Part shown: positions 1 to 64,000 of the stretch, one piece after another
How positions within the stretch are numbered: the stretch's first letter is position 1
Layout of the letters: each line of letters starts with the position of its first letter
NCBI RefSeq assembly: GCF_013386165.1
Contig: NZ_JACAOS010000024.1
Span: forward strand, 1-64,000
Direction: 5' to 3'
Source: Pseudomonas gingeri
Lineage (GTDB): Bacteria; Pseudomonadota; Gammaproteobacteria; Pseudomonadales; Pseudomonadaceae
DNA: 64,000 bases
Program-made: the position numbers and the translations under genes
Notes under the pieces: generated by a model
Told to the model about the DNA's origin: nothing
What the model saw: the letters and a program-made list of their open reading frames with translations, nothing else
Databases searched by the model: none

Positions 1-432
1 CCGGGATTAGTTGACCACTACATCAACCATTTGGCCCCAGCGGGCATGAAAGCCTACAGCGCTGGCAGCCAGCCCAAAGGTGAAGTGCACCCGCTGGCCC
101 TAAAAACGCTGGAAAAGGCAGGCATCTCAACGGCTGGGCTGTTCAGCAAGTCCAGCGACGCGCATGAAAACCTTGCTCCCGACTTCGTCATTACGGTCTG
201 CGACAAAGCAGCGGGCGAAGCGTGCCCGGTGTTCTTCGGCCCCTCAGTCAAGGGGCACTGGGGCTTGGCTGACCCATCGGACTTTCACGGCACACCAGAA
301 GAGGTTCAGGCCGCATTTGATGTGACCCTGGAGCAAATCACCCGGCGACTGAAAGCGTTCCTGGCTTTACCCCTTTCCACGTTGAGTGCCGAGCAGCTCA
401 AGGCTGAGCTGGCTCTGATCGGCACGCTTTAA
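1..432 (+). CDS. arsC: Arsenate reductase, thioredoxin-coupled LMW-phosphatase type, 5' truncated by window
   Basis: Reduces arsenate to arsenite in the cytoplasm with thioredoxin as electron donor. The frame is open from base 1, so the N-terminus, with the nucleophilic Cys of the CX5R loop, lies outside the window. The visible part starts near the family segment [15 protein letters not shown] and keeps the redox Cys pair in [15 protein letters not shown]. The motif [12 protein letters not shown] carries the conserved catalytic DP of LMW-phosphatase-type ArsC proteins. It is the first visible gene of the operon, 16 bases before acr3, which exports its product. An arsR repressor is expected upstream but is not in view. 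The family call is secure; the start is unknown. Confidence 0.93.
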
Positions 433-448
433 CAGCAGGAGATATGTC

Positions 449-1522
449 ATGAGTAAAAGCCGCCTTTCATTCCTGGACCGCTACCTGACCCTGTGGATTT
501 TTTTGGCCATGGCGTTAGGCATCGGACTGGGTAGCCTGTTCGAAGGCTGGCCGCAGTGGCTCAACAGTCTTTCTGTGGGCACTACCAACATTCCAATCGC
601 CATCGGCTTGATCGTGATGATGTATCCGCCCTTGGCCAAGGTTCGCTATGAGGAGCTGCCGGAGGTCTTCAAAGACAAGCGCATCCTCGCTTTGTCTCTG
701 ATCCAGAACTGGGTGATCGGGCCAATATTGATGTTCGCGTTGGCGATCATCTTCCTTCGGGACCAGCCGGAGTACATGACGGGGCTGATCCTCATCGGCC
801 TGGCTCGCTGCATTGCGATGGTGCTGGTCTGGAATCAGATCGCCGGAGGCAATAATCAGTACGTCGCCGGGCTGGTAGCGTTCAACAGCATCTTCCAGAT
901 CCTGTTTTTCAGCCTATACGCCTGGGTGTTCCTTGGCCTCCTACCGCCCCTGTTCGGGTTAGAAGGTAGCGTCATCGAGACCAGCTTCATCAGCATTGCC
1001 GAATCGGTCCTGATCTACCTGGGCGTGCCGTTCCTGGCCGGCTTCCTGACCCGCAAGATCCTGATCGCGCGCAAAGGAAGCACTTGGTATCAAGAGCACT
1101 TCATCCCAAAAATCAGTCCGCTAACGCTGGTTGCATTGCTGCTGACCATCGTCGCTATGTTCAGTCTCAAGGGTGGCAAGGTGCTGCAACTGCCGTTGGA
1201 TGTACTGCGCATCGCGATCCCCCTGACGATCTACTTTGTCGTGATGTTCTTCCTCAGCTTCTGGATGGGCAAGCTGCTCAAAGCTGACTATCCACGTACC
1301 ACGGCTCTGGCGTTCACCGCCGCGAGTAACAATTTCGAACTCGCCATTGCGGTCGCCATCGCTACCTTCGGACTGGCCTCGCCTGTCGCTTTCGCTACGG
1401 TGATTGGCCCTCTTGTGGAAGTGCCGGTGCTGATTTCCCTGGTCGGTGTCGCCTTTTGGCTGAAGCGCCGCTGGTTCGACGAATCCAAGAGCGCCGTTGC
1501 GCAGGACAAAGACTATGTTTGA
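449..1522 (+). CDS. acr3: ACR3-family arsenite efflux permease
   Basis: Inner-membrane carrier that expels As(III) using the proton motive force. The 357-residue protein has about ten hydrophobic helices. It carries the conserved thiol in [13 protein letters not shown] (Cys121) and the helix motif [18 protein letters not shown], both diagnostic of ACR3 rather than ArsB of the ArsA/B type. The start is ATG 449 behind an AGGAG-like site. Its stop overlaps the arsH start by 8 bases, which implies coupled translation. It exports the arsenite made by ArsC. Confidence 0.95.
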
Positions 1523-2231
1523 TGACCATATTCCCCAGCTCGATACCGAACTGGTTGATCTTCCCTCGGCAGACAAACTCGGTATCGAAAAGACTTCCAT
1601 TCACAAGCAGCGCATTTTGCTGCTGTACGGATCGACTCGTGAGCGCTCCTTCAGTCGTCTGCTGGTAGAGGAAGCAGCTCGGCTGCTGGAGCACTTCGGC
1701 GCCGAGGCGCGGGTTTTCAATCCGTCAGGTTTGCCGCTGCCAGATGACGCACCTGACGATCACCCACGTGTGAAGGAACTGCGCGAGCTGATGCTGTGGT
1801 CCGAGGGGCAGGTCTGGTGCTCTCCAGAACGTCACGGTTCCATGAGTGCCGTCTTCAAGGCTCAGATCGACTGGGTGCCACTGGCAATGGGCGCGGTCCG
1901 CCCGACCCAGGGCAAAACCCTCGCCGTGATGCAGGTGTGCGGCGGCTCGCAGTCGTTCAACGTGGTCAATCAGCTACGGGTGCTGGGACGTTGGATGCGC
2001 ATGTTCACCATCCCCAACCAGTCGTCCGTACCTAAGGCCTACATGGAGTTCGACGACAACGGTCGGATGAAGCCTTCTCCTTTCTACGACCGTGTCGTTG
2101 ATGTGATGGAGGAGTTGGTGAAATTCACGCTGCTGATTCGCGACCGCCAGGACTATCTGGTTGATCGTTATTCCGAGCGCAAGGAGTCGGCGGAAGAACT
2201 CATGAAACGTGTCAATCAGCGCTCCATCTGA
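1515..2231 (+). CDS. arsH: ArsH, NADPH-dependent FMN reductase / organoarsenical oxidase
   Basis: Flavoprotein of about 238 residues. Members of the ArsH family oxidise trivalent organoarsenicals to the less toxic pentavalent forms and reduce quinones or metals with NADPH. The N-terminal half has the FMN phosphate-binding segment [13 protein letters not shown], followed by [20 protein letters not shown], which is characteristic of ArsH. The ATG at 1515 overlaps the acr3 stop. The frame is open further upstream, to 1497, but that would extend well into acr3 and gives a non-family N-terminus. Length and gene order are standard for Pseudomonas ars operons. Confidence 0.94.
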
Positions 2232-2243
2232 GGAATTTTCACC

Positions 2244-2756
2244 GTGCAACAACACCCCTATTCCGTATTGCCCCTGGTGCAACTCAAAGGCCAGCTGATT
2301 TTTACCCCGTGCCCAGGTACGAAGGGCACCCGATCTTTCGAGGCGTTGCAAACCCTCAAGGACGCAGGTGCAGTTGCTCTGCTGACGCTGATGCCGACCG
2401 AGGAGCTGCTTCAGAACGAAATCGATCTGCTGCCTGAAGAATGTCAGCTCCTGGGCATTGAATGGTTTCACCTGCCGGTAGCGGATGAACAGCTCCCTGG
2501 CGAGGCATTCAGGGCGGCCTGGGAACAGCACCATCAACGTATCAAGCAGTTACTGACCGAAGGTAAGACCATTGCCATCCATTGTAAGGGTGGCTCGGGC
2601 CGCACTGGCTTGATCGCCGCTCAATTGCTGATCGAGTGCGGCATGCCGTTCGACGAAGCGATCCGCGAGGTGCAGTCGCTGCGCCCACGCGCCGTTCAGC
2701 ATCCAGCCCATATCGAATACATCGGCCAGTTCGACATCCAGTCGAACTCCCACTGA
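2244..2756 (+). CDS. Dual-specificity-type protein tyrosine phosphatase in ars operon
   Basis: The 170-residue protein has the cysteine-phosphatase signature [10 protein letters not shown] (Cys114, Arg120). Asp81 in LPVADEQLP is a candidate general acid. The fold matches the CDKN3/dual-specificity group rather than the LMW group of ArsC. It starts at GTG 2244 after an AGGAA site and lies 12 bases after arsH. Genes of this type recur in ars operons that carry the GAPDH/ArsJ pair. Its substrate is not established: a phosphoprotein, a sugar phosphate, or an arsenylated analogue are all possible. Confidence 0.85.
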
Positions 2757-2779
2757 CAACAGATACAGAGCACAACAAC

Positions 2780-3784
2780 ATGGCTATCAAAGTTGGCATC
2801 AATGGTTTCGGTCGAATCGGTCGCCTCGCTCTGCGAGCGTCCTGGAGCTGGCCAGAATTTGAGTTCATCCAGATCAACGATCCGGCAGGGGACGCAGCAA
2901 CGCATGCGCACTTGCTGAACTTCGATTCGATCCATGGCCGCTGGAATTATCAAGCTGACTCAGAAGGCGACAGCATCGTCATCGACGGCAAGCGGATCAA
3001 GGTGACGGCCAACAAGGCGATTGCCGACACCGATTGGTCGGGCTGTGATCTGGTGATTGAAGCCAGTGGCAAGATGAAGACCGTCGCTGTGCTTCAGGCT
3101 TACCTCGACCAGGGCGTTAAACGCGTGGTGGTCAGCGCTCCGGTGAAGGAAAAAGGCGCGTTGAACATCGTCATGGGCATCAATCATCAACTGTTCAATG
3201 CTGCGGAACATCGCATCGTCACGGCGGCGTCATGCACCACCAACTGTCTGGCGCCAGTGGTGAAGGTGATCCACGAGAAACTGGGTATTCGCCACGGTTC
3301 GATCACCACCATCCACGACTTGACCAACACCCAAAGCATCCTCGACCAACCCCATAAGGATCTGCGTCGTGCACGCGCTTCGGGCATAAGCCTGATCCCG
3401 ACCAGCACTGGCTCGGCCACTGCCATCGCCGAGATTTTCCCAGAGCTGCGTGGACGTCTGAATGGTCACGCCGTGCGCGTACCGCTGGCCAACGCCTCGC
3501 TGACCGACTGTGTCTTCGAAGTCGAGCGCGCCACGACCGTCGAGGAGGTGAACCAGTTCCTGAAGGATGCTTCGGAAAACGAGCTGAAGGATATCCTCGG
3601 TTTCGAGGAGCGCCCGCTGGTGTCCATCGACTACCGTACCGACCCGCGCTCGTCGATCATCGATGCGCTGTCGACCATGGTTATCAATGGCACCCAGGTC
3701 AAACTCTATGCCTGGTACGACAATGAATGGGGCTATGCCAACCGCACCGTCGAACTGGCCAGAATGGTCGGGTTGGCAGTCTGA
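2780..3784 (+). CDS. gapdh: Glyceraldehyde-3-phosphate dehydrogenase, arsenic-operon type
   Basis: Protein of 334 residues with the Rossmann start [12 protein letters not shown] and the active site SCTTNC (Cys152). In operons with arsJ this enzyme is known to use arsenate in place of phosphate, giving unstable 1-arseno-3-phosphoglycerate. ATG 2780 is chosen because it gives the family N-terminus MAIKVGING; the frame is open to 2636 but that part has no homology. It sits 23 bases after the phosphatase and 9 bases before arsJ. A glycolytic gap elsewhere in the genome is expected, so this copy is probably dedicated to arsenate. Confidence 0.93.
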
Positions 3785-3793
3785 GGAGCAGTC

Positions 3794-5014
3794 ATGAAAG
3801 CGTTGTCAGCCCTCGCTCCAGAAATGCGGCAGTACCTGCTCGTTACGGGTAATTACTGGGCCTTCACCCTCACCGACGGCGCCTTGCGCATGTTGGTGGT
3901 GCTGCATTTCAACGAACTGGGCTACAGCCCATTTCAAATCGCGGCGTTGTTTCTGTTTTACGAATTCTTTGGCGTGGTCACCAACCTCGTCGGTGGCTAT
4001 CTCGGGGCTCGGCTGGGTCTGAACAGAACCATGAACATTGGGCTGGGCATGCAGGTCGTGGCGTTGCTGATGCTGGCAGTACCCTCGGTCTGGTTGACCA
4101 TTCCTTGGGTAATGGGCGCTCAAGCGCTTTCGGGGATCGCCAAAGACCTGAACAAGATGAGTGCCAAAAGCTCCATCAAACTCCTGGTGTCCGATGGACA
4201 ACAGGGCAAGCTTTACCAGTGGATAGCCATCCTCACTGGTTCGAAGAACGCACTTAAGGGTGTCGGTTTCTTTCTCGGTGGGGCCTTCCTCGCCCTGATG
4301 GGGTTCAAAGGTGCGTTGGTGGCAATGGCCGGCGTCCTCGCGCTGATCTGGATCGGCAGTCTGACTCTGCTGAAAAAGGACCTGGGCAAAGCCAAGGCCA
4401 AGCCGAAGTTTCGTGAAATCCTTTCCAAGAGCCGAGCGATCAACATTCTCTCGGCAGCGCGGATGTTTCTGTTCGGTGCTCGTGATGTCTGGTTCGTGGT
4501 GGCCTTGCCGGTATACCTGAGCAGTGTTTTTGGCTGGAACTTTTGGAAGGTCGGCGGGTTCCTGGCGGCCTGGGTGATCGGCTACGGCACTGTGCAATCG
4601 TTCGCTCCACGTATTACCGGCAAGAAGCGCGGGCATGTTCCAGATGGTCGCGCTGCACTCCTTTGGGCGCTTGCCCTGGCTGGCCTGCCTGCGACCATCG
4701 CCCTCGGATTGAATACTGGGTTATCGCAACAAGTGGTTCTGTTGGGAGGCCTGATGGTCTTTGGGGCGCTGTTCGCGGTGAACTCCTCACTGCACAGCTA
4801 CCTGATCGTGTCCTATGCCAAGGAAGACGGTGTTTCGCTGGACGTGGGCTTTTACTACATGTCCAACGCCATGGGACGACTGATAGGCACGGTGCTCTCC
4901 GGCTGGGTTTATCAAGTGTATGGGCTGGGTGTGTGCCTATGGATATCCAGCACGTTCGTACTGCTCGCAGCACTGATTTCCATAGGGTTACCGAGGCATG
5001 CCGAGGCGATTTGA
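3794..5014 (+). CDS. arsJ: ArsJ, MFS-type organoarsenical efflux permease
   Basis: Inner-membrane major-facilitator protein of 406 residues with ten to twelve hydrophobic segments. Known ArsJ proteins export 1-arseno-3-phosphoglycerate, which breaks down outside to arsenate, so the pair with GAPDH detoxifies As(V) without reduction. The conserved stretch around residues 110-135 (SGIAKDLNKMSAKSSIK) is typical of ArsJ. The start at ATG 3794 follows a GAGGAG site. It is the last gene of the operon. Confidence 0.93.
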   Translation: MKALSALAPEMRQYLLVTGNYWAFTLTDGALRMLVVLHFNELGYSPFQIAALFLFYEFFGVVTNLVGGYLGARLGLNRTMNIGLGMQVVALLMLAVPSVWLTIPWVMGAQALSGIAKDLNKMSAKSSIKLLVSDGQQGKLYQWIAILTGSKNALKGVGFFLGGAFLALMGFKGALVAMAGVLALIWIGSLTLLKKDLGKAKAKPKFREILSKSRAINILSAARMFLFGARDVWFVVALPVYLSSVFGWNFWKVGGFLAAWVIGYGTVQSFAPRITGKKRGHVPDGRAALLWALALAGLPATIALGLNTGLSQQVVLLGGLMVFGALFAVNSSLHSYLIVSYAKEDGVSLDVGFYYMSNAMGRLIGTVLSGWVYQVYGLGVCLWISSTFVLLAALISIGLPRHAEAI

Positions 5015-5097
5015 GGCCTCGTTGAAAGTGGTTTTCGGCCAATCACGACGATCAGCCAGGCAGTTGATGTAAGGCAGGCAAGTGTTGGAGGCAAATC

Positions 5098-5562
5098 ATG
5101 AATCGGTATACAAGCGTCTCAGCTGTTTCACTCGTGTTGCTCGCCGCGATGCTAGGCAGCGGCTGCGACAAAAAAGAGTCATCCCCCAAGCAATCGTTTG
5201 AAATGGAAAAAAGCGTTATCGGAACATGGGCTGAAGGTGAATGGAGCAATTCTGAACCTCAAAATCAGGCACCTCCGGCCTTCCGTATTTTAGGAGAGAC
5301 GCTGATCATAGACAGCTGCTCTTTCTCTACAGAGAGCCTGTTAAGTCCGACTGAAAAAGATGCGTACCTTGCACTCAAACAGGCGAAGGCTTGCTCGGTG
5401 AGCCTGGCACCTAAAAGCGTAATCCTGCATCGAAAGGGAAATTGCCAGGCGCTGGTCGAGTTGTACGCCTCATTGTCGAGTGTCGGCAACGGTGTCCCGG
5501 AGCAGTCTGGTATCTATACAAAAGTAGGTTGTACTGAGACGTCAGCGGTCCCTAGCCAATGA
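5098..5562 (+). CDS. Small lipoprotein, unknown function
   Basis: Protein of 154 residues that I do not recognise. It has a classic lipoprotein signal: MNRY, a hydrophobic stretch, then the lipobox LGSGC with Cys near residue 23. The mature part begins with charged DKKESS and carries several Cys residues that could form disulphides. A strong GGAGG site precedes ATG 5098. It follows arsJ by 83 bases on the same strand but shows no arsenic signature, so membership of the ars operon is only possible. Confidence 0.75.
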   Translation: MNRYTSVSAVSLVLLAAMLGSGCDKKESSPKQSFEMEKSVIGTWAEGEWSNSEPQNQAPPAFRILGETLIIDSCSFSTESLLSPTEKDAYLALKQAKACSVSLAPKSVILHRKGNCQALVELYASLSSVGNGVPEQSGIYTKVGCTETSAVPSQ

Positions 5563-5874
5563 TCAAAACTTCAGCGGTCACTGTGATCTGTTTTGAGTGG
5601 TCGGTATCGACTCTGCATGGTCGTTGACCGGTCTACAAAACCACCGGAGATTCAGCCCTTTCCGCTCATCGCGCTATGAGTGGACTCGCCCCCCATCTAA
5701 TCGCAGCCAACAAATTCGTAGTCATACATCACGAATTGGCATCTCTGCGCATTGAGCATCACTACCCAAGCCTCGATAGCTCACCAGTCAGGTAGGTCGC
5801 GTAGGCGGCTTGCTTGATGGGCTCTATGCCCGTGCAATGACTTCATCCCGACTCTCTCGATAGGAACCCTGTAC
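5563..5874. other. Intergenic, no gene seen
   Basis: About 310 bases between the lipoprotein gene and the zinc-ribbon gene. No convincing reading frame, RNA gene or strong hairpin was found. It probably contains the promoter of the 5875 gene and may be a junction between the ars operon and the plasmid-type genes that follow. Confidence 0.5.
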
Positions 5875-6210
5875 ATGACCACTCAATGCCCACGCTGTCA
5901 CTCCACCGCTGTCATCACCAAAGATGTCGCCAGGAAAATCGGCGCCCTTATCGGCACCGTCGGTGGCGCCGCCCAAGGGATCACAGGAGCCATGGCTGGT
6001 GCCGAGGTAGGCGCTGTCATCGGCGTTGTCGCCGGCCCCGCTGGCGTCGTTGCTGGCGGTATGGCCGGGGCCATTCTCGGCGGATTAGCCGGGGCGGCGA
6101 CCGGCTGTATCGCTGGCGCCAAACTCGGCGAAGTCATCGATGAGCGGGTTTTGGACAACTACCTCTGCCTCGACTGCGGACTTTCGTTTAGCTGCCGTCA
6201 TTCCGCTTGA
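5875..6210 (+). CDS. Glycine/alanine-rich protein with split zinc ribbon
   Basis: Protein of 111 residues. A CPRC pair near the N-terminus and a CLDC pair near the C-terminus form a likely split zinc ribbon. The middle, about residues 20-85, is a Gly/Ala/Val-rich stretch with glycine-zipper spacing, which suggests membrane insertion or close helix packing. The gene at 7408 has the same N- and C-terminal Cys pairs around a different middle, so the two look like related scaffolds. The neighbours are plasmid/ICE-type accessory genes. Function unknown. Confidence 0.7.
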   Translation: MTTQCPRCHSTAVITKDVARKIGALIGTVGGAAQGITGAMAGAEVGAVIGVVAGPAGVVAGGMAGAILGGLAGAATGCIAGAKLGEVIDERVLDNYLCLDCGLSFSCRHSA

Positions 6211-6353
6211 ACTGCTCCTCTCCCGCTTGAAGCAATCGCTATTCACCATCTGATCCATCGCTTCTCCCCCTCTCGATCAACACCCCGCACGTCGACTGAT
6301 CCCTGCTGAATGCTCAGCGGCTTCGCCGTGCGCCTATGAAAAGGAAGCTCCCC

Positions 6354-7322
6354 ATGGCACACCTCATCGAACAAATGGCTTACGTTGGCGCTACGCCCTG
6401 GCATGGTCTGGGCAATCAGCTCTCGCCCAAACAACCGCTGGAAGTCTGGCAACAAGAAGCCGGCATGAACTGGCAGATCCAGGAGTCGCCGGTGCGTTAC
6501 ATGGCGGATGCCGTCGGTCATCTCGGTACCATCCACTCATTTCCCGAACAGAAGGTGCTCTACCGTTCGGATAGCAAAGAAGCCCTGTCCGTCGTATCGA
6601 AACGCTACCAGGTGGTCCAACCCCGTGAGGTCCTGGAGTTTTACCGTGATCTGACCGAACGCTCAGGTTATGAGCTGGAAACCGCTGGTGTCCTGAAAGG
6701 CGGACGAAAACTCTGGGCTTTGGCACGGACTGGACAGTCAGCCGCGCTCAAAGGCAATGACGTGGTCAATGGCTATTTACTGCTGGCCACTTCCTGCGAC
6801 GGGACGCTGGCCACCACGGCGACCCCAACCACCGTTCGCGTCGTTTGCAATAACACCCTGAGTATTGCGGTCAATGGCGCCAGCCAGGCGATCAAGGTCC
6901 CGCACAGCACTCGGTTCAATCCACAGGCAGTGAAGCAGCAATTGGGCATCGCCGTCTCGCAATGGGACGATTTCATGTACCGCATGCGAATGCTCGCCGA
7001 ACGCAAAGTCCAAGACCGTGAAGCCAAAGATTTTCTGCGCAGTGTGTTAAGCGAGGTGCAGACGGGCAACCCCGAGCGGACCGGCCTCTCGAATGAGCGG
7101 GCCTTAACTAAGGTGCTGAGCCTGTATGAAGGTCACGGTCGAGGGGCGGAGCTGGAAGCGGCCAAGGGCACGGCCTGGGGCTTGCTCAACGCCGTCACCG
7201 AGTATGTCGACCACGAGCGTCGTGCTCGCAGCAACGAGTACCGCATGGACACGGCCTGGTTTGGCCAAGGTGCAGTCATCAAACAACGAGCGCTCAACAC
7301 CGCCCTGCAACTGGTGGCTTGA
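6354..7322 (+). CDS. DUF932 (phage/plasmid-like, TIGR03299) protein
   Basis: Protein of 322 residues with the family start MAHLIEQMAYVGATPWHGLG. The body contains RVVCNNTLSIA, also typical of DUF932 proteins found on plasmids, ICEs and phages. ATG 6354 is preferred over ATG 6336 because an AAGGAAG site sits seven bases before it. The biochemical role is unknown. The family is a good marker for mobile or formerly mobile DNA and supports reading 5-20 kb as an island. Confidence 0.88.
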   Translation: MAHLIEQMAYVGATPWHGLGNQLSPKQPLEVWQQEAGMNWQIQESPVRYMADAVGHLGTIHSFPEQKVLYRSDSKEALSVVSKRYQVVQPREVLEFYRDLTERSGYELETAGVLKGGRKLWALARTGQSAALKGNDVVNGYLLLATSCDGTLATTATPTTVRVVCNNTLSIAVNGASQAIKVPHSTRFNPQAVKQQLGIAVSQWDDFMYRMRMLAERKVQDREAKDFLRSVLSEVQTGNPERTGLSNERALTKVLSLYEGHGRGAELEAAKGTAWGLLNAVTEYVDHERRARSNEYRMDTAWFGQGAVIKQRALNTALQLVA

Positions 7323-7407
7323 AAAGCCCGCGCATAAAGGGAGGCCTACGCCTCCCTCATCCATAGGTTTTCTCTCAGTGATTTAACCCTTTCACCGGAG
7401 CTCCACC

Positions 7408-7737
7408 ATGCCCCCACGCTGCCTGATCTGCGATTCAAAGGCTGTACTGTCCAAAGAGGCCGCTAACGCTGCCGTCATGCTCATTGGGACCATTGATAGC
7501 TTTCTACTCAGTGTGCGCCAGGCCCATACCCAAGGCCTGGTAACTGACCCGGAAACCCGACCTGAAAGCCTGCTCGTGCAACTGCTCGACCTGATCGGCG
7601 AGAGCGTTTCCAGTGCGACATCTGGCTATACCGCCATGACGGCATTTGCCAGAGACGTGCAGAAATATCAATTCAACCACTATGACTTTCTCTGCTTACG
7701 CTGTGGGACCAAGTTCGATCAGAACGCCGAGACCTGA
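7408..7737 (+). CDS. Small zinc-ribbon-like protein
   Basis: Protein of 109 residues with CLIC at the N-terminus and CLRC at the C-terminus, again a split zinc ribbon. The intervening region is mostly helical and not glycine-rich. Both Cys pairs are placed as in the 5875 protein, and both C-termini read NY/HYDFLCLxCG-like, so shared ancestry is likely. Start ATG 7408 follows a CCGGAG site. It converges with the XRE regulator at 7755. Function unknown. Confidence 0.7.
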   Translation: MPPRCLICDSKAVLSKEAANAAVMLIGTIDSFLLSVRQAHTQGLVTDPETRPESLLVQLLDLIGESVSSATSGYTAMTAFARDVQKYQFNHYDFLCLRCGTKFDQNAET

Positions 7738-7754
7738 AAGCCCCACAGCCCCGA

Positions 7755-8102
7755 TCATGCCTTTGCTAGCCGTTCAGCCAAACGCTCAACCAGATCGAGG
7801 ATCAGCTGTCGATCATCCTGGCTCAAAGGCGTCAATAACCGACTGATCCGGCTGGCTTGGTCGTCCGGGCGCGAACTGACCTCGGTCAACAGTTCTGCCG
7901 CCTCGCAGTCAAAGATTCCCGCGAACGCTAGCAAGCGCTCAATGTTGGGAATCACGATGCCGCGTTCAATGCGGGAAACAGCCTCGTTGCCGATTCCCAG
8001 ACGCTCAGCCACTTCCTCCTGCGTCAAGCCACTGCGAATGCGTTGCTTGGCAATCGCACGCCCCACCACACCCGCCAAGTATTTCTGATCAGTCTCTATC
8101 AC
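7755..8102 (-). CDS. XRE-family helix-turn-helix regulator
   Basis: DNA-binding regulator of 115 residues. The HTH lies at about residues 15-70, with RIRSGLTQEEVAERLG and NEAVSRIERG as the two helices. The C-terminal part is a helical oligomerisation region. GTG 8102 is chosen because a GGGGAGG site stands four bases before it; the upstream in-frame TTG at 8120 lies inside the first operator-like repeat. The gene is divergent from the GYF_2 gene at 8234, and three inverted repeats fill the space between, which suggests autoregulation and control of the neighbour. Confidence 0.85.
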   Translation of the reverse strand: MIETDQKYLAGVVGRAIAKQRIRSGLTQEEVAERLGIGNEAVSRIERGIVIPNIERLLAFAGIFDCEAAELLTEVSSRPDDQASRISRLLTPLSQDDRQLILDLVERLAERLAKA

Positions 8103-8117
8103 GGCGCCTCCCCATCT

Positions 8118-8189
8118 CAACCTAGATGGTTGGGCATCACCTCATTGACATGAAGAACTCAACAGGTTGAGAATCAACCCTAAAGGTTG
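8118..8189. promoter_or_regulatory. Candidate operators of the XRE regulator
   Basis: Three inverted repeats share the same arms. CAACC-N5-GGTTG occurs at 8118-8132 and again at 8175-8189, and TCAAC-AG-GTTGA at 8159-8170. The repeated arm and regular layout between two divergent genes fit a dimeric HTH repressor. This is inference; the repeats themselves are read directly. Confidence 0.65.
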
Positions 8190-8233
8190 CTATTCGTCTA
8201 TTTGTGCCCACATCCAAAACCAAGGAATTTTCC

Positions 8234-8773
8234 ATGCCGGAAGCAACAAGCAGTGAGCAATGGTTTTACGAAGAGAAAGGCCAACGTCAGGCTGCCAATG
8301 AACAACAAATAGTCGCCCTCATCCGCTCAGGGAAGCTGACCTACGGCAGCCTCATTTGGAAAAAGGGGCTGGAAAACTGGATTCAACTCGAAAGGACGGA
8401 GTTTCTACAGCACCTCCAAACGGCTTCCCCGCCCCCGCTCACAGGCGCGAGCGTCAACAACACGCTGGTATGGCTACTGGCTTTAGCCCCGCTGCTTGGC
8501 TACTTGCTGGAAGCCTTCGTTGCGGGCGCCACGGGAGGTGGTCAGAGAGCGCTGAGTGATGGCCGTTACTGGTACCTCACCGTGATATTGAACGTCGCCT
8601 TGAGCCTGTTCGATGAAAAACGCCTTAAGAAAGCCGGGCACGACACCCGCCGCTTCAAGGGTTGGGTATTTATCGTACCGGTCTACCTGTACCAACGCGC
8701 CAAGATGCTGAATCAAAACTTGGCGTATTTCATCGTGTGGATTGGCAGTTTCGCTCTCACCTTACTTATCTGA
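8234..8773 (+). CDS. GYF_2-domain (DUF4339) membrane protein
   Basis: Protein of 179 residues. Residues 9-60 resemble the GYF_2 domain: WFYEEKGQRQ, then QIVALIRSGKLTYGSLIWKKGLENW. Three to four hydrophobic segments follow, including VWLLALAPLLGYLLEAF and a C-terminal helix ending at LTLLI. ATG 8234 is preferred because AAGGA lies seven bases upstream. GYF_2 domains bind short proline-rich peptides in known proteins; the partner here is unknown. It is divergent from the XRE gene and probably controlled by it. Confidence 0.8.
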   Translation: MPEATSSEQWFYEEKGQRQAANEQQIVALIRSGKLTYGSLIWKKGLENWIQLERTEFLQHLQTASPPPLTGASVNNTLVWLLALAPLLGYLLEAFVAGATGGGQRALSDGRYWYLTVILNVALSLFDEKRLKKAGHDTRRFKGWVFIVPVYLYQRAKMLNQNLAYFIVWIGSFALTLLI

Positions 8774-8824
8774 ATCATCTAATACAGCTGCTCACCGCCA
8801 TCAAACCATTAACAAGGAAATACC

Positions 8825-9676
8825 ATGAATTTGCCTGAAGATTTTTCTCCTGAACAATACCTAAAGTTACATCCCGATGTCAGAATGTCAGGACTTGACC
8901 CAGCACAACACTATTTGGCTTGGGGCCGTGGAGAAAATCGCAACTACAAACGAGACCCGAACTCCCTTTATCCAAAGGTAGAAGGGCGTTATTCCTCGGA
9001 TGGATTATCTTCAGTGCATAACCACGATTTCATGAGCGACGAGAGCTATATCACAGCGTATGCACGCGGAGTAGAAGCTGTCGGCTCTGACTACAAATGG
9101 TTTTGGCGTGTGCATATAGGGCTGTGGGCGGCGCGGACAGCCGCAAAACACAGCGGCGATTTTGTTGAGTGTGGAGTCAATTATGGTTTTCTAAGCTCAG
9201 CGATCATGAAAGATCTGGACTGGAACAATACAGGCAAAATCTTTTACTTACTTGATACATTTTCTGGCATTGATGACAGGTATCTATCCGAGCAGGAAAA
9301 AATTGGTGGCGTCGCGGACAAGAACCGAAAGTTAGTTGAAGACGGGACATATACGTCAAATATTGAATCTGTGAGGGAAAACTTTTCAGAGTGGCCTAAT
9401 GCAAAGGTCATACAAGGATCCATTCCCGACACCCTCGCTCATATCGACTCAACCCAAATTTCTTATTTACACATCGACCTGAACTGCACCGTTCCTGAAG
9501 TTGCTGCGATTGAGTTTTTGTGGGATCGCTTGGTCTCCGGAGCAGTAATTTTACTAGACGACTATGCTTACTACGGATACCAGCCTCAGAAAGAGGGTAT
9601 GGATCAATGGGCAGCAAAAATGAACATAGCGATAGCGAGCTTACCTACAGGACAAGGGCTTCTAATAAAACCTTGA
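8825..9676 (+). CDS. TylF/MycF-like SAM-dependent methyltransferase with N-terminal HPDV motif
   Basis: Protein of 283 residues. The N-terminus has YLKLHPDVRMSGLDPAQHYL, a motif that often precedes glycosyltransferase or polysaccharide-related domains. The main domain has the SAM site FVECGVNYGFLSS (about residues 113-125), the acidic loop YLLDTFSGID, and later ILLDDYAYYG, which together match the TylF class of sugar or macrolide O-methyltransferases. Base composition is more AT-rich than its neighbours, suggesting recent acquisition. No glycan operon is nearby, so the substrate is unknown. Confidence 0.78.
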   Translation: MNLPEDFSPEQYLKLHPDVRMSGLDPAQHYLAWGRGENRNYKRDPNSLYPKVEGRYSSDGLSSVHNHDFMSDESYITAYARGVEAVGSDYKWFWRVHIGLWAARTAAKHSGDFVECGVNYGFLSSAIMKDLDWNNTGKIFYLLDTFSGIDDRYLSEQEKIGGVADKNRKLVEDGTYTSNIESVRENFSEWPNAKVIQGSIPDTLAHIDSTQISYLHIDLNCTVPEVAAIEFLWDRLVSGAVILLDDYAYYGYQPQKEGMDQWAAKMNIAIASLPTGQGLLIKP

Positions 9677-9941
9677 TACTTATCTGCATTGCGCTATGGC
9701 TCGGTCTATAGCGCATACCGTTCCGATTTAGACCTTTACGCCGAAGTCTAAGCGCTAGACAAAGTACCTGGCTACTCTACGAAGTCAAGACATGGTATCC
9801 ACTCAAATAATCCGCCTCAACAAAATTGGGCAGTGGCATGCATATACCTGACCGACCTGAGCTCTGCACACCACAGGACCGAAATACGCGCTATTACACC
9901 TCAAATCCGCCGATTCATCTTCAAACACAAGGAACATATAA

Positions 9942-10529
9942 ATGCGCAAAAAACGTCTATTAGTCTCATTGTTTGGTTTGATCATCAACACATATTCCTT
10001 AGGAGCGGCTGCGTGGCAAGCAAACGAAATAGAAGAGTGCCCTACAAGTAAACGTAACTCGGCCTGGTTAGACTGCGTGCCTGAAGACACCCCTGTCAAA
10101 CTCCCCTACAAGATGAAGGATGGTAGCGTAAAGGTGCTAGAGACTCGCGGCACGGTGTTCTGCAAGCAAGGAATCTGCGAATATCAATATCAGCGTGACA
10201 GCGGCCTATGGGACTCAACCAACGAATACGCAGGACAAATCCAGCAAGCCCAAAAAACCCCCGTGGTTCTGTTACGAGGATACTACCTAGGAAACGCTGA
10301 GGATGGTCGCATCGTCGCGTACCTGAAAGGTACTGGACCGGAAGCGGGTGGCAAGGCTGCTCCAGCCTTGCAGAGCGTCACAACGAAGTCATTCAATCAA
10401 GCCAGTATAGATAGTTGTGTCGATCAATGGAGTAATGCGTTCCACAAGGAGAATGGTGAAGGCGCCTTGATTATGGCTGATATGCTCGACGAGTGGGAAA
10501 CTTTGTGTAACGCCGGCAAAAATCCATGA
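9942..10529 (+). CDS. Secreted protein, unknown function
   Basis: Protein of 195 residues with a signal peptide (MRKKR, a hydrophobic core, cleavage near AAA-WQ). The mature part contains six or more Cys residues, consistent with a periplasmic disulphide-bonded protein. ATG 9942 follows an AAGGA site. A hairpin terminator lies 20 bases after the stop. I do not recognise the family. Confidence 0.72.
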   Translation: MRKKRLLVSLFGLIINTYSLGAAAWQANEIEECPTSKRNSAWLDCVPEDTPVKLPYKMKDGSVKVLETRGTVFCKQGICEYQYQRDSGLWDSTNEYAGQIQQAQKTPVVLLRGYYLGNAEDGRIVAYLKGTGPEAGGKAAPALQSVTTKSFNQASIDSCVDQWSNAFHKENGEGALIMADMLDEWETLCNAGKNP

Positions 10530-10550
10530 TCGAAGGAAAAATCAAAAAGC

Positions 10551-10572
10551 GCAGCCAACTCTAGTTGGCTGC
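10551..10572 (+). terminator. Hairpin terminator after 9942 gene
   Basis: Nine-base arms GCAGCCAAC and GTTGGCTGC around a TCTA loop. The downstream T content is modest (TTGCTTAATT), while an A-rich run precedes it, so it could also act on the minus strand. Confidence 0.65.
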
Positions 10573-10710
10573 TTGCTTAATTCACCTGCCTAGTTAAATC
10601 GTTTAAGCACTTACTTCTGGCAGCATTTAGATTAACCATTTACCGCACAATAGTTAGAAAACCCATCGCCTGCATGACACACCTACTAGGACTCGGTGGA
10701 TTGTAATTTT

Positions 10711-10926
10711 CTAACCAACATCCATTCCCCGCAGTCGAGCCAGCCCCTGCTTAATATGGCCTGCGTTTTCGCCAATCGTGTGCAGCGCCCCCCGGACATT
10801 CTTACCAACCTCTGCCGAATCCCGCTGTTCCACGCATAACGTCAGCTCCATCACGGCAGCCTCCAGAGCGAGCTGGTTTTCATACATCCTTTCTAGCACA
10901 TCCGATAGCGAATAATTTCTTTGCAC
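10711..10926 (-). CDS. Small conserved helical protein
   Basis: Protein of 71 residues, mostly helical, beginning MQRNYSLSDVLERMYENQLAL. GTG 10926 is chosen because AAAGGAG lies eight bases upstream; the frame is open to 10953. Short proteins of this kind are common in Pseudomonas accessory DNA. Function unknown. Confidence 0.6.
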   Translation of the reverse strand: MQRNYSLSDVLERMYENQLALEAAVMELTLCVEQRDSAEVGKNVRGALHTIGENAGHIKQGLARLRGMDVG

Positions 10927-11410
10927 GACATCGACTCCTTTCAAGAAAACCAAAGCATAGCCTCTGCCTTATGTTCAATTCAGACGCATGGAGCGCTCCT
11001 GTACCGAGTGAAGCCTGCAGATGAGCCAGAATAGGGCGCATCTTCCCGTTGAGGGTTGGAATAATCTTTATCTCGTAGTCATCCGACAGGTGACCTGCAA
11101 GGTGGACAGGCGTGGGGGGCTTTACAGTCGAGCCATGCCCATTCGATTTTGCCCTCATCGAGATCGCCCCCGAGCGGGGACCCCACTCCACTACCGTCGG
11201 CGTCCCGCCCCTTGTATTAGTAGCCCCCCCAGATGCTGCCGCTCTTTCGTTTTCGGGTGCAGCGGATCATAGCGGCGAAGGCGCGAGAGGACGCTGCCGC
11301 ACTGGCTGCGGACAAGGTCAAGGTCAAACCGAGCCTCACTACGCCCAGGAGCGTACCGGCGGTGACCCGGCCCAGGCCGCCGCATTAATCATCGACCAGG
11401 AGTTGGGGCT

Positions 11411-11530
11411 ATGAGGCTGATGCTGATTGGGTTGGTTGTGGCGCTAGCGGGATGCGCGATGCGGCCGCCTGAGACGCTCACTATACGGGTGGATGTGCCG
11501 GAGCCCTTGCCGGGCGCCGGCTGCGGCCGG
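11411..11530 (+). pseudogene. Rz1-like phage lysis lipoprotein remnant
   Basis: The frame starts MRLMLIGLVVALAGCAMRPPE, a signal with lipobox LAGC followed by a proline-rich tail, as in phage Rz1 spanin lipoproteins. After about 40 residues the reading loses any lysis-protein character. The preceding frame ends ALIIDQELGL just across this start, as an Rz subunit would. Probably a decayed prophage lysis cassette. The lipobox is clear; the phage origin is inference. Confidence 0.45.
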
Positions 11531-11664
11531 CCTGAAGAAGGACAACACTCTGAGGTGAAGGGTGAGGGCGCTGCTGGCCGAGCGCCAACAGCGGATGGAG
11601 GGAGCTTGCAGCTGCGGTTGCTGCGTGTTGGTGATCCACCTGGCCGCAGAAACTGCTCGACTAG

Positions 11665-11757
11665 CAGGGCTCGCACGTACGCTGCTTGGCTTTTCTCGGC
11701 GGTACTTCGAAGATTCTGGTGCCGGACAATCTTCGCGGCGGCGTCACCAAGCGGTCG
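11665..11757 (+). pseudogene. istA: IS21-family IstA transposase fragment
   Basis: A stretch of about 30 residues reads SHVRCLAFLGGTSKILVPDN followed by LRGGVTK, which matches the catalytic core of IS21 IstA (consensus FFGGVP, then LVPDNL, then VTK). A stop precedes it and unrelated sequence follows, so only a fragment remains. Confidence 0.6.
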
Positions 11758-11763
11758 ATGAGC

Positions 11764-11988
11764 AGGCCACTCTCTCCAAGAACTCAAAGATTCATGGATC
11801 TTGCCTATCTTACCGACCAGCGCCCTGCTGACATACTCAAAACATCTGTAACGGATGCCAACAGCGGATTTCTGACGGTAAAACAGGGTAAGACTAACAA
11901 GTACCTGCCAATCTGCTCAGAGAATGGGAGAAATGCGTCTGACCTTAGCAACTTCCTCGATGCCCTGACAGAGCGAAAGCCATTATAA
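11764..11988 (+). pseudogene. Tyrosine-recombinase (phage integrase) core fragment
   Basis: The frame reads RFMDLAYLTDQRPADILKTS, then GFLTVKQGKTNKYLPI. This matches the first catalytic box of phage integrases, where the Arg of TGQRpsDil and the later Lys of qqKT are active-site residues. It is fused in frame to the IstA fragment and ends about 25 residues later without the HxxR and Tyr boxes. It may be the remains of the integrase that brought in part of this island. Confidence 0.6.
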
Positions 11989-12467
11989 AATTAAAAGTTA
12001 CAAGTCTGACCACAAACCAACCCAGGCTAATAATGAGTTATATCACACTGAAAAACAGATAGAATGAAGCCCGAGAGAAAGCAGTAATAAACTCAGTCGC
12101 CATAGCTGACTCTACACTAGCCGCAGCGATACACAGACTTCCAATTTCGCGATATCCAATCCAAAGAAACAAGTGAAATTCAGGACATTAATCATGCAAG
12201 TCGATCACTAACTCAACAGACACGAGAGACGACTAAATGATCCACCTCTGAACAGGCTAAATAGTAATCCCCACAAAGCAAATTACTCCACCTCACCGAA
12301 TTAAAACTGACAAACCCCGAAAACACACAACGCATACATTAATTAAAAAGAAGATCATCGCCTCACAATAAACATCGCCACAACAAAAAATGCTTTAGCC
12401 GTAGACCAGACACCACGACAGAGGAAGTGGCCTCGGCAATTGTAGAACTGCAGAGGCCATTTAAAAA
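11989..12467. other. AT-rich intergenic region, no gene seen
   Basis: About 480 bases, clearly richer in A and T than the core genes. No open frame of note and no clear RNA gene were found. It separates the integrase fragment from the convergent end of the NACHT gene. Confidence 0.5.
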
Positions 12468-15400
12468 CTACTCACTCAACCATGTATCTAAAATCGCTCG
12501 CGACTGCACTGGAGCGCTTGAGCGCTCCCTCCAATTTGAAAGTAAACCTTGAATATGTGATCTTGAGTAGTAATCCTCCCGATAGATATGAAGAATCTGG
12601 CCAACCAACTCCATCACTTCAACTTTGTTAGGATCAAAAAAACCCAATGAGTACACCAAACTCCCCACATACCAAACTGGTAGCTTGCTCTCGCAAAACA
12701 ACAAAACCAAGGAGTGATTATTTTTCTCAAAAAATGAATTAGCTACATTTGATTGTTCATCACCCGCTTGACAGATATAACAGCAAAATGCTGCAGCACG
12801 GTAGACCGTTTCCAGTTGCTCGTTCGTAAAAAGGCTGACAAGCATGTCATTATCTATCCCATACTGCTCCAACAAGGAATAAGCACTAATATCAAAATCG
12901 TCAATACCAGCTCTGCGTTCAGGAGAGATAAATATACGAGCAATCAGAGATAAAAAACCAACTTCCAAAGGCAAATTCAGGATAAATGCTTTAGCACGCC
13001 CTCTTTGAAAGGAAACATGCCCATCCAACGATAGCTTTAAAAAAAGCGGCCTGATTTTTTCAGAAAATTCTGGTAATTCTTCAAAAATATAACCCCAGGT
13101 ACTAAAATAATATACCATGACCTTGGGGTTTTTTACGATCACATCAAACATCAAATCCAAACATTCACGAGACCTGAATCTATAAGGAGCCTCATTAAAA
13201 TGCTCTGACTGCAACCAGATAGATATAGCTATTAATGGATGATATCTGGAAATAATTTCAAGAGTTTCCACCGAGTCGACAACCCCAACTTCCAAAACAT
13301 CAAAAACAGCCGGAACATCAAAGCCTTTTAACCTCCCCCCCGACAACAAACGTTCAAACTCATCTTGACTTATCGAGCTAAAGAACCCCAACTGCTCCTT
13401 CAACTTATCTCCCGCCATTTCCGTATCAAAATTTATCGGAAGCAGGACTTGAATATATGGTGGGAGAAACATATCACCCAGGCCAAACGACACCATAGTA
13501 GACAAGATACTACAAAGGTCCTGCAGGCGTTTCCCCCTGGCAAAGCTGACAACATTTGCCATCAACTTCAAAATTGGCGACCTTATACTTGAACAACCAA
13601 TGTCGAAATCCATATTCTCAGGAATAGTTTTTGTCTTCCAGTCATGCTCATAGTTTAGGATCGATATGCCATCCAACTTAGCATGGACCTGCTTATTGAA
13701 TTTTGAAGTATCCGCATGATCAACGAGCAACATAAGTAGCTTAATTTCATCTTCTGAGAGCCCCATCGACCTAGCTATTTCCTCCACGTTTTTTACACGT
13801 CTCAAAATACGCACAATAGACCAAAACTCAACTTCACTACTCGGTGCTTCTTCAATAAGCAACTGCAAAGTGCCCTCTAAGAACCAATAACTAATCGATA
13901 CACCTTCAGAGGCTGCATACATAGAATAATGATCTGCCAAATACGACCTGTAAATTCTATTTATATAATCTACTGAGGAACCAAAAATCTTGGTCTTTAC
14001 CTCAGATTTTCTAGCGTGGTCATCAGGCAACTTCCTAGCAAGGACGATTGCAGCCCCAATTTGCTCTGGCTCACTGTATTCGAAGAGCGCATCAGCCATA
14101 CAATTTAAAAGCCACGATAGTGTATGCGGGTGATGCAAAGACAAAATATCAGATATAATTTCCATTTCAACCATTGCATAAAGAGGCACCAGCGCCTCTT
14201 TAAATTTCAACCGCGTAATTCTATCCTGCTCAAGCACACCCTCATTTAACAGACGCAACGTTAAAATTGCACCAACACCTAGCCGCCGCTTAAATATTCG
14301 TATCGCATGGGAAACGTCACTATCATCAAGACTGCAGATGACCTCTAAAGCAACAGCCAGCTCTGTTGGCCTCATTGTCACAATTAAAGCGCTTACAACA
14401 AAATGCATTACCTCCCGCCAATGAGAGTCTCCACCAATCACCTCAAGACGAGAGCGCAGCCGAGAGGGATCAACATTAGAATAAATAAACTCACCTGCAA
14501 AAAACTCTTGCAATTGCCGTATATCAAACCTGACAGTTTTATTACTCTCAGGGGTATTTACGAAGACCAGTCGCTCCGTGGTTGCCTCCATCAGCGTTTC
14601 AACCAAGTCGTCAACATTATCATCAACATAACGCTCCGTGGTTTGTCTTGCTAGATGGCAAAACTGCTCACGATCTAATGTAGTGTCCGCACCATCACTT
14701 ATCTCTGCACTTGCGTGCAATGCGATACCCAAGCGTGCATGAATCGCCTTGAGTAAAACGCTATTTTCTCGCAACAGCTTAGAAATCCTTACATCCGGAA
14801 AGTTTTTAAGACTTTCTCTTTTTTTCATTACATCATAAAAATTATCAAACAACTCCCATCTTTTCTCGGGCGGTCGCCCGCCATCACGGACCACCACTGC
14901 CATAATATGCGACTGCAAAGGTGTCGTCATTAGCTCCCTTACCTGAGCAGACTCCATCGCCGCTGACAATACCTGTATTGCATTTTCGCTTTCAGAATCA
15001 CTTCTACCAAACCTTATCACGCCTTCAGCACACTTCATTGCGATTTCGGCAGGAAGTGGCACCAAATCTAAAGTAGCTGCATTTAAATATTCAAATTGTC
15101 CTGAATAGCCTTGAGGCCTCGTAGTGCACAAAACAAGTATATCTGCATCAAGTTCTGGCAATACTGTATTAGTAAGCCTGATTATTTCATTTGCAACCTC
15201 ATCTTTTACATCATTCGGAACTTCATCAAGACCATCAAAATTTAGAAACCAGCTCCTTATAGAAAAGGCTTTTTTAAGTGTACCACCTTCAACTTTCTGA
15301 TCAATTTTCTGCGAAATTTTCTCACACAAATAAGAGAGAACCCCTTTTGCCTCATCATCAGATCTTGCGCCATACCATGACGCATAATCTTTTAATTCAA

Positions 15401-16415
15401 CACTAATTGGAATTCTTGGATTACTTGGTTTGAACCCTAACGCCTCAGCAACTATAAGAAATTCTTTTGCCACATCTAACGTAGCTGGTAAAACCACCGG
15501 AGCACTTGGGTCAAGTAGAAGTGTGGCACGCTGAATTTGAGAGAAAAATTGCCCTGCGGTGGACTTACCTTGACCAGGCCCACCTTTTAATAAAATGGCC
15601 CTTGCACGTTTGGGAATATTTGACCAAGCACGCCAACCATCTCCATATGAATTCCAAACAGTAGGCCTATGAGCGTTAGCAGAGGTAGCTACAAGTGTCT
15701 CCATTATACTTAATTCATCATCAACACATTTATTTTCAGCAGGCAAGTCCACAAAAAGCTCATGAATTTTCGGCCTAACGCCTGAGGAGCCAGCTTGCTC
15801 AAGCTTTGTGTATATCTGATCGTTAAACTGATCCAGTATAAGGTGATTTATAATAGGCTTTACCTGTGCAGATGCTTCACCTATTTGATTGTACATTGCG
15901 GTCAGCACGTTCCCCGGGGTAAGAAAGTGACCATAATAGGAGGCGGCAGCAGGATCATCTGCAAGAAAATCCAATATCTTCCTCCCCCCCCAAATATCGA
16001 ACTTTATCTCATCGCCAAAGCACTCAAAAACCAAAGATTTAATCGTATCGTAAGCTCCAGTATTCGGCGTTCCGGAGGGCTCTATATTTGTAGCTATGAT
16101 CCAGATATCCGGTGCGACTCTAGAATCAGCCCCATCAAACTCTGCGAGCTCTTTTTTAACTTCATTGATGAGCCAAGCTTGAGGATTCTTGGACAAGTGC
16201 GACTTATGGAACTTTGATTGAATATACCAGACACCACTCCATCGATCAGTTGTTGATGGATAAGGAGCCTCACCGGACAGCAGCCCATCTCGACCGCCAT
16301 CGGCGCCTTGCGCGAACCCCGTGACTCCTTTGCCCAACACCTTCAAGGCTAAGTAATTAACTAAATGTTCAAAAGAGTGAGAGTCCAGCTGAGTTAGCTC
16401 ATAGGTGTCAGTCAT
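12468..16415 (-). CDS. PD-(D/E)XK nuclease-NACHT STAND NTPase, candidate anti-phage defence protein
   Basis: Protein of about 1,315 residues. Residues 1-150 look like a Mrr-type PD-(D/E)XK nuclease: SFEHLVNYLAL, then GADGGRDGLL, then WYIQSKFHK, giving the E...D...QxK pattern. A NACHT NTPase follows with Walker A LLKGGPGQGKST (about residue 272) and Walker B WFLNFDGLDEVP (about residue 393). The remaining 850 residues are long, helical and repetitive in character, suiting a sensor region. Nuclease-NACHT fusions of this design are known bacterial NLR-like (bNACHT/Avs-type) defence proteins that sense phage and cut DNA. ATG 16415 is preferred over TTG 16430 because GGAG lies nine bases before it. 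The gene stands alone and is AT-rich against the core genes, which fits transfer. The domain calls are read by eye; the defence role is inference. Confidence 0.82.
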   Translation of the reverse strand: MTDTYELTQLDSHSFEHLVNYLALKVLGKGVTGFAQGADGGRDGLLSGEAPYPSTTDRWSGVWYIQSKFHKSHLSKNPQAWLINEVKKELAEFDGADSRVAPDIWIIATNIEPSGTPNTGAYDTIKSLVFECFGDEIKFDIWGGRKILDFLADDPAAASYYGHFLTPGNVLTAMYNQIGEASAQVKPIINHLILDQFNDQIYTKLEQAGSSGVRPKIHELFVDLPAENKCVDDELSIMETLVATSANAHRPTVWNSYGDGWRAWSNIPKRARAILLKGGPGQGKSTAGQFFSQIQRATLLLDPSAPVVLPATLDVAKEFLIVAEALGFKPSNPRIPISVELKDYASWYGARSDDEAKGVLSYLCEKISQKIDQKVEGGTLKKAFSIRSWFLNFDGLDEVPNDVKDEVANEIIRLTNTVLPELDADILVLCTTRPQGYSGQFEYLNAATLDLVPLPAEIAMKCAEGVIRFGRSDSESENAIQVLSAAMESAQVRELMTTPLQSHIMAVVVRDGGRPPEKRWELFDNFYDVMKKRESLKNFPDVRISKLLRENSVLLKAIHARLGIALHASAEISDGADTTLDREQFCHLARQTTERYVDDNVDDLVETLMEATTERLVFVNTPESNKTVRFDIRQLQEFFAGEFIYSNVDPSRLRSRLEVIGGDSHWREVMHFVVSALIVTMRPTELAVALEVICSLDDSDVSHAIRIFKRRLGVGAILTLRLLNEGVLEQDRITRLKFKEALVPLYAMVEMEIISDILSLHHPHTLSWLLNCMADALFEYSEPEQIGAAIVLARKLPDDHARKSEVKTKIFGSSVDYINRIYRSYLADHYSMYAASEGVSISYWFLEGTLQLLIEEAPSSEVEFWSIVRILRRVKNVEEIARSMGLSEDEIKLLMLLVDHADTSKFNKQVHAKLDGISILNYEHDWKTKTIPENMDFDIGCSSIRSPILKLMANVVSFARGKRLQDLCSILSTMVSFGLGDMFLPPYIQVLLPINFDTEMAGDKLKEQLGFFSSISQDEFERLLSGGRLKGFDVPAVFDVLEVGVVDSVETLEIISRYHPLIAISIWLQSEHFNEAPYRFRSRECLDLMFDVIVKNPKVMVYYFSTWGYIFEELPEFSEKIRPLFLKLSLDGHVSFQRGRAKAFILNLPLEVGFLSLIARIFISPERRAGIDDFDISAYSLLEQYGIDNDMLVSLFTNEQLETVYRAAAFCCYICQAGDEQSNVANSFFEKNNHSLVLLFCESKLPVWYVGSLVYSLGFFDPNKVEVMELVGQILHIYREDYYSRSHIQGLLSNWRERSSAPVQSRAILDTWLSE

Positions 16416-16720
16416 GCTTCCATGCTCCAATGGTCTATATAGGCAGTAATTTTTTCAGTGAGAGGCAGATTTCAGACTCCGATAGTAGCAGACAGAATAT
16501 TCAGCTACAACGCAAGCGTCAGCGATTGTCAAAAATTATTATTTCCATTTTATCTTGCTTACTGAAACTCAATGACATTGCATACAAAATTGATTGAGCT
16601 ATAGCAACGGTATCACGAGAAAAAAAATAACGTTATTTTACAAAAAATCTAATTACCTAAGAGCTCACAGACTATGAGTTTTTGGCTACGTTGTGGAACA
16701 CATAAGTTCTTTAAGAGTTG

Positions 16721-16767
16721 GGGGTGAGGTCGGAATCGAACCAGCGTAGATGGATTTGCAATCCACA
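16721..16767 (-). tRNA. 3' portion of a tRNA-Cys(GCA)-like gene, degenerate
   Basis: Read on the minus strand, an anticodon arm with loop TTGCAAA (anticodon GCA) is followed by a variable region and a T arm GCTGG-TTCGATT-CCGAC and then CTCACCC. The T stem has one mismatch and one wobble, no matching 5' acceptor or D arm precedes it, and the end reads CAA, not CCA. It is therefore a fragment, possibly an old attachment site. Confidence 0.45.
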
Positions 16768-16889
16768 CGCCCGCGTGGACTAGTAATGCTAGAGACACAT
16801 CTGCTGGTGCCTAGCCGACATACGTGAGTCCAGTCTGTGGGCTATTGGTGCATATGGCCCAACATTGAGTCAAGCTGACGACCATCACC

Positions 16890-17291
16890 TCATCCAGTCG
16901 CCTCGTCTAGCTCCTGACCACTGAGCAGCAGCCGGATTCTATCGACCAGCGCATTCATCGCTTGAGCAGTGCTTAGGTAGCTCGTTTCCGTACTGTCCAT
17001 GTATACCATCCCCAACGGGGTGCGTTCGAGCCCAATCTCCTGGTACGCCATCCAGAACACCTCTTGATGTTCGTCATCGCAGCGATTGGCGTACTCCTCG
17101 TTAATCTGCGGCACGCAGTCGAATAGCATGGAGAGCGTTGTCGATTTGACCAGCTCATCGCCCAGCTCATCCAGGGTGACCAGGTAGGCCGGCCCGCTCG
17201 TGCAAGCGACCGCCTCCATCAGTCGGCCGATGGCGATAGCAACGTGTGATTCAGATAACGGAAGTCGCGGATTGATGTATGGAAGAAGCAT
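16890..17291 (-). CDS. Hypothetical acidic protein
   Basis: Protein of 133 residues, acidic and helical, beginning MLLPYINPRLPLSESHVAIA. No motif was recognised. It lies 84 bases after the Gp2/YagK-like gene on the same strand and probably belongs to that satellite-like module. Confidence 0.6.
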   Translation of the reverse strand: MLLPYINPRLPLSESHVAIAIGRLMEAVACTSGPAYLVTLDELGDELVKSTTLSMLFDCVPQINEEYANRCDDEHQEVFWMAYQEIGLERTPLGMVYMDSTETSYLSTAQAMNALVDRIRLLLSGQELDEATG

Positions 17292-17375
17292 GCTCGTACC
17301 TGCTGGAGAATAGATCCATTGAGTATGGGATGAGCTCAGTAACTCACCCCTGGCACGAAGCCCAGTGATGTTGGT

Positions 17376-18065
17376 TCAGCCTCTGCTGCAACCAAACGCC
17401 CGGCATCGACTGCCGTAGTCCTTGGTAGCGGCCTTACAGAGGTAGCTCGCTCGATGGAAGTACCGATTCATCTCTGCGGGATCATCCCGAGAGAGGTGGA
17501 ATGTGGCGTTTGCAGGGATATGCACCAAGCCCTCGACATAGTCGAAGTGAATCCTCAGCGCACTGGCCCATGCGGCCTGGATGCGGGTGTACAAGTTCTC
17601 CCGCTCAGATTGAAAGCGTCCCACCGTGTGGAACGCATCCCTGTTGAGCAGCAGGACGAAGTGGAAGTGCGGGCGCCCTTCCTGTCCGACCTCTCTGACC
17701 CAGCACCAGCGAACGCTTGTCTGATGGGCAGAGCCATTCAGACGCTTGGCGCGCTCACGTGCAATTTCAATCCTTACAGACAAGGAAGCGACAAACCTGG
17801 AGATAACGGCGTTGCTTGATGCAGGTGGCAGATAGTCATTTGGAAAGCGCAGATCGAAACGTAGCGCGAACACCTGACGATGGGCGCTCAGTGCCAACTG
17901 AGTGGTTTCAAGAAGGCTGTCGAGGTATTCAGTAATGAAGGGGACGTGGAATGCCATCACGGGTAGACCGCGGAAGGTGTTCTCGTAGTACAGATGAAGG
18001 TTGCTGTTGCCGGGGTGACGCTTGGGCTGGTGCGCCATGGAGGATGATCCGCTGAGTGAATTCAT
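17376..18065 (-). CDS. Inovirus Gp2 / YagK-YfjJ-like replication protein
   Basis: Protein of 229 residues. The centre reads GRPHFHFVLLLNRDAF, an HxH motif with flanking hydrophobics like the metal-binding HUH motif of rolling-circle initiators. The C-terminus reads NRYFHRASYLCKAATKDYG, typical of the YagK/YfjJ family found in inovirus-like and satellite elements. A Tyr in that segment could be the nicking residue. The start at ATG 18065 has no strong ribosome site; ATG 18038 is an alternative. It lies below the alpA gene and next to a perfect hairpin at 18346. A replication role is inferred from the family. Confidence 0.72.
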   Translation of the reverse strand: MNSLSGSSSMAHQPKRHPGNSNLHLYYENTFRGLPVMAFHVPFITEYLDSLLETTQLALSAHRQVFALRFDLRFPNDYLPPASSNAVISRFVASLSVRIEIARERAKRLNGSAHQTSVRWCWVREVGQEGRPHFHFVLLLNRDAFHTVGRFQSERENLYTRIQAAWASALRIHFDYVEGLVHIPANATFHLSRDDPAEMNRYFHRASYLCKAATKDYGSRCRAFGCSRG

Positions 18066-18345
18066 AGACTCAGTGGGCTGGGTATTTATTTACGATTCGA
18101 TCTACCTGGGGGACTGACCTCGGCTCAGCGTATGGCGCTGATCCTGTCACTGGATGAGCAACGCCGGGATGACTGAGCGCGTGGCACTTACCCCATTGAG
18201 GGGTAAGCCTGATAGGTCTCTGAATGGAGCTTGTAGATTGGTAACCGCATTGGATGAACAAGACGTATGAGCTGACGCTACAAATATCTCGTATAAATAT
18301 TACTTACGACTATAAATCATATAAATAATACTAATACCGAAATCT

Positions 18346-18377
18346 GCTACCCCACTCCCGCAAGGGAGTGGGGTAGC
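18346..18377. repeat. Perfect 14-bp hairpin with GCAA tetraloop
   Basis: Arms GCTACCCCACTCCC and GGGAGTGGGGTAGC enclose GCAA. No T-run follows on either strand, so it is not a normal terminator. It is flanked by a very AT-rich stretch (about 18285-18340) and sits 280 bases before the start of the HUH-like gene, a layout that suits a replication origin or a structured RNA. Confidence 0.7.
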
Positions 18378-18513
18378 GAAGTGCCAGAGAACGAGGGATG
18401 AATGGGACTATTTCAGTGATTCAGATACTCTGGAAATAAACTACTGATTGGAGCCATTCGATCAGCACGAACGCCGACCGAATGACTGGGTGCAAGCTCA
18501 GCCCATCGACTGA

Positions 18514-18735
18514 TCACGCAGCCTTTAGCTGTGACACCGAAGCGAGAGACTCGTGAGTATCACGGGCCTCGATCCTGGCCATAACCCAACCCATCACTTC
18601 GCTTTCAACCCAGCCGACAGCCCTGTCACCCAATGACACTGGCTTCGGAAAGCTCCCCTCGCTGATGTACTTGTAGATCGTGGACCGACCCAGGCCGGTG
18701 GCGTGCTTGACGTCTTTCAGGCGAATGATCCTCAT
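18514..18735 (-). CDS. alpA: AlpA-family phage/satellite regulator
   Basis: Protein of 73 residues, MRIIRLKDVKHATGLGRSTI, then KYISEGSFPKPVSLG, the standard AlpA/MerR-like winged HTH. ATG 18735 lies seven bases after GAGGAG; the frame is open to 18870 but that extension runs through a G homopolymer. AlpA proteins activate excision or early genes in P4-like and other integrative elements. It lies upstream of the Gp2-like gene on the same strand. Confidence 0.88.
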   Translation of the reverse strand: MRIIRLKDVKHATGLGRSTIYKYISEGSFPKPVSLGDRAVGWVESEVMGWVMARIEARDTHESLASVSQLKAA

Positions 18736-18840
18736 GAACTGGCTCCTCTGTATTCCGTTCAGAGGATTGGGAGATCCTGTAAAGAAATACGCGCCACGCC
18801 CATCAGAGCGTGAACCCTCCTGGTTTGCCGAAAAGTTCTC

Positions 18841-18852
18841 GGGGGGGGGGGG
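18841..18852. repeat. 12-G homopolymer upstream of alpA
   Basis: Twelve consecutive G residues about 105 bases upstream of the alpA start. Such tracts can slip during replication or be miscalled during sequencing. Confidence 0.9.
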
Positions 18853-19518
18853 CTGAATCAGCACCGGCATCTCCTGCGCTGAAGTAGTGGCCGCAAACTG
18901 GCGTCACTTAGCGTAAGAGCTTAAATGGCCAGTGGCGGTTGAGCCAGCACATCCATTTCCGCATCAGGCAGTTTCACTGATTCCTTAGCCAGACCAGGAT
19001 GCGCGACGACGAATCAATTCTGCCGTGCATAGACCAAGGATCGTCTATGCACGCACCTGGCGATGACCGTCGCCTCAGCCGTCCACCCAAGACGACAGAT
19101 GCCTACCTCAATCATTCGCTCCGCGTAGTAAGCGAGTCTCACTGGGACTGGCGGACACGGCCCATCAACGCCCGCATAGCGCCGCCAACCTCACCAATAC
19201 TCGATACATCCCCCAGGAGCATTGCAAAGCATCACTGGCGTCCTCATGAGAGCTCCCAAAAATGGCCTTCCTAAAAGCCGTAGCGATTCACATGGTGAAG
19301 GTCCGCTATCTACTGTTAAAACACTGAAAATAACGGCTACAAAGCCTTTATTCATTAACTATCAAAGATAAATAAAAACCTAGAATATTCATAGAGTAAA
19401 TATAGAGCCGTATTTGATTTACCATAGATAGTCTATAGGTTATACCTAGAATTCAGATAGAATCACGAACTCAAATGATAACAATTCTCAACAGAGAATT
19501 TACAAATAGGCTTTTGCC
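18853..19518. other. Intergenic with AT-rich segment, no gene seen
   Basis: No open frame has support from codon use or a ribosome site. The right part (about 19310-19480) is very AT-rich and includes the near-palindrome CTATAGGTTATACCTAG, and likely holds the promoter of the 19519 gene. Confidence 0.45.
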
Positions 19519-20433
19519 ATGGGAAAGAAGGATGGTCTTGTCTTTAACGATGACTGGCACGATGAGCTGGCACGACTGCTCGACGAGCACCAGCCGAACA
19601 ATCGTCATGACATTTGGTTATGGTTACACCTATGCCGCGACGAGCAAGCCGGCTTCGACCCTGCCAGCTGCAACGGCAGGACCATGCGAAATGAAATCGC
19701 CCGATGGCTGAAAGACAAGACTGATCTCCGCACAGACATCCCGTCACTAAAGGACAGGCGTCTGGTTCCAGACGCCAAGTTAAAGTGGGTTGACGAAGGT
19801 GAAAGGCAGTATCGATGGCTGCTGCACAGAGTTGTGGGCATCACTGCTTCAAGGCCTCCTCGGGAGCTACCTGACGGTTTAGAGCACCTCACCGACAAAA
19901 ATCGCTTCATCGCCATGCTCGATCTCTGGGGTGTCAACCTTAAAATTAAATCAGATGCCATCGAAGATCTTCGCAACGCTTGGTGTAAACACAAAGCGAA
20001 GGACCGTGACTTCGAGTGGTTCGAAGACAAAAAGGACGGCGCCCGACGCTGCAAATGTGCCTGGGAGTGGCTAGAGAAAAACCATACCCCCCTACCTGAA
20101 GAGCAGCGCCCCATCAGCAACTACCAAGAACTGCTCATGTTCTTCGACCAAGCTTATCTTCGAAGCTATGAACAGAAGACGATGATCCAAGAGATCAAGA
20201 AGCGATGGAGTCGCCAGCAGTTCGATGATCGCAACGCTGACAAGAAGCAAGTTAACATCATGCTGTCGAAAACAGTCATCACTCTTCTTGATGAACTGGC
20301 CAAAAAGCATGATCAGAAACGAGCCCAAGTCCTAGAGCACCTAATAACGATGGCGTCCGAGCAAGGCATGATAGAAAAAACACTTCACCCGTCACGCACC
20401 GGAAGAGGCAGCGACAGAGACCGGCAGCAGTAA
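19519..20433 (+). CDS. Element-associated protein with RHH-like C-terminus
   Basis: Protein of 304 residues. The N-terminal 220 residues are rich in Trp, Asp and Lys and unfamiliar. Residues about 240-280 read KKQVNIMLSKTVITLLDELA, followed by RAQVLEHLI, which resembles a ribbon-helix-helix DNA-binding unit of the MatP/Arc kind. It begins at ATG 19519 with only a weak AGG upstream. It is followed by a strong hairpin terminator and lies close to tRNA-Ser. It may bind DNA of the element, but the function is unknown. Confidence 0.65.
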   Translation: MGKKDGLVFNDDWHDELARLLDEHQPNNRHDIWLWLHLCRDEQAGFDPASCNGRTMRNEIARWLKDKTDLRTDIPSLKDRRLVPDAKLKWVDEGERQYRWLLHRVVGITASRPPRELPDGLEHLTDKNRFIAMLDLWGVNLKIKSDAIEDLRNAWCKHKAKDRDFEWFEDKKDGARRCKCAWEWLEKNHTPLPEEQRPISNYQELLMFFDQAYLRSYEQKTMIQEIKKRWSRQQFDDRNADKKQVNIMLSKTVITLLDELAKKHDQKRAQVLEHLITMASEQGMIEKTLHPSRTGRGSDRDRQQ

Positions 20434-20481
20434 ACCGACGCAAACATCCCCCAAGCGATCATTGATGTAGCCCAGTCGCCC

Positions 20482-20520
20482 ACCCTGCGCCTCAGAGCCA
20501 AAAGGCTCTAAGCGCAGGGT
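20482..20520 (+). terminator. Terminator-like hairpin after 19519 gene
   Basis: Outer arms ACCCTGCGC and GCGCAGGGT, inner arms AGAGCC and GGCTCT, loop AAAA. No T-run follows, so it may stop transcription only partly or protect the mRNA 3' end. Confidence 0.6.
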
Positions 20521-20821
20521 CGGAGCCCACTTCAGCACTCATGAGTGATAAGACCAATCCAGTGACCGACGATCACTGTTAGTGAAAGCCAGCAGGCACA
20601 GCGACTCAATACAGGGATTGCGACATGACGACGATAGAGTGCAGACCGACCACGCACAGCAAGGCCGCAGATGGCTAGGTCGCGCACGTCATACGATCTG
20701 ATGAGTATTTTTATGCCAGACGCTCACACCGCTGCATTCACACCCCTTTAAAGGGCGGCGGAGCAAAATCACACAAAAGCAGAGTGGGGGAACAAATGGG
20801 GGAACAGAAACCACAGAAAGC

Positions 20822-20849
20822 AAAAAGGCCCCATAAAATGGGGCCTTTA
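20822..20849 (-). terminator. Rho-independent terminator of tRNA-Ser
   Basis: On the minus strand, AAAGGCCCC and GGGGCCTTT form a stem around ATTTTAT, followed by a T-run. It lies 10 bases beyond the CCA end of tRNA-Ser. Confidence 0.85.
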
Positions 20850-20859
20850 AGTACAAGTA

Positions 20860-20949
20860 TGGCGGAGAGATAGGGATTCGAACCCTAGGTACCGGTGAAG
20901 GTACAACGGATTTCGAATCCGTCCCATTCGGCCACTCTGGCATCTCTCC
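20860..20949 (-). tRNA. serU: tRNA-Ser(CGA)
   Basis: A full 90-base class II tRNA with the acceptor pair GGAGAGA/TCTCTCC, D arm, anticodon loop TTCGAAA (anticodon CGA), a long variable arm, the T arm GGTTCGAATCC and an encoded CCA. This gene is a common integration site in Pseudomonas. The accessory region to its left adjoins its 3' end, as expected for an integrative element, though no duplicated 3' end was found inside the window. The symbol is a guess by analogy. Confidence 0.95.
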
Positions 20950-21033
20950 AACGGCGCGCATCATAACAACACTTTTGCCGGAAGCGAAGCCCCAATTGCA
21001 AAAAAATTACGTGCTATCAGATGCTTGCGTCGA

Positions 21034-21744
21034 TTACAGCGGTACACCCAGACGATTGGCGACTTCTTCGTAGGCTTCGATGACATCACCGAGCCCCTGG
21101 CGGAAGCGGTCCTTGTCCATCTTCTTGCGTGTTTCCTTGTCCCACAGGCGGCAGCCATCCGGGCTGAACTCGTCGCCCAGGACGATCTGGCCGTGGAATA
21201 CGCCGAACTCCAGCTTGAAGTCCACCAGCAGCAGGCCGGCTTCGTCGAACAGCTGGCTCAGCACTTCATTGACCTTGAGCGACAGCTCCTTCATTCGAAC
21301 AAGCTGCTCGGCAGTCCCCCAACCGAACGCCACGACGTGGGATTCGTTGATGAACGGGTCGCCCTTGGCGTCGTCCTTGAGGAACAGTTCGAAGGTGTAG
21401 GGGTTGAGCTTCAAGCCCTCTTCCACGCCCAGACGCTTGACCAGGCTGCCGGCCGCGTAGTTGCGCACCACGCATTCCACCGGGATCATGTCGAGCTTCT
21501 TCACCAGGCATTCGTTATCGCCCAGCAGCTTGTCGAACTGGGTCGGGATACCGGCCGCTTCGAGCTTCTGCATGATGAAGGCGTTGAACTTGTTGTTGAC
21601 CATGCCCTTGCGGTCCAGCTGTTCGATGCGCTTGCCGTCGAACGCCGAGGTGTCGTTGCGAAACAGCAGGATCAAACGGTCGGCGTCATCGGTCTTGTAA
21701 ACCGATTTGGCTTTGCCGCGGTAGAGTTCTTCACGTTTTTCCAT
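21034..21744 (-). CDS. purC: Phosphoribosylaminoimidazole-succinocarboxamide synthase (SAICAR synthase)
   Basis: Cytoplasmic purine-synthesis enzyme that joins CAIR and aspartate using ATP. It has 236 residues, the usual bacterial length, beginning [20 protein letters not shown]. Other signatures are [15 protein letters not shown] and [10 protein letters not shown]. The gene overlaps the end of the MBL-hydrolase gene by 14 bases and is the last gene of the dapA-bamC-MBL-purC run. Confidence 0.97.
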
Positions 21745-22531
21745 GATGGGCTCCGCTTGTTAAGTTGTTGGGCCAGGCGATATGTCGCCAGTCGAGCCCT
21801 GAATCTTGATCGGCCAATTGCAGCCAGTCCGGGTCGCACCCAAGGGTGTCGACAAAACATTGCCGGGCCAGCCGCGGCAGGTTGTTCTTGCTGCTGAGGT
21901 GGGCCAGTACCAGGTGTTGCAGGTCTTGCCAGCCCAACTCGGCCACCAGGCTCGCGGCCTGGTGGTTGTTCAAATGTCCCAGCTCGCCACCGACCCGCTG
22001 CTTGAGAAAAGCCGGGTAATGCCCACGACCCAGCAGGTCGCGGCAATGGTTGGACTCGATCATCAAGGCATCGAGACCGCTGTAGCTGTCCATGACCCGG
22101 CCACAATAGGAACCCAGGTCGGTCAGCAGGCCGAAACGCCGTTGACCGTCACTGAACACGTACTGCGTCGGCTCAAGAGCATCGTGGGCCACCGACACCA
22201 CTTCGATGCTCAAGGCGCCCACCTGCAAGGTCTCGCCACCCGCCACGAAACCGGCGGGCTCGATGGGCTTGCGCAGGCCGCGCAAGGTGCCACGGCTCAG
22301 GTACACCGGTAGATTGTAGCGCCGAGACAGCAAACCCACGCCATGCACGTGGTCGGCATGTTCGTGGGTGACCAGAATCGCACTCAATTGCGTCGGGCTC
22401 ACCCCAAGGCGAGCCAGACGTCGTTCGGTTTCCCGTAGCGAGAAACCACAATCGACCAGGATCAGCGTGTCTTCACTGGCGATCAGCGTGCCGTTCCCTT
22501 GGCTACCACTGCCGAGAACGGCAAAGCGCAC
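21731..22531 (-). CDS. MBL-fold metallo-hydrolase
   Basis: Protein of 266 residues with the metallo-beta-lactamase metal motif [11 protein letters not shown] near residue 55 and a start [17 protein letters not shown] typical of the YycJ/WalJ-like group. Further metal ligands are expected in LLTDLG and VLAHLS. It lies 3 bases after bamC and overlaps purC. YycJ-like enzymes are thought to be 5'-to-3' exonucleases; the exact role in Pseudomonas is not settled. Confidence 0.9.
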
Positions 22532-22534
22532 CGA

Positions 22535-23638
22535 TCAGCCCAGGTTGTCTTGAATCACGCCCAACACGCGACGGGCCACATCGGCCGGTGCCACGGTGTT
22601 GATGTCTTTCTCGACGGTGACCTGGACGCTGTCGCCGACCTTGCTCAGGCGAACCTGATAACGCACGGCACGGGTTTCGATCTCTTCCTTGCTCGGTTTG
22701 CTGCCGAACAGACGACCGAAGAAACCAGGCTCTTCGCTCTTCTTCTCGGATTTTTCCGCCAAGTTGATGTAGTACAGGCCCAGGCTGCGGTTGATGTCTT
22801 CGACACGCCACTCACCCTGCTCCAGCGCACGGCCGACACTCGACCAGGCACGGTCGAGGTCTTCACCGACGTTGAGCACCGGGTTGCCGCTGCCATCCTG
22901 GCTCAGGCTGACACGGCTCGGGGTATCGAAATCACGCGCGGCCAGCAACGACACCGAACCGCCCTTCTCGGCGCTGCGGCTCATGCTCGAGAGCATTTCG
23001 TCGACCAGGGCCGAGTCCAGGCCGAGGTTGACCGAGTGCGGAGTGAAATCGACGTTGGCGGTGCTGCCGACCGGGCGCTGGGCACTGACCACGTAGACTT
23101 CACTGGTATTGCGCTGCACGCCCGGTTCGATACGAACCCGTACGCGGGTTTCGTTGTCACCCGCGGCCAGGCGCTTGCCCATGGCTGCGGAGAGTTCGTC
23201 GGAACGCTGCCAGGCAGTGGTGAATTCCCCGGTCTGTGGGCGCTGTGCGTCGATCCGGAAACCGTTGTCCTGGAAGAACTGCAACGCCACTGGCCAGACT
23301 TCGGCCGGCGTGTGCTGGGCCATGACCCAACGCGTATCGCCGCTTTTCTGCAGGCTGTAGTCACTGGCGCTGGCCGCGACCTGCAAAGGCAGCGGACGCG
23401 GTACTTCGAACGGGCCCTTGGTGGTGTCGTCGGCGACGTTGCGCGGAATCGGCAGCAGGGGGTCAAGGTGCTTATCGACGCTGACACCCGCTGGCAGCTG
23501 CATGGCCGGCGTCTGTTTCGAATCCAGGTAATCGCTGCCGCGGTCGCGGAAATAACCTTCCGGGCCCCAAATCCAGGCGCAGCCACTGGTGCTGGAGATA
23601 ATCAAGGCAAGTGCAGAAAGTCCGGCCAATCGCTTCAT
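22535..23638 (-). CDS. bamC: BAM complex lipoprotein BamC (NlpB)
   Basis: Outer-membrane lipoprotein of 367 residues that binds BamD and assists beta-barrel assembly. The lipobox is at SSTSGCAW near residue 20. An unstructured stretch follows, with YLDSKQTPAMQLPAGVS, and then two helix-grip domains. It is a little longer than the E. coli protein, as is normal in Pseudomonas. It starts 17 bases after dapA, the conserved order. Confidence 0.95.
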   Translation of the reverse strand: MKRLAGLSALALIISSTSGCAWIWGPEGYFRDRGSDYLDSKQTPAMQLPAGVSVDKHLDPLLPIPRNVADDTTKGPFEVPRPLPLQVAASASDYSLQKSGDTRWVMAQHTPAEVWPVALQFFQDNGFRIDAQRPQTGEFTTAWQRSDELSAAMGKRLAAGDNETRVRVRIEPGVQRNTSEVYVVSAQRPVGSTANVDFTPHSVNLGLDSALVDEMLSSMSRSAEKGGSVSLLAARDFDTPSRVSLSQDGSGNPVLNVGEDLDRAWSSVGRALEQGEWRVEDINRSLGLYYINLAEKSEKKSEEPGFFGRLFGSKPSKEEIETRAVRYQVRLSKVGDSVQVTVEKDINTVAPADVARRVLGVIQDNLG

Positions 23639-23655
23639 GCGGGGTATTTCCTCAA

Positions 23656-24534
23656 TTAAACCAGGACGCCGGACTGGCGCATGGCCTGCCGCAGCGGTTC
23701 GTGACAGGCAGCGCTGAGCCAGGTGAGCGGCAGACGGATACCGTCCGGCATCAAGCCCATCTCATGCAGTGCCCATTTCACGGGGATAGGATTGGATTCG
23801 ATGAACAGGGTCTTGTTCAGCGGCATCAGTTTTTGGTGGATCGCCCGGGCCTCGTCGGCCTTGCCGGCCATGGCAGCGGCACACAGGTCGCTCATTTCAC
23901 GGGGTGCGACGTTGGCGGTTACCGAGATGTTGCCCTTGCCGCCGAGCAGGATCAGCTCGACCGCGGTGGCATCATCACCGGAGTACACCAGGAAATCACT
24001 GCTGACACCCGCCAGGATGGCCTTGGCCCGCTCCAGATCACCGGTGGCTTCCTTGATGCCGATGATGTTCGGCACGCTCGACAAGCGAATCACGGTCTCT
24101 GCCTGCATGTCGCACGCGGTACGACCCGGAACGTTGTAGAGGATCTGCGGGATGTCGACGGCTTCGGCGATGGCGCGGAAATGCTGGTACAAGCCTTCCT
24201 GGGTCGGCTTGTTGTAATAAGGAGTCACCAGCAGGCACGCATCGGCGCCGGCGGTTTTCGCATTGATGGTCAGCTCGATCGCTTCACGCGTCGAATTGGC
24301 GCCCGTACCGGCAATCACCGGGATACGTCCTGCCACCTGATCAACCACGCGACGAATCACTTCGATATGCTCGTTCACATCGAGAGTGGCCGACTCACCT
24401 GTGGTGCCGACCGCGACAATGGCGTTGGTGCCGTTTTGCAGGTGGAAGTCCACCAGTTTGCTCAGGCTGTCCCAGTCAAGACGACCCTGTGCATCCATGG
24501 GTGTGACCAGTGCCACCATACTGCCCGCAATCAT
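23656..24534 (-). CDS. dapA: 4-hydroxy-tetrahydrodipicolinate synthase
   Basis: First committed enzyme of lysine and diaminopimelate synthesis, joining pyruvate and aspartate semialdehyde. It has 292 residues beginning [17 protein letters not shown]. It shows [10 protein letters not shown] (substrate phosphate/hydroxyl site), YNVPGRT (catalytic Tyr) and [10 protein letters not shown] (Schiff-base Lys). ATG 24534 gives the family N-terminus; the frame is open to 24582. It is divergent from gcvR. Confidence 0.97.
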
Positions 24535-24861
24535 GCAACCGCTCCTGCCGGAAAAAGAGAGCGGTAATGGTACTGGCGCCATCAGGCTTGTACAAGCGAA
24601 GTACTGTCTATGAGCATTCCCCTGAGCGCAGGTTTTCGCTACCCTTCAGACTTTGATCGGTACTGAGTCCCTCATGTGCCGGGTTCCAGCCTCCATTTTC
24701 GCTGCCCAAAGCCCGATCAGGCCTGGCCGCTGCCCGTCCTCTGCGAGGCGGCACCCGGCGCCAACGCTCGATCCCAGGCCTCGCCATGCGCATCCGGACA
24801 GCCGAACCCAGCCCGCGACCGACGCCAAGGTATCGACCGCTCATCGCTCTAGGAATGCTGC
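24535..24861. other. Divergent dapA/gcvR promoter region
   Basis: About 330 bases between two divergent core genes. No further gene is supported. It should hold promoters for both directions; no clear operator was identified. Confidence 0.55.
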
Positions 24862-25422
24862 ATGTCCACCCCCACAGTCCGCGAACAATTCCTTGTTATC
24901 AGTGCCCTCGGCGCCAACCCCATGGAGCTGACCAACGTCCTGTGCCGCGCCAGCCATGAAAATCGTTGCGCCGTCGTAACCTCACGCCTGACCCGCCATG
25001 GCGAGTACAGCGCGCTGGTCCTGCAGATTTCCGGTAGCTGGGACGCCTTGGCGCGTCTTGAAGCCGGTTTGCCGAACCTGGCGAAGAAACACGCCTTCAT
25101 CGTCAGCGTGGTGCGCAGCGGCGCCCTGGAGAATCGTCCCCAGGCGCTACCGTACGTCGCTTATGTCAGCTCGGCCTACCGCTCGGACATCATCAACGAG
25201 CTGTGCCAGTTCTTCATGGACCACAACGTCGAGCTGGAAAACCTGACCTGCGACACGTACCTGGCGCCCCAGACCGGCGGCACCATGCTCAACGCCACCT
25301 TTACCGTGACCCTGCCTGCCGGTGTGCAGATCAGCTGGTTGCGCGATCAGTTCCTGGACTTCGCCGACGCGATGAACCTCGACGCGCTGATCGAACCGTG
25401 GCGCCCACAGAACCCAATGTAA
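24862..25422 (+). CDS. gcvR: Glycine cleavage system transcriptional repressor GcvR, two ACT domains
   Basis: Protein of 186 residues beginning MSTPTVREQFLVISALGANP. Two ACT domains are visible, at about residues 10-75 and 95-175, the layout of GcvR, which acts by binding GcvA and sensing glycine. It lies 10 bases before bcp, the conserved order in Pseudomonas. The direct target here is inferred from the family. Confidence 0.92.
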   Translation: MSTPTVREQFLVISALGANPMELTNVLCRASHENRCAVVTSRLTRHGEYSALVLQISGSWDALARLEAGLPNLAKKHAFIVSVVRSGALENRPQALPYVAYVSSAYRSDIINELCQFFMDHNVELENLTCDTYLAPQTGGTMLNATFTVTLPAGVQISWLRDQFLDFADAMNLDALIEPWRPQNPM

Positions 25423-25432
25423 GGAAACCTCC

Positions 25433-25906
25433 ATGGCTGTCGTGATCGATCAACCCGTCGCCGATTTCCAGGCACCGGCCACCAGTGGGCAGGCCGTCAG
25501 CCTCGCGGGCCTCAAGGGCAAGCAGGTGGTGATCTATTTCTACCCCAAGGACAGCACCCCGGGCTGCACCACCGAGGGCCAGGGCTTTCGTGACCAGTAC
25601 GCGGCCTTCCAGGCGGCCAACACCGAAGTCTTCGGTGTGTCTCGCGACAGCCTGAAGTCCCACGAGAACTTCAAGGGCAAGCAGGAATTCCCCTTCGAGC
25701 TGATCAGCGACAAGGACGAAGCCGTCTGCCAGCTGTTCGACGTGATCAAGCTGAAGAAACTCTACGGCAAGGAATACCTGGGCGTGGACCGCAGCACCTT
25801 TCTGATTGATGCCCAAGGCGTTCTGCGCCAGGAATGGCGCGGCGTGAAGGTTCCAGGCCATGTCGATGCCGTGCTGGCAGCGGCCCAGGCACTGCACAAG
25901 GCCTGA
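25433..25906 (+). CDS. bcp: Thioredoxin-dependent peroxiredoxin Bcp/PrxQ
   Basis: Peroxidase of 157 residues that reduces hydrogen peroxide and organic peroxides. The peroxidatic Cys is Cys45 in KDSTPGCTTEGQG. The usual resolving Cys five residues later is absent. Cys99 in DEAVCQLF is the only other candidate, so this is a PrxQ with resolving Cys on another helix or a 1-Cys type. It follows gcvR closely and is probably cotranscribed. Confidence 0.95.
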   Translation: MAVVIDQPVADFQAPATSGQAVSLAGLKGKQVVIYFYPKDSTPGCTTEGQGFRDQYAAFQAANTEVFGVSRDSLKSHENFKGKQEFPFELISDKDEAVCQLFDVIKLKKLYGKEYLGVDRSTFLIDAQGVLRQEWRGVKVPGHVDAVLAAAQALHKA

Positions 25907-25920
25907 GCCGACGCGGGGCC

Positions 25921-26160
25921 TCAGGCCTTGCGCAACCAGTAACGATAAACGCCGGACGCTTCCTCTTCATGAATCAGGATGTGTCCGGCGAGCCTGGCGA
26001 AAGTGCGAAAATCGCGCTGCGATCCGGCATCGGTGGCAATCACCTTGAGCACCGCGCCACTGGCCAGGCGATTGAGCTCCAGCTTGGCCTTGAGCAACGG
26101 CAGCGGGCAGTTCAGGCCACTGGCGTCCAGCTCGGCGTCGTGCTCTACAACTTCGGTCAT
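25921..26160 (-). CDS. tusA: TusA/SirA-like sulfurtransferase
   Basis: Small cytoplasmic protein of 79 residues that carries persulfide sulfur. The key motif LDASGLNCPLPLLKAK has the sulfur-carrying Cys in CPxP. ATG 26160 gives the family start MTEVVEHDAELDASG. It converges with bcp and diverges from bepA. Whether it feeds tRNA thiolation or another path cannot be told here, so the symbol is tentative. Confidence 0.88.
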   Translation of the reverse strand: MTEVVEHDAELDASGLNCPLPLLKAKLELNRLASGAVLKVIATDAGSQRDFRTFARLAGHILIHEEEASGVYRYWLRKA

Positions 26161-26288
26161 TGCTTCACTCCTGGCGCGGTGCCGGATGGTCGATTCGAGG
26201 CACCTAGGATACCGCAAGTGGAAGGGGCTCTGGTCGCAAGCCCGGCGTCCAGCTACAGTAAGGACTTTGTCGACTCAGAGCCCTGTGC

Positions 26289-27722
26289 ATGACCTTTCTG
26301 CGCCCCACCCTGTTGACGCTCGCCTGCCTGCTCGCCTCTCCTGGCTTCGCCGACGACCTGCCGTCACTCGGCGACGCCAGTTCCGCCATTGTCTCCCCGC
26401 AACAGGAGTTCCAGCTGGGGCGTGCCTGGCTGAGCCTGTTGCGCAGCGAGGTCAAGCAACTCAATGACCCGCAGCTCAAGGATTACGTCGAGACCACCGT
26501 CTACAAGCTGGCGGAAAGCAGCCAGGTCCAGGACCGGCGCCTGGTGTTCATCCTGATCGACAGCAACCAGCTCAACGCCTTCGCAGCCCCTGGCGGGATT
26601 ATCGGGATCAACGGCGGACTGTTCCTCAATGCCCAGACCGAAGGCGAATACGCTGCGGTCCTGGCCCACGAACTGGCGCACTTGTCACAACGCCACTTCG
26701 CCCGGGGCGTGGAAGCCCAGCAACGCATGCAACTGCCGATGATGGCGGCACTGCTGACCGGGATCGTCATCGCCGCGGCGGGCGGCGGTGACGCTGGCAT
26801 CGCCACCATCGCCGGCACCCAGGCTGCGGCGTTCCAGGAGAAGCAGCGATTCTCGCGCCAGAACGAACAGGAAGCCGACCGTATCGGCATCCTCACCCTG
26901 GAAAAAGCCGGTTACGACCCACGCTCGATGCCGACCATGTTCGAGCGCCTGATGCGTATCTACCGCTTCGATGCCAAGCCGCCAGAGTTCCTGCTGACCC
27001 ACCCGGTCACCGAATCGCGGATCGCCGACACCCGCAACCGGGCCGAGCAATCCAAGCCCGGCGGTATTGAAGACAGCCAGCGTTACCAACTGATTCGGGC
27101 CCGGGTGATACTTTCCTACGAAGACTCGCCAGGCCTGGCGGCCAAGCGCTTTCGCGCGCAACTGGACGAAAACCCCAAGTCCGACGTGGCGCGTTATGGC
27201 CTGGCCATCGCGCAGCTCAAGGGGACGCAGTTGAACGAAGCGCGTGCGACCCTCAAGCCGCTGCTGGACAAGTCGCCCAACGACATCACCTACAACCTGG
27301 CGCAGATAGACCTGGACACGGCGGCCAGCCGTTTCCCCGAAGCGATGCAGCGGGTCGACAAGATGCTGCTGCAATATCCCGCCAGCTATCCGCTCAAGCA
27401 GGAACGCATCGACCTGCTGATCAAGCAGAACCACCCGGCCGAGGCGGAAAAGGCCCTGGACGACTTGCTGAAGGCGCGTCCGGATGATCCGGACGTCTGG
27501 TACCAGCTCGCCGAAACCCGTGGCCAGTCCGGCAATATCATCGGTCTGCACCAGGCACGCGCCGAGTACTTTGCATTGGTGGGTGACTTCAAGCAGGCGA
27601 TCCAGCAATTGGACTTCGCCAAGCGCCGCGCGCCGAACTTTCAACTGGCCTCACGCATTGATGCGCGCCAGAAGGAGCTGATTGATCAGGAGCGTATGGT
27701 CAAGGAGATGATGGGCGGCTGA
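26289..27722 (+). CDS. bepA: BepA-like periplasmic M48 metalloprotease with TPR domain
   Basis: Protein of 477 residues. A signal peptide ends near GFADD. The M48 zinc motif HELAHLSQRH is near residue 126, with the third ligand region ENEADRIG further on. The C-terminal half (about residues 265-470) is a TPR array. BepA helps fold or degrade LptD and other BAM substrates in the periplasm, which fits the presence of bamC nearby. A REP hairpin follows the stop. Confidence 0.93.
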   Translation: MTFLRPTLLTLACLLASPGFADDLPSLGDASSAIVSPQQEFQLGRAWLSLLRSEVKQLNDPQLKDYVETTVYKLAESSQVQDRRLVFILIDSNQLNAFAAPGGIIGINGGLFLNAQTEGEYAAVLAHELAHLSQRHFARGVEAQQRMQLPMMAALLTGIVIAAAGGGDAGIATIAGTQAAAFQEKQRFSRQNEQEADRIGILTLEKAGYDPRSMPTMFERLMRIYRFDAKPPEFLLTHPVTESRIADTRNRAEQSKPGGIEDSQRYQLIRARVILSYEDSPGLAAKRFRAQLDENPKSDVARYGLAIAQLKGTQLNEARATLKPLLDKSPNDITYNLAQIDLDTAASRFPEAMQRVDKMLLQYPASYPLKQERIDLLIKQNHPAEAEKALDDLLKARPDDPDVWYQLAETRGQSGNIIGLHQARAEYFALVGDFKQAIQQLDFAKRRAPNFQLASRIDARQKELIDQERMVKEMMGG

Positions 27723-27734
27723 TACACACAACCT

Positions 27735-27760
27735 GTAGGAGCCGGCTTGCCGGCTCCTAC
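27735..27760. repeat. Pseudomonas REP-type hairpin
   Basis: GTAGGAGCCGGC and GCCGGCTCCTAC flank a short TT centre. This is the common Pseudomonas REP motif. It lies between the convergent ends of bepA and nadA and may serve as a bidirectional transcript end. Confidence 0.85.
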
Positions 27761-27769
27761 AAATTCCCG

Positions 27770-28828
27770 TCAGGCATTGCCTGCCAGTTTCAAGCGCGCA
27801 GCCTGGGTGAAATCCAGCATGCGCTTGAGCGGGCGCACCGCACGGGGAATGATCGCCGGGTCGACGAAAATCTCATTGGTGCCCTCACGCAGGCACTGCA
27901 AGGTGCGCTCAAGGGTATTCATGGCCATCCATGGGCAATGCGCGCAACTGCGGCATGCCGCGCCGTTACCGGCGGTCGGTGCCTCGATGAATACCTTGTC
28001 CGGACACAGCTGCTGCATCTTGTAGAAAATGCCGCGGTCGGTGGCCACGATAAAGGTCTTGTTCGGCAGACGCTGCGCGGCCGCAATCAACTGGCTGGTG
28101 GAACCTACCGCATCGGCCAGGTCGATCACCGATTCCGGCGATTCCGGATGCACCAGGATCGCCGCCTCGGGATACAGCGCCTTCATGTCTTCCAACTGCT
28201 TGGACTTGAATTCCTCGTGGACGATGCAAGCGCCGTCCCAGAGCAACATATCGGCGCCGGTTTCCTTCTGGATATAGCGCCCCAGATGCTTGTCCGGCGC
28301 CCAGATAATGGTTTCGCCGTTGTCCATCAGGCTCTCGACGATCTCCAACGCACAACTGGAGGTCACCACCCAGTCGGCCCGCGCCTTCACCGCCGCCGAG
28401 GTGTTGGCATAGACCACCACCGTGCGCTCGGGATGCTGGTCGCAGAACGCGGAAAACTCGTCCACCGGACAGCCCAGGTCCAGCGAGCAGGTCGCTTCCA
28501 GGGTCGGCATCAGGATGCGTTTTTCCGGGGTGAGGATCTTGGCGGTCTCGCCCATGAAACGTACACCGGCCACCAGCACGGTCTTGGCCGGGTGCGCGGC
28601 ACCGAAACGGGCCATTTCCAGGGAGTCGGAGACACAGCCACCGGTTTCCTCGGCCAGCGCCTGGATCACCGGATCGCAATAGAAGTGGGCCACCAGCACC
28701 GCGTCCTGGGCCTTGAGCTCGGCGGCGATATCCGCGCGTAGCTGCGCCTCTTCGGCGGCACTCAGAGGTTTGGGTTGCTTGGCGTCAAGGTGGGCTTGAA
28801 CCAGAAGGCGTTCGGAAATCTGCGTCAT
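27770..28828 (-). CDS. nadA: Quinolinate synthase A
   Basis: [4Fe-4S] enzyme that makes quinolinate from iminoaspartate and dihydroxyacetone phosphate in NAD synthesis. It has 352 residues. Cluster ligands are visible in the segments [25 protein letters not shown] and [15 protein letters not shown]. Length and start [17 protein letters not shown] are standard for Pseudomonas. It converges with bepA. Confidence 0.97.
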
Positions 28829-29072
28829 GTTCGCAAGACCTGCAGGCGCGAGAGCGCGAAAGTCGAGTATACCCCGGCCCCCGCCCCTTTCCGAGACGGG
28901 ATATTAGGTGCAACGTATGGACCGGGAGAGTGAATCCATCAGGCATGGACTGCTTTGCAGCGCCGCAAGGCTACAGAATATCCAATCAATTCAAAAGATT
29001 ATTCTGATCTTCGGACAAGTGGGGGCAAAGCGTTGGATAATCCGCCCATTGAAGAGGCCTGGACGGCAACCG

Positions 29073-29999
29073 ATGATACCCGATGACTACCTCGTAATGA
29101 CCCGCAACGAGTGGGCGGAACTGCGTGCAAGCACGCCGCTGACCCTCTCGGAAGACGATCTGTCGGCGTTACGTGGCGTGAACGAAGACGTCTCCCTGGA
29201 AGATGTCGCCAACGTCTATCTGCCCCTGTCGCGGCTGATCAACCTGCACATCGGCGCCGCGCGCCAATTGACGGGCATCCGCGACACCTTTCTCGGTCGC
29301 CCGACCCACCGCGGCCCGTACATCGTGGCCATCGCCGGCAGCGTTGCCGTCGGCAAGAGCACCTTTGCCCGCGTGCTGCAGGCGGTGATGGCACGCTGGC
29401 CGGATCACCCGAACGTCGCCCTGGTCACCACCGACGGTTTCCTCTACCCCAACAGCAAGCTGGTGGCCGATGGCATCATGCACCGCAAGGGTTTTCCGGA
29501 GAGCTACGATCGCAAGCACATGGTCAAGTTCCTGGCCGCGGTGAAAGCCGGCGAGCACAATATCGAGGCGCCGATCTACTCCCATGTCAGCTACGACATC
29601 GTGCCCGACCAGTACCAGGTGATCGACCAGCCGGACATCCTGATCTTCGAAGGCCTCAACGTCCTGCAGACCGATGGCGTCGACGGGCAGAAGCCCTCTA
29701 CAATCGTCTCCGACTTCTTCGACTTCTCGGTGTACCTGGATGCCGATGAACAAGACATCGAACACTGGTACGTGGCGCGCTTCCTGATGCTGCAGAAAAC
29801 CTCATTCCGCGCCCGCGGCGCCTACTTCCGCAAACTGGCCGACCTGACGCCCGAGGAAGCCCCCGAAGCCGCGCGGCAGATCTGGCGGGATATCAACCGC
29901 GTCAACCTGCTGGAAAACATCCTGCCAACCCGCGAGCGTGCCGATCTGGTGCTGCGCAAGGCGGCAGACCATTCGGTCAGCGAAATCTGGTTACGTTGA
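29073..29999 (+). CDS. coaA: Type I pantothenate kinase
   Basis: Phosphorylates pantothenate, the first step of coenzyme A synthesis. It has 308 residues. Walker A is GSVAVGKSTFAR (about residues 92-103). The motifs VTTDGFLYPN, KGFPESYD and ILIFEGLNVLQ follow as in E. coli CoaA. ATG 29073 gives the expected N-terminus; the frame is open to 28908. P. aeruginosa relies on the type III enzyme CoaX, so a type I enzyme here may be a second kinase. It is followed two bases later by a small secreted-protein gene. Confidence 0.94.
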   Translation: MIPDDYLVMTRNEWAELRASTPLTLSEDDLSALRGVNEDVSLEDVANVYLPLSRLINLHIGAARQLTGIRDTFLGRPTHRGPYIVAIAGSVAVGKSTFARVLQAVMARWPDHPNVALVTTDGFLYPNSKLVADGIMHRKGFPESYDRKHMVKFLAAVKAGEHNIEAPIYSHVSYDIVPDQYQVIDQPDILIFEGLNVLQTDGVDGQKPSTIVSDFFDFSVYLDADEQDIEHWYVARFLMLQKTSFRARGAYFRKLADLTPEEAPEAARQIWRDINRVNLLENILPTRERADLVLRKAADHSVSEIWLR

Positions 30000-30001
30000 T
30001 C

Positions 30002-30241
30002 ATGAAGCCCTTCAACCTGTTCTTGAGCCTGGCCTTGCTGATCGCCCCCGCCGCGGCCCTCGCCGAAGGCGGTAGCAGCAAGGTGACCGCGCGCATGCAA
30101 GCCCAACGCGACCAGTCGATGGCACGCTTCCTCGAACGTGAAGATGCCAAGACGATTGTCAGCGCCCAGGAAGCCGCCAAGGCCCGCGCGGAGGCCCGAA
30201 TAGCGAACTCGGCCATCGACAGATCCGTAGACCAGCCCTGA
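30002..30241 (+). CDS. Small periplasmic protein
   Basis: Protein of 79 residues with a signal peptide MKPFNLFLSLALLIAPAAALA and a short, charged, helical mature part. It begins two bases after the coaA stop, so it is translationally linked. Function unknown. Confidence 0.75.
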   Translation: MKPFNLFLSLALLIAPAAALAEGGSSKVTARMQAQRDQSMARFLEREDAKTIVSAQEAAKARAEARIANSAIDRSVDQP

Positions 30242-30285
30242 GCAATACCGACAGTACGCTGTCGAAGTCGGGGCGGGCGCTCGGG

Positions 30286-32259
30286 TTACGCCGAACCCCG
30301 CGCCTGTAAGGCCACCCATTCTCCACGCCGCGCTTCAGCCTGCGCCAACCAGACCAGAGTGTCGGCGAAAGCCACGGGACGACAGAAGAAAAAGCCCTGC
30401 ACCTGCATGCACCCCAGGCTGCGCAGGGCATTGAGCTCCTCCTGCGTCTCAACCCCCTCGACCACGCACTCCAGTTCCATATCCAGGCTCAAGGCCACCA
30501 GCGACTTGACGATTTTATAGCTCGCGGGCTTGGTATGAAGCTCGGTGACGAAGCTGCGATCGATCTTGAGTTTGGTCAGCGCCAGGGCATGCAACTGACT
30601 CAGGCTTGAATAACCCGTGCCGAAATCGTCCAGCGAGATACCGCAGCCCAGCTTGCGAAACTGCCCGATTGCCCATTGCACCTGGGGGATGTCCTGCATG
30701 ATGGCGGTTTCGGTGATTTCCAGGTCCAGATGCGCCGGATTGAAGCCACTGGCGTTGATCACGTCGATAATCGACTGCACACTGTCGCGAGAGCCGCAGT
30801 CATGGACCGACAGATTGAATGAAAGCCGCATCCCGTGTGGCCACATCCGCGCCATGCCCAGCGCCTGCCTCAACAAGGGCAGCGTGAGGCGATTGATCAG
30901 GCCGATGCGTTCGGCAATGGGAATGAACTGCGCAGGGGAGACCTGGCCCAGCTCCGGGCTGTTCCAGCGGGCCAAGGCCTCGAAGGCGATGGTCTCACGA
31001 CTGCGACAGTCGAGGATCGGCTGGAACAGCACGAAGAACTCCTTGTCCAGCACCGCCCTGCGCAACGCCTGCTCGGTGACGGCATCGCGCTGCAACTGCT
31101 CGCGGTGGCTGGCCGAAAACAGGCACATCGACCCCGGGTTATGGCGCTTACCTTGATAAAGCGCATAGTCGGCGTATTCGAACAGCTCTATGGCACTGGC
31201 GGCGCCATGGGGAAACGTGGCGATGCCCAGGGTGGCGCCGATCTGGATCGGCACGTCGACCAGCAAAAACTCCACGTGCAATTGCTCGCAGACGGCCTTG
31301 CCGAAAGCCTGCAAATCTTCGTCGCTGAGATCGCCTTCGAGCACCAGGGCGAACTCATCCCCACCCAGCCGTGCCACATGCAGCGTGGCCCCGGCCAACT
31401 GCAGCAAACGCCGACCGACCATGATCAGAATCTTGTCGCCGACGCTGTGGCCGTAGAGATCGTTCACGGGTTTGAAGCCATCGAGATCGAGGATACCGAC
31501 GGCGAGGCGCTTGTCCTTGGCGATCGCCTGGCTCATGGCGCTCTCCAGGGTGGTGAAGAACTGTCGTCGGTTGGGCAGCCCGGTCAGGCTGTCCTGATTG
31601 GCCAGTCGCAGGTTCTCGTTGCTCAGCTGTTCGGTTTGCGCCTGCACATTCACCAAACGGGTGAAGTCACGATAGTGGTGCTGCAGGATGATCAGCATCG
31701 CCAACGACACCAGCAGGATATTCACCGCCGTGGCAATAAAAGCCGGGTTGTGGGTAGACGCGAAAAAAATCACGAACGCCAGGTTGACCACCAGCGAGGT
31801 GGTCAACGCCGCGGGTCGCAGGTGCATCATGCAAAAAATGCAGACGATGACCGTAATCCCCATGAAAAAGGCGATTTGCGACTGTGAGTAAGCGTCGCCG
31901 TAGGGGTACAGGGCCAAGGACCAGGCGGTGAAGGCGCCGGCCACGATCGGCACCAGATGATTGGTTCGCCGCAGGGAGGCGAGGATCTGTGCATCGGCCG
32001 GCAGGCGCCCGGAACAACGCAACCACATACGTGCGCGCAGCACACAGGCCAGCGTCATGATCAGCGGGATGACGAATGACAACCAAAAGGGCGCGGTGGC
32101 CAGATGAGTGACGGCCAGCGCCCACATGTTGAGCAACAAGACCAGGTACATCAGCGGCAGTTGCCGAGACAAGGCAACGTACTGAGCCCGGAGCAGGTTG
32201 GGATTGTCATGGGGTACGGACATGAGGGTCCGCAGCGTATCCAGGAGCAGTCTTATCAT
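30286..32259 (-). CDS. Membrane-bound GGDEF-EAL cyclic-di-GMP enzyme
   Basis: Protein of about 657 residues. The N-terminal 200 residues hold four to six membrane helices of a MHYT/MASE-like sensor. A short coiled linker (VNVQAQTEQLSNENLRLANQ) leads to the GGDEF domain, with intact ARLGGDEFALV. The EAL domain has FEALARWNSPELG, LEITETAIM and DDFGTGYSS, also intact. It could make or break c-di-GMP. ATG 32259 follows AGAGAGG; ATG 32223 (MSVPHDNP) is an alternative. A fragment resembling its C-terminal end recurs at 62147. Confidence 0.92.
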   Translation of the reverse strand: MIRLLLDTLRTLMSVPHDNPNLLRAQYVALSRQLPLMYLVLLLNMWALAVTHLATAPFWLSFVIPLIMTLACVLRARMWLRCSGRLPADAQILASLRRTNHLVPIVAGAFTAWSLALYPYGDAYSQSQIAFFMGITVIVCIFCMMHLRPAALTTSLVVNLAFVIFFASTHNPAFIATAVNILLVSLAMLIILQHHYRDFTRLVNVQAQTEQLSNENLRLANQDSLTGLPNRRQFFTTLESAMSQAIAKDKRLAVGILDLDGFKPVNDLYGHSVGDKILIMVGRRLLQLAGATLHVARLGGDEFALVLEGDLSDEDLQAFGKAVCEQLHVEFLLVDVPIQIGATLGIATFPHGAASAIELFEYADYALYQGKRHNPGSMCLFSASHREQLQRDAVTEQALRRAVLDKEFFVLFQPILDCRSRETIAFEALARWNSPELGQVSPAQFIPIAERIGLINRLTLPLLRQALGMARMWPHGMRLSFNLSVHDCGSRDSVQSIIDVINASGFNPAHLDLEITETAIMQDIPQVQWAIGQFRKLGCGISLDDFGTGYSSLSQLHALALTKLKIDRSFVTELHTKPASYKIVKSLVALSLDMELECVVEGVETQEELNALRSLGCMQVQGFFFCRPVAFADTLVWLAQAEARRGEWVALQARGSA

Positions 32260-32425
32260 TCGCAATGCCTCTCTGTCTGCGCAGTGAAGGCGTGCAGCGC
32301 TCGTCCCTTTCAGGTAGCCGACCGACAATAAAGGCCTGCTCAATACCAATGTCGGCGTTGGTGCTGCTTTCTTTAAGAACAAACGACGGCAGGCGACGGA
32401 CGAGCTTCTCGAGGGTGCACTTGAG

Positions 32426-33310
32426 TCACTTGAGATAGTAATCGGCAATGAAATCCACAAACGCCCGCACCTTGGGTGCCAGATAACGGGATTGCGGATA
32501 GATCGCGTAATAATGCCGTTCACCCAACGAGTAGTTCGGCAGGATCGAAACCAGCCCTCCCTCGGCGAGGTCGCTACGCACCGTGGCCTGGGTGAAACAG
32601 GCGATGCCGGCGCCGGCGAGTGTCGCAGCGTGCAGGGCGCTGATGGTGTTGCTGCGGAACTGACCGACGGGCGTGACCCTGACCATGGCTCCACGAGCGG
32701 AGCTCAACTCCCAGTCCGAAGACGCCCCGATAAACGTCAGCAAGCGATGCTTGTCGAGTTCCTGGGCCGTACGCGGTAAACCCTGGCTGCGGATATAGGC
32801 GGGAGAAGCCACCAGAACCTGTTTGGAGACCGTCAGGGTACGGGCGATCAAGGTGGTGTCCGCCAGGCTGCTGGCGATCCGTATGGCGACATCAAAGCCT
32901 TCGGCGACCAGATCGACGAACTGATCATCGCAGCACAGCTCCAGCTCGATATCGGGGTAACGCTTCTGGAACCCCGGCAGCCAGTGCGGCAGATCCAGGG
33001 TGCCGACCACCAAGGGCACGCTGACCCGCAAAAGGCCTTCCGGGCGTTGATGCCCCTGGGCCATGGCCTGGGAGGCCGCGTCGACCCGGTCGAGGATATC
33101 GACACACGCCACGTAGTACTGCTCCCCTGCCCCGGTCAGACTGAAACGCCGGGTATTGCGATTGATCAACTGAACGCCCAGCTCAGTCTCCAGTTGTTGC
33201 AACAGCCGTGAAATCGTCGAGTGGGTGGTGTCCAGGAGCTCTGCCGCGGCAGAGAAGCCCTTGGCTTCGACAATGCACCGAAAGGCGCGCATGGCGGATA
33301 ACTGGTTCAT
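32426..33310 (-). CDS. LysR-family transcriptional regulator
   Basis: Regulator of 294 residues. The HTH spans about residues 4-62 (AFRCIVEAKGFSAAAELLDT, then STISRLLQQLE). The substrate-binding domain begins near residue 90. It lies 28 bases after the isochorismatase-like gene on the same strand, probably cotranscribed with it. Effector unknown. Confidence 0.92.
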   Translation of the reverse strand: MNQLSAMRAFRCIVEAKGFSAAAELLDTTHSTISRLLQQLETELGVQLINRNTRRFSLTGAGEQYYVACVDILDRVDAASQAMAQGHQRPEGLLRVSVPLVVGTLDLPHWLPGFQKRYPDIELELCCDDQFVDLVAEGFDVAIRIASSLADTTLIARTLTVSKQVLVASPAYIRSQGLPRTAQELDKHRLLTFIGASSDWELSSARGAMVRVTPVGQFRSNTISALHAATLAGAGIACFTQATVRSDLAEGGLVSILPNYSLGERHYYAIYPQSRYLAPKVRAFVDFIADYYLK

Positions 33311-33338
33311 GAAGCGGGCGTTCCGAAGTCAGGGTTGA

Positions 33339-34082
33339 TCACTTGACCGGCAAGGCAACGATCTGCGAAGTACTCACCACCGAACCGAAGGTGTCTTCGA
33401 TCTCGGCCAGCGCCGAGTTGTGCAACTCGTCCGGGGTCACGGAATGGCCGTTGGCACGGGTGATAGCACGGGTTGCAGTGGCGTCGGATGCTACCACGAC
33501 GCTATAACCCAACGGCACGGCATCACGGGCGGCACCCGCCACACAAGCGTGGGTCATCAGGCCGGAGATGATCAGGGTCTTGATTCCGGCCTTGTTCAGT
33601 TGAGCATCCAGATCCGTGCTGGCGAATACGCTGACGGTGGTCTTCTGAATAACCTTGTCCTGCGGGCGCGGCGTCATCTGCGGATGGAAGTCGACAGTCT
33701 TGCCATCAATGGCGAACACCGCCGCCCCCGCAGGCGCAATGTGCTGCACGTGGATCACCGGGATATGTTCCTTGTCGGCGAAGGCGATCAGGCGCTGGGT
33801 ATTTTCCAGGGCTTTCATGCCATCCGGGATTGGCATGCGGCCGGTGAAGTATTCGTTCTGGAAATCGATCACCAGCAGCGCGGTGGTTTTCGGGTCCAGA
33901 TGATCCGTCGGCTGGGCACCGAACATGGCGCGGATGGTTGGGTGTGGATTGACCGGTGCATCCGTGGCGTTAGCGGACTGGGCGGCGCCCATCATCAGGC
34001 CGAGACCGGCGATGACGGATTTGAACAAGGTGGAAAACGAACGTCCGGAGGCGGTCGCTTGAAACAGAGTGGAGCGGATCAT
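33339..34082 (-). CDS. Isochorismatase-like cysteine hydrolase, exported
   Basis: Protein of 247 residues. The catalytic triad of the family is visible: Asp in LLVIDFQNEYF, Lys in VIQKTTVSVF and Cys in SGLMTHACV. An N-terminal extension of about 40 residues (FKSVIAGLGLMMGAAQSANA) looks like a signal peptide, so the enzyme probably acts in the periplasm, unusual for the family. The substrate is unknown; amides, nicotinamide or ureas are family options. Confidence 0.88.
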   Translation of the reverse strand: MIRSTLFQATASGRSFSTLFKSVIAGLGLMMGAAQSANATDAPVNPHPTIRAMFGAQPTDHLDPKTTALLVIDFQNEYFTGRMPIPDGMKALENTQRLIAFADKEHIPVIHVQHIAPAGAAVFAIDGKTVDFHPQMTPRPQDKVIQKTTVSVFASTDLDAQLNKAGIKTLIISGLMTHACVAGAARDAVPLGYSVVVASDATATRAITRANGHSVTPDELHNSALAEIEDTFGSVVSTSQIVALPVK

Positions 34083-34223
34083 GATGAGCTTCCTTTGGAG
34101 GGAGATTGGCTAACTGGAGCTCAGTCTAAGAAGCCGGTCTTGCAGCAACAATGCACTAATCGGAACAATATTTGTTTGATAAATGCACAGATAAGAATCA
34201 AAAAACACCCATCGATAACGAGC

Positions 34224-34291
34224 AAAAAAAATCCGGAAGTTCTCACTTTCGAGCCTTCCGGATTTTCTTCTACAACAAATATTGTGGGTCG
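34224..34291. repeat. tRNA-Lys 3'-end/terminator repeat, copy A
   Basis: Nearly the same as 62357-62426: an A-run, a hairpin with arms ATCCGGAA and TTCCGGAT, then a shared spacer ending GTGGGTCG, which is the 3' acceptor end of tRNA-Lys read on the minus strand. The CCA end is mutated and the rest of the tRNA is missing. It looks like an old attachment site or terminator duplication. Confidence 0.75.
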
Positions 34292-34384
34292 GCGCGGATA
34301 AGGGAGGCTCGCCCACCGAGTCTGAAAATAAATCTGTCCCGAATGGCATTCTGCAGAGCGCGGTCAGCCGCTGGCGCTGAACGC

Positions 34385-34711
34385 TTACGCATCCAGCACT
34401 GAGTTCACCCTCAGTTGTGCCAGCTCAATCAAATAAACCACGCTCATCACCATCTTGCGGTTCGAAACGCTTTGGTTGTTGGCATGCTCATAGGCCGTGG
34501 CCGCTGCGGATTGCAAAATCGAGGAAACGTCGACCAGTGCGTCCTCGGTATTCCTGGGTTCAGGCCGATGATCACCCGGCGCTGTGAAAGAGGCAGGTTT
34601 AGAGGCTGCATTCGGACCGGTTTTATAGTGAGACGATGCCTCGTCGACGACCCAAGGATCAATGCTGACGGCGCAGGATGTCGCAGATGGGTTAGGGGTC
34701 GCTTTGAACAT
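34385..34711 (-). CDS. DUF6124 (formerly DUF3077-like) small protein
   Basis: Protein of 108 residues that begins MFKATPNPSATS and ends with the conserved helix AAATAYEHANNQSVSNRKMV and LIELAQLRVNSVLDA. This family is common in Pseudomonas and has no known function. An IS630 element starts 15 bases upstream of its ATG, so its native promoter has probably been separated. A decayed relative lies at 40650. Confidence 0.85.
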   Translation of the reverse strand: MFKATPNPSATSCAVSIDPWVVDEASSHYKTGPNAASKPASFTAPGDHRPEPRNTEDALVDVSSILQSAAATAYEHANNQSVSNRKMVMSVVYLIELAQLRVNSVLDA

Positions 34712-34726
34712 GATGGAACACTTCGC

Positions 34727-35900
34727 TAGTGTGCTGTTCTCGAAATAATTTTCCTGTGATATTGGCTACACTTCTCCTGTCATCCAGCGCTCGGGGGAAC
34801 GCCAATGAACGCCCAGGAAATTGTTCTCAGTCCAGAAGAGCAGTCCGAACTGAGCCGCCGAGTTCGTTCGGCCACGATCAGTCAACGCGACGGTCGGCGT
34901 GCCCGAGTGATCCTGCTGGCAGCCCAAGGCTGCTCGCGAGTGGAGATCGCTCGCCTGACCGGACTTTCACTGCCTACGGTCACCAGTTGGTGCCAGCGTT
35001 TCCAAACCCTGCGATTGGACGGTTTGATCGACAAACCAGGGCGTGGCCGCAAAAGCTCGTTTCCCGAAGAGGCCGTGCGCCGTGTTCTGGAGAACGTCAC
35101 TCGGCCACCGTTAGGTGAGCCAAGGTGGAGTTGCCGCAGCATGGCGCGAGTCGCTGGGATCTCGGCCACGAGCGTCCATAAACTGTGGGCCGCCAATGAC
35201 TTGAAACCCCACCTGACCCGCACTTTCAAATTGTCCAATGACCCGCATTTCGAAGAGAAATTCTGGGACGTCATCGGGCTGTATCTGGATCCACCAGACA
35301 AAGCGCTGGTGCTCTGCTGCGATGAGAAAAGTCAGGTTCAAGCCCTTGAGCGAACTCAGCCGGGACTGCCACTGGGCATCGGTCATATCCGAACTCAAAC
35401 ACACGATTACGTGCGCCATGGCACGGTCACCTTGTTTACGGCACTGGACTATCTTCAGGGGCGCTTGATCAGTTGCATTGAACGCCAGCACCGGCATCAG
35501 GAGTGGCTGGTGTTTCTCAAGCAGATCAATCGTGAAACGCCCAAGCATCTTGAGCTGCATCTGATCGTCGATAACTACGCCACCCACAAACACCGGCGGT
35601 CAGGGCGTGGCTTGCCAAGCACCCGCGCTTTCACATGCATTTCACCCCGACCTCCAGCTCATGGATGAACATGGTGGAGCGCTTCTTCCGCGACATCACG
35701 GTCTACCTGCGCGAAGGTAGCTTCGGCTCGGTACGTGAGTTGGAGGCTTCGATTATTGCGTTCATGGCCCTGCGCAATGCGCAACCAACCCGCTATGTCT
35801 GGAACGCAAAAGGAGAGGATATTCTGAACAAGATACAGCGGGCCCGTGAGGCAATGGCCTCACAGGCTAATGGGTAAGTTATTTCGAGAACAGCACACTA
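34727..35900. mobile_element. IS630-family insertion sequence
   Basis: Perfect terminal inverted repeats start GTGTGCTGTTCTCGAAATAA at 34729 and end with its complement at 35898. The element is flanked by TA at both ends, the usual IS630 target duplication. It encodes one DDE transposase, here frameshifted. Confidence 0.93.
34805..35877 (+). pseudogene. IS630 transposase with frameshift
   Basis: The first part (34805 to about 35593) has the HTH and the first two catalytic Asp residues, in CCDEKSQ and LIVDNYATHKH. A single base is missing near 35593, after ATHKH. The remaining part continues in another frame with FTPTSSSWMNMVERFFRD, which holds the catalytic Glu. No slippery heptamer is seen at the junction, so this is probably a true frameshift, not programmed. 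Confidence 0.88.
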
Positions 35901-36050
35901 GCTGTTTTTTCGGACATGAATGAAAAAATAGTGCCAATTTGCCATCATCGAGCATCCTAGATACGGTAACGACCTGCCTGCGAGCTATACGTTCCCTGCA
36001 CACGAGACCATTGAACTCCCCACCTTTACGTCAAGGAATGCTGTCCAGCG

Positions 36051-37337
36051 ATGCTCAGACTCTTCAAGCGACTCACTAATGTTTTGCCCTTCAACGAAAG
36101 GTACATCATCGGGATCGGCATCCTCGTCATCACCTGCTATTGCGTTTTCAACATCCAGTTTTTCCCCAGCGGGCTCTCCGTGGGTGATACGTTGGTGTTT
36201 GTTTTTGCCGCTACGTTGTTCGGGACACTCTACGGTTACTGGATTCTGCTCGGTTTTGGGATCATCTACTGCTTAATGTATCCCTTCACCCGAGATCTCT
36301 ATGGTAATGGAGGTCTCGCCGACAGGGGGTTTCAGTTTTTTGTCGGCTTGGTGTTGCTGTTCATTGAGCTTTTAATCTACTTCACATTTGCCAAGCATAT
36401 CCAAAACTTACAGGACGCTATAATCCCTACGATTTCCAATTTATTGTCGGGATTCATCTTCGTCCTGGTCGGATTTATCAAGCCGTCTACCCAAGCACCG
36501 ACGACGTCACAAGAAACAATACCTGTCGCCAGACGGCGGCGTAACTTTTATCGCCTACTTATGCTACTGATCGCGATGGGCTTGCCCGTGGTGTTCGGAC
36601 ACGCTCTGATCAATATCTTCGTTAAGATAAGCGTTGAAAAGATGGGACTGAGCCATCGGCAGGTTTCGCTCGTGTTGGATGACGACAATTACCGCGCTTT
36701 TAAAACTGCCGCTGACGCCTTCGCACTTCCATTACTGGACTGTAATTTGGATAACTCTCAAGCCCATATCATTCACAATGTTGACTTGCTCTGGCACGGT
36801 GTCGGTAATCGCAGCCTGGTCGAGGCGACGGTGCGCCGAAGCTCAGGAGAAAAAAAATTTCGGTTCGAACTCAAATCCGAAGGGGTCTGGGTCATCGAGA
36901 CGCCGGAGCGAATCGAAAGCTGTCTGCCCATGAGCGTCGAGATCACTTTTGATTCTTATTCGTCCGAACCCAATCCAAACGGCAAATACAACGCCAACCG
37001 ACTGCTCGCTCGGGTAGAGGCATCCAACCTATTGGTCAATAGAGTTGAGGTCCGTGGTTACTCTGACACCACACCTGTTCGCCCACCCCATGACTCCAAC
37101 CAAGCACTGTCGCAGCGGCGAGCCGACGTGGTTGCGCGCATATTTAAGCTCGACTCGGAACGCCAGCAGATCTTCACCGTTGGCGCCGGCAGCCTGAATC
37201 ATTCGAATTGCACGTCCCAGCTCCCCCCAGATGTGCTGAGAGATTGTCGAGCGCCAGATCGAATGGTCGTACTCACCCTCATGCTCGGCCAGCAAGTCGA
37301 CGGCGAAAATCAACAATCGGCCGTGCCTGGCAGATAG
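36051..37337 (+). CDS. Multi-span membrane protein with C-terminal OmpA-like domain
   Basis: Protein of 428 residues. Four to five hydrophobic segments lie within residues 18-200, followed by a soluble region and an OmpA/MotB-like peptidoglycan-binding domain (about residues 300-415) with FDSYSSEPNPNG, VEVRGYSDTTPVRPP and ALSQRRADVVARIF. This joins an inner-membrane anchor to the cell wall, as MotB-type and ZorB-type proteins do, though no MotA/ZorA partner is nearby. It lies 460 bases from the convergent PtuB-like gene. Function unknown. Confidence 0.75.
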   Translation: MLRLFKRLTNVLPFNERYIIGIGILVITCYCVFNIQFFPSGLSVGDTLVFVFAATLFGTLYGYWILLGFGIIYCLMYPFTRDLYGNGGLADRGFQFFVGLVLLFIELLIYFTFAKHIQNLQDAIIPTISNLLSGFIFVLVGFIKPSTQAPTTSQETIPVARRRRNFYRLLMLLIAMGLPVVFGHALINIFVKISVEKMGLSHRQVSLVLDDDNYRAFKTAADAFALPLLDCNLDNSQAHIIHNVDLLWHGVGNRSLVEATVRRSSGEKKFRFELKSEGVWVIETPERIESCLPMSVEITFDSYSSEPNPNGKYNANRLLARVEASNLLVNRVEVRGYSDTTPVRPPHDSNQALSQRRADVVARIFKLDSERQQIFTVGAGSLNHSNCTSQLPPDVLRDCRAPDRMVVLTLMLGQQVDGENQQSAVPGR

Positions 37338-37382
37338 ATCGTATAGCCAGCGGCACTATCAAATCGCTTAGACCCAGGCGAC

Positions 37383-37469
37383 CTAGGTGTTCAGTCTCGG
37401 AGAGCCATGGTGCATCCTTAACCGTCGAGCAAGAGGGTGCACCATGACTTCCCGAGACTGAACACCTAG
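37383..37469. repeat. MITE-like palindrome
   Basis: An 18-base perfect inverted repeat, CTAGGTGTTCAGTCTCGG at 37383 and its complement ending at 37469, with a second inner pair CATGGTGCA and TGCACCATG. It is about 87 bases long and non-coding, like a miniature transposon or the fused ends of an insertion sequence. The rest of 37338-37795 shows no gene. Confidence 0.7.
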
Positions 37470-37795
37470 ATCGGATCGATCAGCGTCCGGCAAAGAGTGA
37501 AGCAGTCCACGACCGTCCTGTCATGCCCCCGCCGAGGTACGGGTCATGATCGGTACCGATCACCGATGAGCTACCCCCAGCTCAAAAACGATTACTTTGT
37601 GTTTCGGCGTGGATAAGTCGAGCAATGCCAAAGAGTGAGCCCGCTGCCCATCTTGAAATGGGCGGAGATTATGGAGCGCTTACCAAGAAACGCCGATCGG
37701 CTGCTGGGGCAATGTCTGCAGGTACGCTTGCTCCAGTGCCTTAAGCCACTGACCATCGGCTTTCTGATGGCAATTACTCGCGTGTGGTCGTGCGT

Positions 37796-38440
37796 TCACT
37801 CACTCTGGCGCGTCAGCACATGCCTAATCGCCGTCGCGAACGGCAAATGCGCGGTGTCGCACACTTCCCGATCCAGCTCCTCAACCCAACCCTCGTCGTC
37901 GGGAAACGCCTCGGCGTACTCAACAAAATACTCCATGGTCTGGATGTAGCCGTAGAGCTCAGCGCGACGAATCTGATTCAAGGCACCGTCCAGCACAAGA
38001 ATGCGGATGGTTTCGCTGGCACGAAGATGGTCGCCCGCACTCAGGCCCGCCCGTGGCTCCACAGTGCCGCCGGGGGTGAACACCAGAAATGCATCGGGGT
38101 CTTCGATATCAGGCTTGATCAGCATCCCTAGTGGGTATGCTCCGCATTGGTCCTTGGCCTTGCCGCAAGTACCAGCGCGGTTGCAGGAACCAAACAGGTT
38201 ACTCCAGTCGAACGTACCCTGAGGGTAATTCCGGCGCTGACGGAAGTGCTCGATATGACGATTACCCTCACCCATTGGCCCCTCACAGTAAGCACATCGC
38301 CCCCCCTGCATTAAGTCCAGCGACAGCCATATAACCCGTCGTTCCTCTTGTGTCGGGCAAGTGGCATTCCAGGTGTCCTGGCCGTGCCGGTAATGCCTCA
38401 GGCCCGAGGGCGGTTCGTCCTGCCGATCCAGATGACGCAT
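37796..38440 (-). CDS. ptuB: HNH endonuclease, Septu PtuB-like
   Basis: Protein of 214 residues. The HNH centre is CAYCEGPMGEGNRHIEHFRQ (about residues 49-68), followed by DWSNLFGSCN and a further CGKAKDQCG pair, as in the PtuB/TIGR02646 group. ATG 38440 sits one base after the PtuA stop with GGGGAG seven bases before it, giving tight coupling. In known Septu and Ec78 systems the nuclease is held by PtuA and released or activated on phage infection. Defence role inferred from the pair. Confidence 0.85.
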   Translation of the reverse strand: MRHLDRQDEPPSGLRHYRHGQDTWNATCPTQEERRVIWLSLDLMQGGRCAYCEGPMGEGNRHIEHFRQRRNYPQGTFDWSNLFGSCNRAGTCGKAKDQCGAYPLGMLIKPDIEDPDAFLVFTPGGTVEPRAGLSAGDHLRASETIRILVLDGALNQIRRAELYGYIQTMEYFVEYAEAFPDDEGWVEELDREVCDTAHLPFATAIRHVLTRQSE

Positions 38441-38441
38441 C

Positions 38442-39899
38442 TCAACGCTCCCCGTTGCCAAGGTCACGAGGCAGGCGCTGCTTAATGCCCTGCAAACGAA
38501 CCAGTCGATCACACTCGCGAATGACTGGATGTTCAGCTCCGAAATGGGCCTCCAGCTTGTCTCTCAATACACGCCCCTCAGGCTGCTCATGAAAATTTTG
38601 CTGGATCAGCGCCTGATAATCGGAAACCCAGATGGCCTCAGGCACATGGGGTACCGGGTCGACACACATGATACGAGCCAGCAGGTCGGAGCTGGCGACG
38701 CCGCGGGTCTGCCATTGCGGCTCGCTGACGGTGGTGACTCGGCTGGTGGTCTCGGGATCGATTTCAGTGCGCAGGATTCGAACACAGTCCGAGGAAACCG
38801 TACTCAACACCTGGGGGCTGTGGGTGGTCACGATAAGCTGCATGGCCGGGAACGCCTGGGCCAGGTTGAGCAGCACCACTTGCTGCCATTCCGGATGCAG
38901 GTGCATGTCGACTTCGTCGATCAGCAGTAGACCTGGTGTCTCTTGCGCCGCCTGCGCACCAAGGTGGCCGTTGAGTTTGGTCGCGCGGAATGCGATATCG
39001 GCAACCATGCCGATCATGTTGCGAATACCGTCGCTAAGCCACTCGACTGGGAGTTCGCCTAATTGCTCATGGCGAGCAACCAGTGCATCGCGGGTGAAGG
39101 AGTACTCGATGCCGCTCCAGCCTGCCGGTTGGATGCAAGCGTTCACCGCGCGACTCACTGACTGGATGTAGGCGTCGAATTCAGTTTTGGCAACGCTGAC
39201 CCCAGCTTCAAGCGCCTTGAGTTGGGATTCCTTGGCATTCAGGCTCCAGTAGCGAAACCACTGTACGAACGATTTATAGCTGGAGGCAGGATCAAGGCAG
39301 TCGGTATAGCCGACGGTCCTAGAGGTCCGTTGAATGTTTTTCGCATCTGTTAATTTTTTCTGCTGCCACAGCCGCCCAGTGCCGTAGTACGCAACCAGTG
39401 GCAGAACGACTTCAGTGTCCGGCGTGCGAGAAGCTTCTTGCATGCGCTTGCCGTAGCTTACCAACTCCTTGGCGTCTTTGACCGAGGTCTTGGTCTTGGT
39501 CGTGCTGGAAAGATGACGGCGCCAAATGGTGGGCAGCAAATCATCGGATAGCTGATTGAGCAGACTGCCGGGAATAAACCCCGTAGCCTCGAGCAGAGCC
39601 CCTTGGGGCGCGTATTCCATTTCGTTAGTAGCGGTTCGTCTGGCACGAAACTGGCGAATATCACTCGGTTCAAGATGCTTGCCCACCGCCTCATCAAACG
39701 CCCCTACATACGGACCGAAGGCGACGGCGATGGCGTCGAGGATGGACGTTTTACCCGTACCATTGGCCGCAACCAGCACTGTCAGCTGCGGGTGAAAGTC
39801 GATATCGATCGTTTCAAAGCAGCGAAAATCACGCAGCCGCAACCGGGAAAGCCGTAGCGAATCTCTTCCGGCACTCGTTATGTTTTCCTGCGTGCCCAT
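38442..39899 (-). CDS. ptuA: AAA/ABC-type ATPase, Septu PtuA-like
   Basis: Protein of 485 residues. Walker A is LVAANGTGKTSILDAIA (about residues 46-60). Walker B LLLIDEVDMHLHPEWQQ is near residue 323, followed by VTTHSPQVLS, as in OLD/RecF-like ATPases. The first residues, LRLRDFRCFETIDIDF, are typical. It is directly coupled to an HNH gene, the arrangement of Septu (PtuA-PtuB) and of the retron Ec78 effectors. No reverse transcriptase or msr/msd is visible, so Septu is the better name. Confidence 0.86.
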   Translation of the reverse strand: MGTQENITSAGRDSLRLSRLRLRDFRCFETIDIDFHPQLTVLVAANGTGKTSILDAIAVAFGPYVGAFDEAVGKHLEPSDIRQFRARRTATNEMEYAPQGALLEATGFIPGSLLNQLSDDLLPTIWRRHLSSTTKTKTSVKDAKELVSYGKRMQEASRTPDTEVVLPLVAYYGTGRLWQQKKLTDAKNIQRTSRTVGYTDCLDPASSYKSFVQWFRYWSLNAKESQLKALEAGVSVAKTEFDAYIQSVSRAVNACIQPAGWSGIEYSFTRDALVARHEQLGELPVEWLSDGIRNMIGMVADIAFRATKLNGHLGAQAAQETPGLLLIDEVDMHLHPEWQQVVLLNLAQAFPAMQLIVTTHSPQVLSTVSSDCVRILRTEIDPETTSRVTTVSEPQWQTRGVASSDLLARIMCVDPVPHVPEAIWVSDYQALIQQNFHEQPEGRVLRDKLEAHFGAEHPVIRECDRLVRLQGIKQRLPRDLGNGER

Positions 39900-40009
39900 G
39901 CGAAACTCCCAACCGGCGCTTAAAACGCTAGTCTACCTGTTGACCAGCTCCCAGCGCAGCCACTTGGGGAAATCCTGAAAAAGACTTTCTGATTTTGGAA
40001 AACTGCTTA

Positions 40010-40480
40010 TTAGATGCGGCAGTCCCTCCGGGTAAAAGTCCGATCAAAAAGATAGGTGCCATTCGTATCGGTGAACGTATGGTTGAGTGAATACCCTATT
40101 TTCATTGCTGTCAGTATCGCATTGTCACCACACTGACTTTGCAGCTGGTAAGGCATGATTTCCTTGTCTACCCAAGCGCCGACCCAGTTGGTGCCAAGTC
40201 GAGCCTGAAGGTTATGCACCAGCTGTTCGCGGGACATATTCCCCTTCGCGGCCGTGTCGCTTATTAGGGCATCCAGATCCATTACGTACCTATAGGTAAT
40301 TACGTGTCCAGGGGCCAGAGAGATAGAAATCACTGTGGTATACCCCTGAAGCTGCATAGGCAACTGCTTAGCTGCCAGCGCGAGCCCCTCGCGCATGTGA
40401 GCGTCAGTCTCGTCGTCCGCTGCCTGTGTCGTAAATGTAACGGCCATCAGCACTGCGGCCGTAAATATCCATTTTTTCAC
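40010..40480 (-). CDS. Secreted protein, unknown function
   Basis: Protein of 156 residues with a signal peptide (KKWIFTAAVLMAVTFTTQAA). GTG 40480 is chosen because GGGAG lies seven bases upstream and it gives the clean signal. The mature part has two Cys residues and no recognised motif. It lies just upstream of the Septu pair on the same strand, with about 110 bases between. Confidence 0.72.
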   Translation of the reverse strand: MKKWIFTAAVLMAVTFTTQAADDETDAHMREGLALAAKQLPMQLQGYTTVISISLAPGHVITYRYVMDLDALISDTAAKGNMSREQLVHNLQARLGTNWVGAWVDKEIMPYQLQSQCGDNAILTAMKIGYSLNHTFTDTNGTYLFDRTFTRRDCRI

Positions 40481-40649
40481 TGGTTCACTCCCATGGTTAT
40501 GTGCGCCAGAGTTTATGTGACAGGGTGTGCAGGGCACCTCGGTGCGCCGGTTTTCCTGATCACCGGTCGACTAACCTGCGTACGACTGCCCCCCCTTCAT
40601 TTAGCCGCGAATGTAGCAGCTCCCTCAACAGATCGGGAGTACCCACTCT

Positions 40650-40974
40650 ATGTTCAAAATCCCCCCCAGCCCGCTCGTAACATCCAACGTCGAATCCACT
40701 GCCCCTCGCATCGCCGACCGGGCTTTGTCTCACTACAACCCGACCGGACACAGGCTCGAAACCTGCCCCTCTCACAGCAGCGCAGGATCATCGACCTGAA
40801 TCCAGGAGCCAGTAGGAGGCCCTGGCCAACGTCTACTCGATTCCGCAAGCCGATGCGGCCACGGCCTATGAGCACGCCAACAATCAAATCGGTTCGAACC
40901 GCAAGATGGCGATGGGTGTGGTGCATCTGATCGAGCTGGCGCAGTTGAAAATGGACTCGGTGCTGGATGGGTAG
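40650..40974 (+). pseudogene. Decayed DUF6124 gene
   Basis: It starts MFKIPPSPLVTSNVESTAP and later shows the family end AATAYEHANNQIGSNRKMAM and LIELAQLKMDSVLDG, but the two parts are in different frames and a stop interrupts the first. Compare with the intact gene at 34385. Confidence 0.8.
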
Positions 40975-41195
40975 GTCGCCAACGTCGGCGGCTGACAGGG
41001 CTCAGTAAATGAACAGGAAATCTGACTTCCCGTTCATTTGAGTATGAAGTTCAACAGCCGTGTTAGCCCCCGGGCGATTGCCTGACACTTGCTCGGACCG
41101 AGATCAGAAACATAAGGTATGTGTTCGGCTCAATTGAACCACAAGAGAACCGGAAACCCAAGAAAGAGAAATGCTTCACTTACTCAAAAAATGGC

Positions 41196-42038
41196 TCACT
41201 CCGCAGAATTTAAGTACTCACACTCTCGTGTTAAGAATGTTTTCGGTACCGGAACATATTTCAACAGTGGGTATTTCGTTGGCTCAATATCCCCGCTGTC
41301 GCTGATTCTTGGCGCAATGAGTACCCGTTTTCTATTACCGTCAAGATAGAGCACGTCAAACTCTTCAGAGTTGACATTTTCGCAAGGTGAAAAAGTACTG
41401 AAGTCCGCTAAGTGCGCAAAGCGATAGAGGATCTCACCACGTCGCTCCTCTGACGCCATAACTCGGGTGACCAGCAGGGCTATGATGAGGAATACCAAAC
41501 AATTTGCTAGGTGGCAAACAGAATAGCTGAGAGTTCGCTTCCCCTCGCGATAGGCCTTGTTGGAAAGGGCAAAAAAAATAAACGACGCCACAGATATCAG
41601 GTAGAAAATGGGCTCAAGCTTAGCCAAAGCGTGAATGAATGTCGCCGCAGTCAGCGTCATGGGCAGTAGCGATGGATCGACATGAAAAATTTGATTAATT
41701 TCGGCTTGAGCGTCGATCTTAGCGAAAATGCCTAATCCACCAAAGAACGCGGCCCAAATCAACAAGCTCGATTTCAGGTGCATAAGTTTCTGGTCAAGCT
41801 TTATTTCGAGCAGGCTCATCAAAATATAAAAACCAATGAGCATAGATGATGTGAGTGTGAGGATAAACAGAGTTGGGTGTGGCGTGTTGGACTGAGCGGC
41901 GGTACCTCCAACAATAACCAGTACGAAAGCTACAAGAGCAAGCGTGCAGAGCGCCCTCATTGTTGCAGCATGGCCGGGTGTTTGGGTTTCGATGTAGGAC
42001 GAGGTGATAGCCTGGTTCAAGCGGTGAGTATCCTGCAT
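41196..42038 (-). CDS. Multi-span membrane protein, unknown
   Basis: Protein of 280 residues with about six hydrophobic segments, the first near residue 27 and the last ending near residue 200, and a soluble C-terminal tail of about 80 residues. The C-tail contains FDVLYLDGNRKRVLIAP. No family recognised. ATG 42038 has only a weak ribosome site. Confidence 0.68.
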   Translation of the reverse strand: MQDTHRLNQAITSSYIETQTPGHAATMRALCTLALVAFVLVIVGGTAAQSNTPHPTLFILTLTSSMLIGFYILMSLLEIKLDQKLMHLKSSLLIWAAFFGGLGIFAKIDAQAEINQIFHVDPSLLPMTLTAATFIHALAKLEPIFYLISVASFIFFALSNKAYREGKRTLSYSVCHLANCLVFLIIALLVTRVMASEERRGEILYRFAHLADFSTFSPCENVNSEEFDVLYLDGNRKRVLIAPRISDSGDIEPTKYPLLKYVPVPKTFLTRECEYLNSAE

Positions 42039-42386
42039 CTGCAGTTCGATCCTTGCTTCGGGTTGAGGGAGTGTCAGAGCCCTATGATAGAGCTCTTCCT
42101 CTCAATCTATCGGCCTTCGTCCATGACGCTGAAGGTCCTAAAGTGTAGTGGTCAGTCAATCCTGGACACGACGTTAAGTTTTCTCTCGGCCTGAGTGGGA
42201 CCAGCCACCCGCTGGGCTCTTTGCTACCTGGGCCACTTGGTGCGTCCTGAGCGGGAAAGTCCGCGACGACATCGTGGGCACCGCCTAACCAGCTCACCGA
42301 TCAACTTAAGTGCGCAGCCGCCTGATACTCACCGCTCTCTGCGCTGTAACTTAGCACCGGCCAGCTGGAGGCGGGATCATTCGCGC
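42039..42386. other. Intergenic, no gene seen
   Basis: About 350 bases. The segment near 42148-42180 (GTCAGTCAATCCTGGACACG) resembles insertion-sequence ends, but no element could be delimited. Confidence 0.4.
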
Positions 42387-42470
42387 TTATGAAGGGCCCA
42401 GGGGCCGGATCTCGAAGACAAGCAATGGAGTGGCGATGACTATCAAGAAAACGATGGTGATCAGGCGCAT
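42387..42470 (-). CDS. Putative 27-residue hydrophobic peptide
   Basis: The frame encodes MRLITIVFLIVIATPLLVFE followed by IRPLGPS, one transmembrane helix. A strong AAAGGAG site lies eight bases before the ATG at 42470. The good ribosome site and compact hydrophobic design suggest a real small membrane protein or toxin-like peptide, but it could also be a gene fragment. Confidence 0.45.
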   Translation of the reverse strand: MRLITIVFLIVIATPLLVFEIRPLGPS

Positions 42471-42521
42471 ATTGCACACTCCTTTGCCGGCGTTACACCC
42501 TACTCAAATCAGGTATCATAC

Positions 42522-43316
42522 TTATATAGGGCCTACAAACTTCATCTTGGCTGCATCCAAAGCTTTTTTAGCGTCATCGACTCGCACACCTGAGACACCA
42601 ATCAGATTAGGTTCTAGCTTTGTTTCATCCAGACCAATTAACAATCGAACTGTTGCAGCCGCCTCAAAGGCTTTCTGAATACCCATAAAATCAACATTTT
42701 GCATAGTAGCTGGAACCAGGGAAGCAACCTTATCATTACTAAGTCCAAACGCATTAAAACGAAGACTTCCACTCACTTTGTTATCCCTGAAAGCGAGGCC
42801 AATAGGTAGCAGCCCCGTAATATCGACGTCATTACTCAGCGTCGTTATCTCAGCCGTGATACGCAGCCCAACCCCTATTTTCCCAGTGGCCCTCCTGTCC
42901 ACTCCATCATTAAACTCCACATCCTGCACAGTTGAATTCACATAGTCAAATGTAACTATATAAGTACCCTTTGCGACCTTCGCACCGCTCCCCAAATAAG
43001 TGAGGCCACCGGAGCTATCTCGTTTTTGCACCGTGGTTAATGACTCATACGTTGTGAGCCGCCCTCTAATCTCCGAAGACTTCAAGGAAAGCACATCCGC
43101 CTCAACACGCCTCTTTGTTTTTGCATCATAGACCTCAATTGTCTTTATGGGTCTCGGGGCATCCAGGGGAATTATAGGGAGTCGCACGTTATATCCAGCC
43201 CCTTCAGGTGCACTCCCTTGAACACTTGCGCAACCACCAACCATAAGCGAGACCAACAGCGGAACGACTATTAAAACAAGTCGACCACTTGAAGAAATAA
43301 CACTTTTATTGCTCAT
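42522..43316 (-). CDS. Lipoprotein, unknown function
   Basis: Protein of 264 residues with a lipobox MVGGCAS near residue 29. The mature part is rich in beta strands, with no family recognised. ATG 43316 lies six bases after GGGAG. The body includes a segment beginning GIGLRITAEI and the C-terminus ends KALDAAKMKFVGPI. It stands alone between two intergenic regions. Confidence 0.72.
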   Translation of the reverse strand: MSNKSVISSSGRLVLIVVPLLVSLMVGGCASVQGSAPEGAGYNVRLPIIPLDAPRPIKTIEVYDAKTKRRVEADVLSLKSSEIRGRLTTYESLTTVQKRDSSGGLTYLGSGAKVAKGTYIVTFDYVNSTVQDVEFNDGVDRRATGKIGVGLRITAEITTLSNDVDITGLLPIGLAFRDNKVSGSLRFNAFGLSNDKVASLVPATMQNVDFMGIQKAFEAAATVRLLIGLDETKLEPNLIGVSGVRVDDAKKALDAAKMKFVGPI

Positions 43317-43619
43317 ACATTTCTCCCTGACGACACCGACAGTCCAATGAAAAACGAAAGAAATCATTTTGACATCACTGCAACAAAATCAAGATTAGCT
43401 CACAAAAAACGCTTATCAAGCACTGACACGTTCATTTTATAGTTGCCTAGCCAACTAATAAAAACCTTTATAAGCACCACCTAGCAAAGCGCTTCCAAAT
43501 TATCTGAGCCAGCCTGGTCATCAATACACACCCCCCTGAAGATGGGAGGTAGTGTAATCACACACATTTGTCGGAGTGATCAACCGAATAACTGATTGCC
43601 GCAGCAAAAAAGGGACGCA

Positions 43620-43667
43620 AAAATGGGGCGTATTTATTTCCTATAAAATAAATACGCCCCATTTTTG
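43620..43667. terminator. Strong bidirectional terminator
   Basis: Arms AATGGGGCGTATTTATT and its complement flank CCTATAA, with an A-run before and a T-run after. It ends the REase gene transcript from neither side alone and can serve both strands. The rest of 43317-43760 shows no gene. Confidence 0.85.
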
Positions 43668-43760
43668 GTAGTTATGTCTCGTCTCCCTGCTTTCCAGCCT
43701 GCAGATGATGGGTTCGAATGTGCAAACACCTTGCTATCTGATACTGCATCGGCACGATAA

Positions 43761-44669
43761 TTAGGGATTCGAATTAAAAACATCAGGAATCAAATTTGCA
43801 CTGACCTCAACGCTCCCTGTAATTACACCCTTTTGTTCTCGCAGCGCAAAATGCGCGAACTGCTTCTTTGCCTTGTCGTCAAACGCACCGACAACGTAGT
43901 TTTCGCCATCATATTCCACCTCCCGCGAACTCAGCTCTTGGTAATTAGACGCATACTCCATTCTGAAGCTGATTTCGTTGGGTTGAATTTCAATGCCGTT
44001 TTTGTCTTTGAATATGAAATTCTTCTTAAGGTCAAATCCTGGTTCAACCCAAGGCCCTTCGCCAGATAATTCGTTTTCTCTCAGTAACTTAGCCTGGCTT
44101 TTGGCGGCACCGCTGCCGTTCCACAATTCTGCACAAAATCTGTGCACTGGAATGAACGCATCTTTCCATAGAACTTGAACCTTGTCGTCAAAAACAAACC
44201 CCGTGTCCGCGTCCTGTTCATCTGCAAAGATAGAAAAATTCTTCATCTTGTAAGATCGACCATAAATGAACGTATGCTTGAATTTTTCAAATATCTTCGA
44301 CCACTTTTCCCGGCCAGCCGTATCAAATGTCAAAAGCTTAATGTGATTTTTATTAGCGTACTCCTTGGCGCTTTTGGTGAAGCCTTTTTTTGATACAACG
44401 ATTGTTTTATTAATTCCAACTTTTCGATGCTTTTCTTTAAAACTCTCTAGAAGCCTCACTTCAACAGGCTTGGCTACGGCCGTACATTCGATTCCGACGG
44501 CTATGTCATACCCAGATACTTTACTCTGAATGAGAATGTCAATTTCCCTGTTACATCCCGCTTCAGAGTCATACAGCATCGCTGACTCAGTAACTTTTAC
44601 GTCCGATTGAGACAAGCCTTTGTTTATTATCATTACGAGCTTCTGATACTCATTAGTCCTTGCTGGCAT
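43761..44669 (-). CDS. Restriction-endonuclease-fold protein, canonical Lys missing
   Basis: Protein of 302 residues. The N-terminal 130 residues look like a PD-(D/E)XK nuclease: REIDILIQ (Asp44), then AVGIECTAV (Glu61). The usual ExK reads E-C-T, so the catalytic Lys is absent from its normal place and may have migrated or been lost. The rest is beta-rich and unknown. ATG 44669 follows GGAGAAGG; the frame is open further upstream but that part belongs to a truncated intron protein. No methylase is next to it, so it is not a standard restriction pair; an orphan defence role is possible. Confidence 0.72.
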   Translation of the reverse strand: MPARTNEYQKLVMIINKGLSQSDVKVTESAMLYDSEAGCNREIDILIQSKVSGYDIAVGIECTAVAKPVEVRLLESFKEKHRKVGINKTIVVSKKGFTKSAKEYANKNHIKLLTFDTAGREKWSKIFEKFKHTFIYGRSYKMKNFSIFADEQDADTGFVFDDKVQVLWKDAFIPVHRFCAELWNGSGAAKSQAKLLRENELSGEGPWVEPGFDLKKNFIFKDKNGIEIQPNEISFRMEYASNYQELSSREVEYDGENYVVGAFDDKAKKQFAHFALREQKGVITGSVEVSANLIPDVFNSNP

Positions 44670-44779
44670 CGAAACCTTCTCCAAAAATCCATAAAGTACC
44701 CAGATGCGGGCGACCTCGATTTTCATTCTGATGTCAAACCAAAGCAAGCAAAACGGACTGTCCTCAGTTTCGTAGCCCG

Positions 44780-45156
44780 GTTCGCTGAATCTGGGATCGA
44801 GCAGCGGTTGCAGCACTTGCAGCAACGCTTGCTGGATCAAACGGTCGGTGACCGTTGGGATGCCCAACTCGCGTTCGCCGCCGTCAGGTTTGGGGATGAC
44901 CACTCGACGTACCGGACTGGGCCGATACCCCCCCTGACAACAATTGTTGGCGAGTCCCGGCCCACTCGGTCAGCAGATGTTCAGCGGTCTGTTCAATATC
45001 CAGACCGTCGATACCCGCCGCACCTTTGTTGTCTTTGACTCGCTTACACGCTTGTTGCAGGTTCTCTCTCGCAAAGGCGCGTTGCAGCAGTCCTTGCCCT
45101 GCGTTTTCGATGTCATCTTGCGGGCAATTTACCTCGTCGCTGATGGGGATGGTCAC
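44780..45156 (-). pseudogene. ltrA: Group II intron reverse transcriptase fragment
   Basis: It reads AFARENLQQACKRVKDNKGA, then AGIDGLDIEQTAEHLLTEW, then IPKPDGGERELGIPTVTDRL and QQALLQVLQPLLDPRFSE, which are RT domains 0 to 2. One extra G in a seven-G run near 44930 breaks the frame. The YxDD box is absent because the gene is cut off. It is fused in frame to unrelated residues at its end, so the longer open frame is an artefact of the junction. Confidence 0.85.
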
Positions 45157-45607
45157 GGTTTCACCGCTCGCAGTCTCCGTCCGCCCTGCGTTTGGCAGGC
45201 ATCTGACTTCCGGTATTTAGCATCAACATGGCCTATAACACTTTCCCTCGTTCGGCCCTTCGTCAAAAAAAAGACTACTACGGCCTTTGCTGACTTCTCG
45301 CTCCGGCTTACGCCGTCGCCCTTTCAGGCATGAGGCAAGATCTCCCCAGGTAAGAACGCAATCCTTCACCGCACAACCGCCGAATCTACGTCGCCGTTCC
45401 TTTGATCACTAGAGCTTCGCGATTGTTTGCCCGCTCGCTCTGGATCGGCTTCGCCTCATATTCAGCTCTTGTACATCGGCTCTCGGCTTCGCTCCACGCT
45501 TCCTCTCCACACTCGGTCGCCCTCGTGCAGTTGCGTTTCACTTCGTTCGCCGTGGTCAGCTCACGGCGGGACTTTCACCCGCAAGATTGCGCCCATGCTG
45601 GGCGCAC
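44780..45607 (-). mobile_element. Truncated group IIC intron
   Basis: On the minus strand the intron begins GTGCGCCCAGCATGGGCGC, the usual 5' end, and runs through its structured 5' RNA into the reverse-transcriptase gene at 45156. It ends near 44780, where it abuts the REase region. The maturase domain, RT catalytic box and 3' RNA (domains V and VI) are missing. Its 5' end sits four bases after a terminator, the known target type of class C introns. Confidence 0.82.
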
Positions 45608-45610
45608 ATG

Positions 45611-45639
45611 AAAAAAGCCCAACCTTTTCAGATTGGGCT
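45611..45639 (-). terminator. Rho-independent terminator of DUF3077-type gene, intron target
   Basis: On the minus strand AGCCCAATC pairs with GTTGGGCT, followed by TTTTTTC. It lies 18 bases after the stop of the gene at 45657. The group IIC intron is inserted directly behind it. Confidence 0.85.
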
Positions 45640-45656
45640 AAGCCCAACATGGACGA

Positions 45657-46067
45657 TTACTGATTGGACGGGGATGCCCCCTCAAGCAGCGCATCTACCA
45701 CCGCACGTGCCACCTCCACCGAATGCAGCATGCCCCAGAACAGCGCCCGCTCGACGGGGTTGGTATGCAGGCTGATTTCGTCGCCATTGAGCTCCGCCGT
45801 TTCGAGCAGATTCGAAACGTAGGTCAGTGCGTCCTGGGCAGTTACGCCGGATTGAATGGCAAACAGCGTGGGTTTGTAGGAGGCTTCGGGAGTGACGGGT
45901 TTGGAGCAGGTGAACGCGAGGGTATCAAGCAAACGGGGCGTGCTTGCCAGGGCCGGCTCGGGCTCGCTGAATGGGGTATCAGAGAGTTTACGCAGATACA
46001 TCGCCCTGTCAGCGGTGCTGAGGGCTTTACGAATTGGGGGCGGATCGGGAGTGATTTTCTTAGCCAT
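45657..46067 (-). CDS. DUF3077/DUF6124-type protein
   Basis: Protein of 136 residues. The C-terminal half reads LFAIQSGVTAQDALTYVSNL and later HSVEVARAVVDALLEG, the core of the DUF3077 family common in Pseudomonas. ATG 46067 lies seven bases after GGAG. A structured leader with an attenuator-like hairpin lies upstream. Function unknown. Confidence 0.85.
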   Translation of the reverse strand: MAKKITPDPPPIRKALSTADRAMYLRKLSDTPFSEPEPALASTPRLLDTLAFTCSKPVTPEASYKPTLFAIQSGVTAQDALTYVSNLLETAELNGDEISLHTNPVERALFWGMLHSVEVARAVVDALLEGASPSNQ

Positions 46068-46260
46068 GGTGAATCTCCTGTTTAATAAAAGGAGTTCATC
46101 CATCCTCGCTGCGACGCAAGGGTGGCGAACTGAGCGCAGGTTCGCAGACCAGGTAAACAGGAACCCGGCAGGCCGAAGCCTCCTGCACACAGCTCGCCAT
46201 AACGCGAACACAAAAAAACCGCTTTCGCGGCGCTGTGCGCCTGTTTACGACCGGGCTGCG
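46068..46260 (-). promoter_or_regulatory. Structured leader with attenuator-like hairpin
   Basis: On the minus strand CCGC-GAAA-GCGG is followed by seven T residues (46212-46230), a compact intrinsic terminator before the gene. Two further pairings are visible: GTAAACAGG at 46240-46248 with CCTGTTTAC at 46153-46161, and GCAGG with CCTGC around 46168-46186. Competing structures could control read-through into the DUF3077-type gene. Inference from sequence only. Confidence 0.6.
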
Positions 46261-46872
46261 AAACCCGTATCGCTGAATTTGCAGCGACAGTCGAACTGTA
46301 GCCCTGGCGTTTGGCGCACACAATATTCTCCCATGCCTGAAACGTGTGGGAAATATGAGATTTTTCGGCAGGTTATTTCGCGTGTTGATTGGCAACTGCT
46401 GAGCTACGCCTGAGGCATAAGAAGCCATCTGGATCAGCGCCCCTAGAGAGGCCCGGTCATCTGGCACCTCAATCTGACGAGCACTTTCGCCTAAATGGGT
46501 GTCCAGTTTCATTAGACCACTACAAGGAATATCCACACCTCTGAGTGCAAACCGAAGATCATGTCTTGTCCTATATCCATATAAATAGTCCTCTTCGGCA
46601 TTAGTTAGATCACGCTCTAAGGCTTCAAAAACCGACCGAGCCAAAGATGTGCTTTCCGGCAAATGAAAAACCTCAGACAAAATACCACGTTCATTACTAG
46701 CCAGCCATTCAACAAAAATTTTAGCATCCCACTTAACATCAAAAACAACTACCACATCTCCCGAACACTCCTCAACCTTCAAAAAGATTCTCGACAGCCA
46801 TTCAGTTACTGCCGGAACAATCGCTCGGTCATGCTTAATAACTGGAGAAAACTCTAAAATCAACTTACTCAC
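46096..46872 (-). pseudogene. Orphan immunity-like gene, C-terminus lost into repeat
   Basis: The first 170 residues (MSKLILEFSPVIKHDRAIVP onwards) look like a genuine protein of unknown family. From about residue 175 the frame runs through the leader of the next gene, giving an Arg/Cys-rich tail with no protein character. The original end has probably been lost by insertion of that leader sequence. GTG 46872 follows GGGGA. Its position in a row of small genes after cdiA suggests an orphan immunity gene. Confidence 0.55.
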
Positions 46873-47058
46873 ATCTTCCCCTTACGCAAACGATTATATT
46901 CAAAAAAACAGGAGACAGATCATGTTTCAGCCCCCCCGCTTGGAACTCTAATTTTGCGAAGAATCGTGGTGTGCCCCCTACCCCTCATGTTGATGTAGAG
47001 GTGCTTCAGTGGCGGCGATAGATAGGCGGGCCAAATGCGCCGAAACGGGAATCCCCGT

Positions 47059-47700
47059 TTACTCGTTTTCCCAAAGTGCCTGCATAGATTCTAATTGACC
47101 AACAGATACAAATCCTCGTTCACGATCATCAAATTCGCCAACACACTTAAAAAGCAATCCGCCACACTCACTCACACGGTGCAAGAAGCTAAGATCTTCC
47201 GCAAAACTGCCAGACCACCCAATACTCAAAGCTAATTCAATATCAAAACCGGAAGGCAATACAGCAACATATGAGCTTCGTTCACCAAGCATTAACCTTA
47301 AAACACTTTCCACCGACAATCTAGACAATCGCAAAGCACCAAAAAACTTTACTTTACCATTTCCCTCACCAGCATAGCTTTGCGGGAACTGCTCGCCCAG
47401 CACTTCTAAACCTCTCGACTTCAGGCTCCCCCAAAGTTCCCTATAACGTACAATCCGTGTATCTGGCTGCCAAGCAGACTGACCGACAAACAGCCACATT
47501 TCATGCCCCGGCACTTCTCTCTCAATTAGCTCAAATATAAAATTCAATGTAGCTAGCAGACCACCATAGCCGCCTTCTTCAACCAGCCAACTTGTAGCTG
47601 AAATAGCGAACATCTCAGCCTCTAGCTCACGCTTAAAATTGATCACTTCATTGTCAATAAAAGCATCAAATACTCTTAGAGTTTTAATACTAGTAGTCAT
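47059..47700 (-). CDS. Orphan immunity-like protein
   Basis: Protein of 213 residues, acidic, with no recognised motif. The start MTTSIKTLRVFDAFIDNEVI is supported by AGGGAG five to six bases upstream. AT-rich composition is shared with the other small genes behind cdiA. The lack of a signal peptide and the location suggest a CDI immunity protein without its toxin, but this is inference. Confidence 0.62.
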   Translation of the reverse strand: MTTSIKTLRVFDAFIDNEVINFKRELEAEMFAISATSWLVEEGGYGGLLATLNFIFELIEREVPGHEMWLFVGQSAWQPDTRIVRYRELWGSLKSRGLEVLGEQFPQSYAGEGNGKVKFFGALRLSRLSVESVLRLMLGERSSYVAVLPSGFDIELALSIGWSGSFAEDLSFLHRVSECGGLLFKCVGEFDDRERGFVSVGQLESMQALWENE

Positions 47701-47835
47701 AGTGACTCCCTGCCATTCGGGGCAGATTTATTTTTCAGACACGGCGGACAAATCTTCCTTATCCACACCGCTCTATAAGAAAAAATAAATTCGTCCCTTT
47801 TTCGCTATTTTTGGCTTATTCCCTGACATCTCATT

Positions 47836-48183
47836 TCATGTATTACGCAATATCCACCAGCGACAGCTTATCTCCGGTTCAAAGGTAATCCGAGCTTCAG
47901 ATTTTGTTTCACAAATATCAAAAATTACGCGAACCCCTGCACCTGCGCTATCACGTACTAGCTCAATGAATTTTACATTTTCTGACGAAATATTTGCCAC
48001 CTCCTGATTGGCAAGCCGTAGCACAACCTGAAATGACTCCATCACTGCACTAAAAGAAACATCAATCTCAAGTCCACCACTCTGCGACTTTTGCACATAA
48101 CGACATAAAGCCAAATTTGGATCTACCTCAACGGGCTCGATACCAAACTCTTCTAAAAAGTCATTTACGCTTGGAAATTTCAT
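47836..48183 (-). CDS. cdiI: Immunity-like protein paired with displaced toxin tip
   Basis: Protein of 115 residues starting MKFPSVNDFLEEFGIEPVEV, acidic, with a C-terminus rich in beta strands. GAGGA lies seven bases before ATG 48183. It begins 11 bases after the toxin-tip fragment at 48194, the normal spacing for a CdiA-CT/CdiI pair. Family not recognised; the immunity role is from context. Confidence 0.62.
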   Translation of the reverse strand: MKFPSVNDFLEEFGIEPVEVDPNLALCRYVQKSQSGGLEIDVSFSAVMESFQVVLRLANQEVANISSENVKFIELVRDSAGAGVRVIFDICETKSEARITFEPEISCRWWILRNT

Positions 48184-48193
48184 CACAGTGTCC

Positions 48194-48499
48194 TCAATGG
48201 AGTGGTATGACAGTACTGAGCTTACGAACCCCGTCACCAAGAATTTGGAATGTACTCTGGAAAGTAGCCGCCTTATCTGACGGCCCTATAAATAATGACT
48301 CCCTGACCTCAAAATTCCCACACTGATTAGAAAATTCACTTTTCACATTACCCTCAGTCTTTACAGAAACTGCCAAGTGCTCAGCCAACATCTGACGGCC
48401 AATGGCATCATCTGGAACGCCAAGTCTATTCATTTCAAGCGCAAGCTGATTTGAGTGGAAAAAGTAGGGATCCCTTAGGGGCAGACCAAGCCTCAGCAA
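48194..48499 (-). pseudogene. Displaced CdiA C-terminal toxin fragment
   Basis: The frame of 101 residues lacks a plausible start: a stop lies four codons before its only upstream codon, TTG, and no ribosome site is seen. It begins LRLGLPLRDPYFFHSNQLAL and reads like the last part of a CdiA or Rhs toxin, followed by an immunity gene. It is therefore probably an orphan toxin tip, usable only after recombination with cdiA. Confidence 0.6.
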
Positions 48500-48539
48500 A
48501 ATAGAAAACTATGATCTATCCCCTATCAACTTAATTCCA

Positions 48540-48785
48540 TTAGGTTTTAAACCGCTCAGGCAAATACTCCTGACGTACCATTTCCTTCAACGTTTCTGTC
48601 AGTCCTGATAAAAAATAAGAAAGCTCTTCTCTGGATTCGCAAATAGTTAAATCTGCGATTTCAGAATCACTATACTTCTCCATAACAATCCTCACACAAT
48701 CGGCAAAAACCATCAGTTCGCCTTCTGAAACTTTAAGATCAAAAAGCGTTACACTAGAGACACATTCTTTATTCAAAATTTCCAT
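48540..48785 (-). CDS. cdiI: Candidate CdiI immunity protein for the CdiA toxin
   Basis: Protein of about 81 residues starting MEILNKECVSSVTLFDLKVS, acidic and helical at its C-terminus. It directly follows the cdiA stop; GTG starts at 48794 or 48791 would overlap it. This is the normal place for the cognate immunity protein, which binds and blocks the toxin in sister cells. Family not recognised; assignment by position. Confidence 0.72.
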   Translation of the reverse strand: MEILNKECVSSVTLFDLKVSEGELMVFADCVRIVMEKYSDSEIADLTICESREELSYFLSGLTETLKEMVRQEYLPERFKT

Positions 48786-48787
48786 AA

Positions 48788-51700
48788 TCACCACTTCACA
48801 TAATCAGAGAATTGAGATTCAAACCTCTTCAGCTCATCTTGAGACGCTCGTGCCCACTCCCCTTTCTGAATCCTACTATTTGTATTCGCATTAGGGTTCA
48901 AAAACGAGGTTACCACCTCTCCGTTCGATTCTAGAACATGAATACGACCATTTCCCCCTTTGATGACCCAACGCCCATCGTCCTGAACTAGAATATCTGA
49001 TGGGCGTGCTGTTTGAATATCATTTACTACAGAACCAACTGGGCGTCCCTCAGTACTCCTAATTTTAGCATGCTCTCCGTACGTAATTTTACTGCCATCA
49101 CTGTTGTACACATTGCCAGGTGAAGGAAGATCAGACACCGGAGTCGTATAGACAGAGCCCTTAGGGTCAACAATCTGACTACCACCAGTATTCGTGGAAG
49201 TGGATGGCTGGCCATCAACTCCAAAACCACCGCTTGTAGGATTTTGGCCTTGAAGATCTATAATCGGATTGACCAGCTTTTGATTTTCATCGTTAAGCAA
49301 CTGCCCAGGAAAATGTGTTCCAATTAGAAGTTCCCAAATCCCAATAGATATCCTGGCCTGCTCTACCGCCGAGCGGCCACCTTTAGCCGCTGCACTTGCA
49401 ACAGCATTTGCCGCCGCTCTCATTCGCTCCATATTCTCAGGCGTTGAAGCAGCAGCAAGGGCCGCACCTAAAGCCGAAACCGCTCCCAGAGCAAGTGGCG
49501 CCAACGGACCGAAATACAAAATATCTAATTTTTCTTGTCTATTTAGATCAGCGAGAAGCTGTATTGCCTGTAACGCCCCCTTAAGATCCGCGCCAGACAT
49601 TTCGGTCAGTCTGGATACAAGAGCCTCAGTATTTTTATCATAATCCACATTTGCTGCAGCCAGCAAAGTTCTAAGCACCTCAGCTCTTTTGACGGGATCA
49701 CTGCTCATCAGCTTTTGACGTTCATCCCTCGCTTTCATATAGAAAACGGCATCTTCCATACCATTACCGTCGACCATTCCTCCTGGCAACATTGCTGTAA
49801 CCATAAGCAAATCGATCAGGCTAATAGCAGCGTTTTCACTATTTTCACCATACAAAGCAACATTTTTTTTCCATTGTTCGAACGCAGACTTGGGCGCCAG
49901 TGCCGCATCTACAGATGAACTCGTCACATAAAGATCAGTTCTACTTTCCTTATCTTTGGTGACCTCATACGACTTATCTACATCGCGATTCAGCCCGACA
50001 GTAGAGCTAATTTCCGTGCCCGCATCATTACGGACAACAATGTCACCAGTACCGACCGTCGCACGTACAACCTGCTCACGCTCCTTGTCGTACTGCCAGC
50101 CATTGACACTCCAGCCCGTCTCGCCTTGCTTACCTTTACCCACCTGGCTGCTGTCTTGCGCATTACCGCCGCCCTTGCTGTAGCTACCGCCGACATTAAG
50201 ATAGTAACCGTGCTCCTTGTCTTCACCGGCAATATCACTGAACCCTAGCGTGCCGGTATCCAACTTGAGATTGCCGTTGTCGGCAGCAACCAGTGCACCA
50301 TCCAGTTGCGTGTGATTTTCAGTGCGAATATCAACCTTGTCTTTGCCGGTGATGCTGGTCTGCTGTCCGACCCAATTGGTCTTGCCTGTCGTCTCGCCAT
50401 ACCCTACCGACCCACTAACACCCGCTCCTGGGCCGATGGTCGCGGTAACACTGATGTCGAATTCCCGGCCTTTGACCTTACCGGTATCGACCACAGAAGA
50501 AACATTGAGATCACCGCCTACACGCCCCACAACCTCATCACCACGCAATGTGGCACCGGCGACATTAGTGTCCCGCCCACTGGCAAAGCCCAGGCGCTCA
50601 CCGGCATAGAGATAAGCCTCTTGCTGGCGCTTGCCTTCACGATCAAGGTCCCCCTTGCCCGTGTTGACACTGGCGTAGACACCGACACCTTCGGACCCGA
50701 AGACGAGGCCGACCTCTCCACCGCCATTGTGGCGATTGCTCTCGCTGCTGTTCTCGTTCTGAGCAGAGCGAATATTCAGATCGTTGCCAGCATTGAGTGT
50801 GATATCCCGACCGGCCTTGGCCTGGGTACCGATCAGATTCAGATCATGGCTGGCATCCAGGTTGACATCTCGTCCCGCTGCCACTTGAGTCGAGGTGGAA
50901 GAACCCTGAACACCGTCCTCAGTGGCAACCCCGTTGCTACCACCGATGCCGATCTTGAAGCCACCGCTGGTCCCGCCATGAATACCGCCCCAACTTTCAT
51001 GCTGGGTGCTTTCCTGGCTGACGCTGCCCTTGGCCACATCCAGGGTGACATCCCGACCTTTGACATTGATGTCGCGCCCGGCCTGCAACTGGCCACCCTT
51101 CACCGTAATGTCGTTACCGGCCTGGAGCTTCAGGTCGTTACCGGCATCAAGCGTCGAAGAGCGGTTGCTCTGCTCGATGACCACCTGGCTGCTGCTCTGC
51201 TTGCTGTTACCGAGTTTGGTGTCAGCGGTTGGCCCGGCCAGGAACTGGCTGACGGCATCAACCCCCTTCAGGGTGCTGGAACCCTTGCTAGTGGCATCCT
51301 CTCCTTTACCTGCACCGTTGACAGCGTTCTTGGTATTGCCAAAGTTGTGGCTGAGGGTGACGCCCAGGCCATTACGCTCGGACTCGCGCTGCTGCTCGGT
51401 CAACTGTGTCTCGCGGGCCGCATCGATGTTGATATTGCGTCCAGCTGTCAGATCGATGTCATTGGATGCCTTGAGGTCGGAGCCGATCTGGTTGATATCG
51501 CGCTTGGCGGTTATCGCCAGGTCCTGCCCGGCGCTGATCTGGCTCGCCGCAGCCGTCTGTTGCTCAAGACGATTTTTCTCTTTGGTCCGATCAACACCGG
51601 CAAAGAGACTTACACCGTTATCGTCGCTAGAAACGCCAATCCCGACCTGCTTGCTCTTTTTCCAGTCCTGCTCGGCGCTACTGTTCTGCGCAGATACGAC

Positions 51701-54700
51701 GTTCACATCGCGACCGGCATCCAGGCTCACATTGCGACCAGCCTTGATACCGCTGCCACTCAGATTGATATCGCGCTCGGCCTGCAACGTAGCATCGCGG
51801 TCAGCCGTTACCTGGCTACCGACGCTGGTGCTGCTTTGAGCCTCACGGCCCGCCTCCTTGGCCGAGGAAATGGAAATAAAGCCGCCCGACACCGAGAGAC
51901 CGGCCTTCTTCTTGTACTCCTCAGTGCGGCTATAGGCGGTGTCATTGGCTGAAACCAGGTTGATATCACCGGCCTTGTTGACCAAGCCCGCTCTCAATTC
52001 AACATCGTTGCCCGCCGCCATCTGGCTGGCACGCAAGCGCACGTCGTTACCCGACGCGACCACCACGTCGTTACCTGCGTCCAGCTCGCTGCCGATCTGC
52101 GTGGCGCTGGTCTTTAGCTGACTCTTTCCGCTTTTGGTAAGCCCCAGGAAACCGGAACTGGTCTTTTTGCTGTAGGAGCCATGCTCTTCAACACCGGAAA
52201 GCACTGCCACATCATTGGTCGCCGCCAGCACCAGGTCATTACCGGCCTTGAGCTGACTACCGATAACGCTGACGTCCCGTCCGCCGTTGATGCTGACGCT
52301 GCCATCGGCAGCCTTATTGGCATTGACGGTGAGGTCATGTCCGGCATCGATGACAGAAGCCACGTTCCTACTGTCGTAGCTCTCTACTTGCTTACTACTG
52401 CTTTGGCCAAAAGACCCGCTGCTCTTCTTGTAATAGTAATAAGAGCTTTCATCCTTGGCTGAAGCGATGGTCATGTCCTGGGCTGCATCCAGGGCAATAT
52501 CACCACCCGCTTTTATACGACTGGCTACAACGTCGAGATCTTTACCCGAATCGACAGAAATCTTCCCGCCCGCTTTCAGTTCACTGGATTGCTGGCTGAC
52601 GCTGCGCGTTTCCAGTGTGCTTCTACCCCGTGAAACGAATTGGCTTTCGTTCGCAGCAGACTCAATGCGGATATCACCATCAGAGGCGAGAGCCATATCT
52701 CGCTTGCTTTCAATACGGCTGGCGATTGCACTGATATCACGTCCGGCACTCACCGATAGATCCCGTCCAGCCGTCACCACCGCCTCATGCTGAGTGATCT
52801 GCTGATTCAGGTAGTGATCGCCTTGAGCGTTCATCGTACGCTCTACTAGCGCGTTGACGTTCACGTCTCGACCGGCACTAAGCTTCATGTCCGAGCCGCT
52901 GCTGAGCACAGATGCACTGTTGGAGATATCTCGACCGGCGCTGATGCTCAGGTCGTTAGAGGCTTCAATGCGCGCAGAGCTGCCCAGGACGTCGCGGTGC
53001 CGGCTATCTTGCGCAAAACTTGAATCGAAGTGGCTGATATCACGCTGGTTGAGCACATCTGCACGCGTTGCAGTAAGACTCACATCGCGCCCGGCAATAA
53101 TGCCGCCTGAGTTATTGACGATGCTGTTGCCCGCCAACAGATCCAAGCGATTGCCCGATTCGATCAGGCCGCTGTTGACCAGATCATTGTCCGCAGAGGC
53201 CTTGAGGTTGTTACTGGCACGCAAGGTCCCACTGTTCTCCAGGTTCTCCCCGGCAATCAGAGTAATGTCCGAGCCCTGAATCAACGCGCCATTCGGCGCC
53301 AAGCGGTTGGTAGCCTGGGCCAGGTAAAGCACAGGCACCAGCACCTCCTCGCCATTTACAACCTGCTTCTCCATCCACACGATGTCGTGAGTCAGAGCCG
53401 CAACCTGTTGTGAGGTCAGGGTGACGCCCATCGACAAGCCCAACTGCTGTTTACTACTGATGGCATTGTCCATCAGGTACTTGAACAAATTCTCGTCCGA
53501 GGTCTGACCATCAATAAAGCGTTGCCCGGTGCGGGCCACCACCGCCTGCTGAATCAGTTTCTGCTCATAAAAACCGTCACCCAGGCGTTTGGCGCTTTCA
53601 TCAGGTTTGTAGCCCAATCCAGCCAACAGATAGTCCGAACTCATAAACTGCTTAAGGTCGGTCAGTACGGGGTTGGTTTCGATCAGATATTTCTGCGGGT
53701 TGGATTTGACCAACAGATCAGGCAGTCCTTGAACGCGGACCAAAGACTGACCACTAGAGGGTTGGCTGCCGACGGTATTACCAGGCAACTGAATGGCACC
53801 GCCACCAATATCAGCAGGCACGTTGACGTTGATAGTGCTGGCGCCCACGTCACTGCCAGTGGCCTGGCGTGCGGTCTGAGTCAATTGCCGATCACTGGCG
53901 ATAGCCCGGGAGATATCATTTATCTCAGGATTACGCGCCTGAACATCCACTTGGCTCTGTTGGTGCTGGGCCGTGCCAACGATAGCGCCACGCATACTCC
54001 AGCCTTGTGAGCCGATATTGGCCTGAGCCGCCTGCTGCTGCGTACCACCCTGTCCGCTCAAGCGGAACAGACCGTTTTGACCGGAAGGTAAAGTAAAATT
54101 CGGCAGAAGCGTAGGATTGACCTGTCGCTGGGCCAAATCCGGTGGCAACTGTGCATTCATGTGGACTTCGGTAGTAGAGAGGTTTGGCTTCACCTCAGTA
54201 TCTTGCTTACTCCGACTTTGAGCAGAAAATGCAGTCAAGCTTTTCAGATCACCATTTTGAATGGAGTTCTTTGCATTAATCTCTACTAGCTGCCCAGCCT
54301 GAATGACAGAGGCTACCGAGCTACTTGTTTGATATTGTTTAACATCACTCATCAAACTATAAGATGCAATGAGAGAAGGTAATGCAACATCAGGGCCGAC
54401 GCCAAACTGAGAATTCCACCACCGCGTTAAAGTTTGAAAACGCCGTTCCATAACAGTAGGAGCGCCCCCACCGCCACCATCACTATCGGCGGTGACGCCA
54501 GTATACTGATGCTGATACCTTGAATTTCTGTCCGCATAGGCAAACATCGCACCGTCGCCATTTGGAGAAATGCCGTTATTTATATAGGCCAAGTGGTAAA
54601 ACAAGTCGTTTGTTGCATCATCCTTTCCATACGACCCTGCCATATAAACCCTAGAACGGGTAAAAGCTCCAGAGCTGACAGATTGATTTTCAAAAGAATC

Positions 54701-57700
54701 GGCGTTCATCCTCAGATTTTTACCAACCGCAACACTCGATGCAAAATTCGTAAAACGCCCTACATCACCGGTTAGATTTCCAGCTACTGATACAGTTGCT
54801 GCCTGCCCCTCGAAAGTAGACTCAGATACGTAGCTCTCATCAACATAGTAACGCAAGGTATAGCAGTCACCATCAGCACACTCAACGGTGATATCACCTG
54901 ACAGGAGTTTTTCCTTACCGACAGTAGCCTTTCGCGTATTCTCAAATACTGCTGAAGCAAGCGAAAAATCGCCATCTACCTGTATCGACGAAGAAAAATT
55001 TATGACCTTATTGGCCTTACCACCTTGAACGCCGGAAACGCTCAGACTCCCCAAACTGTAAAGGGCCGCATTCTGATTGGTGAAATCATTGACCTTTATA
55101 TCCATATCCGCGCCACTAAAGATCAGCCCTTGATCATTCAGCAGTGTTGGCGTATTCAGCGAAAGTTTTTGTGAACTACCCAAAGTCCCATAGTTACTGA
55201 TACCGCCCGCATTGACAGTCATCCCAGCTGCAGAGGTCAACCGGCCGTAGTTATTCAACTGCCCACCGACATTGATCGTGGTGTCTCCACCCCCGGCGAT
55301 ACTTCCGTTAGCGCCCAGATTCACCGAGGCGGCTGTCAGCCCAAGGGTGCCCAGACTGCTCAAGCGACCATTGCCACCGTAGCTGCCACTCAGGTTCAGA
55401 TTCGCCGTGCCATCACTGGCAATCAACCCATCGTTGTTCCAGTTGCCACCGTTGCCGGTCAGGCTGGTGGACGCCAGCAACTGCCCGCCCGCCGTCTGGT
55501 TCAGGGTGTTGACGTTCACCGTCAAGCGCCCGGCCTGGATCACGCTGCTGTTGGTCCAGTTATCCGCCGTCAGCGTCAGCCCGCCACGGGTCACCAAGCT
55601 GCCGCCCGCGTTCAAGATATTCGCGGTGGCAATATCAAACGTGCCGTTACCCACATGCAGCAAGCTACCGCCCAGGTTCTGGAAGCCCCCGGCATTCACA
55701 GTCAAATCGCTGTTGGCGGTTTCCATCTTGCCGTTACGGTTGTCGAACAGCCCACCGATCTGGAAGTCGGTCTTGCCGCTGGTTCCCAGCGCTCGCAGTT
55801 GCCCGGTCTGGTTATCCAGGCTGGCCGCACGCACGCTCAAGGTGCTGTCGCTTTCAATAATCCCCAGGCGGTTGTTCAGTGCGCCGTTGAGGCTGAGGTC
55901 GATCTGTTGACCGGCGATCTGCCCATCGTTGTCGCCACTGTTGTCAAAGTTGTTGCCGCTGACCTTGACCAGCCCCTTTGCATACAGGCCGCCGTTGCGG
56001 TTATCGAAATCGGCGGTGGTGATCACTGCATCGCCGGTTTGCGCCGCGATACGACCGCCGTAGTTGTCGATGCCGCCCAGCGCAATGAGGTTCAGGCGCT
56101 GCGCCTGGGTGATACCGCCCTGACGGTTGTTGTTCAGGTCGTAGCCGTTTTTCAGCACACCGACGATGCGTGCTTCGAGGGCGCCCTTGATACTCGCCAA
56201 AGTACCGCCACGGTTATCGAGGTTGGCGGCGGTGACAGTCAGATCACCGTTCTGGGCAGTGAGTTTGCCGCTCTGGTTGTCGATATCGCCTGCTATGGCG
56301 AGGTTCAATGCCCCCTGGCTTTGCACCACGCCCTTGCCGTTAGCAAGGCTGGCCGCAGTAAGATTCACGTCGCTGTTCTGGCTGTAGATCAGGCCGTCAG
56401 TGCTGTTTTGCACCGCACCGCTGGCGGTCAAGGTCAGTACGTCATTGGCCGCCACGGTGCCACGATTGCGGTTATCCAGGCCACCGGTCAGCACGCTCAA
56501 CAGCCCCTGGCTGACCAACTGCCCGCCCTGGTTGTTGATCTGGCTGCTGCGGCTGATCACCAACGGGCCACCGCTGGAGAGTTTGCCGTTGGTGTTGGTC
56601 AGGGCACCGAGCAAGTCGAGATTGACCGCGCCATTGCCGCTCAAGGTGCCGCCACTGTTATCCAGGGTGGTACCGGTAAAATTCAGCCCCTGTTGTGCGT
56701 TGATCGTGCCGCTGTTGCTCAAGGCCATGGCGTTCAGCGTCAGAGCTGCGCCACTGTCGATGGAGCCGCCTTGGGTGTTGCTCAGCAGACCGTTGACGGT
56801 CAGTTGCTGCCCAGCGCCGCTGGAAAGAAAACCGGCACTGTTGTCCAGGCTGCCCGCATTGACCGTGAGGACCTTTTGGCTGGCGAGTGCGCCACCCTGA
56901 CTGTTGAGCAAGGCATCCGTCACGCTCACGTCGAGGTTACCGCTACGGCTCGACAAGGTACCGTTGCGGTTGTCCAGGCTGCCACCGGTCACCACCAGGC
57001 CCTGCCAACCGGAGATCAAACCGCTCTGGTTGACCAACGTTTCGCCACTCACCCCCAGCTGGTTGTTGCTGATCAGCTTGCCGCCGCTGTTGTCCAACGC
57101 GCGGGTGTTGAGGACAAAGGTCTGGATGCTGGAGACTTCACCGCTGCGGTTGTTCAGGTCACGCAGGCGGTTGAGGGTCAACGGACCGTTGGCACTGAGC
57201 AGGCCGTTACGGTTGTCGAAATCGCCATCAGCCAGGTCGATGTTGATGGCCTGATTACCCAGCAGGCGTCCGCCGTTCTGGGTCAGCGCGCCGAGATTGA
57301 GGTCGATATCGCCCTTGGCCGAGACTTCGCCGCCAGTGCTGGAGTCCAGGCTCATGGCGTTAATCGTCAAGCCACTCTGGCTGTTGATCAGGCCATTGCC
57401 GCTGTTGTTCAGGGCCATGGCGCCGAGGGTGATGCCGCTGACGCCAAGCAACAGGCCGCCCTGGTTGTTCAGGTTGCCGCTGGCGATGGTCAGTGCCTGG
57501 GCTGCGTTGATCAGGCCTTGATTCTGGTTGGTCAGTTGGCCGGTAGCGCTCAGGCTCAAGTCGCCACGGCTGGTAAGGATCCCGCCACTGTTGTCCACAC
57601 TGGCCGCCTGCACATACAGAGCAGCCGCCGCAATCTGGCCCTTGAGGTTGGTCAGGGCCTGGTTCATCCGCAGGGTCAGCGCCTGGTTGCTCAGCAGTTT

Positions 57701-60700
57701 GCCGTTGCTGTTGTCGAGGTTGTCGGCGATCACGCTGAAGGCCTGGGCACTGGAGATCTCACCGCCCTGGTTGTTCACGTCACCGAGGTTGTCCAGTACC
57801 AGCGAAGGCGCGTTGATCAGACCATTCTGGTTATTCAACTGGCCGCGATTCATCGACAGGTTGAGCGAGGTGTTGCTGAAGAGTTTGCCGCCCTGTTGAT
57901 CCAAGCCAAAGACGCTGACGTTCAGGGCCTTTTCACTGCCGATACGGCCGCCGTTCTGGTTGGTGACTTGCTTGGCCGCCAGGCTCAGGCCGTCGGCGCT
58001 GGTCAGGCTGCCGGTGCTGTTATCAAACGCCCCGGTCCCGATAGCCAGCATCCCCTTGCCGCTGATCACGCCTTGTTGCGTGTTGTCGAGGCTGGTGCTG
58101 GTCAGGTTGATCGTGCTGTCGCTGACCAGGTGGCCAGCCTGGTTACCCAGTGAGCCGCTGGCGTTGACGCTCAAGGGGCCGGCACTGGACAGGTTGCCGC
58201 CACTGTTGCTCAGGTTGGCGCCAGCGACCTCCAGCTGGCCTTCGCTGCTGACCAGGCCTTGAGTGTTGTTGAGGTCGCCGCTCAGGGTGAGTCGGGCGTC
58301 CTGCCGGCTGATCAGTTGCCCGGCGCTGTTGTCCAGTGTCTGGCCATCCAGCGTGACACCTGTATTGCCTTTGAGCAGACCGAGATTGCGGTTGAGTACC
58401 TGGGTGACCGTAAGGCCCAACGTCGTCTCGGCGAGAACCTTGCCGCTGTCGCTGTTGTTCAGGCCGCTGCCGATCAGGCTGATATCAGCCGCACTGGAGA
58501 GCTCACCACCGCGGTTGTCGATATCACCGACATTGAGTTTCAGCGCTTTTGTCGCCCCTACCAAACCGCCCAGGCGGTTATCGAGAGAGGAACCGGTCAG
58601 GTTCAAAGCTCCGGTCGCGATCAGCTGGCCGTTCTGGTTGTTCAAGGTGGAGATATTGGCAGTGACATCCGCCTTGCCCAAGACCGCACCGTTGCTGTTG
58701 TCGAGGCTGTTGGCGGTCAGCAGGAGCGCGCCATCGCCGATCAGAGTGCCGTTCTGGTTAATAAAGACGTTGGTGATACCGAGATCAACGGCGCCCCGGC
58801 TGCTGATCCATCCGTGGCTGTTGTCCAGGCTGTCGCTGCGGCTATAAAGAGAGGCGGCGGAAAGGGTCCCGTTGAAGTTGTTCAACGCCTGATTGATGTT
58901 CAGGGTCAGGCCCTGATTGCTCAGCAATTTACCGCCGCTGTTGTCCAGGCTCTGGGCAGTAAGGGTGAAGGCTTGGGCGCTGGAGATTTCGCCGTTCTGG
59001 TTGGCGACGCCGTTGAGGTTCTTGAGTACCAAGATTGGGCCGTTGATCAGGCCTTTCTGGTTGTTCAACTGGCCGTTGTTCAGGTCCAGGTCGAGACGGG
59101 TTTTGCTGAACAGCTCGCCGCCTTGTTGATCCAGGCCGGTGACGCTAGCGGTCAGGGCCTTGTCGCTGGCGATGCGGCCACTCTGGTTGCTGACCTGGGT
59201 TGCGTTCAGGTCCAGGTTGTCGTTGCTGGTGAGGCGACCACCCTGGCGGTTGTCCAGAGTGCCGGTGGTGAGGCGGGTCGCGCCGGTGCCGTTGATCAGA
59301 CCTTGCTGGCTGTTGTCGAGACTGGCGCTGCTGATGACCAACCCCGAATCGGTGAGGATCGAACCGCCCTGGTTGAGCAAGGCTCCCAGGCTGGTGATCG
59401 AAAGCGCTCCCGCACTACCGAGCTTGCCGCCGGTGTTGTCCAGACTGGCGGCATTGAGGGTCAAGCCCCCTTCGCTGCTGAGCAGGCCGGTGTTATTGAG
59501 CAATGCAGCGTCGAGACGAATATCCAGGCCCTTGAGGCCGGATACATTGCCGCCGGTGTTGTCCAGGCTACTGCCGGTCAGGCGTGTAGTGCCCTTGGCG
59601 AACAGGCGGCCTTCATTCTGATTGATCAACTGCGCCACGGTGAGGCCAAGGTCAGTCTCGGTCAGCAGTTTGCCGCCGTCGCTGTTATCCAGCCGTTGGC
59701 CGCTGACCGTGACGCTGCTGTCGGTGCTGGACACTTCACCGGCACGGTTGTCGATGCGGTCGATATTCAGGGTCAGGGCCCGGGTGCTCGCGACAGTGCC
59801 GCCATTGCGGTTGTCGAGGTCCTTGGCGGTCAGCAGCAAGCTGCCTTGGGCGACCAGTGCCCCGCCCTGCTGGTTGAGGGTGTCGACCGTGGCAGACAGG
59901 TTGTCCTGGCTGGCGATACGGCCCTTGGTATTTTCGATCACCAGAGCCTTGAGAGTCAGAGGACCGACCGCGCTGATCAGGCCCCCGCCGTTGTCCAGCC
60001 GAGTACCGTCGTAATCAACGGCAGCCTTGCCGATCAGGTTGCCCTTGTCGCGGTTATCCAGTTGCGCGACTTGCAGTTTCAGGTCTTTGTCGGCCTGGAT
60101 CAGTCCACCGCGGTTATCCGCCGAGGCGCTGCGCAAGGTCAGTTGATCCTTGCCCACCACACTGCCGCCCCGGTTATCGAGACTACCGGCGCCGAGATCG
60201 ATGCCGGAGGTTGCACGCAGCTTGCCTTGTTCGCGGTTGTCGAAGGCACCGCTGAGGGTGGCCGTCAGACTACCGTCCGCCGCCAGCACGGTTCCCGCCG
60301 CACGGTTATCGAGACTGGCCGCCGTCAGGTTCAGCGCCTTGCCGGAGCCAAGCATGCCGGCGTGGTTATCCAGGGCGCCACTCAGGTCGATACTCAAACC
60401 CAGGTCACCGGTGAGCTGGCCTTGGGTGTTGTCCAGGGTCGCCGCCGTAACGCGGGTTTGTCGCTGCCCACTCAGCGTACCGCCCTGGTTGTTCAGGGCC
60501 TGTGCCGCCGTGACGATGAGGTCACGACTGGCAATTACGCTCTTGCCGGTGTTGGTGACGTTCTGCGCGGTGATGCTGACATCGGCGAGCGCATTGCGGG
60601 TTTTGTCAGCGTTGATCCCGGCCTCGACGATCCCGTTGTTGGTCAGTTGGCCGCCGCTGGTAAGGGCGATGTGATCCTTGGCCGCCAGGTTGTTCTGGCT

Positions 60701-61735
60701 GGTCAGATCGCCCTGGGTTTTGACATCCAGGGTCGTGCCTGCGTAGACCGGGCCTTGCGCTTCAAGGCTGGCAGCTTTGACATCGATAGCCCCGCTCGCC
60801 CCGGTCTCGACCATGCTCAAATGACCATTGGCATCGAGCTGGATATCACCGCCACTGGCGACCATCTTGCCGTCGAGCTTTACCCCGACACCGGCTTCGG
60901 TTCCCACCAGCTTGATCGCGCCGGCATACATACCGCCCAGTACCGAGGAGTCGATCGCCAGTTGCGGCGCATCCGCCGGATTGGCGGCACGTGCCGTGGC
61001 CTTGAGGGTCTTGGCATCGATATCGTTGGCACCGGCAATGATCGCCAGCTTCTTTGCGTTGATCTCGGCATTGAGTTTGGCCGAGCGAGTGATGATTTCG
61101 AACTGATCAATGTTGCTGGCATTCAGGCCAGCACCGTCGATGGACACACTGCCCCGGTCGACCTGATAACCCGTGACCTGACCGTTGGTAATGACGGCCT
61201 TGCCGGTGGTCAAGGTCGCCTGCGGCGTGTTGATAAAACCGCAACCGTTGCAACTGATGCCGTAGGGGTTGGCGACGATCACATGGGCCGACTGCCCCGC
61301 CACTTCGGTGTAACCACGCAACTGGCTTGGGCTGGCGCCGGTCACCTCGTTGAGAATGACATTGGCAGCCGTGCCATTGAGGTTCTGGTTACCGAGAATG
61401 ATCCCGCCCAACTGGGTCGACTGGGTACGCGCGGTGGCGTTGTTGAGGATGACCCCATTGGCCCCGACGTTGTAATCGCTGAATTGGTTGTGCGACAGAC
61501 CCTGGGCATTCGGCGCGGCGATATTGACGATAGGGACGCCATTGCCCGCTTGGCCGAGCGTGGTGCCCGGCGCACTGACCACAATCCCGTCCGCCTGGGC
61601 CAGCAACGGCTGCCAGAACATTGCGTTCGCCAGGATGAACGCCAACCCGCGTTTGGGCAGTCCCCAAAAGTGTTCACGGTTTTTCAGGGCCGCAGAAGGC
61701 TGACCCGCGAGGAAGGCGAACTGACGAACGTCCAT
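48788..61735 (-). CDS. cdiA: Contact-dependent inhibition / filamentous haemagglutinin protein CdiA
   Basis: Giant exoprotein of 4,315 residues. An extended signal (MDVRQFAFLAGQPSAALKN to AQADGI) leads to the TPS secretion domain (about residues 48-240) with NPYGISCNGCGF. FHA-1 repeats of the LDNxxGxL type fill about 345-2210. A distinct region at about 2245-2580, rich in Tyr, Asp and Gly with paired Cys, sits where receptor-binding domains occur. FHA-2 repeats (SAGRDVxLxA) cover about 2810-3840. A helical pretoxin part follows, and the toxin tip starts near NPTSGGFG (about 4165). The last 95 residues (YGEHAKIRSTEGRPVGSVVN onwards) suggest a small BECR-type RNase, by pattern only. ATG 61735 is chosen from family starts. 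No CdiB exporter gene is in view. Confidence 0.93.
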   Translation of the reverse strand: MDVRQFAFLAGQPSAALKNREHFWGLPKRGLAFILANAMFWQPLLAQADGIVVSAPGTTLGQAGNGVPIVNIAAPNAQGLSHNQFSDYNVGANGVILNNATARTQSTQLGGIILGNQNLNGTAANVILNEVTGASPSQLRGYTEVAGQSAHVIVANPYGISCNGCGFINTPQATLTTGKAVITNGQVTGYQVDRGSVSIDGAGLNASNIDQFEIITRSAKLNAEINAKKLAIIAGANDIDAKTLKATARAANPADAPQLAIDSSVLGGMYAGAIKLVGTEAGVGVKLDGKMVASGGDIQLDANGHLSMVETGASGAIDVKAASLEAQGPVYAGTTLDVKTQGDLTSQNNLAAKDHIALTSGGQLTNNGIVEAGINADKTRNALADVSITAQNVTNTGKSVIASRDLIVTAAQALNNQGGTLSGQRQTRVTAATLDNTQGQLTGDLGLSIDLSGALDNHAGMLGSGKALNLTAASLDNRAAGTVLAADGSLTATLSGAFDNREQGKLRATSGIDLGAGSLDNRGGSVVGKDQLTLRSASADNRGGLIQADKDLKLQVAQLDNRDKGNLIGKAAVDYDGTRLDNGGGLISAVGPLTLKALVIENTKGRIASQDNLSATVDTLNQQGGALVAQGSLLLTAKDLDNRNGGTVASTRALTLNIDRIDNRAGEVSSTDSSVTVSGQRLDNSDGGKLLTETDLGLTVAQLINQNEGRLFAKGTTRLTGSSLDNTGGNVSGLKGLDIRLDAALLNNTGLLSSEGGLTLNAASLDNTGGKLGSAGALSITSLGALLNQGGSILTDSGLVISSASLDNSQQGLINGTGATRLTTGTLDNRQGGRLTSNDNLDLNATQVSNQSGRIASDKALTASVTGLDQQGGELFSKTRLDLDLNNGQLNNQKGLINGPILVLKNLNGVANQNGEISSAQAFTLTAQSLDNSGGKLLSNQGLTLNINQALNNFNGTLSAASLYSRSDSLDNSHGWISSRGAVDLGITNVFINQNGTLIGDGALLLTANSLDNSNGAVLGKADVTANISTLNNQNGQLIATGALNLTGSSLDNRLGGLVGATKALKLNVGDIDNRGGELSSAADISLIGSGLNNSDSGKVLAETTLGLTVTQVLNRNLGLLKGNTGVTLDGQTLDNSAGQLISRQDARLTLSGDLNNTQGLVSSEGQLEVAGANLSNSGGNLSSAGPLSVNASGSLGNQAGHLVSDSTINLTSTSLDNTQQGVISGKGMLAIGTGAFDNSTGSLTSADGLSLAAKQVTNQNGGRIGSEKALNVSVFGLDQQGGKLFSNTSLNLSMNRGQLNNQNGLINAPSLVLDNLGDVNNQGGEISSAQAFSVIADNLDNSNGKLLSNQALTLRMNQALTNLKGQIAAAALYVQAASVDNSGGILTSRGDLSLSATGQLTNQNQGLINAAQALTIASGNLNNQGGLLLGVSGITLGAMALNNSGNGLINSQSGLTINAMSLDSSTGGEVSAKGDIDLNLGALTQNGGRLLGNQAINIDLADGDFDNRNGLLSANGPLTLNRLRDLNNRSGEVSSIQTFVLNTRALDNSGGKLISNNQLGVSGETLVNQSGLISGWQGLVVTGGSLDNRNGTLSSRSGNLDVSVTDALLNSQGGALASQKVLTVNAGSLDNSAGFLSSGAGQQLTVNGLLSNTQGGSIDSGAALTLNAMALSNSGTINAQQGLNFTGTTLDNSGGTLSGNGAVNLDLLGALTNTNGKLSSGGPLVISRSSQINNQGGQLVSQGLLSVLTGGLDNRNRGTVAANDVLTLTASGAVQNSTDGLIYSQNSDVNLTAASLANGKGVVQSQGALNLAIAGDIDNQSGKLTAQNGDLTVTAANLDNRGGTLASIKGALEARIVGVLKNGYDLNNNRQGGITQAQRLNLIALGGIDNYGGRIAAQTGDAVITTADFDNRNGGLYAKGLVKVSGNNFDNSGDNDGQIAGQQIDLSLNGALNNRLGIIESDSTLSVRAASLDNQTGQLRALGTSGKTDFQIGGLFDNRNGKMETANSDLTVNAGGFQNLGGSLLHVGNGTFDIATANILNAGGSLVTRGGLTLTADNWTNSSVIQAGRLTVNVNTLNQTAGGQLLASTSLTGNGGNWNNDGLIASDGTANLNLSGSYGGNGRLSSLGTLGLTAASVNLGANGSIAGGGDTTINVGGQLNNYGRLTSAAGMTVNAGGISNYGTLGSSQKLSLNTPTLLNDQGLIFSGADMDIKVNDFTNQNAALYSLGSLSVSGVQGGKANKVINFSSSIQVDGDFSLASAVFENTRKATVGKEKLLSGDITVECADGDCYTLRYYVDESYVSESTFEGQAATVSVAGNLTGDVGRFTNFASSVAVGKNLRMNADSFENQSVSSGAFTRSRVYMAGSYGKDDATNDLFYHLAYINNGISPNGDGAMFAYADRNSRYQHQYTGVTADSDGGGGGAPTVMERRFQTLTRWWNSQFGVGPDVALPSLIASYSLMSDVKQYQTSSSVASVIQAGQLVEINAKNSIQNGDLKSLTAFSAQSRSKQDTEVKPNLSTTEVHMNAQLPPDLAQRQVNPTLLPNFTLPSGQNGLFRLSGQGGTQQQAAQANIGSQGWSMRGAIVGTAQHQQSQVDVQARNPEINDISRAIASDRQLTQTARQATGSDVGASTINVNVPADIGGGAIQLPGNTVGSQPSSGQSLVRVQGLPDLLVKSNPQKYLIETNPVLTDLKQFMSSDYLLAGLGYKPDESAKRLGDGFYEQKLIQQAVVARTGQRFIDGQTSDENLFKYLMDNAISSKQQLGLSMGVTLTSQQVAALTHDIVWMEKQVVNGEEVLVPVLYLAQATNRLAPNGALIQGSDITLIAGENLENSGTLRASNNLKASADNDLVNSGLIESGNRLDLLAGNSIVNNSGGIIAGRDVSLTATRADVLNQRDISHFDSSFAQDSRHRDVLGSSARIEASNDLSISAGRDISNSASVLSSGSDMKLSAGRDVNVNALVERTMNAQGDHYLNQQITQHEAVVTAGRDLSVSAGRDISAIASRIESKRDMALASDGDIRIESAANESQFVSRGRSTLETRSVSQQSSELKAGGKISVDSGKDLDVVASRIKAGGDIALDAAQDMTIASAKDESSYYYYKKSSGSFGQSSSKQVESYDSRNVASVIDAGHDLTVNANKAADGSVSINGGRDVSVIGSQLKAGNDLVLAATNDVAVLSGVEEHGSYSKKTSSGFLGLTKSGKSQLKTSATQIGSELDAGNDVVVASGNDVRLRASQMAAGNDVELRAGLVNKAGDINLVSANDTAYSRTEEYKKKAGLSVSGGFISISSAKEAGREAQSSTSVGSQVTADRDATLQAERDINLSGSGIKAGRNVSLDAGRDVNVVSAQNSSAEQDWKKSKQVGIGVSSDDNGVSLFAGVDRTKEKNRLEQQTAAASQISAGQDLAITAKRDINQIGSDLKASNDIDLTAGRNINIDAARETQLTEQQRESERNGLGVTLSHNFGNTKNAVNGAGKGEDATSKGSSTLKGVDAVSQFLAGPTADTKLGNSKQSSSQVVIEQSNRSSTLDAGNDLKLQAGNDITVKGGQLQAGRDINVKGRDVTLDVAKGSVSQESTQHESWGGIHGGTSGGFKIGIGGSNGVATEDGVQGSSTSTQVAAGRDVNLDASHDLNLIGTQAKAGRDITLNAGNDLNIRSAQNENSSESNRHNGGGEVGLVFGSEGVGVYASVNTGKGDLDREGKRQQEAYLYAGERLGFASGRDTNVAGATLRGDEVVGRVGGDLNVSSVVDTGKVKGREFDISVTATIGPGAGVSGSVGYGETTGKTNWVGQQTSITGKDKVDIRTENHTQLDGALVAADNGNLKLDTGTLGFSDIAGEDKEHGYYLNVGGSYSKGGGNAQDSSQVGKGKQGETGWSVNGWQYDKEREQVVRATVGTGDIVVRNDAGTEISSTVGLNRDVDKSYEVTKDKESRTDLYVTSSSVDAALAPKSAFEQWKKNVALYGENSENAAISLIDLLMVTAMLPGGMVDGNGMEDAVFYMKARDERQKLMSSDPVKRAEVLRTLLAAANVDYDKNTEALVSRLTEMSGADLKGALQAIQLLADLNRQEKLDILYFGPLAPLALGAVSALGAALAAASTPENMERMRAAANAVASAAAKGGRSAVEQARISIGIWELLIGTHFPGQLLNDENQKLVNPIIDLQGQNPTSGGFGVDGQPSTSTNTGGSQIVDPKGSVYTTPVSDLPSPGNVYNSDGSKITYGEHAKIRSTEGRPVGSVVNDIQTARPSDILVQDDGRWVIKGGNGRIHVLESNGEVVTSFLNPNANTNSRIQKGEWARASQDELKRFESQFSDYVKW

Positions 61736-62087
61736 GTTGTGTCTCGGTGCACGAAGGCGAAAAAAGGTTGAAGGAAGCAATGCATCCGGAAACGGATCTG
61801 CGGCTCGCCCTCGGCGAAGGGGACCGGTCGTTCCAGGCTGTGGGCAATAGGCTTCGAGGAGGCGATCGGGGTGATCGCGGGTCAGGTCGGCGCATCGGTC
61901 AGGAGGCAAGTGGCGCAAGTGGTACTCACCACAAAAAAGCGCACAACCTCATCCCGAAGTCGCATAGAGACACGTTCGATCCCTCGAAACAGAACTAATA
62001 TCAAAATAGTGGCGCGATGGTAGATAGACGTATCAATGGCGTAAACAAATGTTGCGATTTATTTCATTCAGGATACATATCCTCTGA

Positions 62088-62118
62088 AAATCTCGGATGT
62101 CCGTTACATCCGAGATTT
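62088..62118. repeat. Perfect hairpin upstream of cdiA
   Basis: Arms AAATCTCGGATGT and ACATCCGAGATTT, loop CCGTT. It may terminate transcription arriving from the right or mark an element end. The rest of 61736-62146 holds no gene and should include the cdiA promoter. Confidence 0.7.
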
Positions 62119-62146
62119 CCAAAGCAAACACTTCAGGTTCCTGAGC

Positions 62147-62310
62147 ATGGACATGCAGCTGGAGTGCATTGTCGAGGGCGTGGAAACCCGCCATGAGCTG
62201 GAGGCCCTGCTGTGCCTGGGCTGCTCGTTGGTGCGGGTATTTCTATTCGAGGCCCATACCGCAGGCGCAGATAGACACCTGGCTCAACCGCAAGAACATG
62301 ACGGGCTAAC
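62147..62310 (+). pseudogene. EAL-domain C-terminal fragment
   Basis: It reads MDMQLECIVEGVETRHELEA, then LCLGCSLVRVFLFEAH. The intact GGDEF-EAL protein at 30286 has LECVVEGVETQEELNALRSL at the same place, so this is the last 50 residues of a similar EAL domain. No upstream part remains. Confidence 0.75.
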
Positions 62311-62356
62311 CCCACCCACTCATGACACGCTGCATCGGGATACTTTTGCACAGACG

Positions 62357-62426
62357 AAAAAAAATCCGGAAATCCTCACTTTCGTGGGCTTTCCGGATTT
62401 TCTTCTACAACAAATATGGTGGGTCG
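62357..62426. repeat. tRNA-Lys 3'-end/terminator repeat, copy B
   Basis: Second copy of the repeat at 34224-34291. It has the A-run, the ATCCGGAA / TTCCGGAT hairpin with a slightly longer loop, and the same spacer, here followed by the TGG of an encoded CCA end. Confidence 0.8.
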
Positions 62427-62461
62427 TGTGGGATTCGAACCTACGACCAATTGGTTAAAAG
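62417..62461 (-). other. Partial tRNA-Lys(TTT), ICE attachment site
   Basis: On the minus strand the sequence runs from CTTTTAACC (anticodon TTT) through the T arm GTAGGTTCGAATCCCAC to CGACCCACCA. The 5' half is absent and unrelated DNA follows directly. This is the 3'-end duplication left by integration at tRNA-Lys. One T-stem position is mutated, as is tolerated in an att copy. Confidence 0.85.
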
Positions 62462-62563
62462 ACAATTGGACTACAGGTTCGCTGTAGCCCCCGTAAAATA
62501 AGGCTCTCCACGATACGAGCATGGCTTCGCAGCCTCTAATGCCCCCCATTAGAGGCTCCAAAA

Positions 62564-63424
62564 ATGAAAATCACATCGGTCGTTTCGACCAAAGGCGGTA
62601 CCGGCAAGACCACGACGTCTGGCAACCTCGGCGCTTTGTGCGCGGATGCCGGCCTTCGAACCCTCCTCATAGACCTGGACCCTGTCCAGCCGTCCCTTTC
62701 GTCGTATTACCAGTTGGTAGAGGAAGCTCAGGGCGGCATCTACGACCTGCTCGCCTTCAACGTGACGGATTTTGATCGGATTATTTCAAGCACCTCAATC
62801 CCGAACCTCTCCCTGGTGCTGTCGAACGACTCCAATAACCAACTCATAAATTTGCTGCTCCAGGCACCCGACGGACGGTTGCGCCTCGCAAGCCTGATGC
62901 CGGCCTTCAAAGATCATTTCGACCTGGTGTTGATCGACACCCAGGGCGCCCGCTCGGCCATGCTGGAGATGGTCATCCTAGCCTCTGATCTAGCTATATC
63001 GCCGCTTCCACCGAACATGCTCGCTGCACGGGAGTTCAGCCGCGGCACTATGCAGATGCTGGATGGGCTGCGTGCTTACGGACGTCTCGGTCTCAACATC
63101 CCTCCTGTTCATATCGTGGTCAACAACCTCGACCGGACTAAAGATGCACAGATGATCGAACGATCTGTGCGTGAAATCTTCGAGGGCAACCCTGAAATCA
63201 ACGTCCTGGAAACCACCATCCCTGCGGCCGTGGTTTTTCGCGAAGCCGCCTCCCGGGGCATGCCTGCCCACCGGTTGGAGTACAAAAAGCCTGCGGATCA
63301 AGTTGCTCCTTCGGCACTGACTACCATCCGTAACTTGGCTATCGAGATCTTCCCTGAATGGCGTGATCGCTTCGAAGCCTTGACCGAGGAAAGGGTAGCC
63401 AAGCTGGTGAAGGAGGGTCGTTGA
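62564..63424 (+). CDS. parA: ParA/Soj ATPase of integrative element
   Basis: Protein of 286 residues. Deviant Walker A is STKGGTGKTTTSGN (residues 8-21). Walker A' / B region reads LVLIDTQGARSAML. In pKLC102/PAPI-1/PFGI-1-type ICEs a soj gene of this kind is the first gene next to the attachment site and is needed to keep the excised circle. ATG 62564 lies eight bases after GAGG. Its place 100 bases inside the tRNA-Lys fragment supports that assignment. Confidence 0.93.
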   Translation: MKITSVVSTKGGTGKTTTSGNLGALCADAGLRTLLIDLDPVQPSLSSYYQLVEEAQGGIYDLLAFNVTDFDRIISSTSIPNLSLVLSNDSNNQLINLLLQAPDGRLRLASLMPAFKDHFDLVLIDTQGARSAMLEMVILASDLAISPLPPNMLAAREFSRGTMQMLDGLRAYGRLGLNIPPVHIVVNNLDRTKDAQMIERSVREIFEGNPEINVLETTIPAAVVFREAASRGMPAHRLEYKKPADQVAPSALTTIRNLAIEIFPEWRDRFEALTEERVAKLVKEGR

Positions 63425-63425
63425 T

Positions 63426-64000
63426 ATGGCGAAGCCATCCATTACCGACGCCAGCGGCATTACCGCCGATGTCGTTCTGCAGTTAGGCCAGCACTACAGC
63501 GCTCAAAGTCTGCGCAGCTTGCAAGCCAAACTCACCGGTAGCGTCCGGGAGATCCGTGGTTTGACTGGAGGGAACACCTTACCCGGGCGGATTGGAGCCA
63601 GACTGAGCCTGGATCAAATTGACCTGCTGCGTGATGCCGCCAATCTGATCGAATCCGTGAACTCCAACATAGAGCACGCGAAGGAGAAGCGTAAGCGCGA
63701 CGAGAACGAAGCCAAACGTCGCCAAGAGGCTCGGAATGCCCAAGCTAAGCGCCTTGTGGCTGAAACATTCCCTCTGCCATACGAATCGCTGGATCAGATA
63801 CTGGAGATACTGAAGACCGCGTTGAACTTCAATCGCGCCGGCCAGTTCCTGGATTTCTACTCCGCCCTTGAGTACAACCTCAATCTCAGAAACTACCTTT
63901 CCCCGACCACAACCCGAAAGCTCATAGGCTGGAACAAACCGCAAGACTACTGGATGAGCATCGCGCGCTCATTGCGCAATGAATTTATGCAGACGGTAGA
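63426..64000 (+). CDS. ICE-associated coiled-coil protein, 3' truncated by window
   Basis: At least 191 residues, beginning MAKPSITDASGITADVVLQL. Residues about 80-105 form a highly charged helix (AKEKRKRDENEAKRRQEARN). It starts one base after the parA stop, so it is translationally coupled. Position after soj suggests a partition or replication accessory protein, but no family motif was recognised. Confidence 0.8.
   Translation, partial: MAKPSITDASGITADVVLQLGQHYSAQSLRSLQAKLTGSVREIRGLTGGNTLPGRIGARLSLDQIDLLRDAANLIESVNSNIEHAKEKRKRDENEAKRRQEARNAQAKRLVAETFPLPYESLDQILEILKTALNFNRAGQFLDFYSALEYNLNLRNYLSPTTTRKLIGWNKPQDYWMSIARSLRNEFMQTV

What the first reader, a model, noticed from the sequence alone, without database searches (positions are those of the whole stretch)
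12468..16415. Solitary nuclease-NACHT protein, a probable new member of the bacterial NLR-like defence families
A PD-(D/E)XK-like N-terminus (GADGGRD ... IQSK), intact NACHT Walker A and B boxes and an 850-residue helical sensor are seen in one AT-rich gene standing alone in a mosaic island. The architecture matches known anti-phage bNACHT/Avs proteins. The sensor region shows no repeat family I recognise, so the trigger may be new.
Basis: partly seen in the sequence, partly recalled or inferred. Interest (0 to 1): 0.78.

Follow-up and report, generated by a model that had tools for sequence, protein, structure and literature searches.

The report
Prophage-carried nuclease-NACHT bacterial immune receptor
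The gene encodes a bacterial relative of animal NLR immune receptors, with a DNA-cutting front end, an ATP-driven switch and a fast-changing sensor; its relatives ride on prophages and plasmids of unrelated bacteria, it is probably an anti-phage receptor, and the overall design is already known.

Summary
Window 12468-16415 (minus strand) is one intact 1315-residue gene. Its N-terminus carries a Mrr-like PD-(D/E)XK motif set; the middle is a NACHT module whose best solved matches are NOD2, NLRC4 and NLRP3; the last ~510-575 residues (not 850) are a mostly helical sensor in no Pfam family. Full-length relatives at 39-77% identity occur in Pseudomonas, Vreelandella, Peristeroidobacter, cyanobacteria, a Klebsiella plasmid and prophages. 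In P2-like prophages they sit between portal gpQ and gpA, a published antiviral hotspot. The closest relative lies between a tRNA-Cys and a phage integrase; the window keeps decayed pieces of both in the same order, so the gene is probably cargo of a decayed prophage. The effector-NACHT half is conserved, the sensor hypervariable; between two cyanobacteria, at one locus, a ~290-residue sensor block differs far more than the rest, at silent sites too. Most likely an NLR-like abortive-infection receptor: the sensor detects a phage cue, NACHT oligomerises, the nuclease cuts DNA. Activity and trigger are untested, and nuclease recognition by sequence is weak. The architecture is known: a new subfamily of a known kind.

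The parts
12468..16415 (-). nuclease-NACHT-sensor gene, 1315 aa, stop included
15921..16415 (-). residues 1-165: Mrr-like PD-(D/E)XK nuclease domain (E16, D39, D43, Q66-S-K68)
   Evidence: weak support in 83, none in 81
14316..15890 (-). residues 176-700: NACHT module and following helical domains, NLR-like fold
15558..15584 (-). Walker A, GGPGQGKST, residues 278-286
15216..15239 (-). Walker B, FDGLDEVP, residues 393-400
15105..15119 (-). RPQGY, residues 433-437, invariant in 12 sequences; sensor-1-like position (label recalled)
12606..14015 (-). residues 801-1270: hypervariable helical sensor, 18-24% mean pairwise identity among 12 members
12471..12605 (-). residues 1271-1315: better conserved C-terminal cap (WRERS..PV....L..WL), 39% mean identity
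16710..16766 (-). decayed 3' part of a tRNA-Cys, probable attachment-site relic; 89% identical to the tRNA-Cys beside the same gene in L019
11776..12237 (+). remnants of the C-terminal part of a phage integrase, broken frames; match the L019 integrase
11051..11270 (-). remnants of the N-terminal part of the same integrase type, on the other strand and broken

Best explanation
It is an NLR-like anti-phage receptor carried as cargo by a now decayed tRNA-Cys prophage or similar integrative element. Proposed working: the helical C-terminal part holds the protein inactive and senses a phage-derived protein or a phage-caused disturbance; ATP-bound NACHT modules then oligomerise; this brings the Mrr-like PD-(D/E)XK domains together; they cut DNA (phage, host or both), stopping the phage by abortive infection. 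Shown here: gene, motifs, NLR-like fold of the predicted model, conservation pattern, mobile-element setting of relatives. Inferred: ATP switch, oligomerisation, DNA cutting, phage sensing, abortive outcome.
For: Intact 1315-aa frame with catalytic and Walker motifs. Nuclease: in a 22-row alignment reaching down to 20-35% identity, D39, Q66 and K68 are in all 22 rows, E16 in at least 90%, position 43 is D or E; Mrr_cat matched in 12 of 22 at E<=1. NACHT: Foldseek best E 6.6e-10 to NLRC4 and 5.9e-8 to NOD2; VIA Z 18.8 to NOD2 (376 residues, rmsd 16.6, so the domains are placed differently) and 17.9 to NLRP3 (249 residues, rmsd 3.4); Avs3 also matches (E 5.9e-5). Setting: portal (phrog_68) and gpA (phrog_91) flank it in L020, L021, L022 and in E. 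coli L014; that place is a published antiviral hotspot (PMC9122126, section 10 read). Closest relative L019 (77%) sits between an intact tRNA-Cys and an integrase. Effector half conserved, sensor not: window-L019 dN 0.066 vs 0.313. Published parallel: bNACHT25/32, PD-(D/E)XK-NACHT, DNA degradation on infection (PMC12169576, passages).
Against: No activity data. Nuclease recognition by sequence is weak (window E 0.0061 for the isolated domain, 0.088 for the whole protein, below Pfam's cut-off); a PDB search with the nuclease profile found nothing at E<=10; hhalign to E. coli Mrr gave probability 13% over 41 columns; the domain was not searched alone by fold. Pfam NACHT does not reach E<=1 for the window protein, 7 of 12 members at <=0.1, and a whole-family profile found no NLR among PDB sequences (best E 0.17, unrelated): the NLR link rests on motifs and predicted fold. 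Chromosomal neighbours show no clear defence enrichment: 72 flanking ORFs gave 27 PADLOC families at E<=1e-10, each of the 25 shown in one ORF (best PDC-M06B, 1.1e-73; several Cas12f, Cas4, ZorB rows may be TnpB, nuclease or MotB relatives), and 10 ORFs of the L001 and L009 flanks gave one match, GlgB type. No match at E<=1e-5 in 50,697 phage records.
Confidence: 0.78

Rival explanations
1. It protects the resident prophage or plasmid rather than the host cell: a superinfection-exclusion or inter-element competition device aimed at related phages, satellites or plasmids.
For: Found in P2-like prophages at the gpQ-gpA place, next to a phage integrase and tRNA-Cys and on a plasmid typed as conjugative. 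A P2-hotspot system can act against P2 itself (PMC9122126, section 10).
Against: Nothing here separates the two: the same machine would serve both. Relatives also lie in cyanobacterial and Vreelandella genomes, but their flanks were scanned for defence genes only, not for phage genes.
Confidence: 0.3
2. A NACHT-type regulator or stress switch of the cell, not a defence protein.
For: STAND proteins include transcription regulators (general knowledge); chromosomal neighbours are not clearly defensive.
Against: N-terminal nuclease motifs; rare and patchy: 4 of 398 genomes of the genus, the own and two distant ones included; hypervariable sensor; prophage cargo places.
Confidence: 0.07
3. A decaying, non-functional relic: its element is broken, so the gene may be inactive too.
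For: Integrase remnants and the tRNA-Cys piece beside it are broken; two cyanobacterial relatives have truncated frames (L002, L005).
Against: Full-length frame with all motifs intact; against L019 the first 690 codons show dN 0.066 with dS 1.83 (near saturation), i.e. strong constraint since they parted.
Confidence: 0.1

Closest known systems
bNACHT25 / bNACHT32 (bNACHT clade 6, PMC12169576)
   Same: PD-(D/E)XK DNase effector, central NACHT, C-terminal sensor in one protein; anti-phage with DNA degradation on infection.
   Different: Those carry an NCH1 domain; bNACHT25 (and potentially bNACHT32) needs host DnaJ. No NCH1 match at E<=0.1 came up here, but it was not verified that the library holds that model. 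Their sequences could not be fetched, so relatedness was not measured.
Mrr_cat/SIR2/TIR-STAND-repeat proteins of prophage hotspots (Rousset 2022, PMC9122126)
   Same: Mrr_cat nuclease, STAND NTPase and C-terminal repeats (P4 hotspot, passage); the gpA-gpQ place of P2-like phages is the second hotspot, and NLR is an abbreviation in the legend of its figure.
   Different: Supplementary lists could not be read, so whether this subfamily is among them is unknown; here relatives also occur far outside enterobacteria.
Avs1-4 (AVAST; Avs3 8dgc, Avs4 8dgf)
   Same: STAND receptor with N-terminal nuclease and large sensor (recalled); Foldseek matches the models (Avs3 E 5.9e-5; Avs4 E 1.9e-3).
   Different: The solved chains are 2028 and 1541 residues against 1315; no Avs row in PADLOC and no NCBIfam match at E<=1.
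Animal NLRs (NOD2, NLRC4, NLRP3)
   Same: NACHT plus following helical domains, best solved matches by fold.
   Different: Nuclease instead of CARD/PYD and a helical sensor instead of leucine-rich repeats (their layout recalled); 9-17% identity in the aligned rows.
PDC-S73 (PADLOC candidate, 752 aa)
   Same: N-terminal ~175 residues match weakly (E 4.8e-4; 7 of 12 members, best 6.3e-6).
   Different: In the window protein only residues 4-177 match; the rest does not.

Membership tests
Bacterial NLR-related NACHT (bNACHT) proteins | NACHT Walker A and B in a STAND module | tested here: met
   GGPGQGKST and FDGLDEVP; invariant in 12 aligned sequences apart from position 282, >=90%; Pfam NACHT in 7 of 12 members at E<=0.1, best 1.8e-4, not in the window protein itself
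Bacterial NLR-related NACHT (bNACHT) proteins | NLR-type NACHT fold | tested here: met
   AlphaFold models of mean pLDDT 78.9 and 82.4; best solved matches NLRC4, NOD2, NLRP3, above the unrelated AAA+ rows that begin near Z 12.5
Bacterial NLR-related NACHT (bNACHT) proteins | Effector - NACHT - sensor tripartite layout | tested here: met
   nuclease motifs in 1-165, NACHT and helical domains to ~700, variable helical region to 1270
Bacterial NLR-related NACHT (bNACHT) proteins | Protects against phage, Walker A dependent | not testable with these tools
   no experiment
bNACHT clade 6 | NCH1 domain after NACHT | tested here: inconclusive
   no NCH1 among Pfam matches at E<=0.1 in 12 members, but it was not verified that this Pfam copy holds an NCH1 model; clade 6 sequences not held
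PD-(D/E)XK (Mrr-like) nucleases | Catalytic E...D...QxK motifs | tested here: met
   E16, D43 (D/E), Q66-x-K68; Q66 and K68 in 22 of 22 rows, E16 >=90%; DGGRDG pairs with DGGIDG of E. coli Mrr in a low-probability match
PD-(D/E)XK (Mrr-like) nucleases | Core fold with catalytic residues on the central sheet | tested here: inconclusive
   helix 12-27, strands 43-53 and 58-68, helix 78-94, strand 104-109 in the model, with pLDDT about 49 for residues 31-40; domain not searched alone; no PDB sequence match
Avs1-4 (AVAST) | Match to Avs family models | tested here: inconclusive
   no Avs row in PADLOC for the window protein (E<=1) or the 12 members (E<=0.1), no NCBIfam match; it was not checked which Avs models those libraries hold; fold matches to Avs3/Avs4 chains
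Avs1-4 (AVAST) | Recognises phage terminase or portal | not testable with these tools
   needs co-expression assay

The most novel reading that the evidence does not exclude
A bacterial NLR subfamily built as constant effector-NACHT half, exchangeable sensor cassette of about 290-470 residues, and a better conserved 45-residue C-terminal cap, with the cassette replaced by recombination between alleles, several of which ride on prophages and plasmids. Each cassette would read a different phage protein, so the family would be a natural library of sensors sharing one trigger mechanism. In L002 vs L004 (one locus; collinear flanking pieces 89-95% identical) the block 841-1130 has dS 0.245 against 0.044 upstream and 0.081 downstream, and dN 0.157 against 0.004 and 0.025; 0 of 5000 permutations reach the synonymous contrast (window position free, its length fixed after seeing the data). 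This is one pair; in L004 vs L005 only dN is raised.
Probability: 0.3. Interest if true: 0.6.

Novelty: new member of a known kind. Interest (0 to 1): 0.42.

Why it matters
It extends the nuclease-NACHT design to a subfamily shared by proteobacteria and cyanobacteria and found in P2-like and tRNA-Cys prophages and on a plasmid typed as conjugative. The sharp split between a conserved trigger half and a hypervariable helical sensor, with two related allele pairs differing mainly in the sensor, makes it a good system to ask how bacterial NLRs acquire new phage specificities. If the sensor proves to be an ordinary solenoid binding a known phage protein, it is simply one more bNACHT.

Tried and rejected
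Identity of the sensor: no Pfam repeat family; the single DUF2802 match (E 0.0015, below its cut-off, residues 859-897, one member of 12) looks like chance. Importin-13 rows in Foldseek (E about 1e-3, rmsd 32-33) are too poor to name a HEAT or ARM fold. The sensor was not searched alone.

Operon partner: none seen. Consensus promoter and terminator scans gave 6 and 1 sites against 9.4 and 4.1 expected, so they tell nothing. No Rfam match at gathering score in 5000-21500 other than the tRNA. Att repeats of the tRNA-Ser end: no exact 16-base copy, either strand, of 20700-20974 elsewhere in the window.

Clade assignment within bNACHT: bNACHT25/32 sequences not obtainable; Kibby 2023, Bechon 2024 and Gao 2022 papers not held. 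Publication of this subfamily: a search for three protein accessions and PDC-S73 found 0 papers; in the listings I saw no title or abstract start that names it; supplements could not be read, so 'not in print' is not claimed. Papers seen: PMC9122126 (passages, section 10), PMC12169576, PMC13092281, PMC12724215, PMC10907252, PMC12931631, PMC7159879 (passages only).

Defence-island association of chromosomal copies: tested and not convincing. For one search I gave 72 of the 94 ORFs that one search found in the flanks of L001-L005, L007 and L009 (150 ORFs over all 12 loci); mostly short ones were left out. One search does not say which ORF matched.

Positive selection in the sensor: not shown. 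Regional dN/dS stays under 1 (0.63 in L002-L004; about 0.65 in L004-L005); dS is at or near saturation in the other pairs. The E. coli pair L014/L015 differs by one base.

Rows left out before counts: one search used 12 full-length members, leaving out the truncated or partial L002, L005, L006, L008, L023, the near-duplicate L015 and all distant ones. A4 used 22 rows, leaving out among others L002, L015, L016, L023, L025-L027, L029, L030, L034. Genome samples overlap; L054 holds an exact 60-base piece of L001, so it is probably the same strain or a close one.

Change after re-check: confidence of the main reading set to 0.78 (0.80 in the draft), because the whole-family PDB profile search had been left out.
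Full report
WHAT IS THERE. The minus-strand frame 12468-16430 is open, and the ATG at 16415 gives 1315 residues. The start lines up with those of the relatives. The gene has GC 0.42 in a window of 0.55, and 200 shuffles of the gene give stop-free runs of at most 228 codons. The main correction is the size of the sensor.

PARTS. Residues 1-165 hold E16, D39, D43 and Q66-S-K68. In a 22-row alignment that reaches down to 20-35% identity (a viral contig and plasmid relatives from Actinomycetota, Priestia and Variovorax), D39, Q66 and K68 are invariant, E16 is at least 90%, and position 43 is D or E. Mrr_cat is the only Pfam family that recurs, 12 of 22 members at E<=1, best 0.0039. On the other side: no PDB sequence match with this profile at E<=10, and only 13% probability over 41 columns against E. 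coli Mrr, although that short match pairs the DGGRDG and DGGIDG stretches. The model gives helix 12-27, strands 43-53 and 58-68, helix 78-94, strand 104-109, with low confidence for residues 31-40; the order is that expected of the fold (general knowledge). Residues 176-700 form a NACHT module with helical domains. Unrelated AAA+ rows begin near Z 12.5, so the NLR match stands clear of them. By sequence alone the link is weak: Pfam NACHT in 7 of 12 members and not the window protein, no NLR in a PDB profile search. From about 740 on the model is mostly helical (61% helix); the whole model of 176-1315 has mean pLDDT 82.4 and pTM 0.72.

CONSERVATION. Among 12 full-length members the mean pairwise identity is 62% (1-170), 44% (171-260), 55% (261-440), 62% (441-690), 39% (691-800), then 18-24% from 801 to 1270, and 39% for the last 45 residues. 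Against the closest relative (L019) identity is 86-92% up to residue 800 and 50-70% in 801-1270; dN is 0.066 in the first 690 codons (dS 1.83) and 0.313 in 801-1270 (dS saturated). The pair L002/L004 sits at one locus in two cyanobacteria (collinear flanking pieces 89-95% identical). Residues 1-840 are 99% identical (dS 0.044, dN 0.004), 841-1130 are 71% (dS 0.245, dN 0.157), 1131-1320 are 94% (dS 0.081, dN 0.025). The synonymous contrast was reached in 0 of 5000 permutations, with window position free and length fixed. A raised dS largely confined to the sensor suggests that this block was exchanged. L002 has an in-frame stop near the end of this block, so one allele may be dead. In L004/L005 dS is level (0.77, 0.73) and dN rises from 0.084 to 0.472 over 183 compared codons of a truncated frame. 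So block exchange (one pair) and fast amino-acid change (both pairs) are seen; positive selection is not shown.

SETTING. In the window the gene lies between integrase remnants (11051-11270 and 11776-12237, matching the L019 integrase in five pieces at 42-70% identity) and a 57-base tRNA-Cys relic at 16710-16766 (89% to L019). A 96% match to the whole tRNA-Cys of L019 lies on another contig of the genome (C23:781379), with a second partial copy 1.4 kb on. In L019, a viral contig, the order is intact: tRNA-Cys 21-94, gene 469-4419, integrase 4532-5599; further on come an AAA_21 ATPase, a 242-residue protein that I take for HNH-like by eye (no Pfam match), and an S24 repressor. I read the window copy as cargo of a decayed prophage of this kind, now inside an island with AlpA (18514-18870) and YfjJ-type (17376-18065) genes near a tRNA-Ser at 20860. 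In L020, L021 and L022 the gene lies between portal (phrog_68) and gpA (phrog_91), with one extra ORF in L022; in L023 only the gpA side is held. E. coli L014 has the same place, with a portal gene marked as incomplete and gpA annotated in full; L015 shows the gpA side only. This place is the published P2 hotspot of antiviral systems (PMC9122126: passages, section 10). The Klebsiella plasmid copy starts 2.6 kb from a Lit-family phage exclusion gene. Chromosomal flanks gave no clear defence association and were not scanned for phage genes.

SPREAD. 7 of 9 loci of genome contigs match to residue 1313-1315 (in L002 and L005 the frame is broken); 4 viral contigs match over the full length, one from residue 327, three are distant; 1 of 28 matching plasmids covers at least 80%; 3 of 5426 E. 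coli genomes match at DNA level with 28% of the query covered (the two genes fetched are 1330 aa). No match in 50,697 phage records. Own genome included, 4 of 398 genomes of the genus match at E<=1e-10 (one more at 45% over the full length, probably the L001 strain, and two distant ones), 3 of 398 in the family, 2 of 369 in the class, 5 of 398 in the phylum with a profile at E<=1e-20 and 3 of 57 near relatives at E<=0.001. Patchy presence fits horizontal transfer.

HOW IT WORKS. The nearest tested parallels that I could read about are bNACHT25 and bNACHT32: N-terminal PD-(D/E)XK DNase, NACHT, defence lost in the D48A mutant, DNA degraded on infection, bNACHT25 sensing through host DnaJ (PMC12169576, passages seen). 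I propose the same logic here: sensor engagement, NACHT oligomerisation, nuclease activation, DNA cleavage, abortive infection. The trigger is unknown; the variability of the sensor argues for a phage protein that varies, or for several different ones, rather than a single fixed host guardee, but this is inference.

VERDICT. A true feature, correctly read in outline, most likely defensive. The kind is known: NLR-like nuclease-NACHT proteins, including Mrr_cat-STAND proteins in a phage-satellite hotspot, are in print. What this adds is a defined subfamily, its prophage cargo positions, and a sensor that varies far more than the rest and in one pair seems to have been exchanged as a block. Interest 0.42; the cassette reading would deserve 0.6.

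Noticed in passing
window 37796-39899 (-): A Septu-type pair: PtuA-like ATPase (485 aa, PADLOC E 1.1e-160) and PtuB-like protein (238 aa, E 2.6e-78), a second defence system in the window.
   Followed up: partly
window 48788-61918 (-): A 4376-residue open frame with a low-GC end (47-50 kb); its length and layout suggest a filamentous-haemagglutinin or contact-dependent type protein (guess; not searched).
   Followed up: no
window 43761-44903 (-): A 380-residue ORF whose residues 2-44 match a reverse transcriptase model (E 9.9e-10): truncated or fused RT remnant.
   Followed up: no
L019 8343-10467: AAA_21 ATPase followed by a 242-residue protein (HNH-like by eye, no Pfam match) in the closest relative's prophage, a Septu-like arrangement about 4 kb from the NACHT gene; not scanned against PADLOC.
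   Followed up: partly
window 17376-18870 and 20860-20949: AlpA regulator and YfjJ-type gene near a tRNA-Ser(CGA): looks like a CP4-57-type island; no intact integrase was recognised among the ORFs scanned there.
   Followed up: partly
own genome C23:781379-782854 (L047, L048): A full tRNA-Cys match with a second partial copy 1.4 kb downstream, suggesting another tRNA-Cys-targeted insertion in the same genome.
   Followed up: no
L033, L034, L035, L036 (actinobacterial plasmids): Distant relatives with the same nuclease-NACHT half but annotated proteins of only 713-963 residues, so a much shorter sensor; L035 may be split by a frameshift.
   Followed up: no
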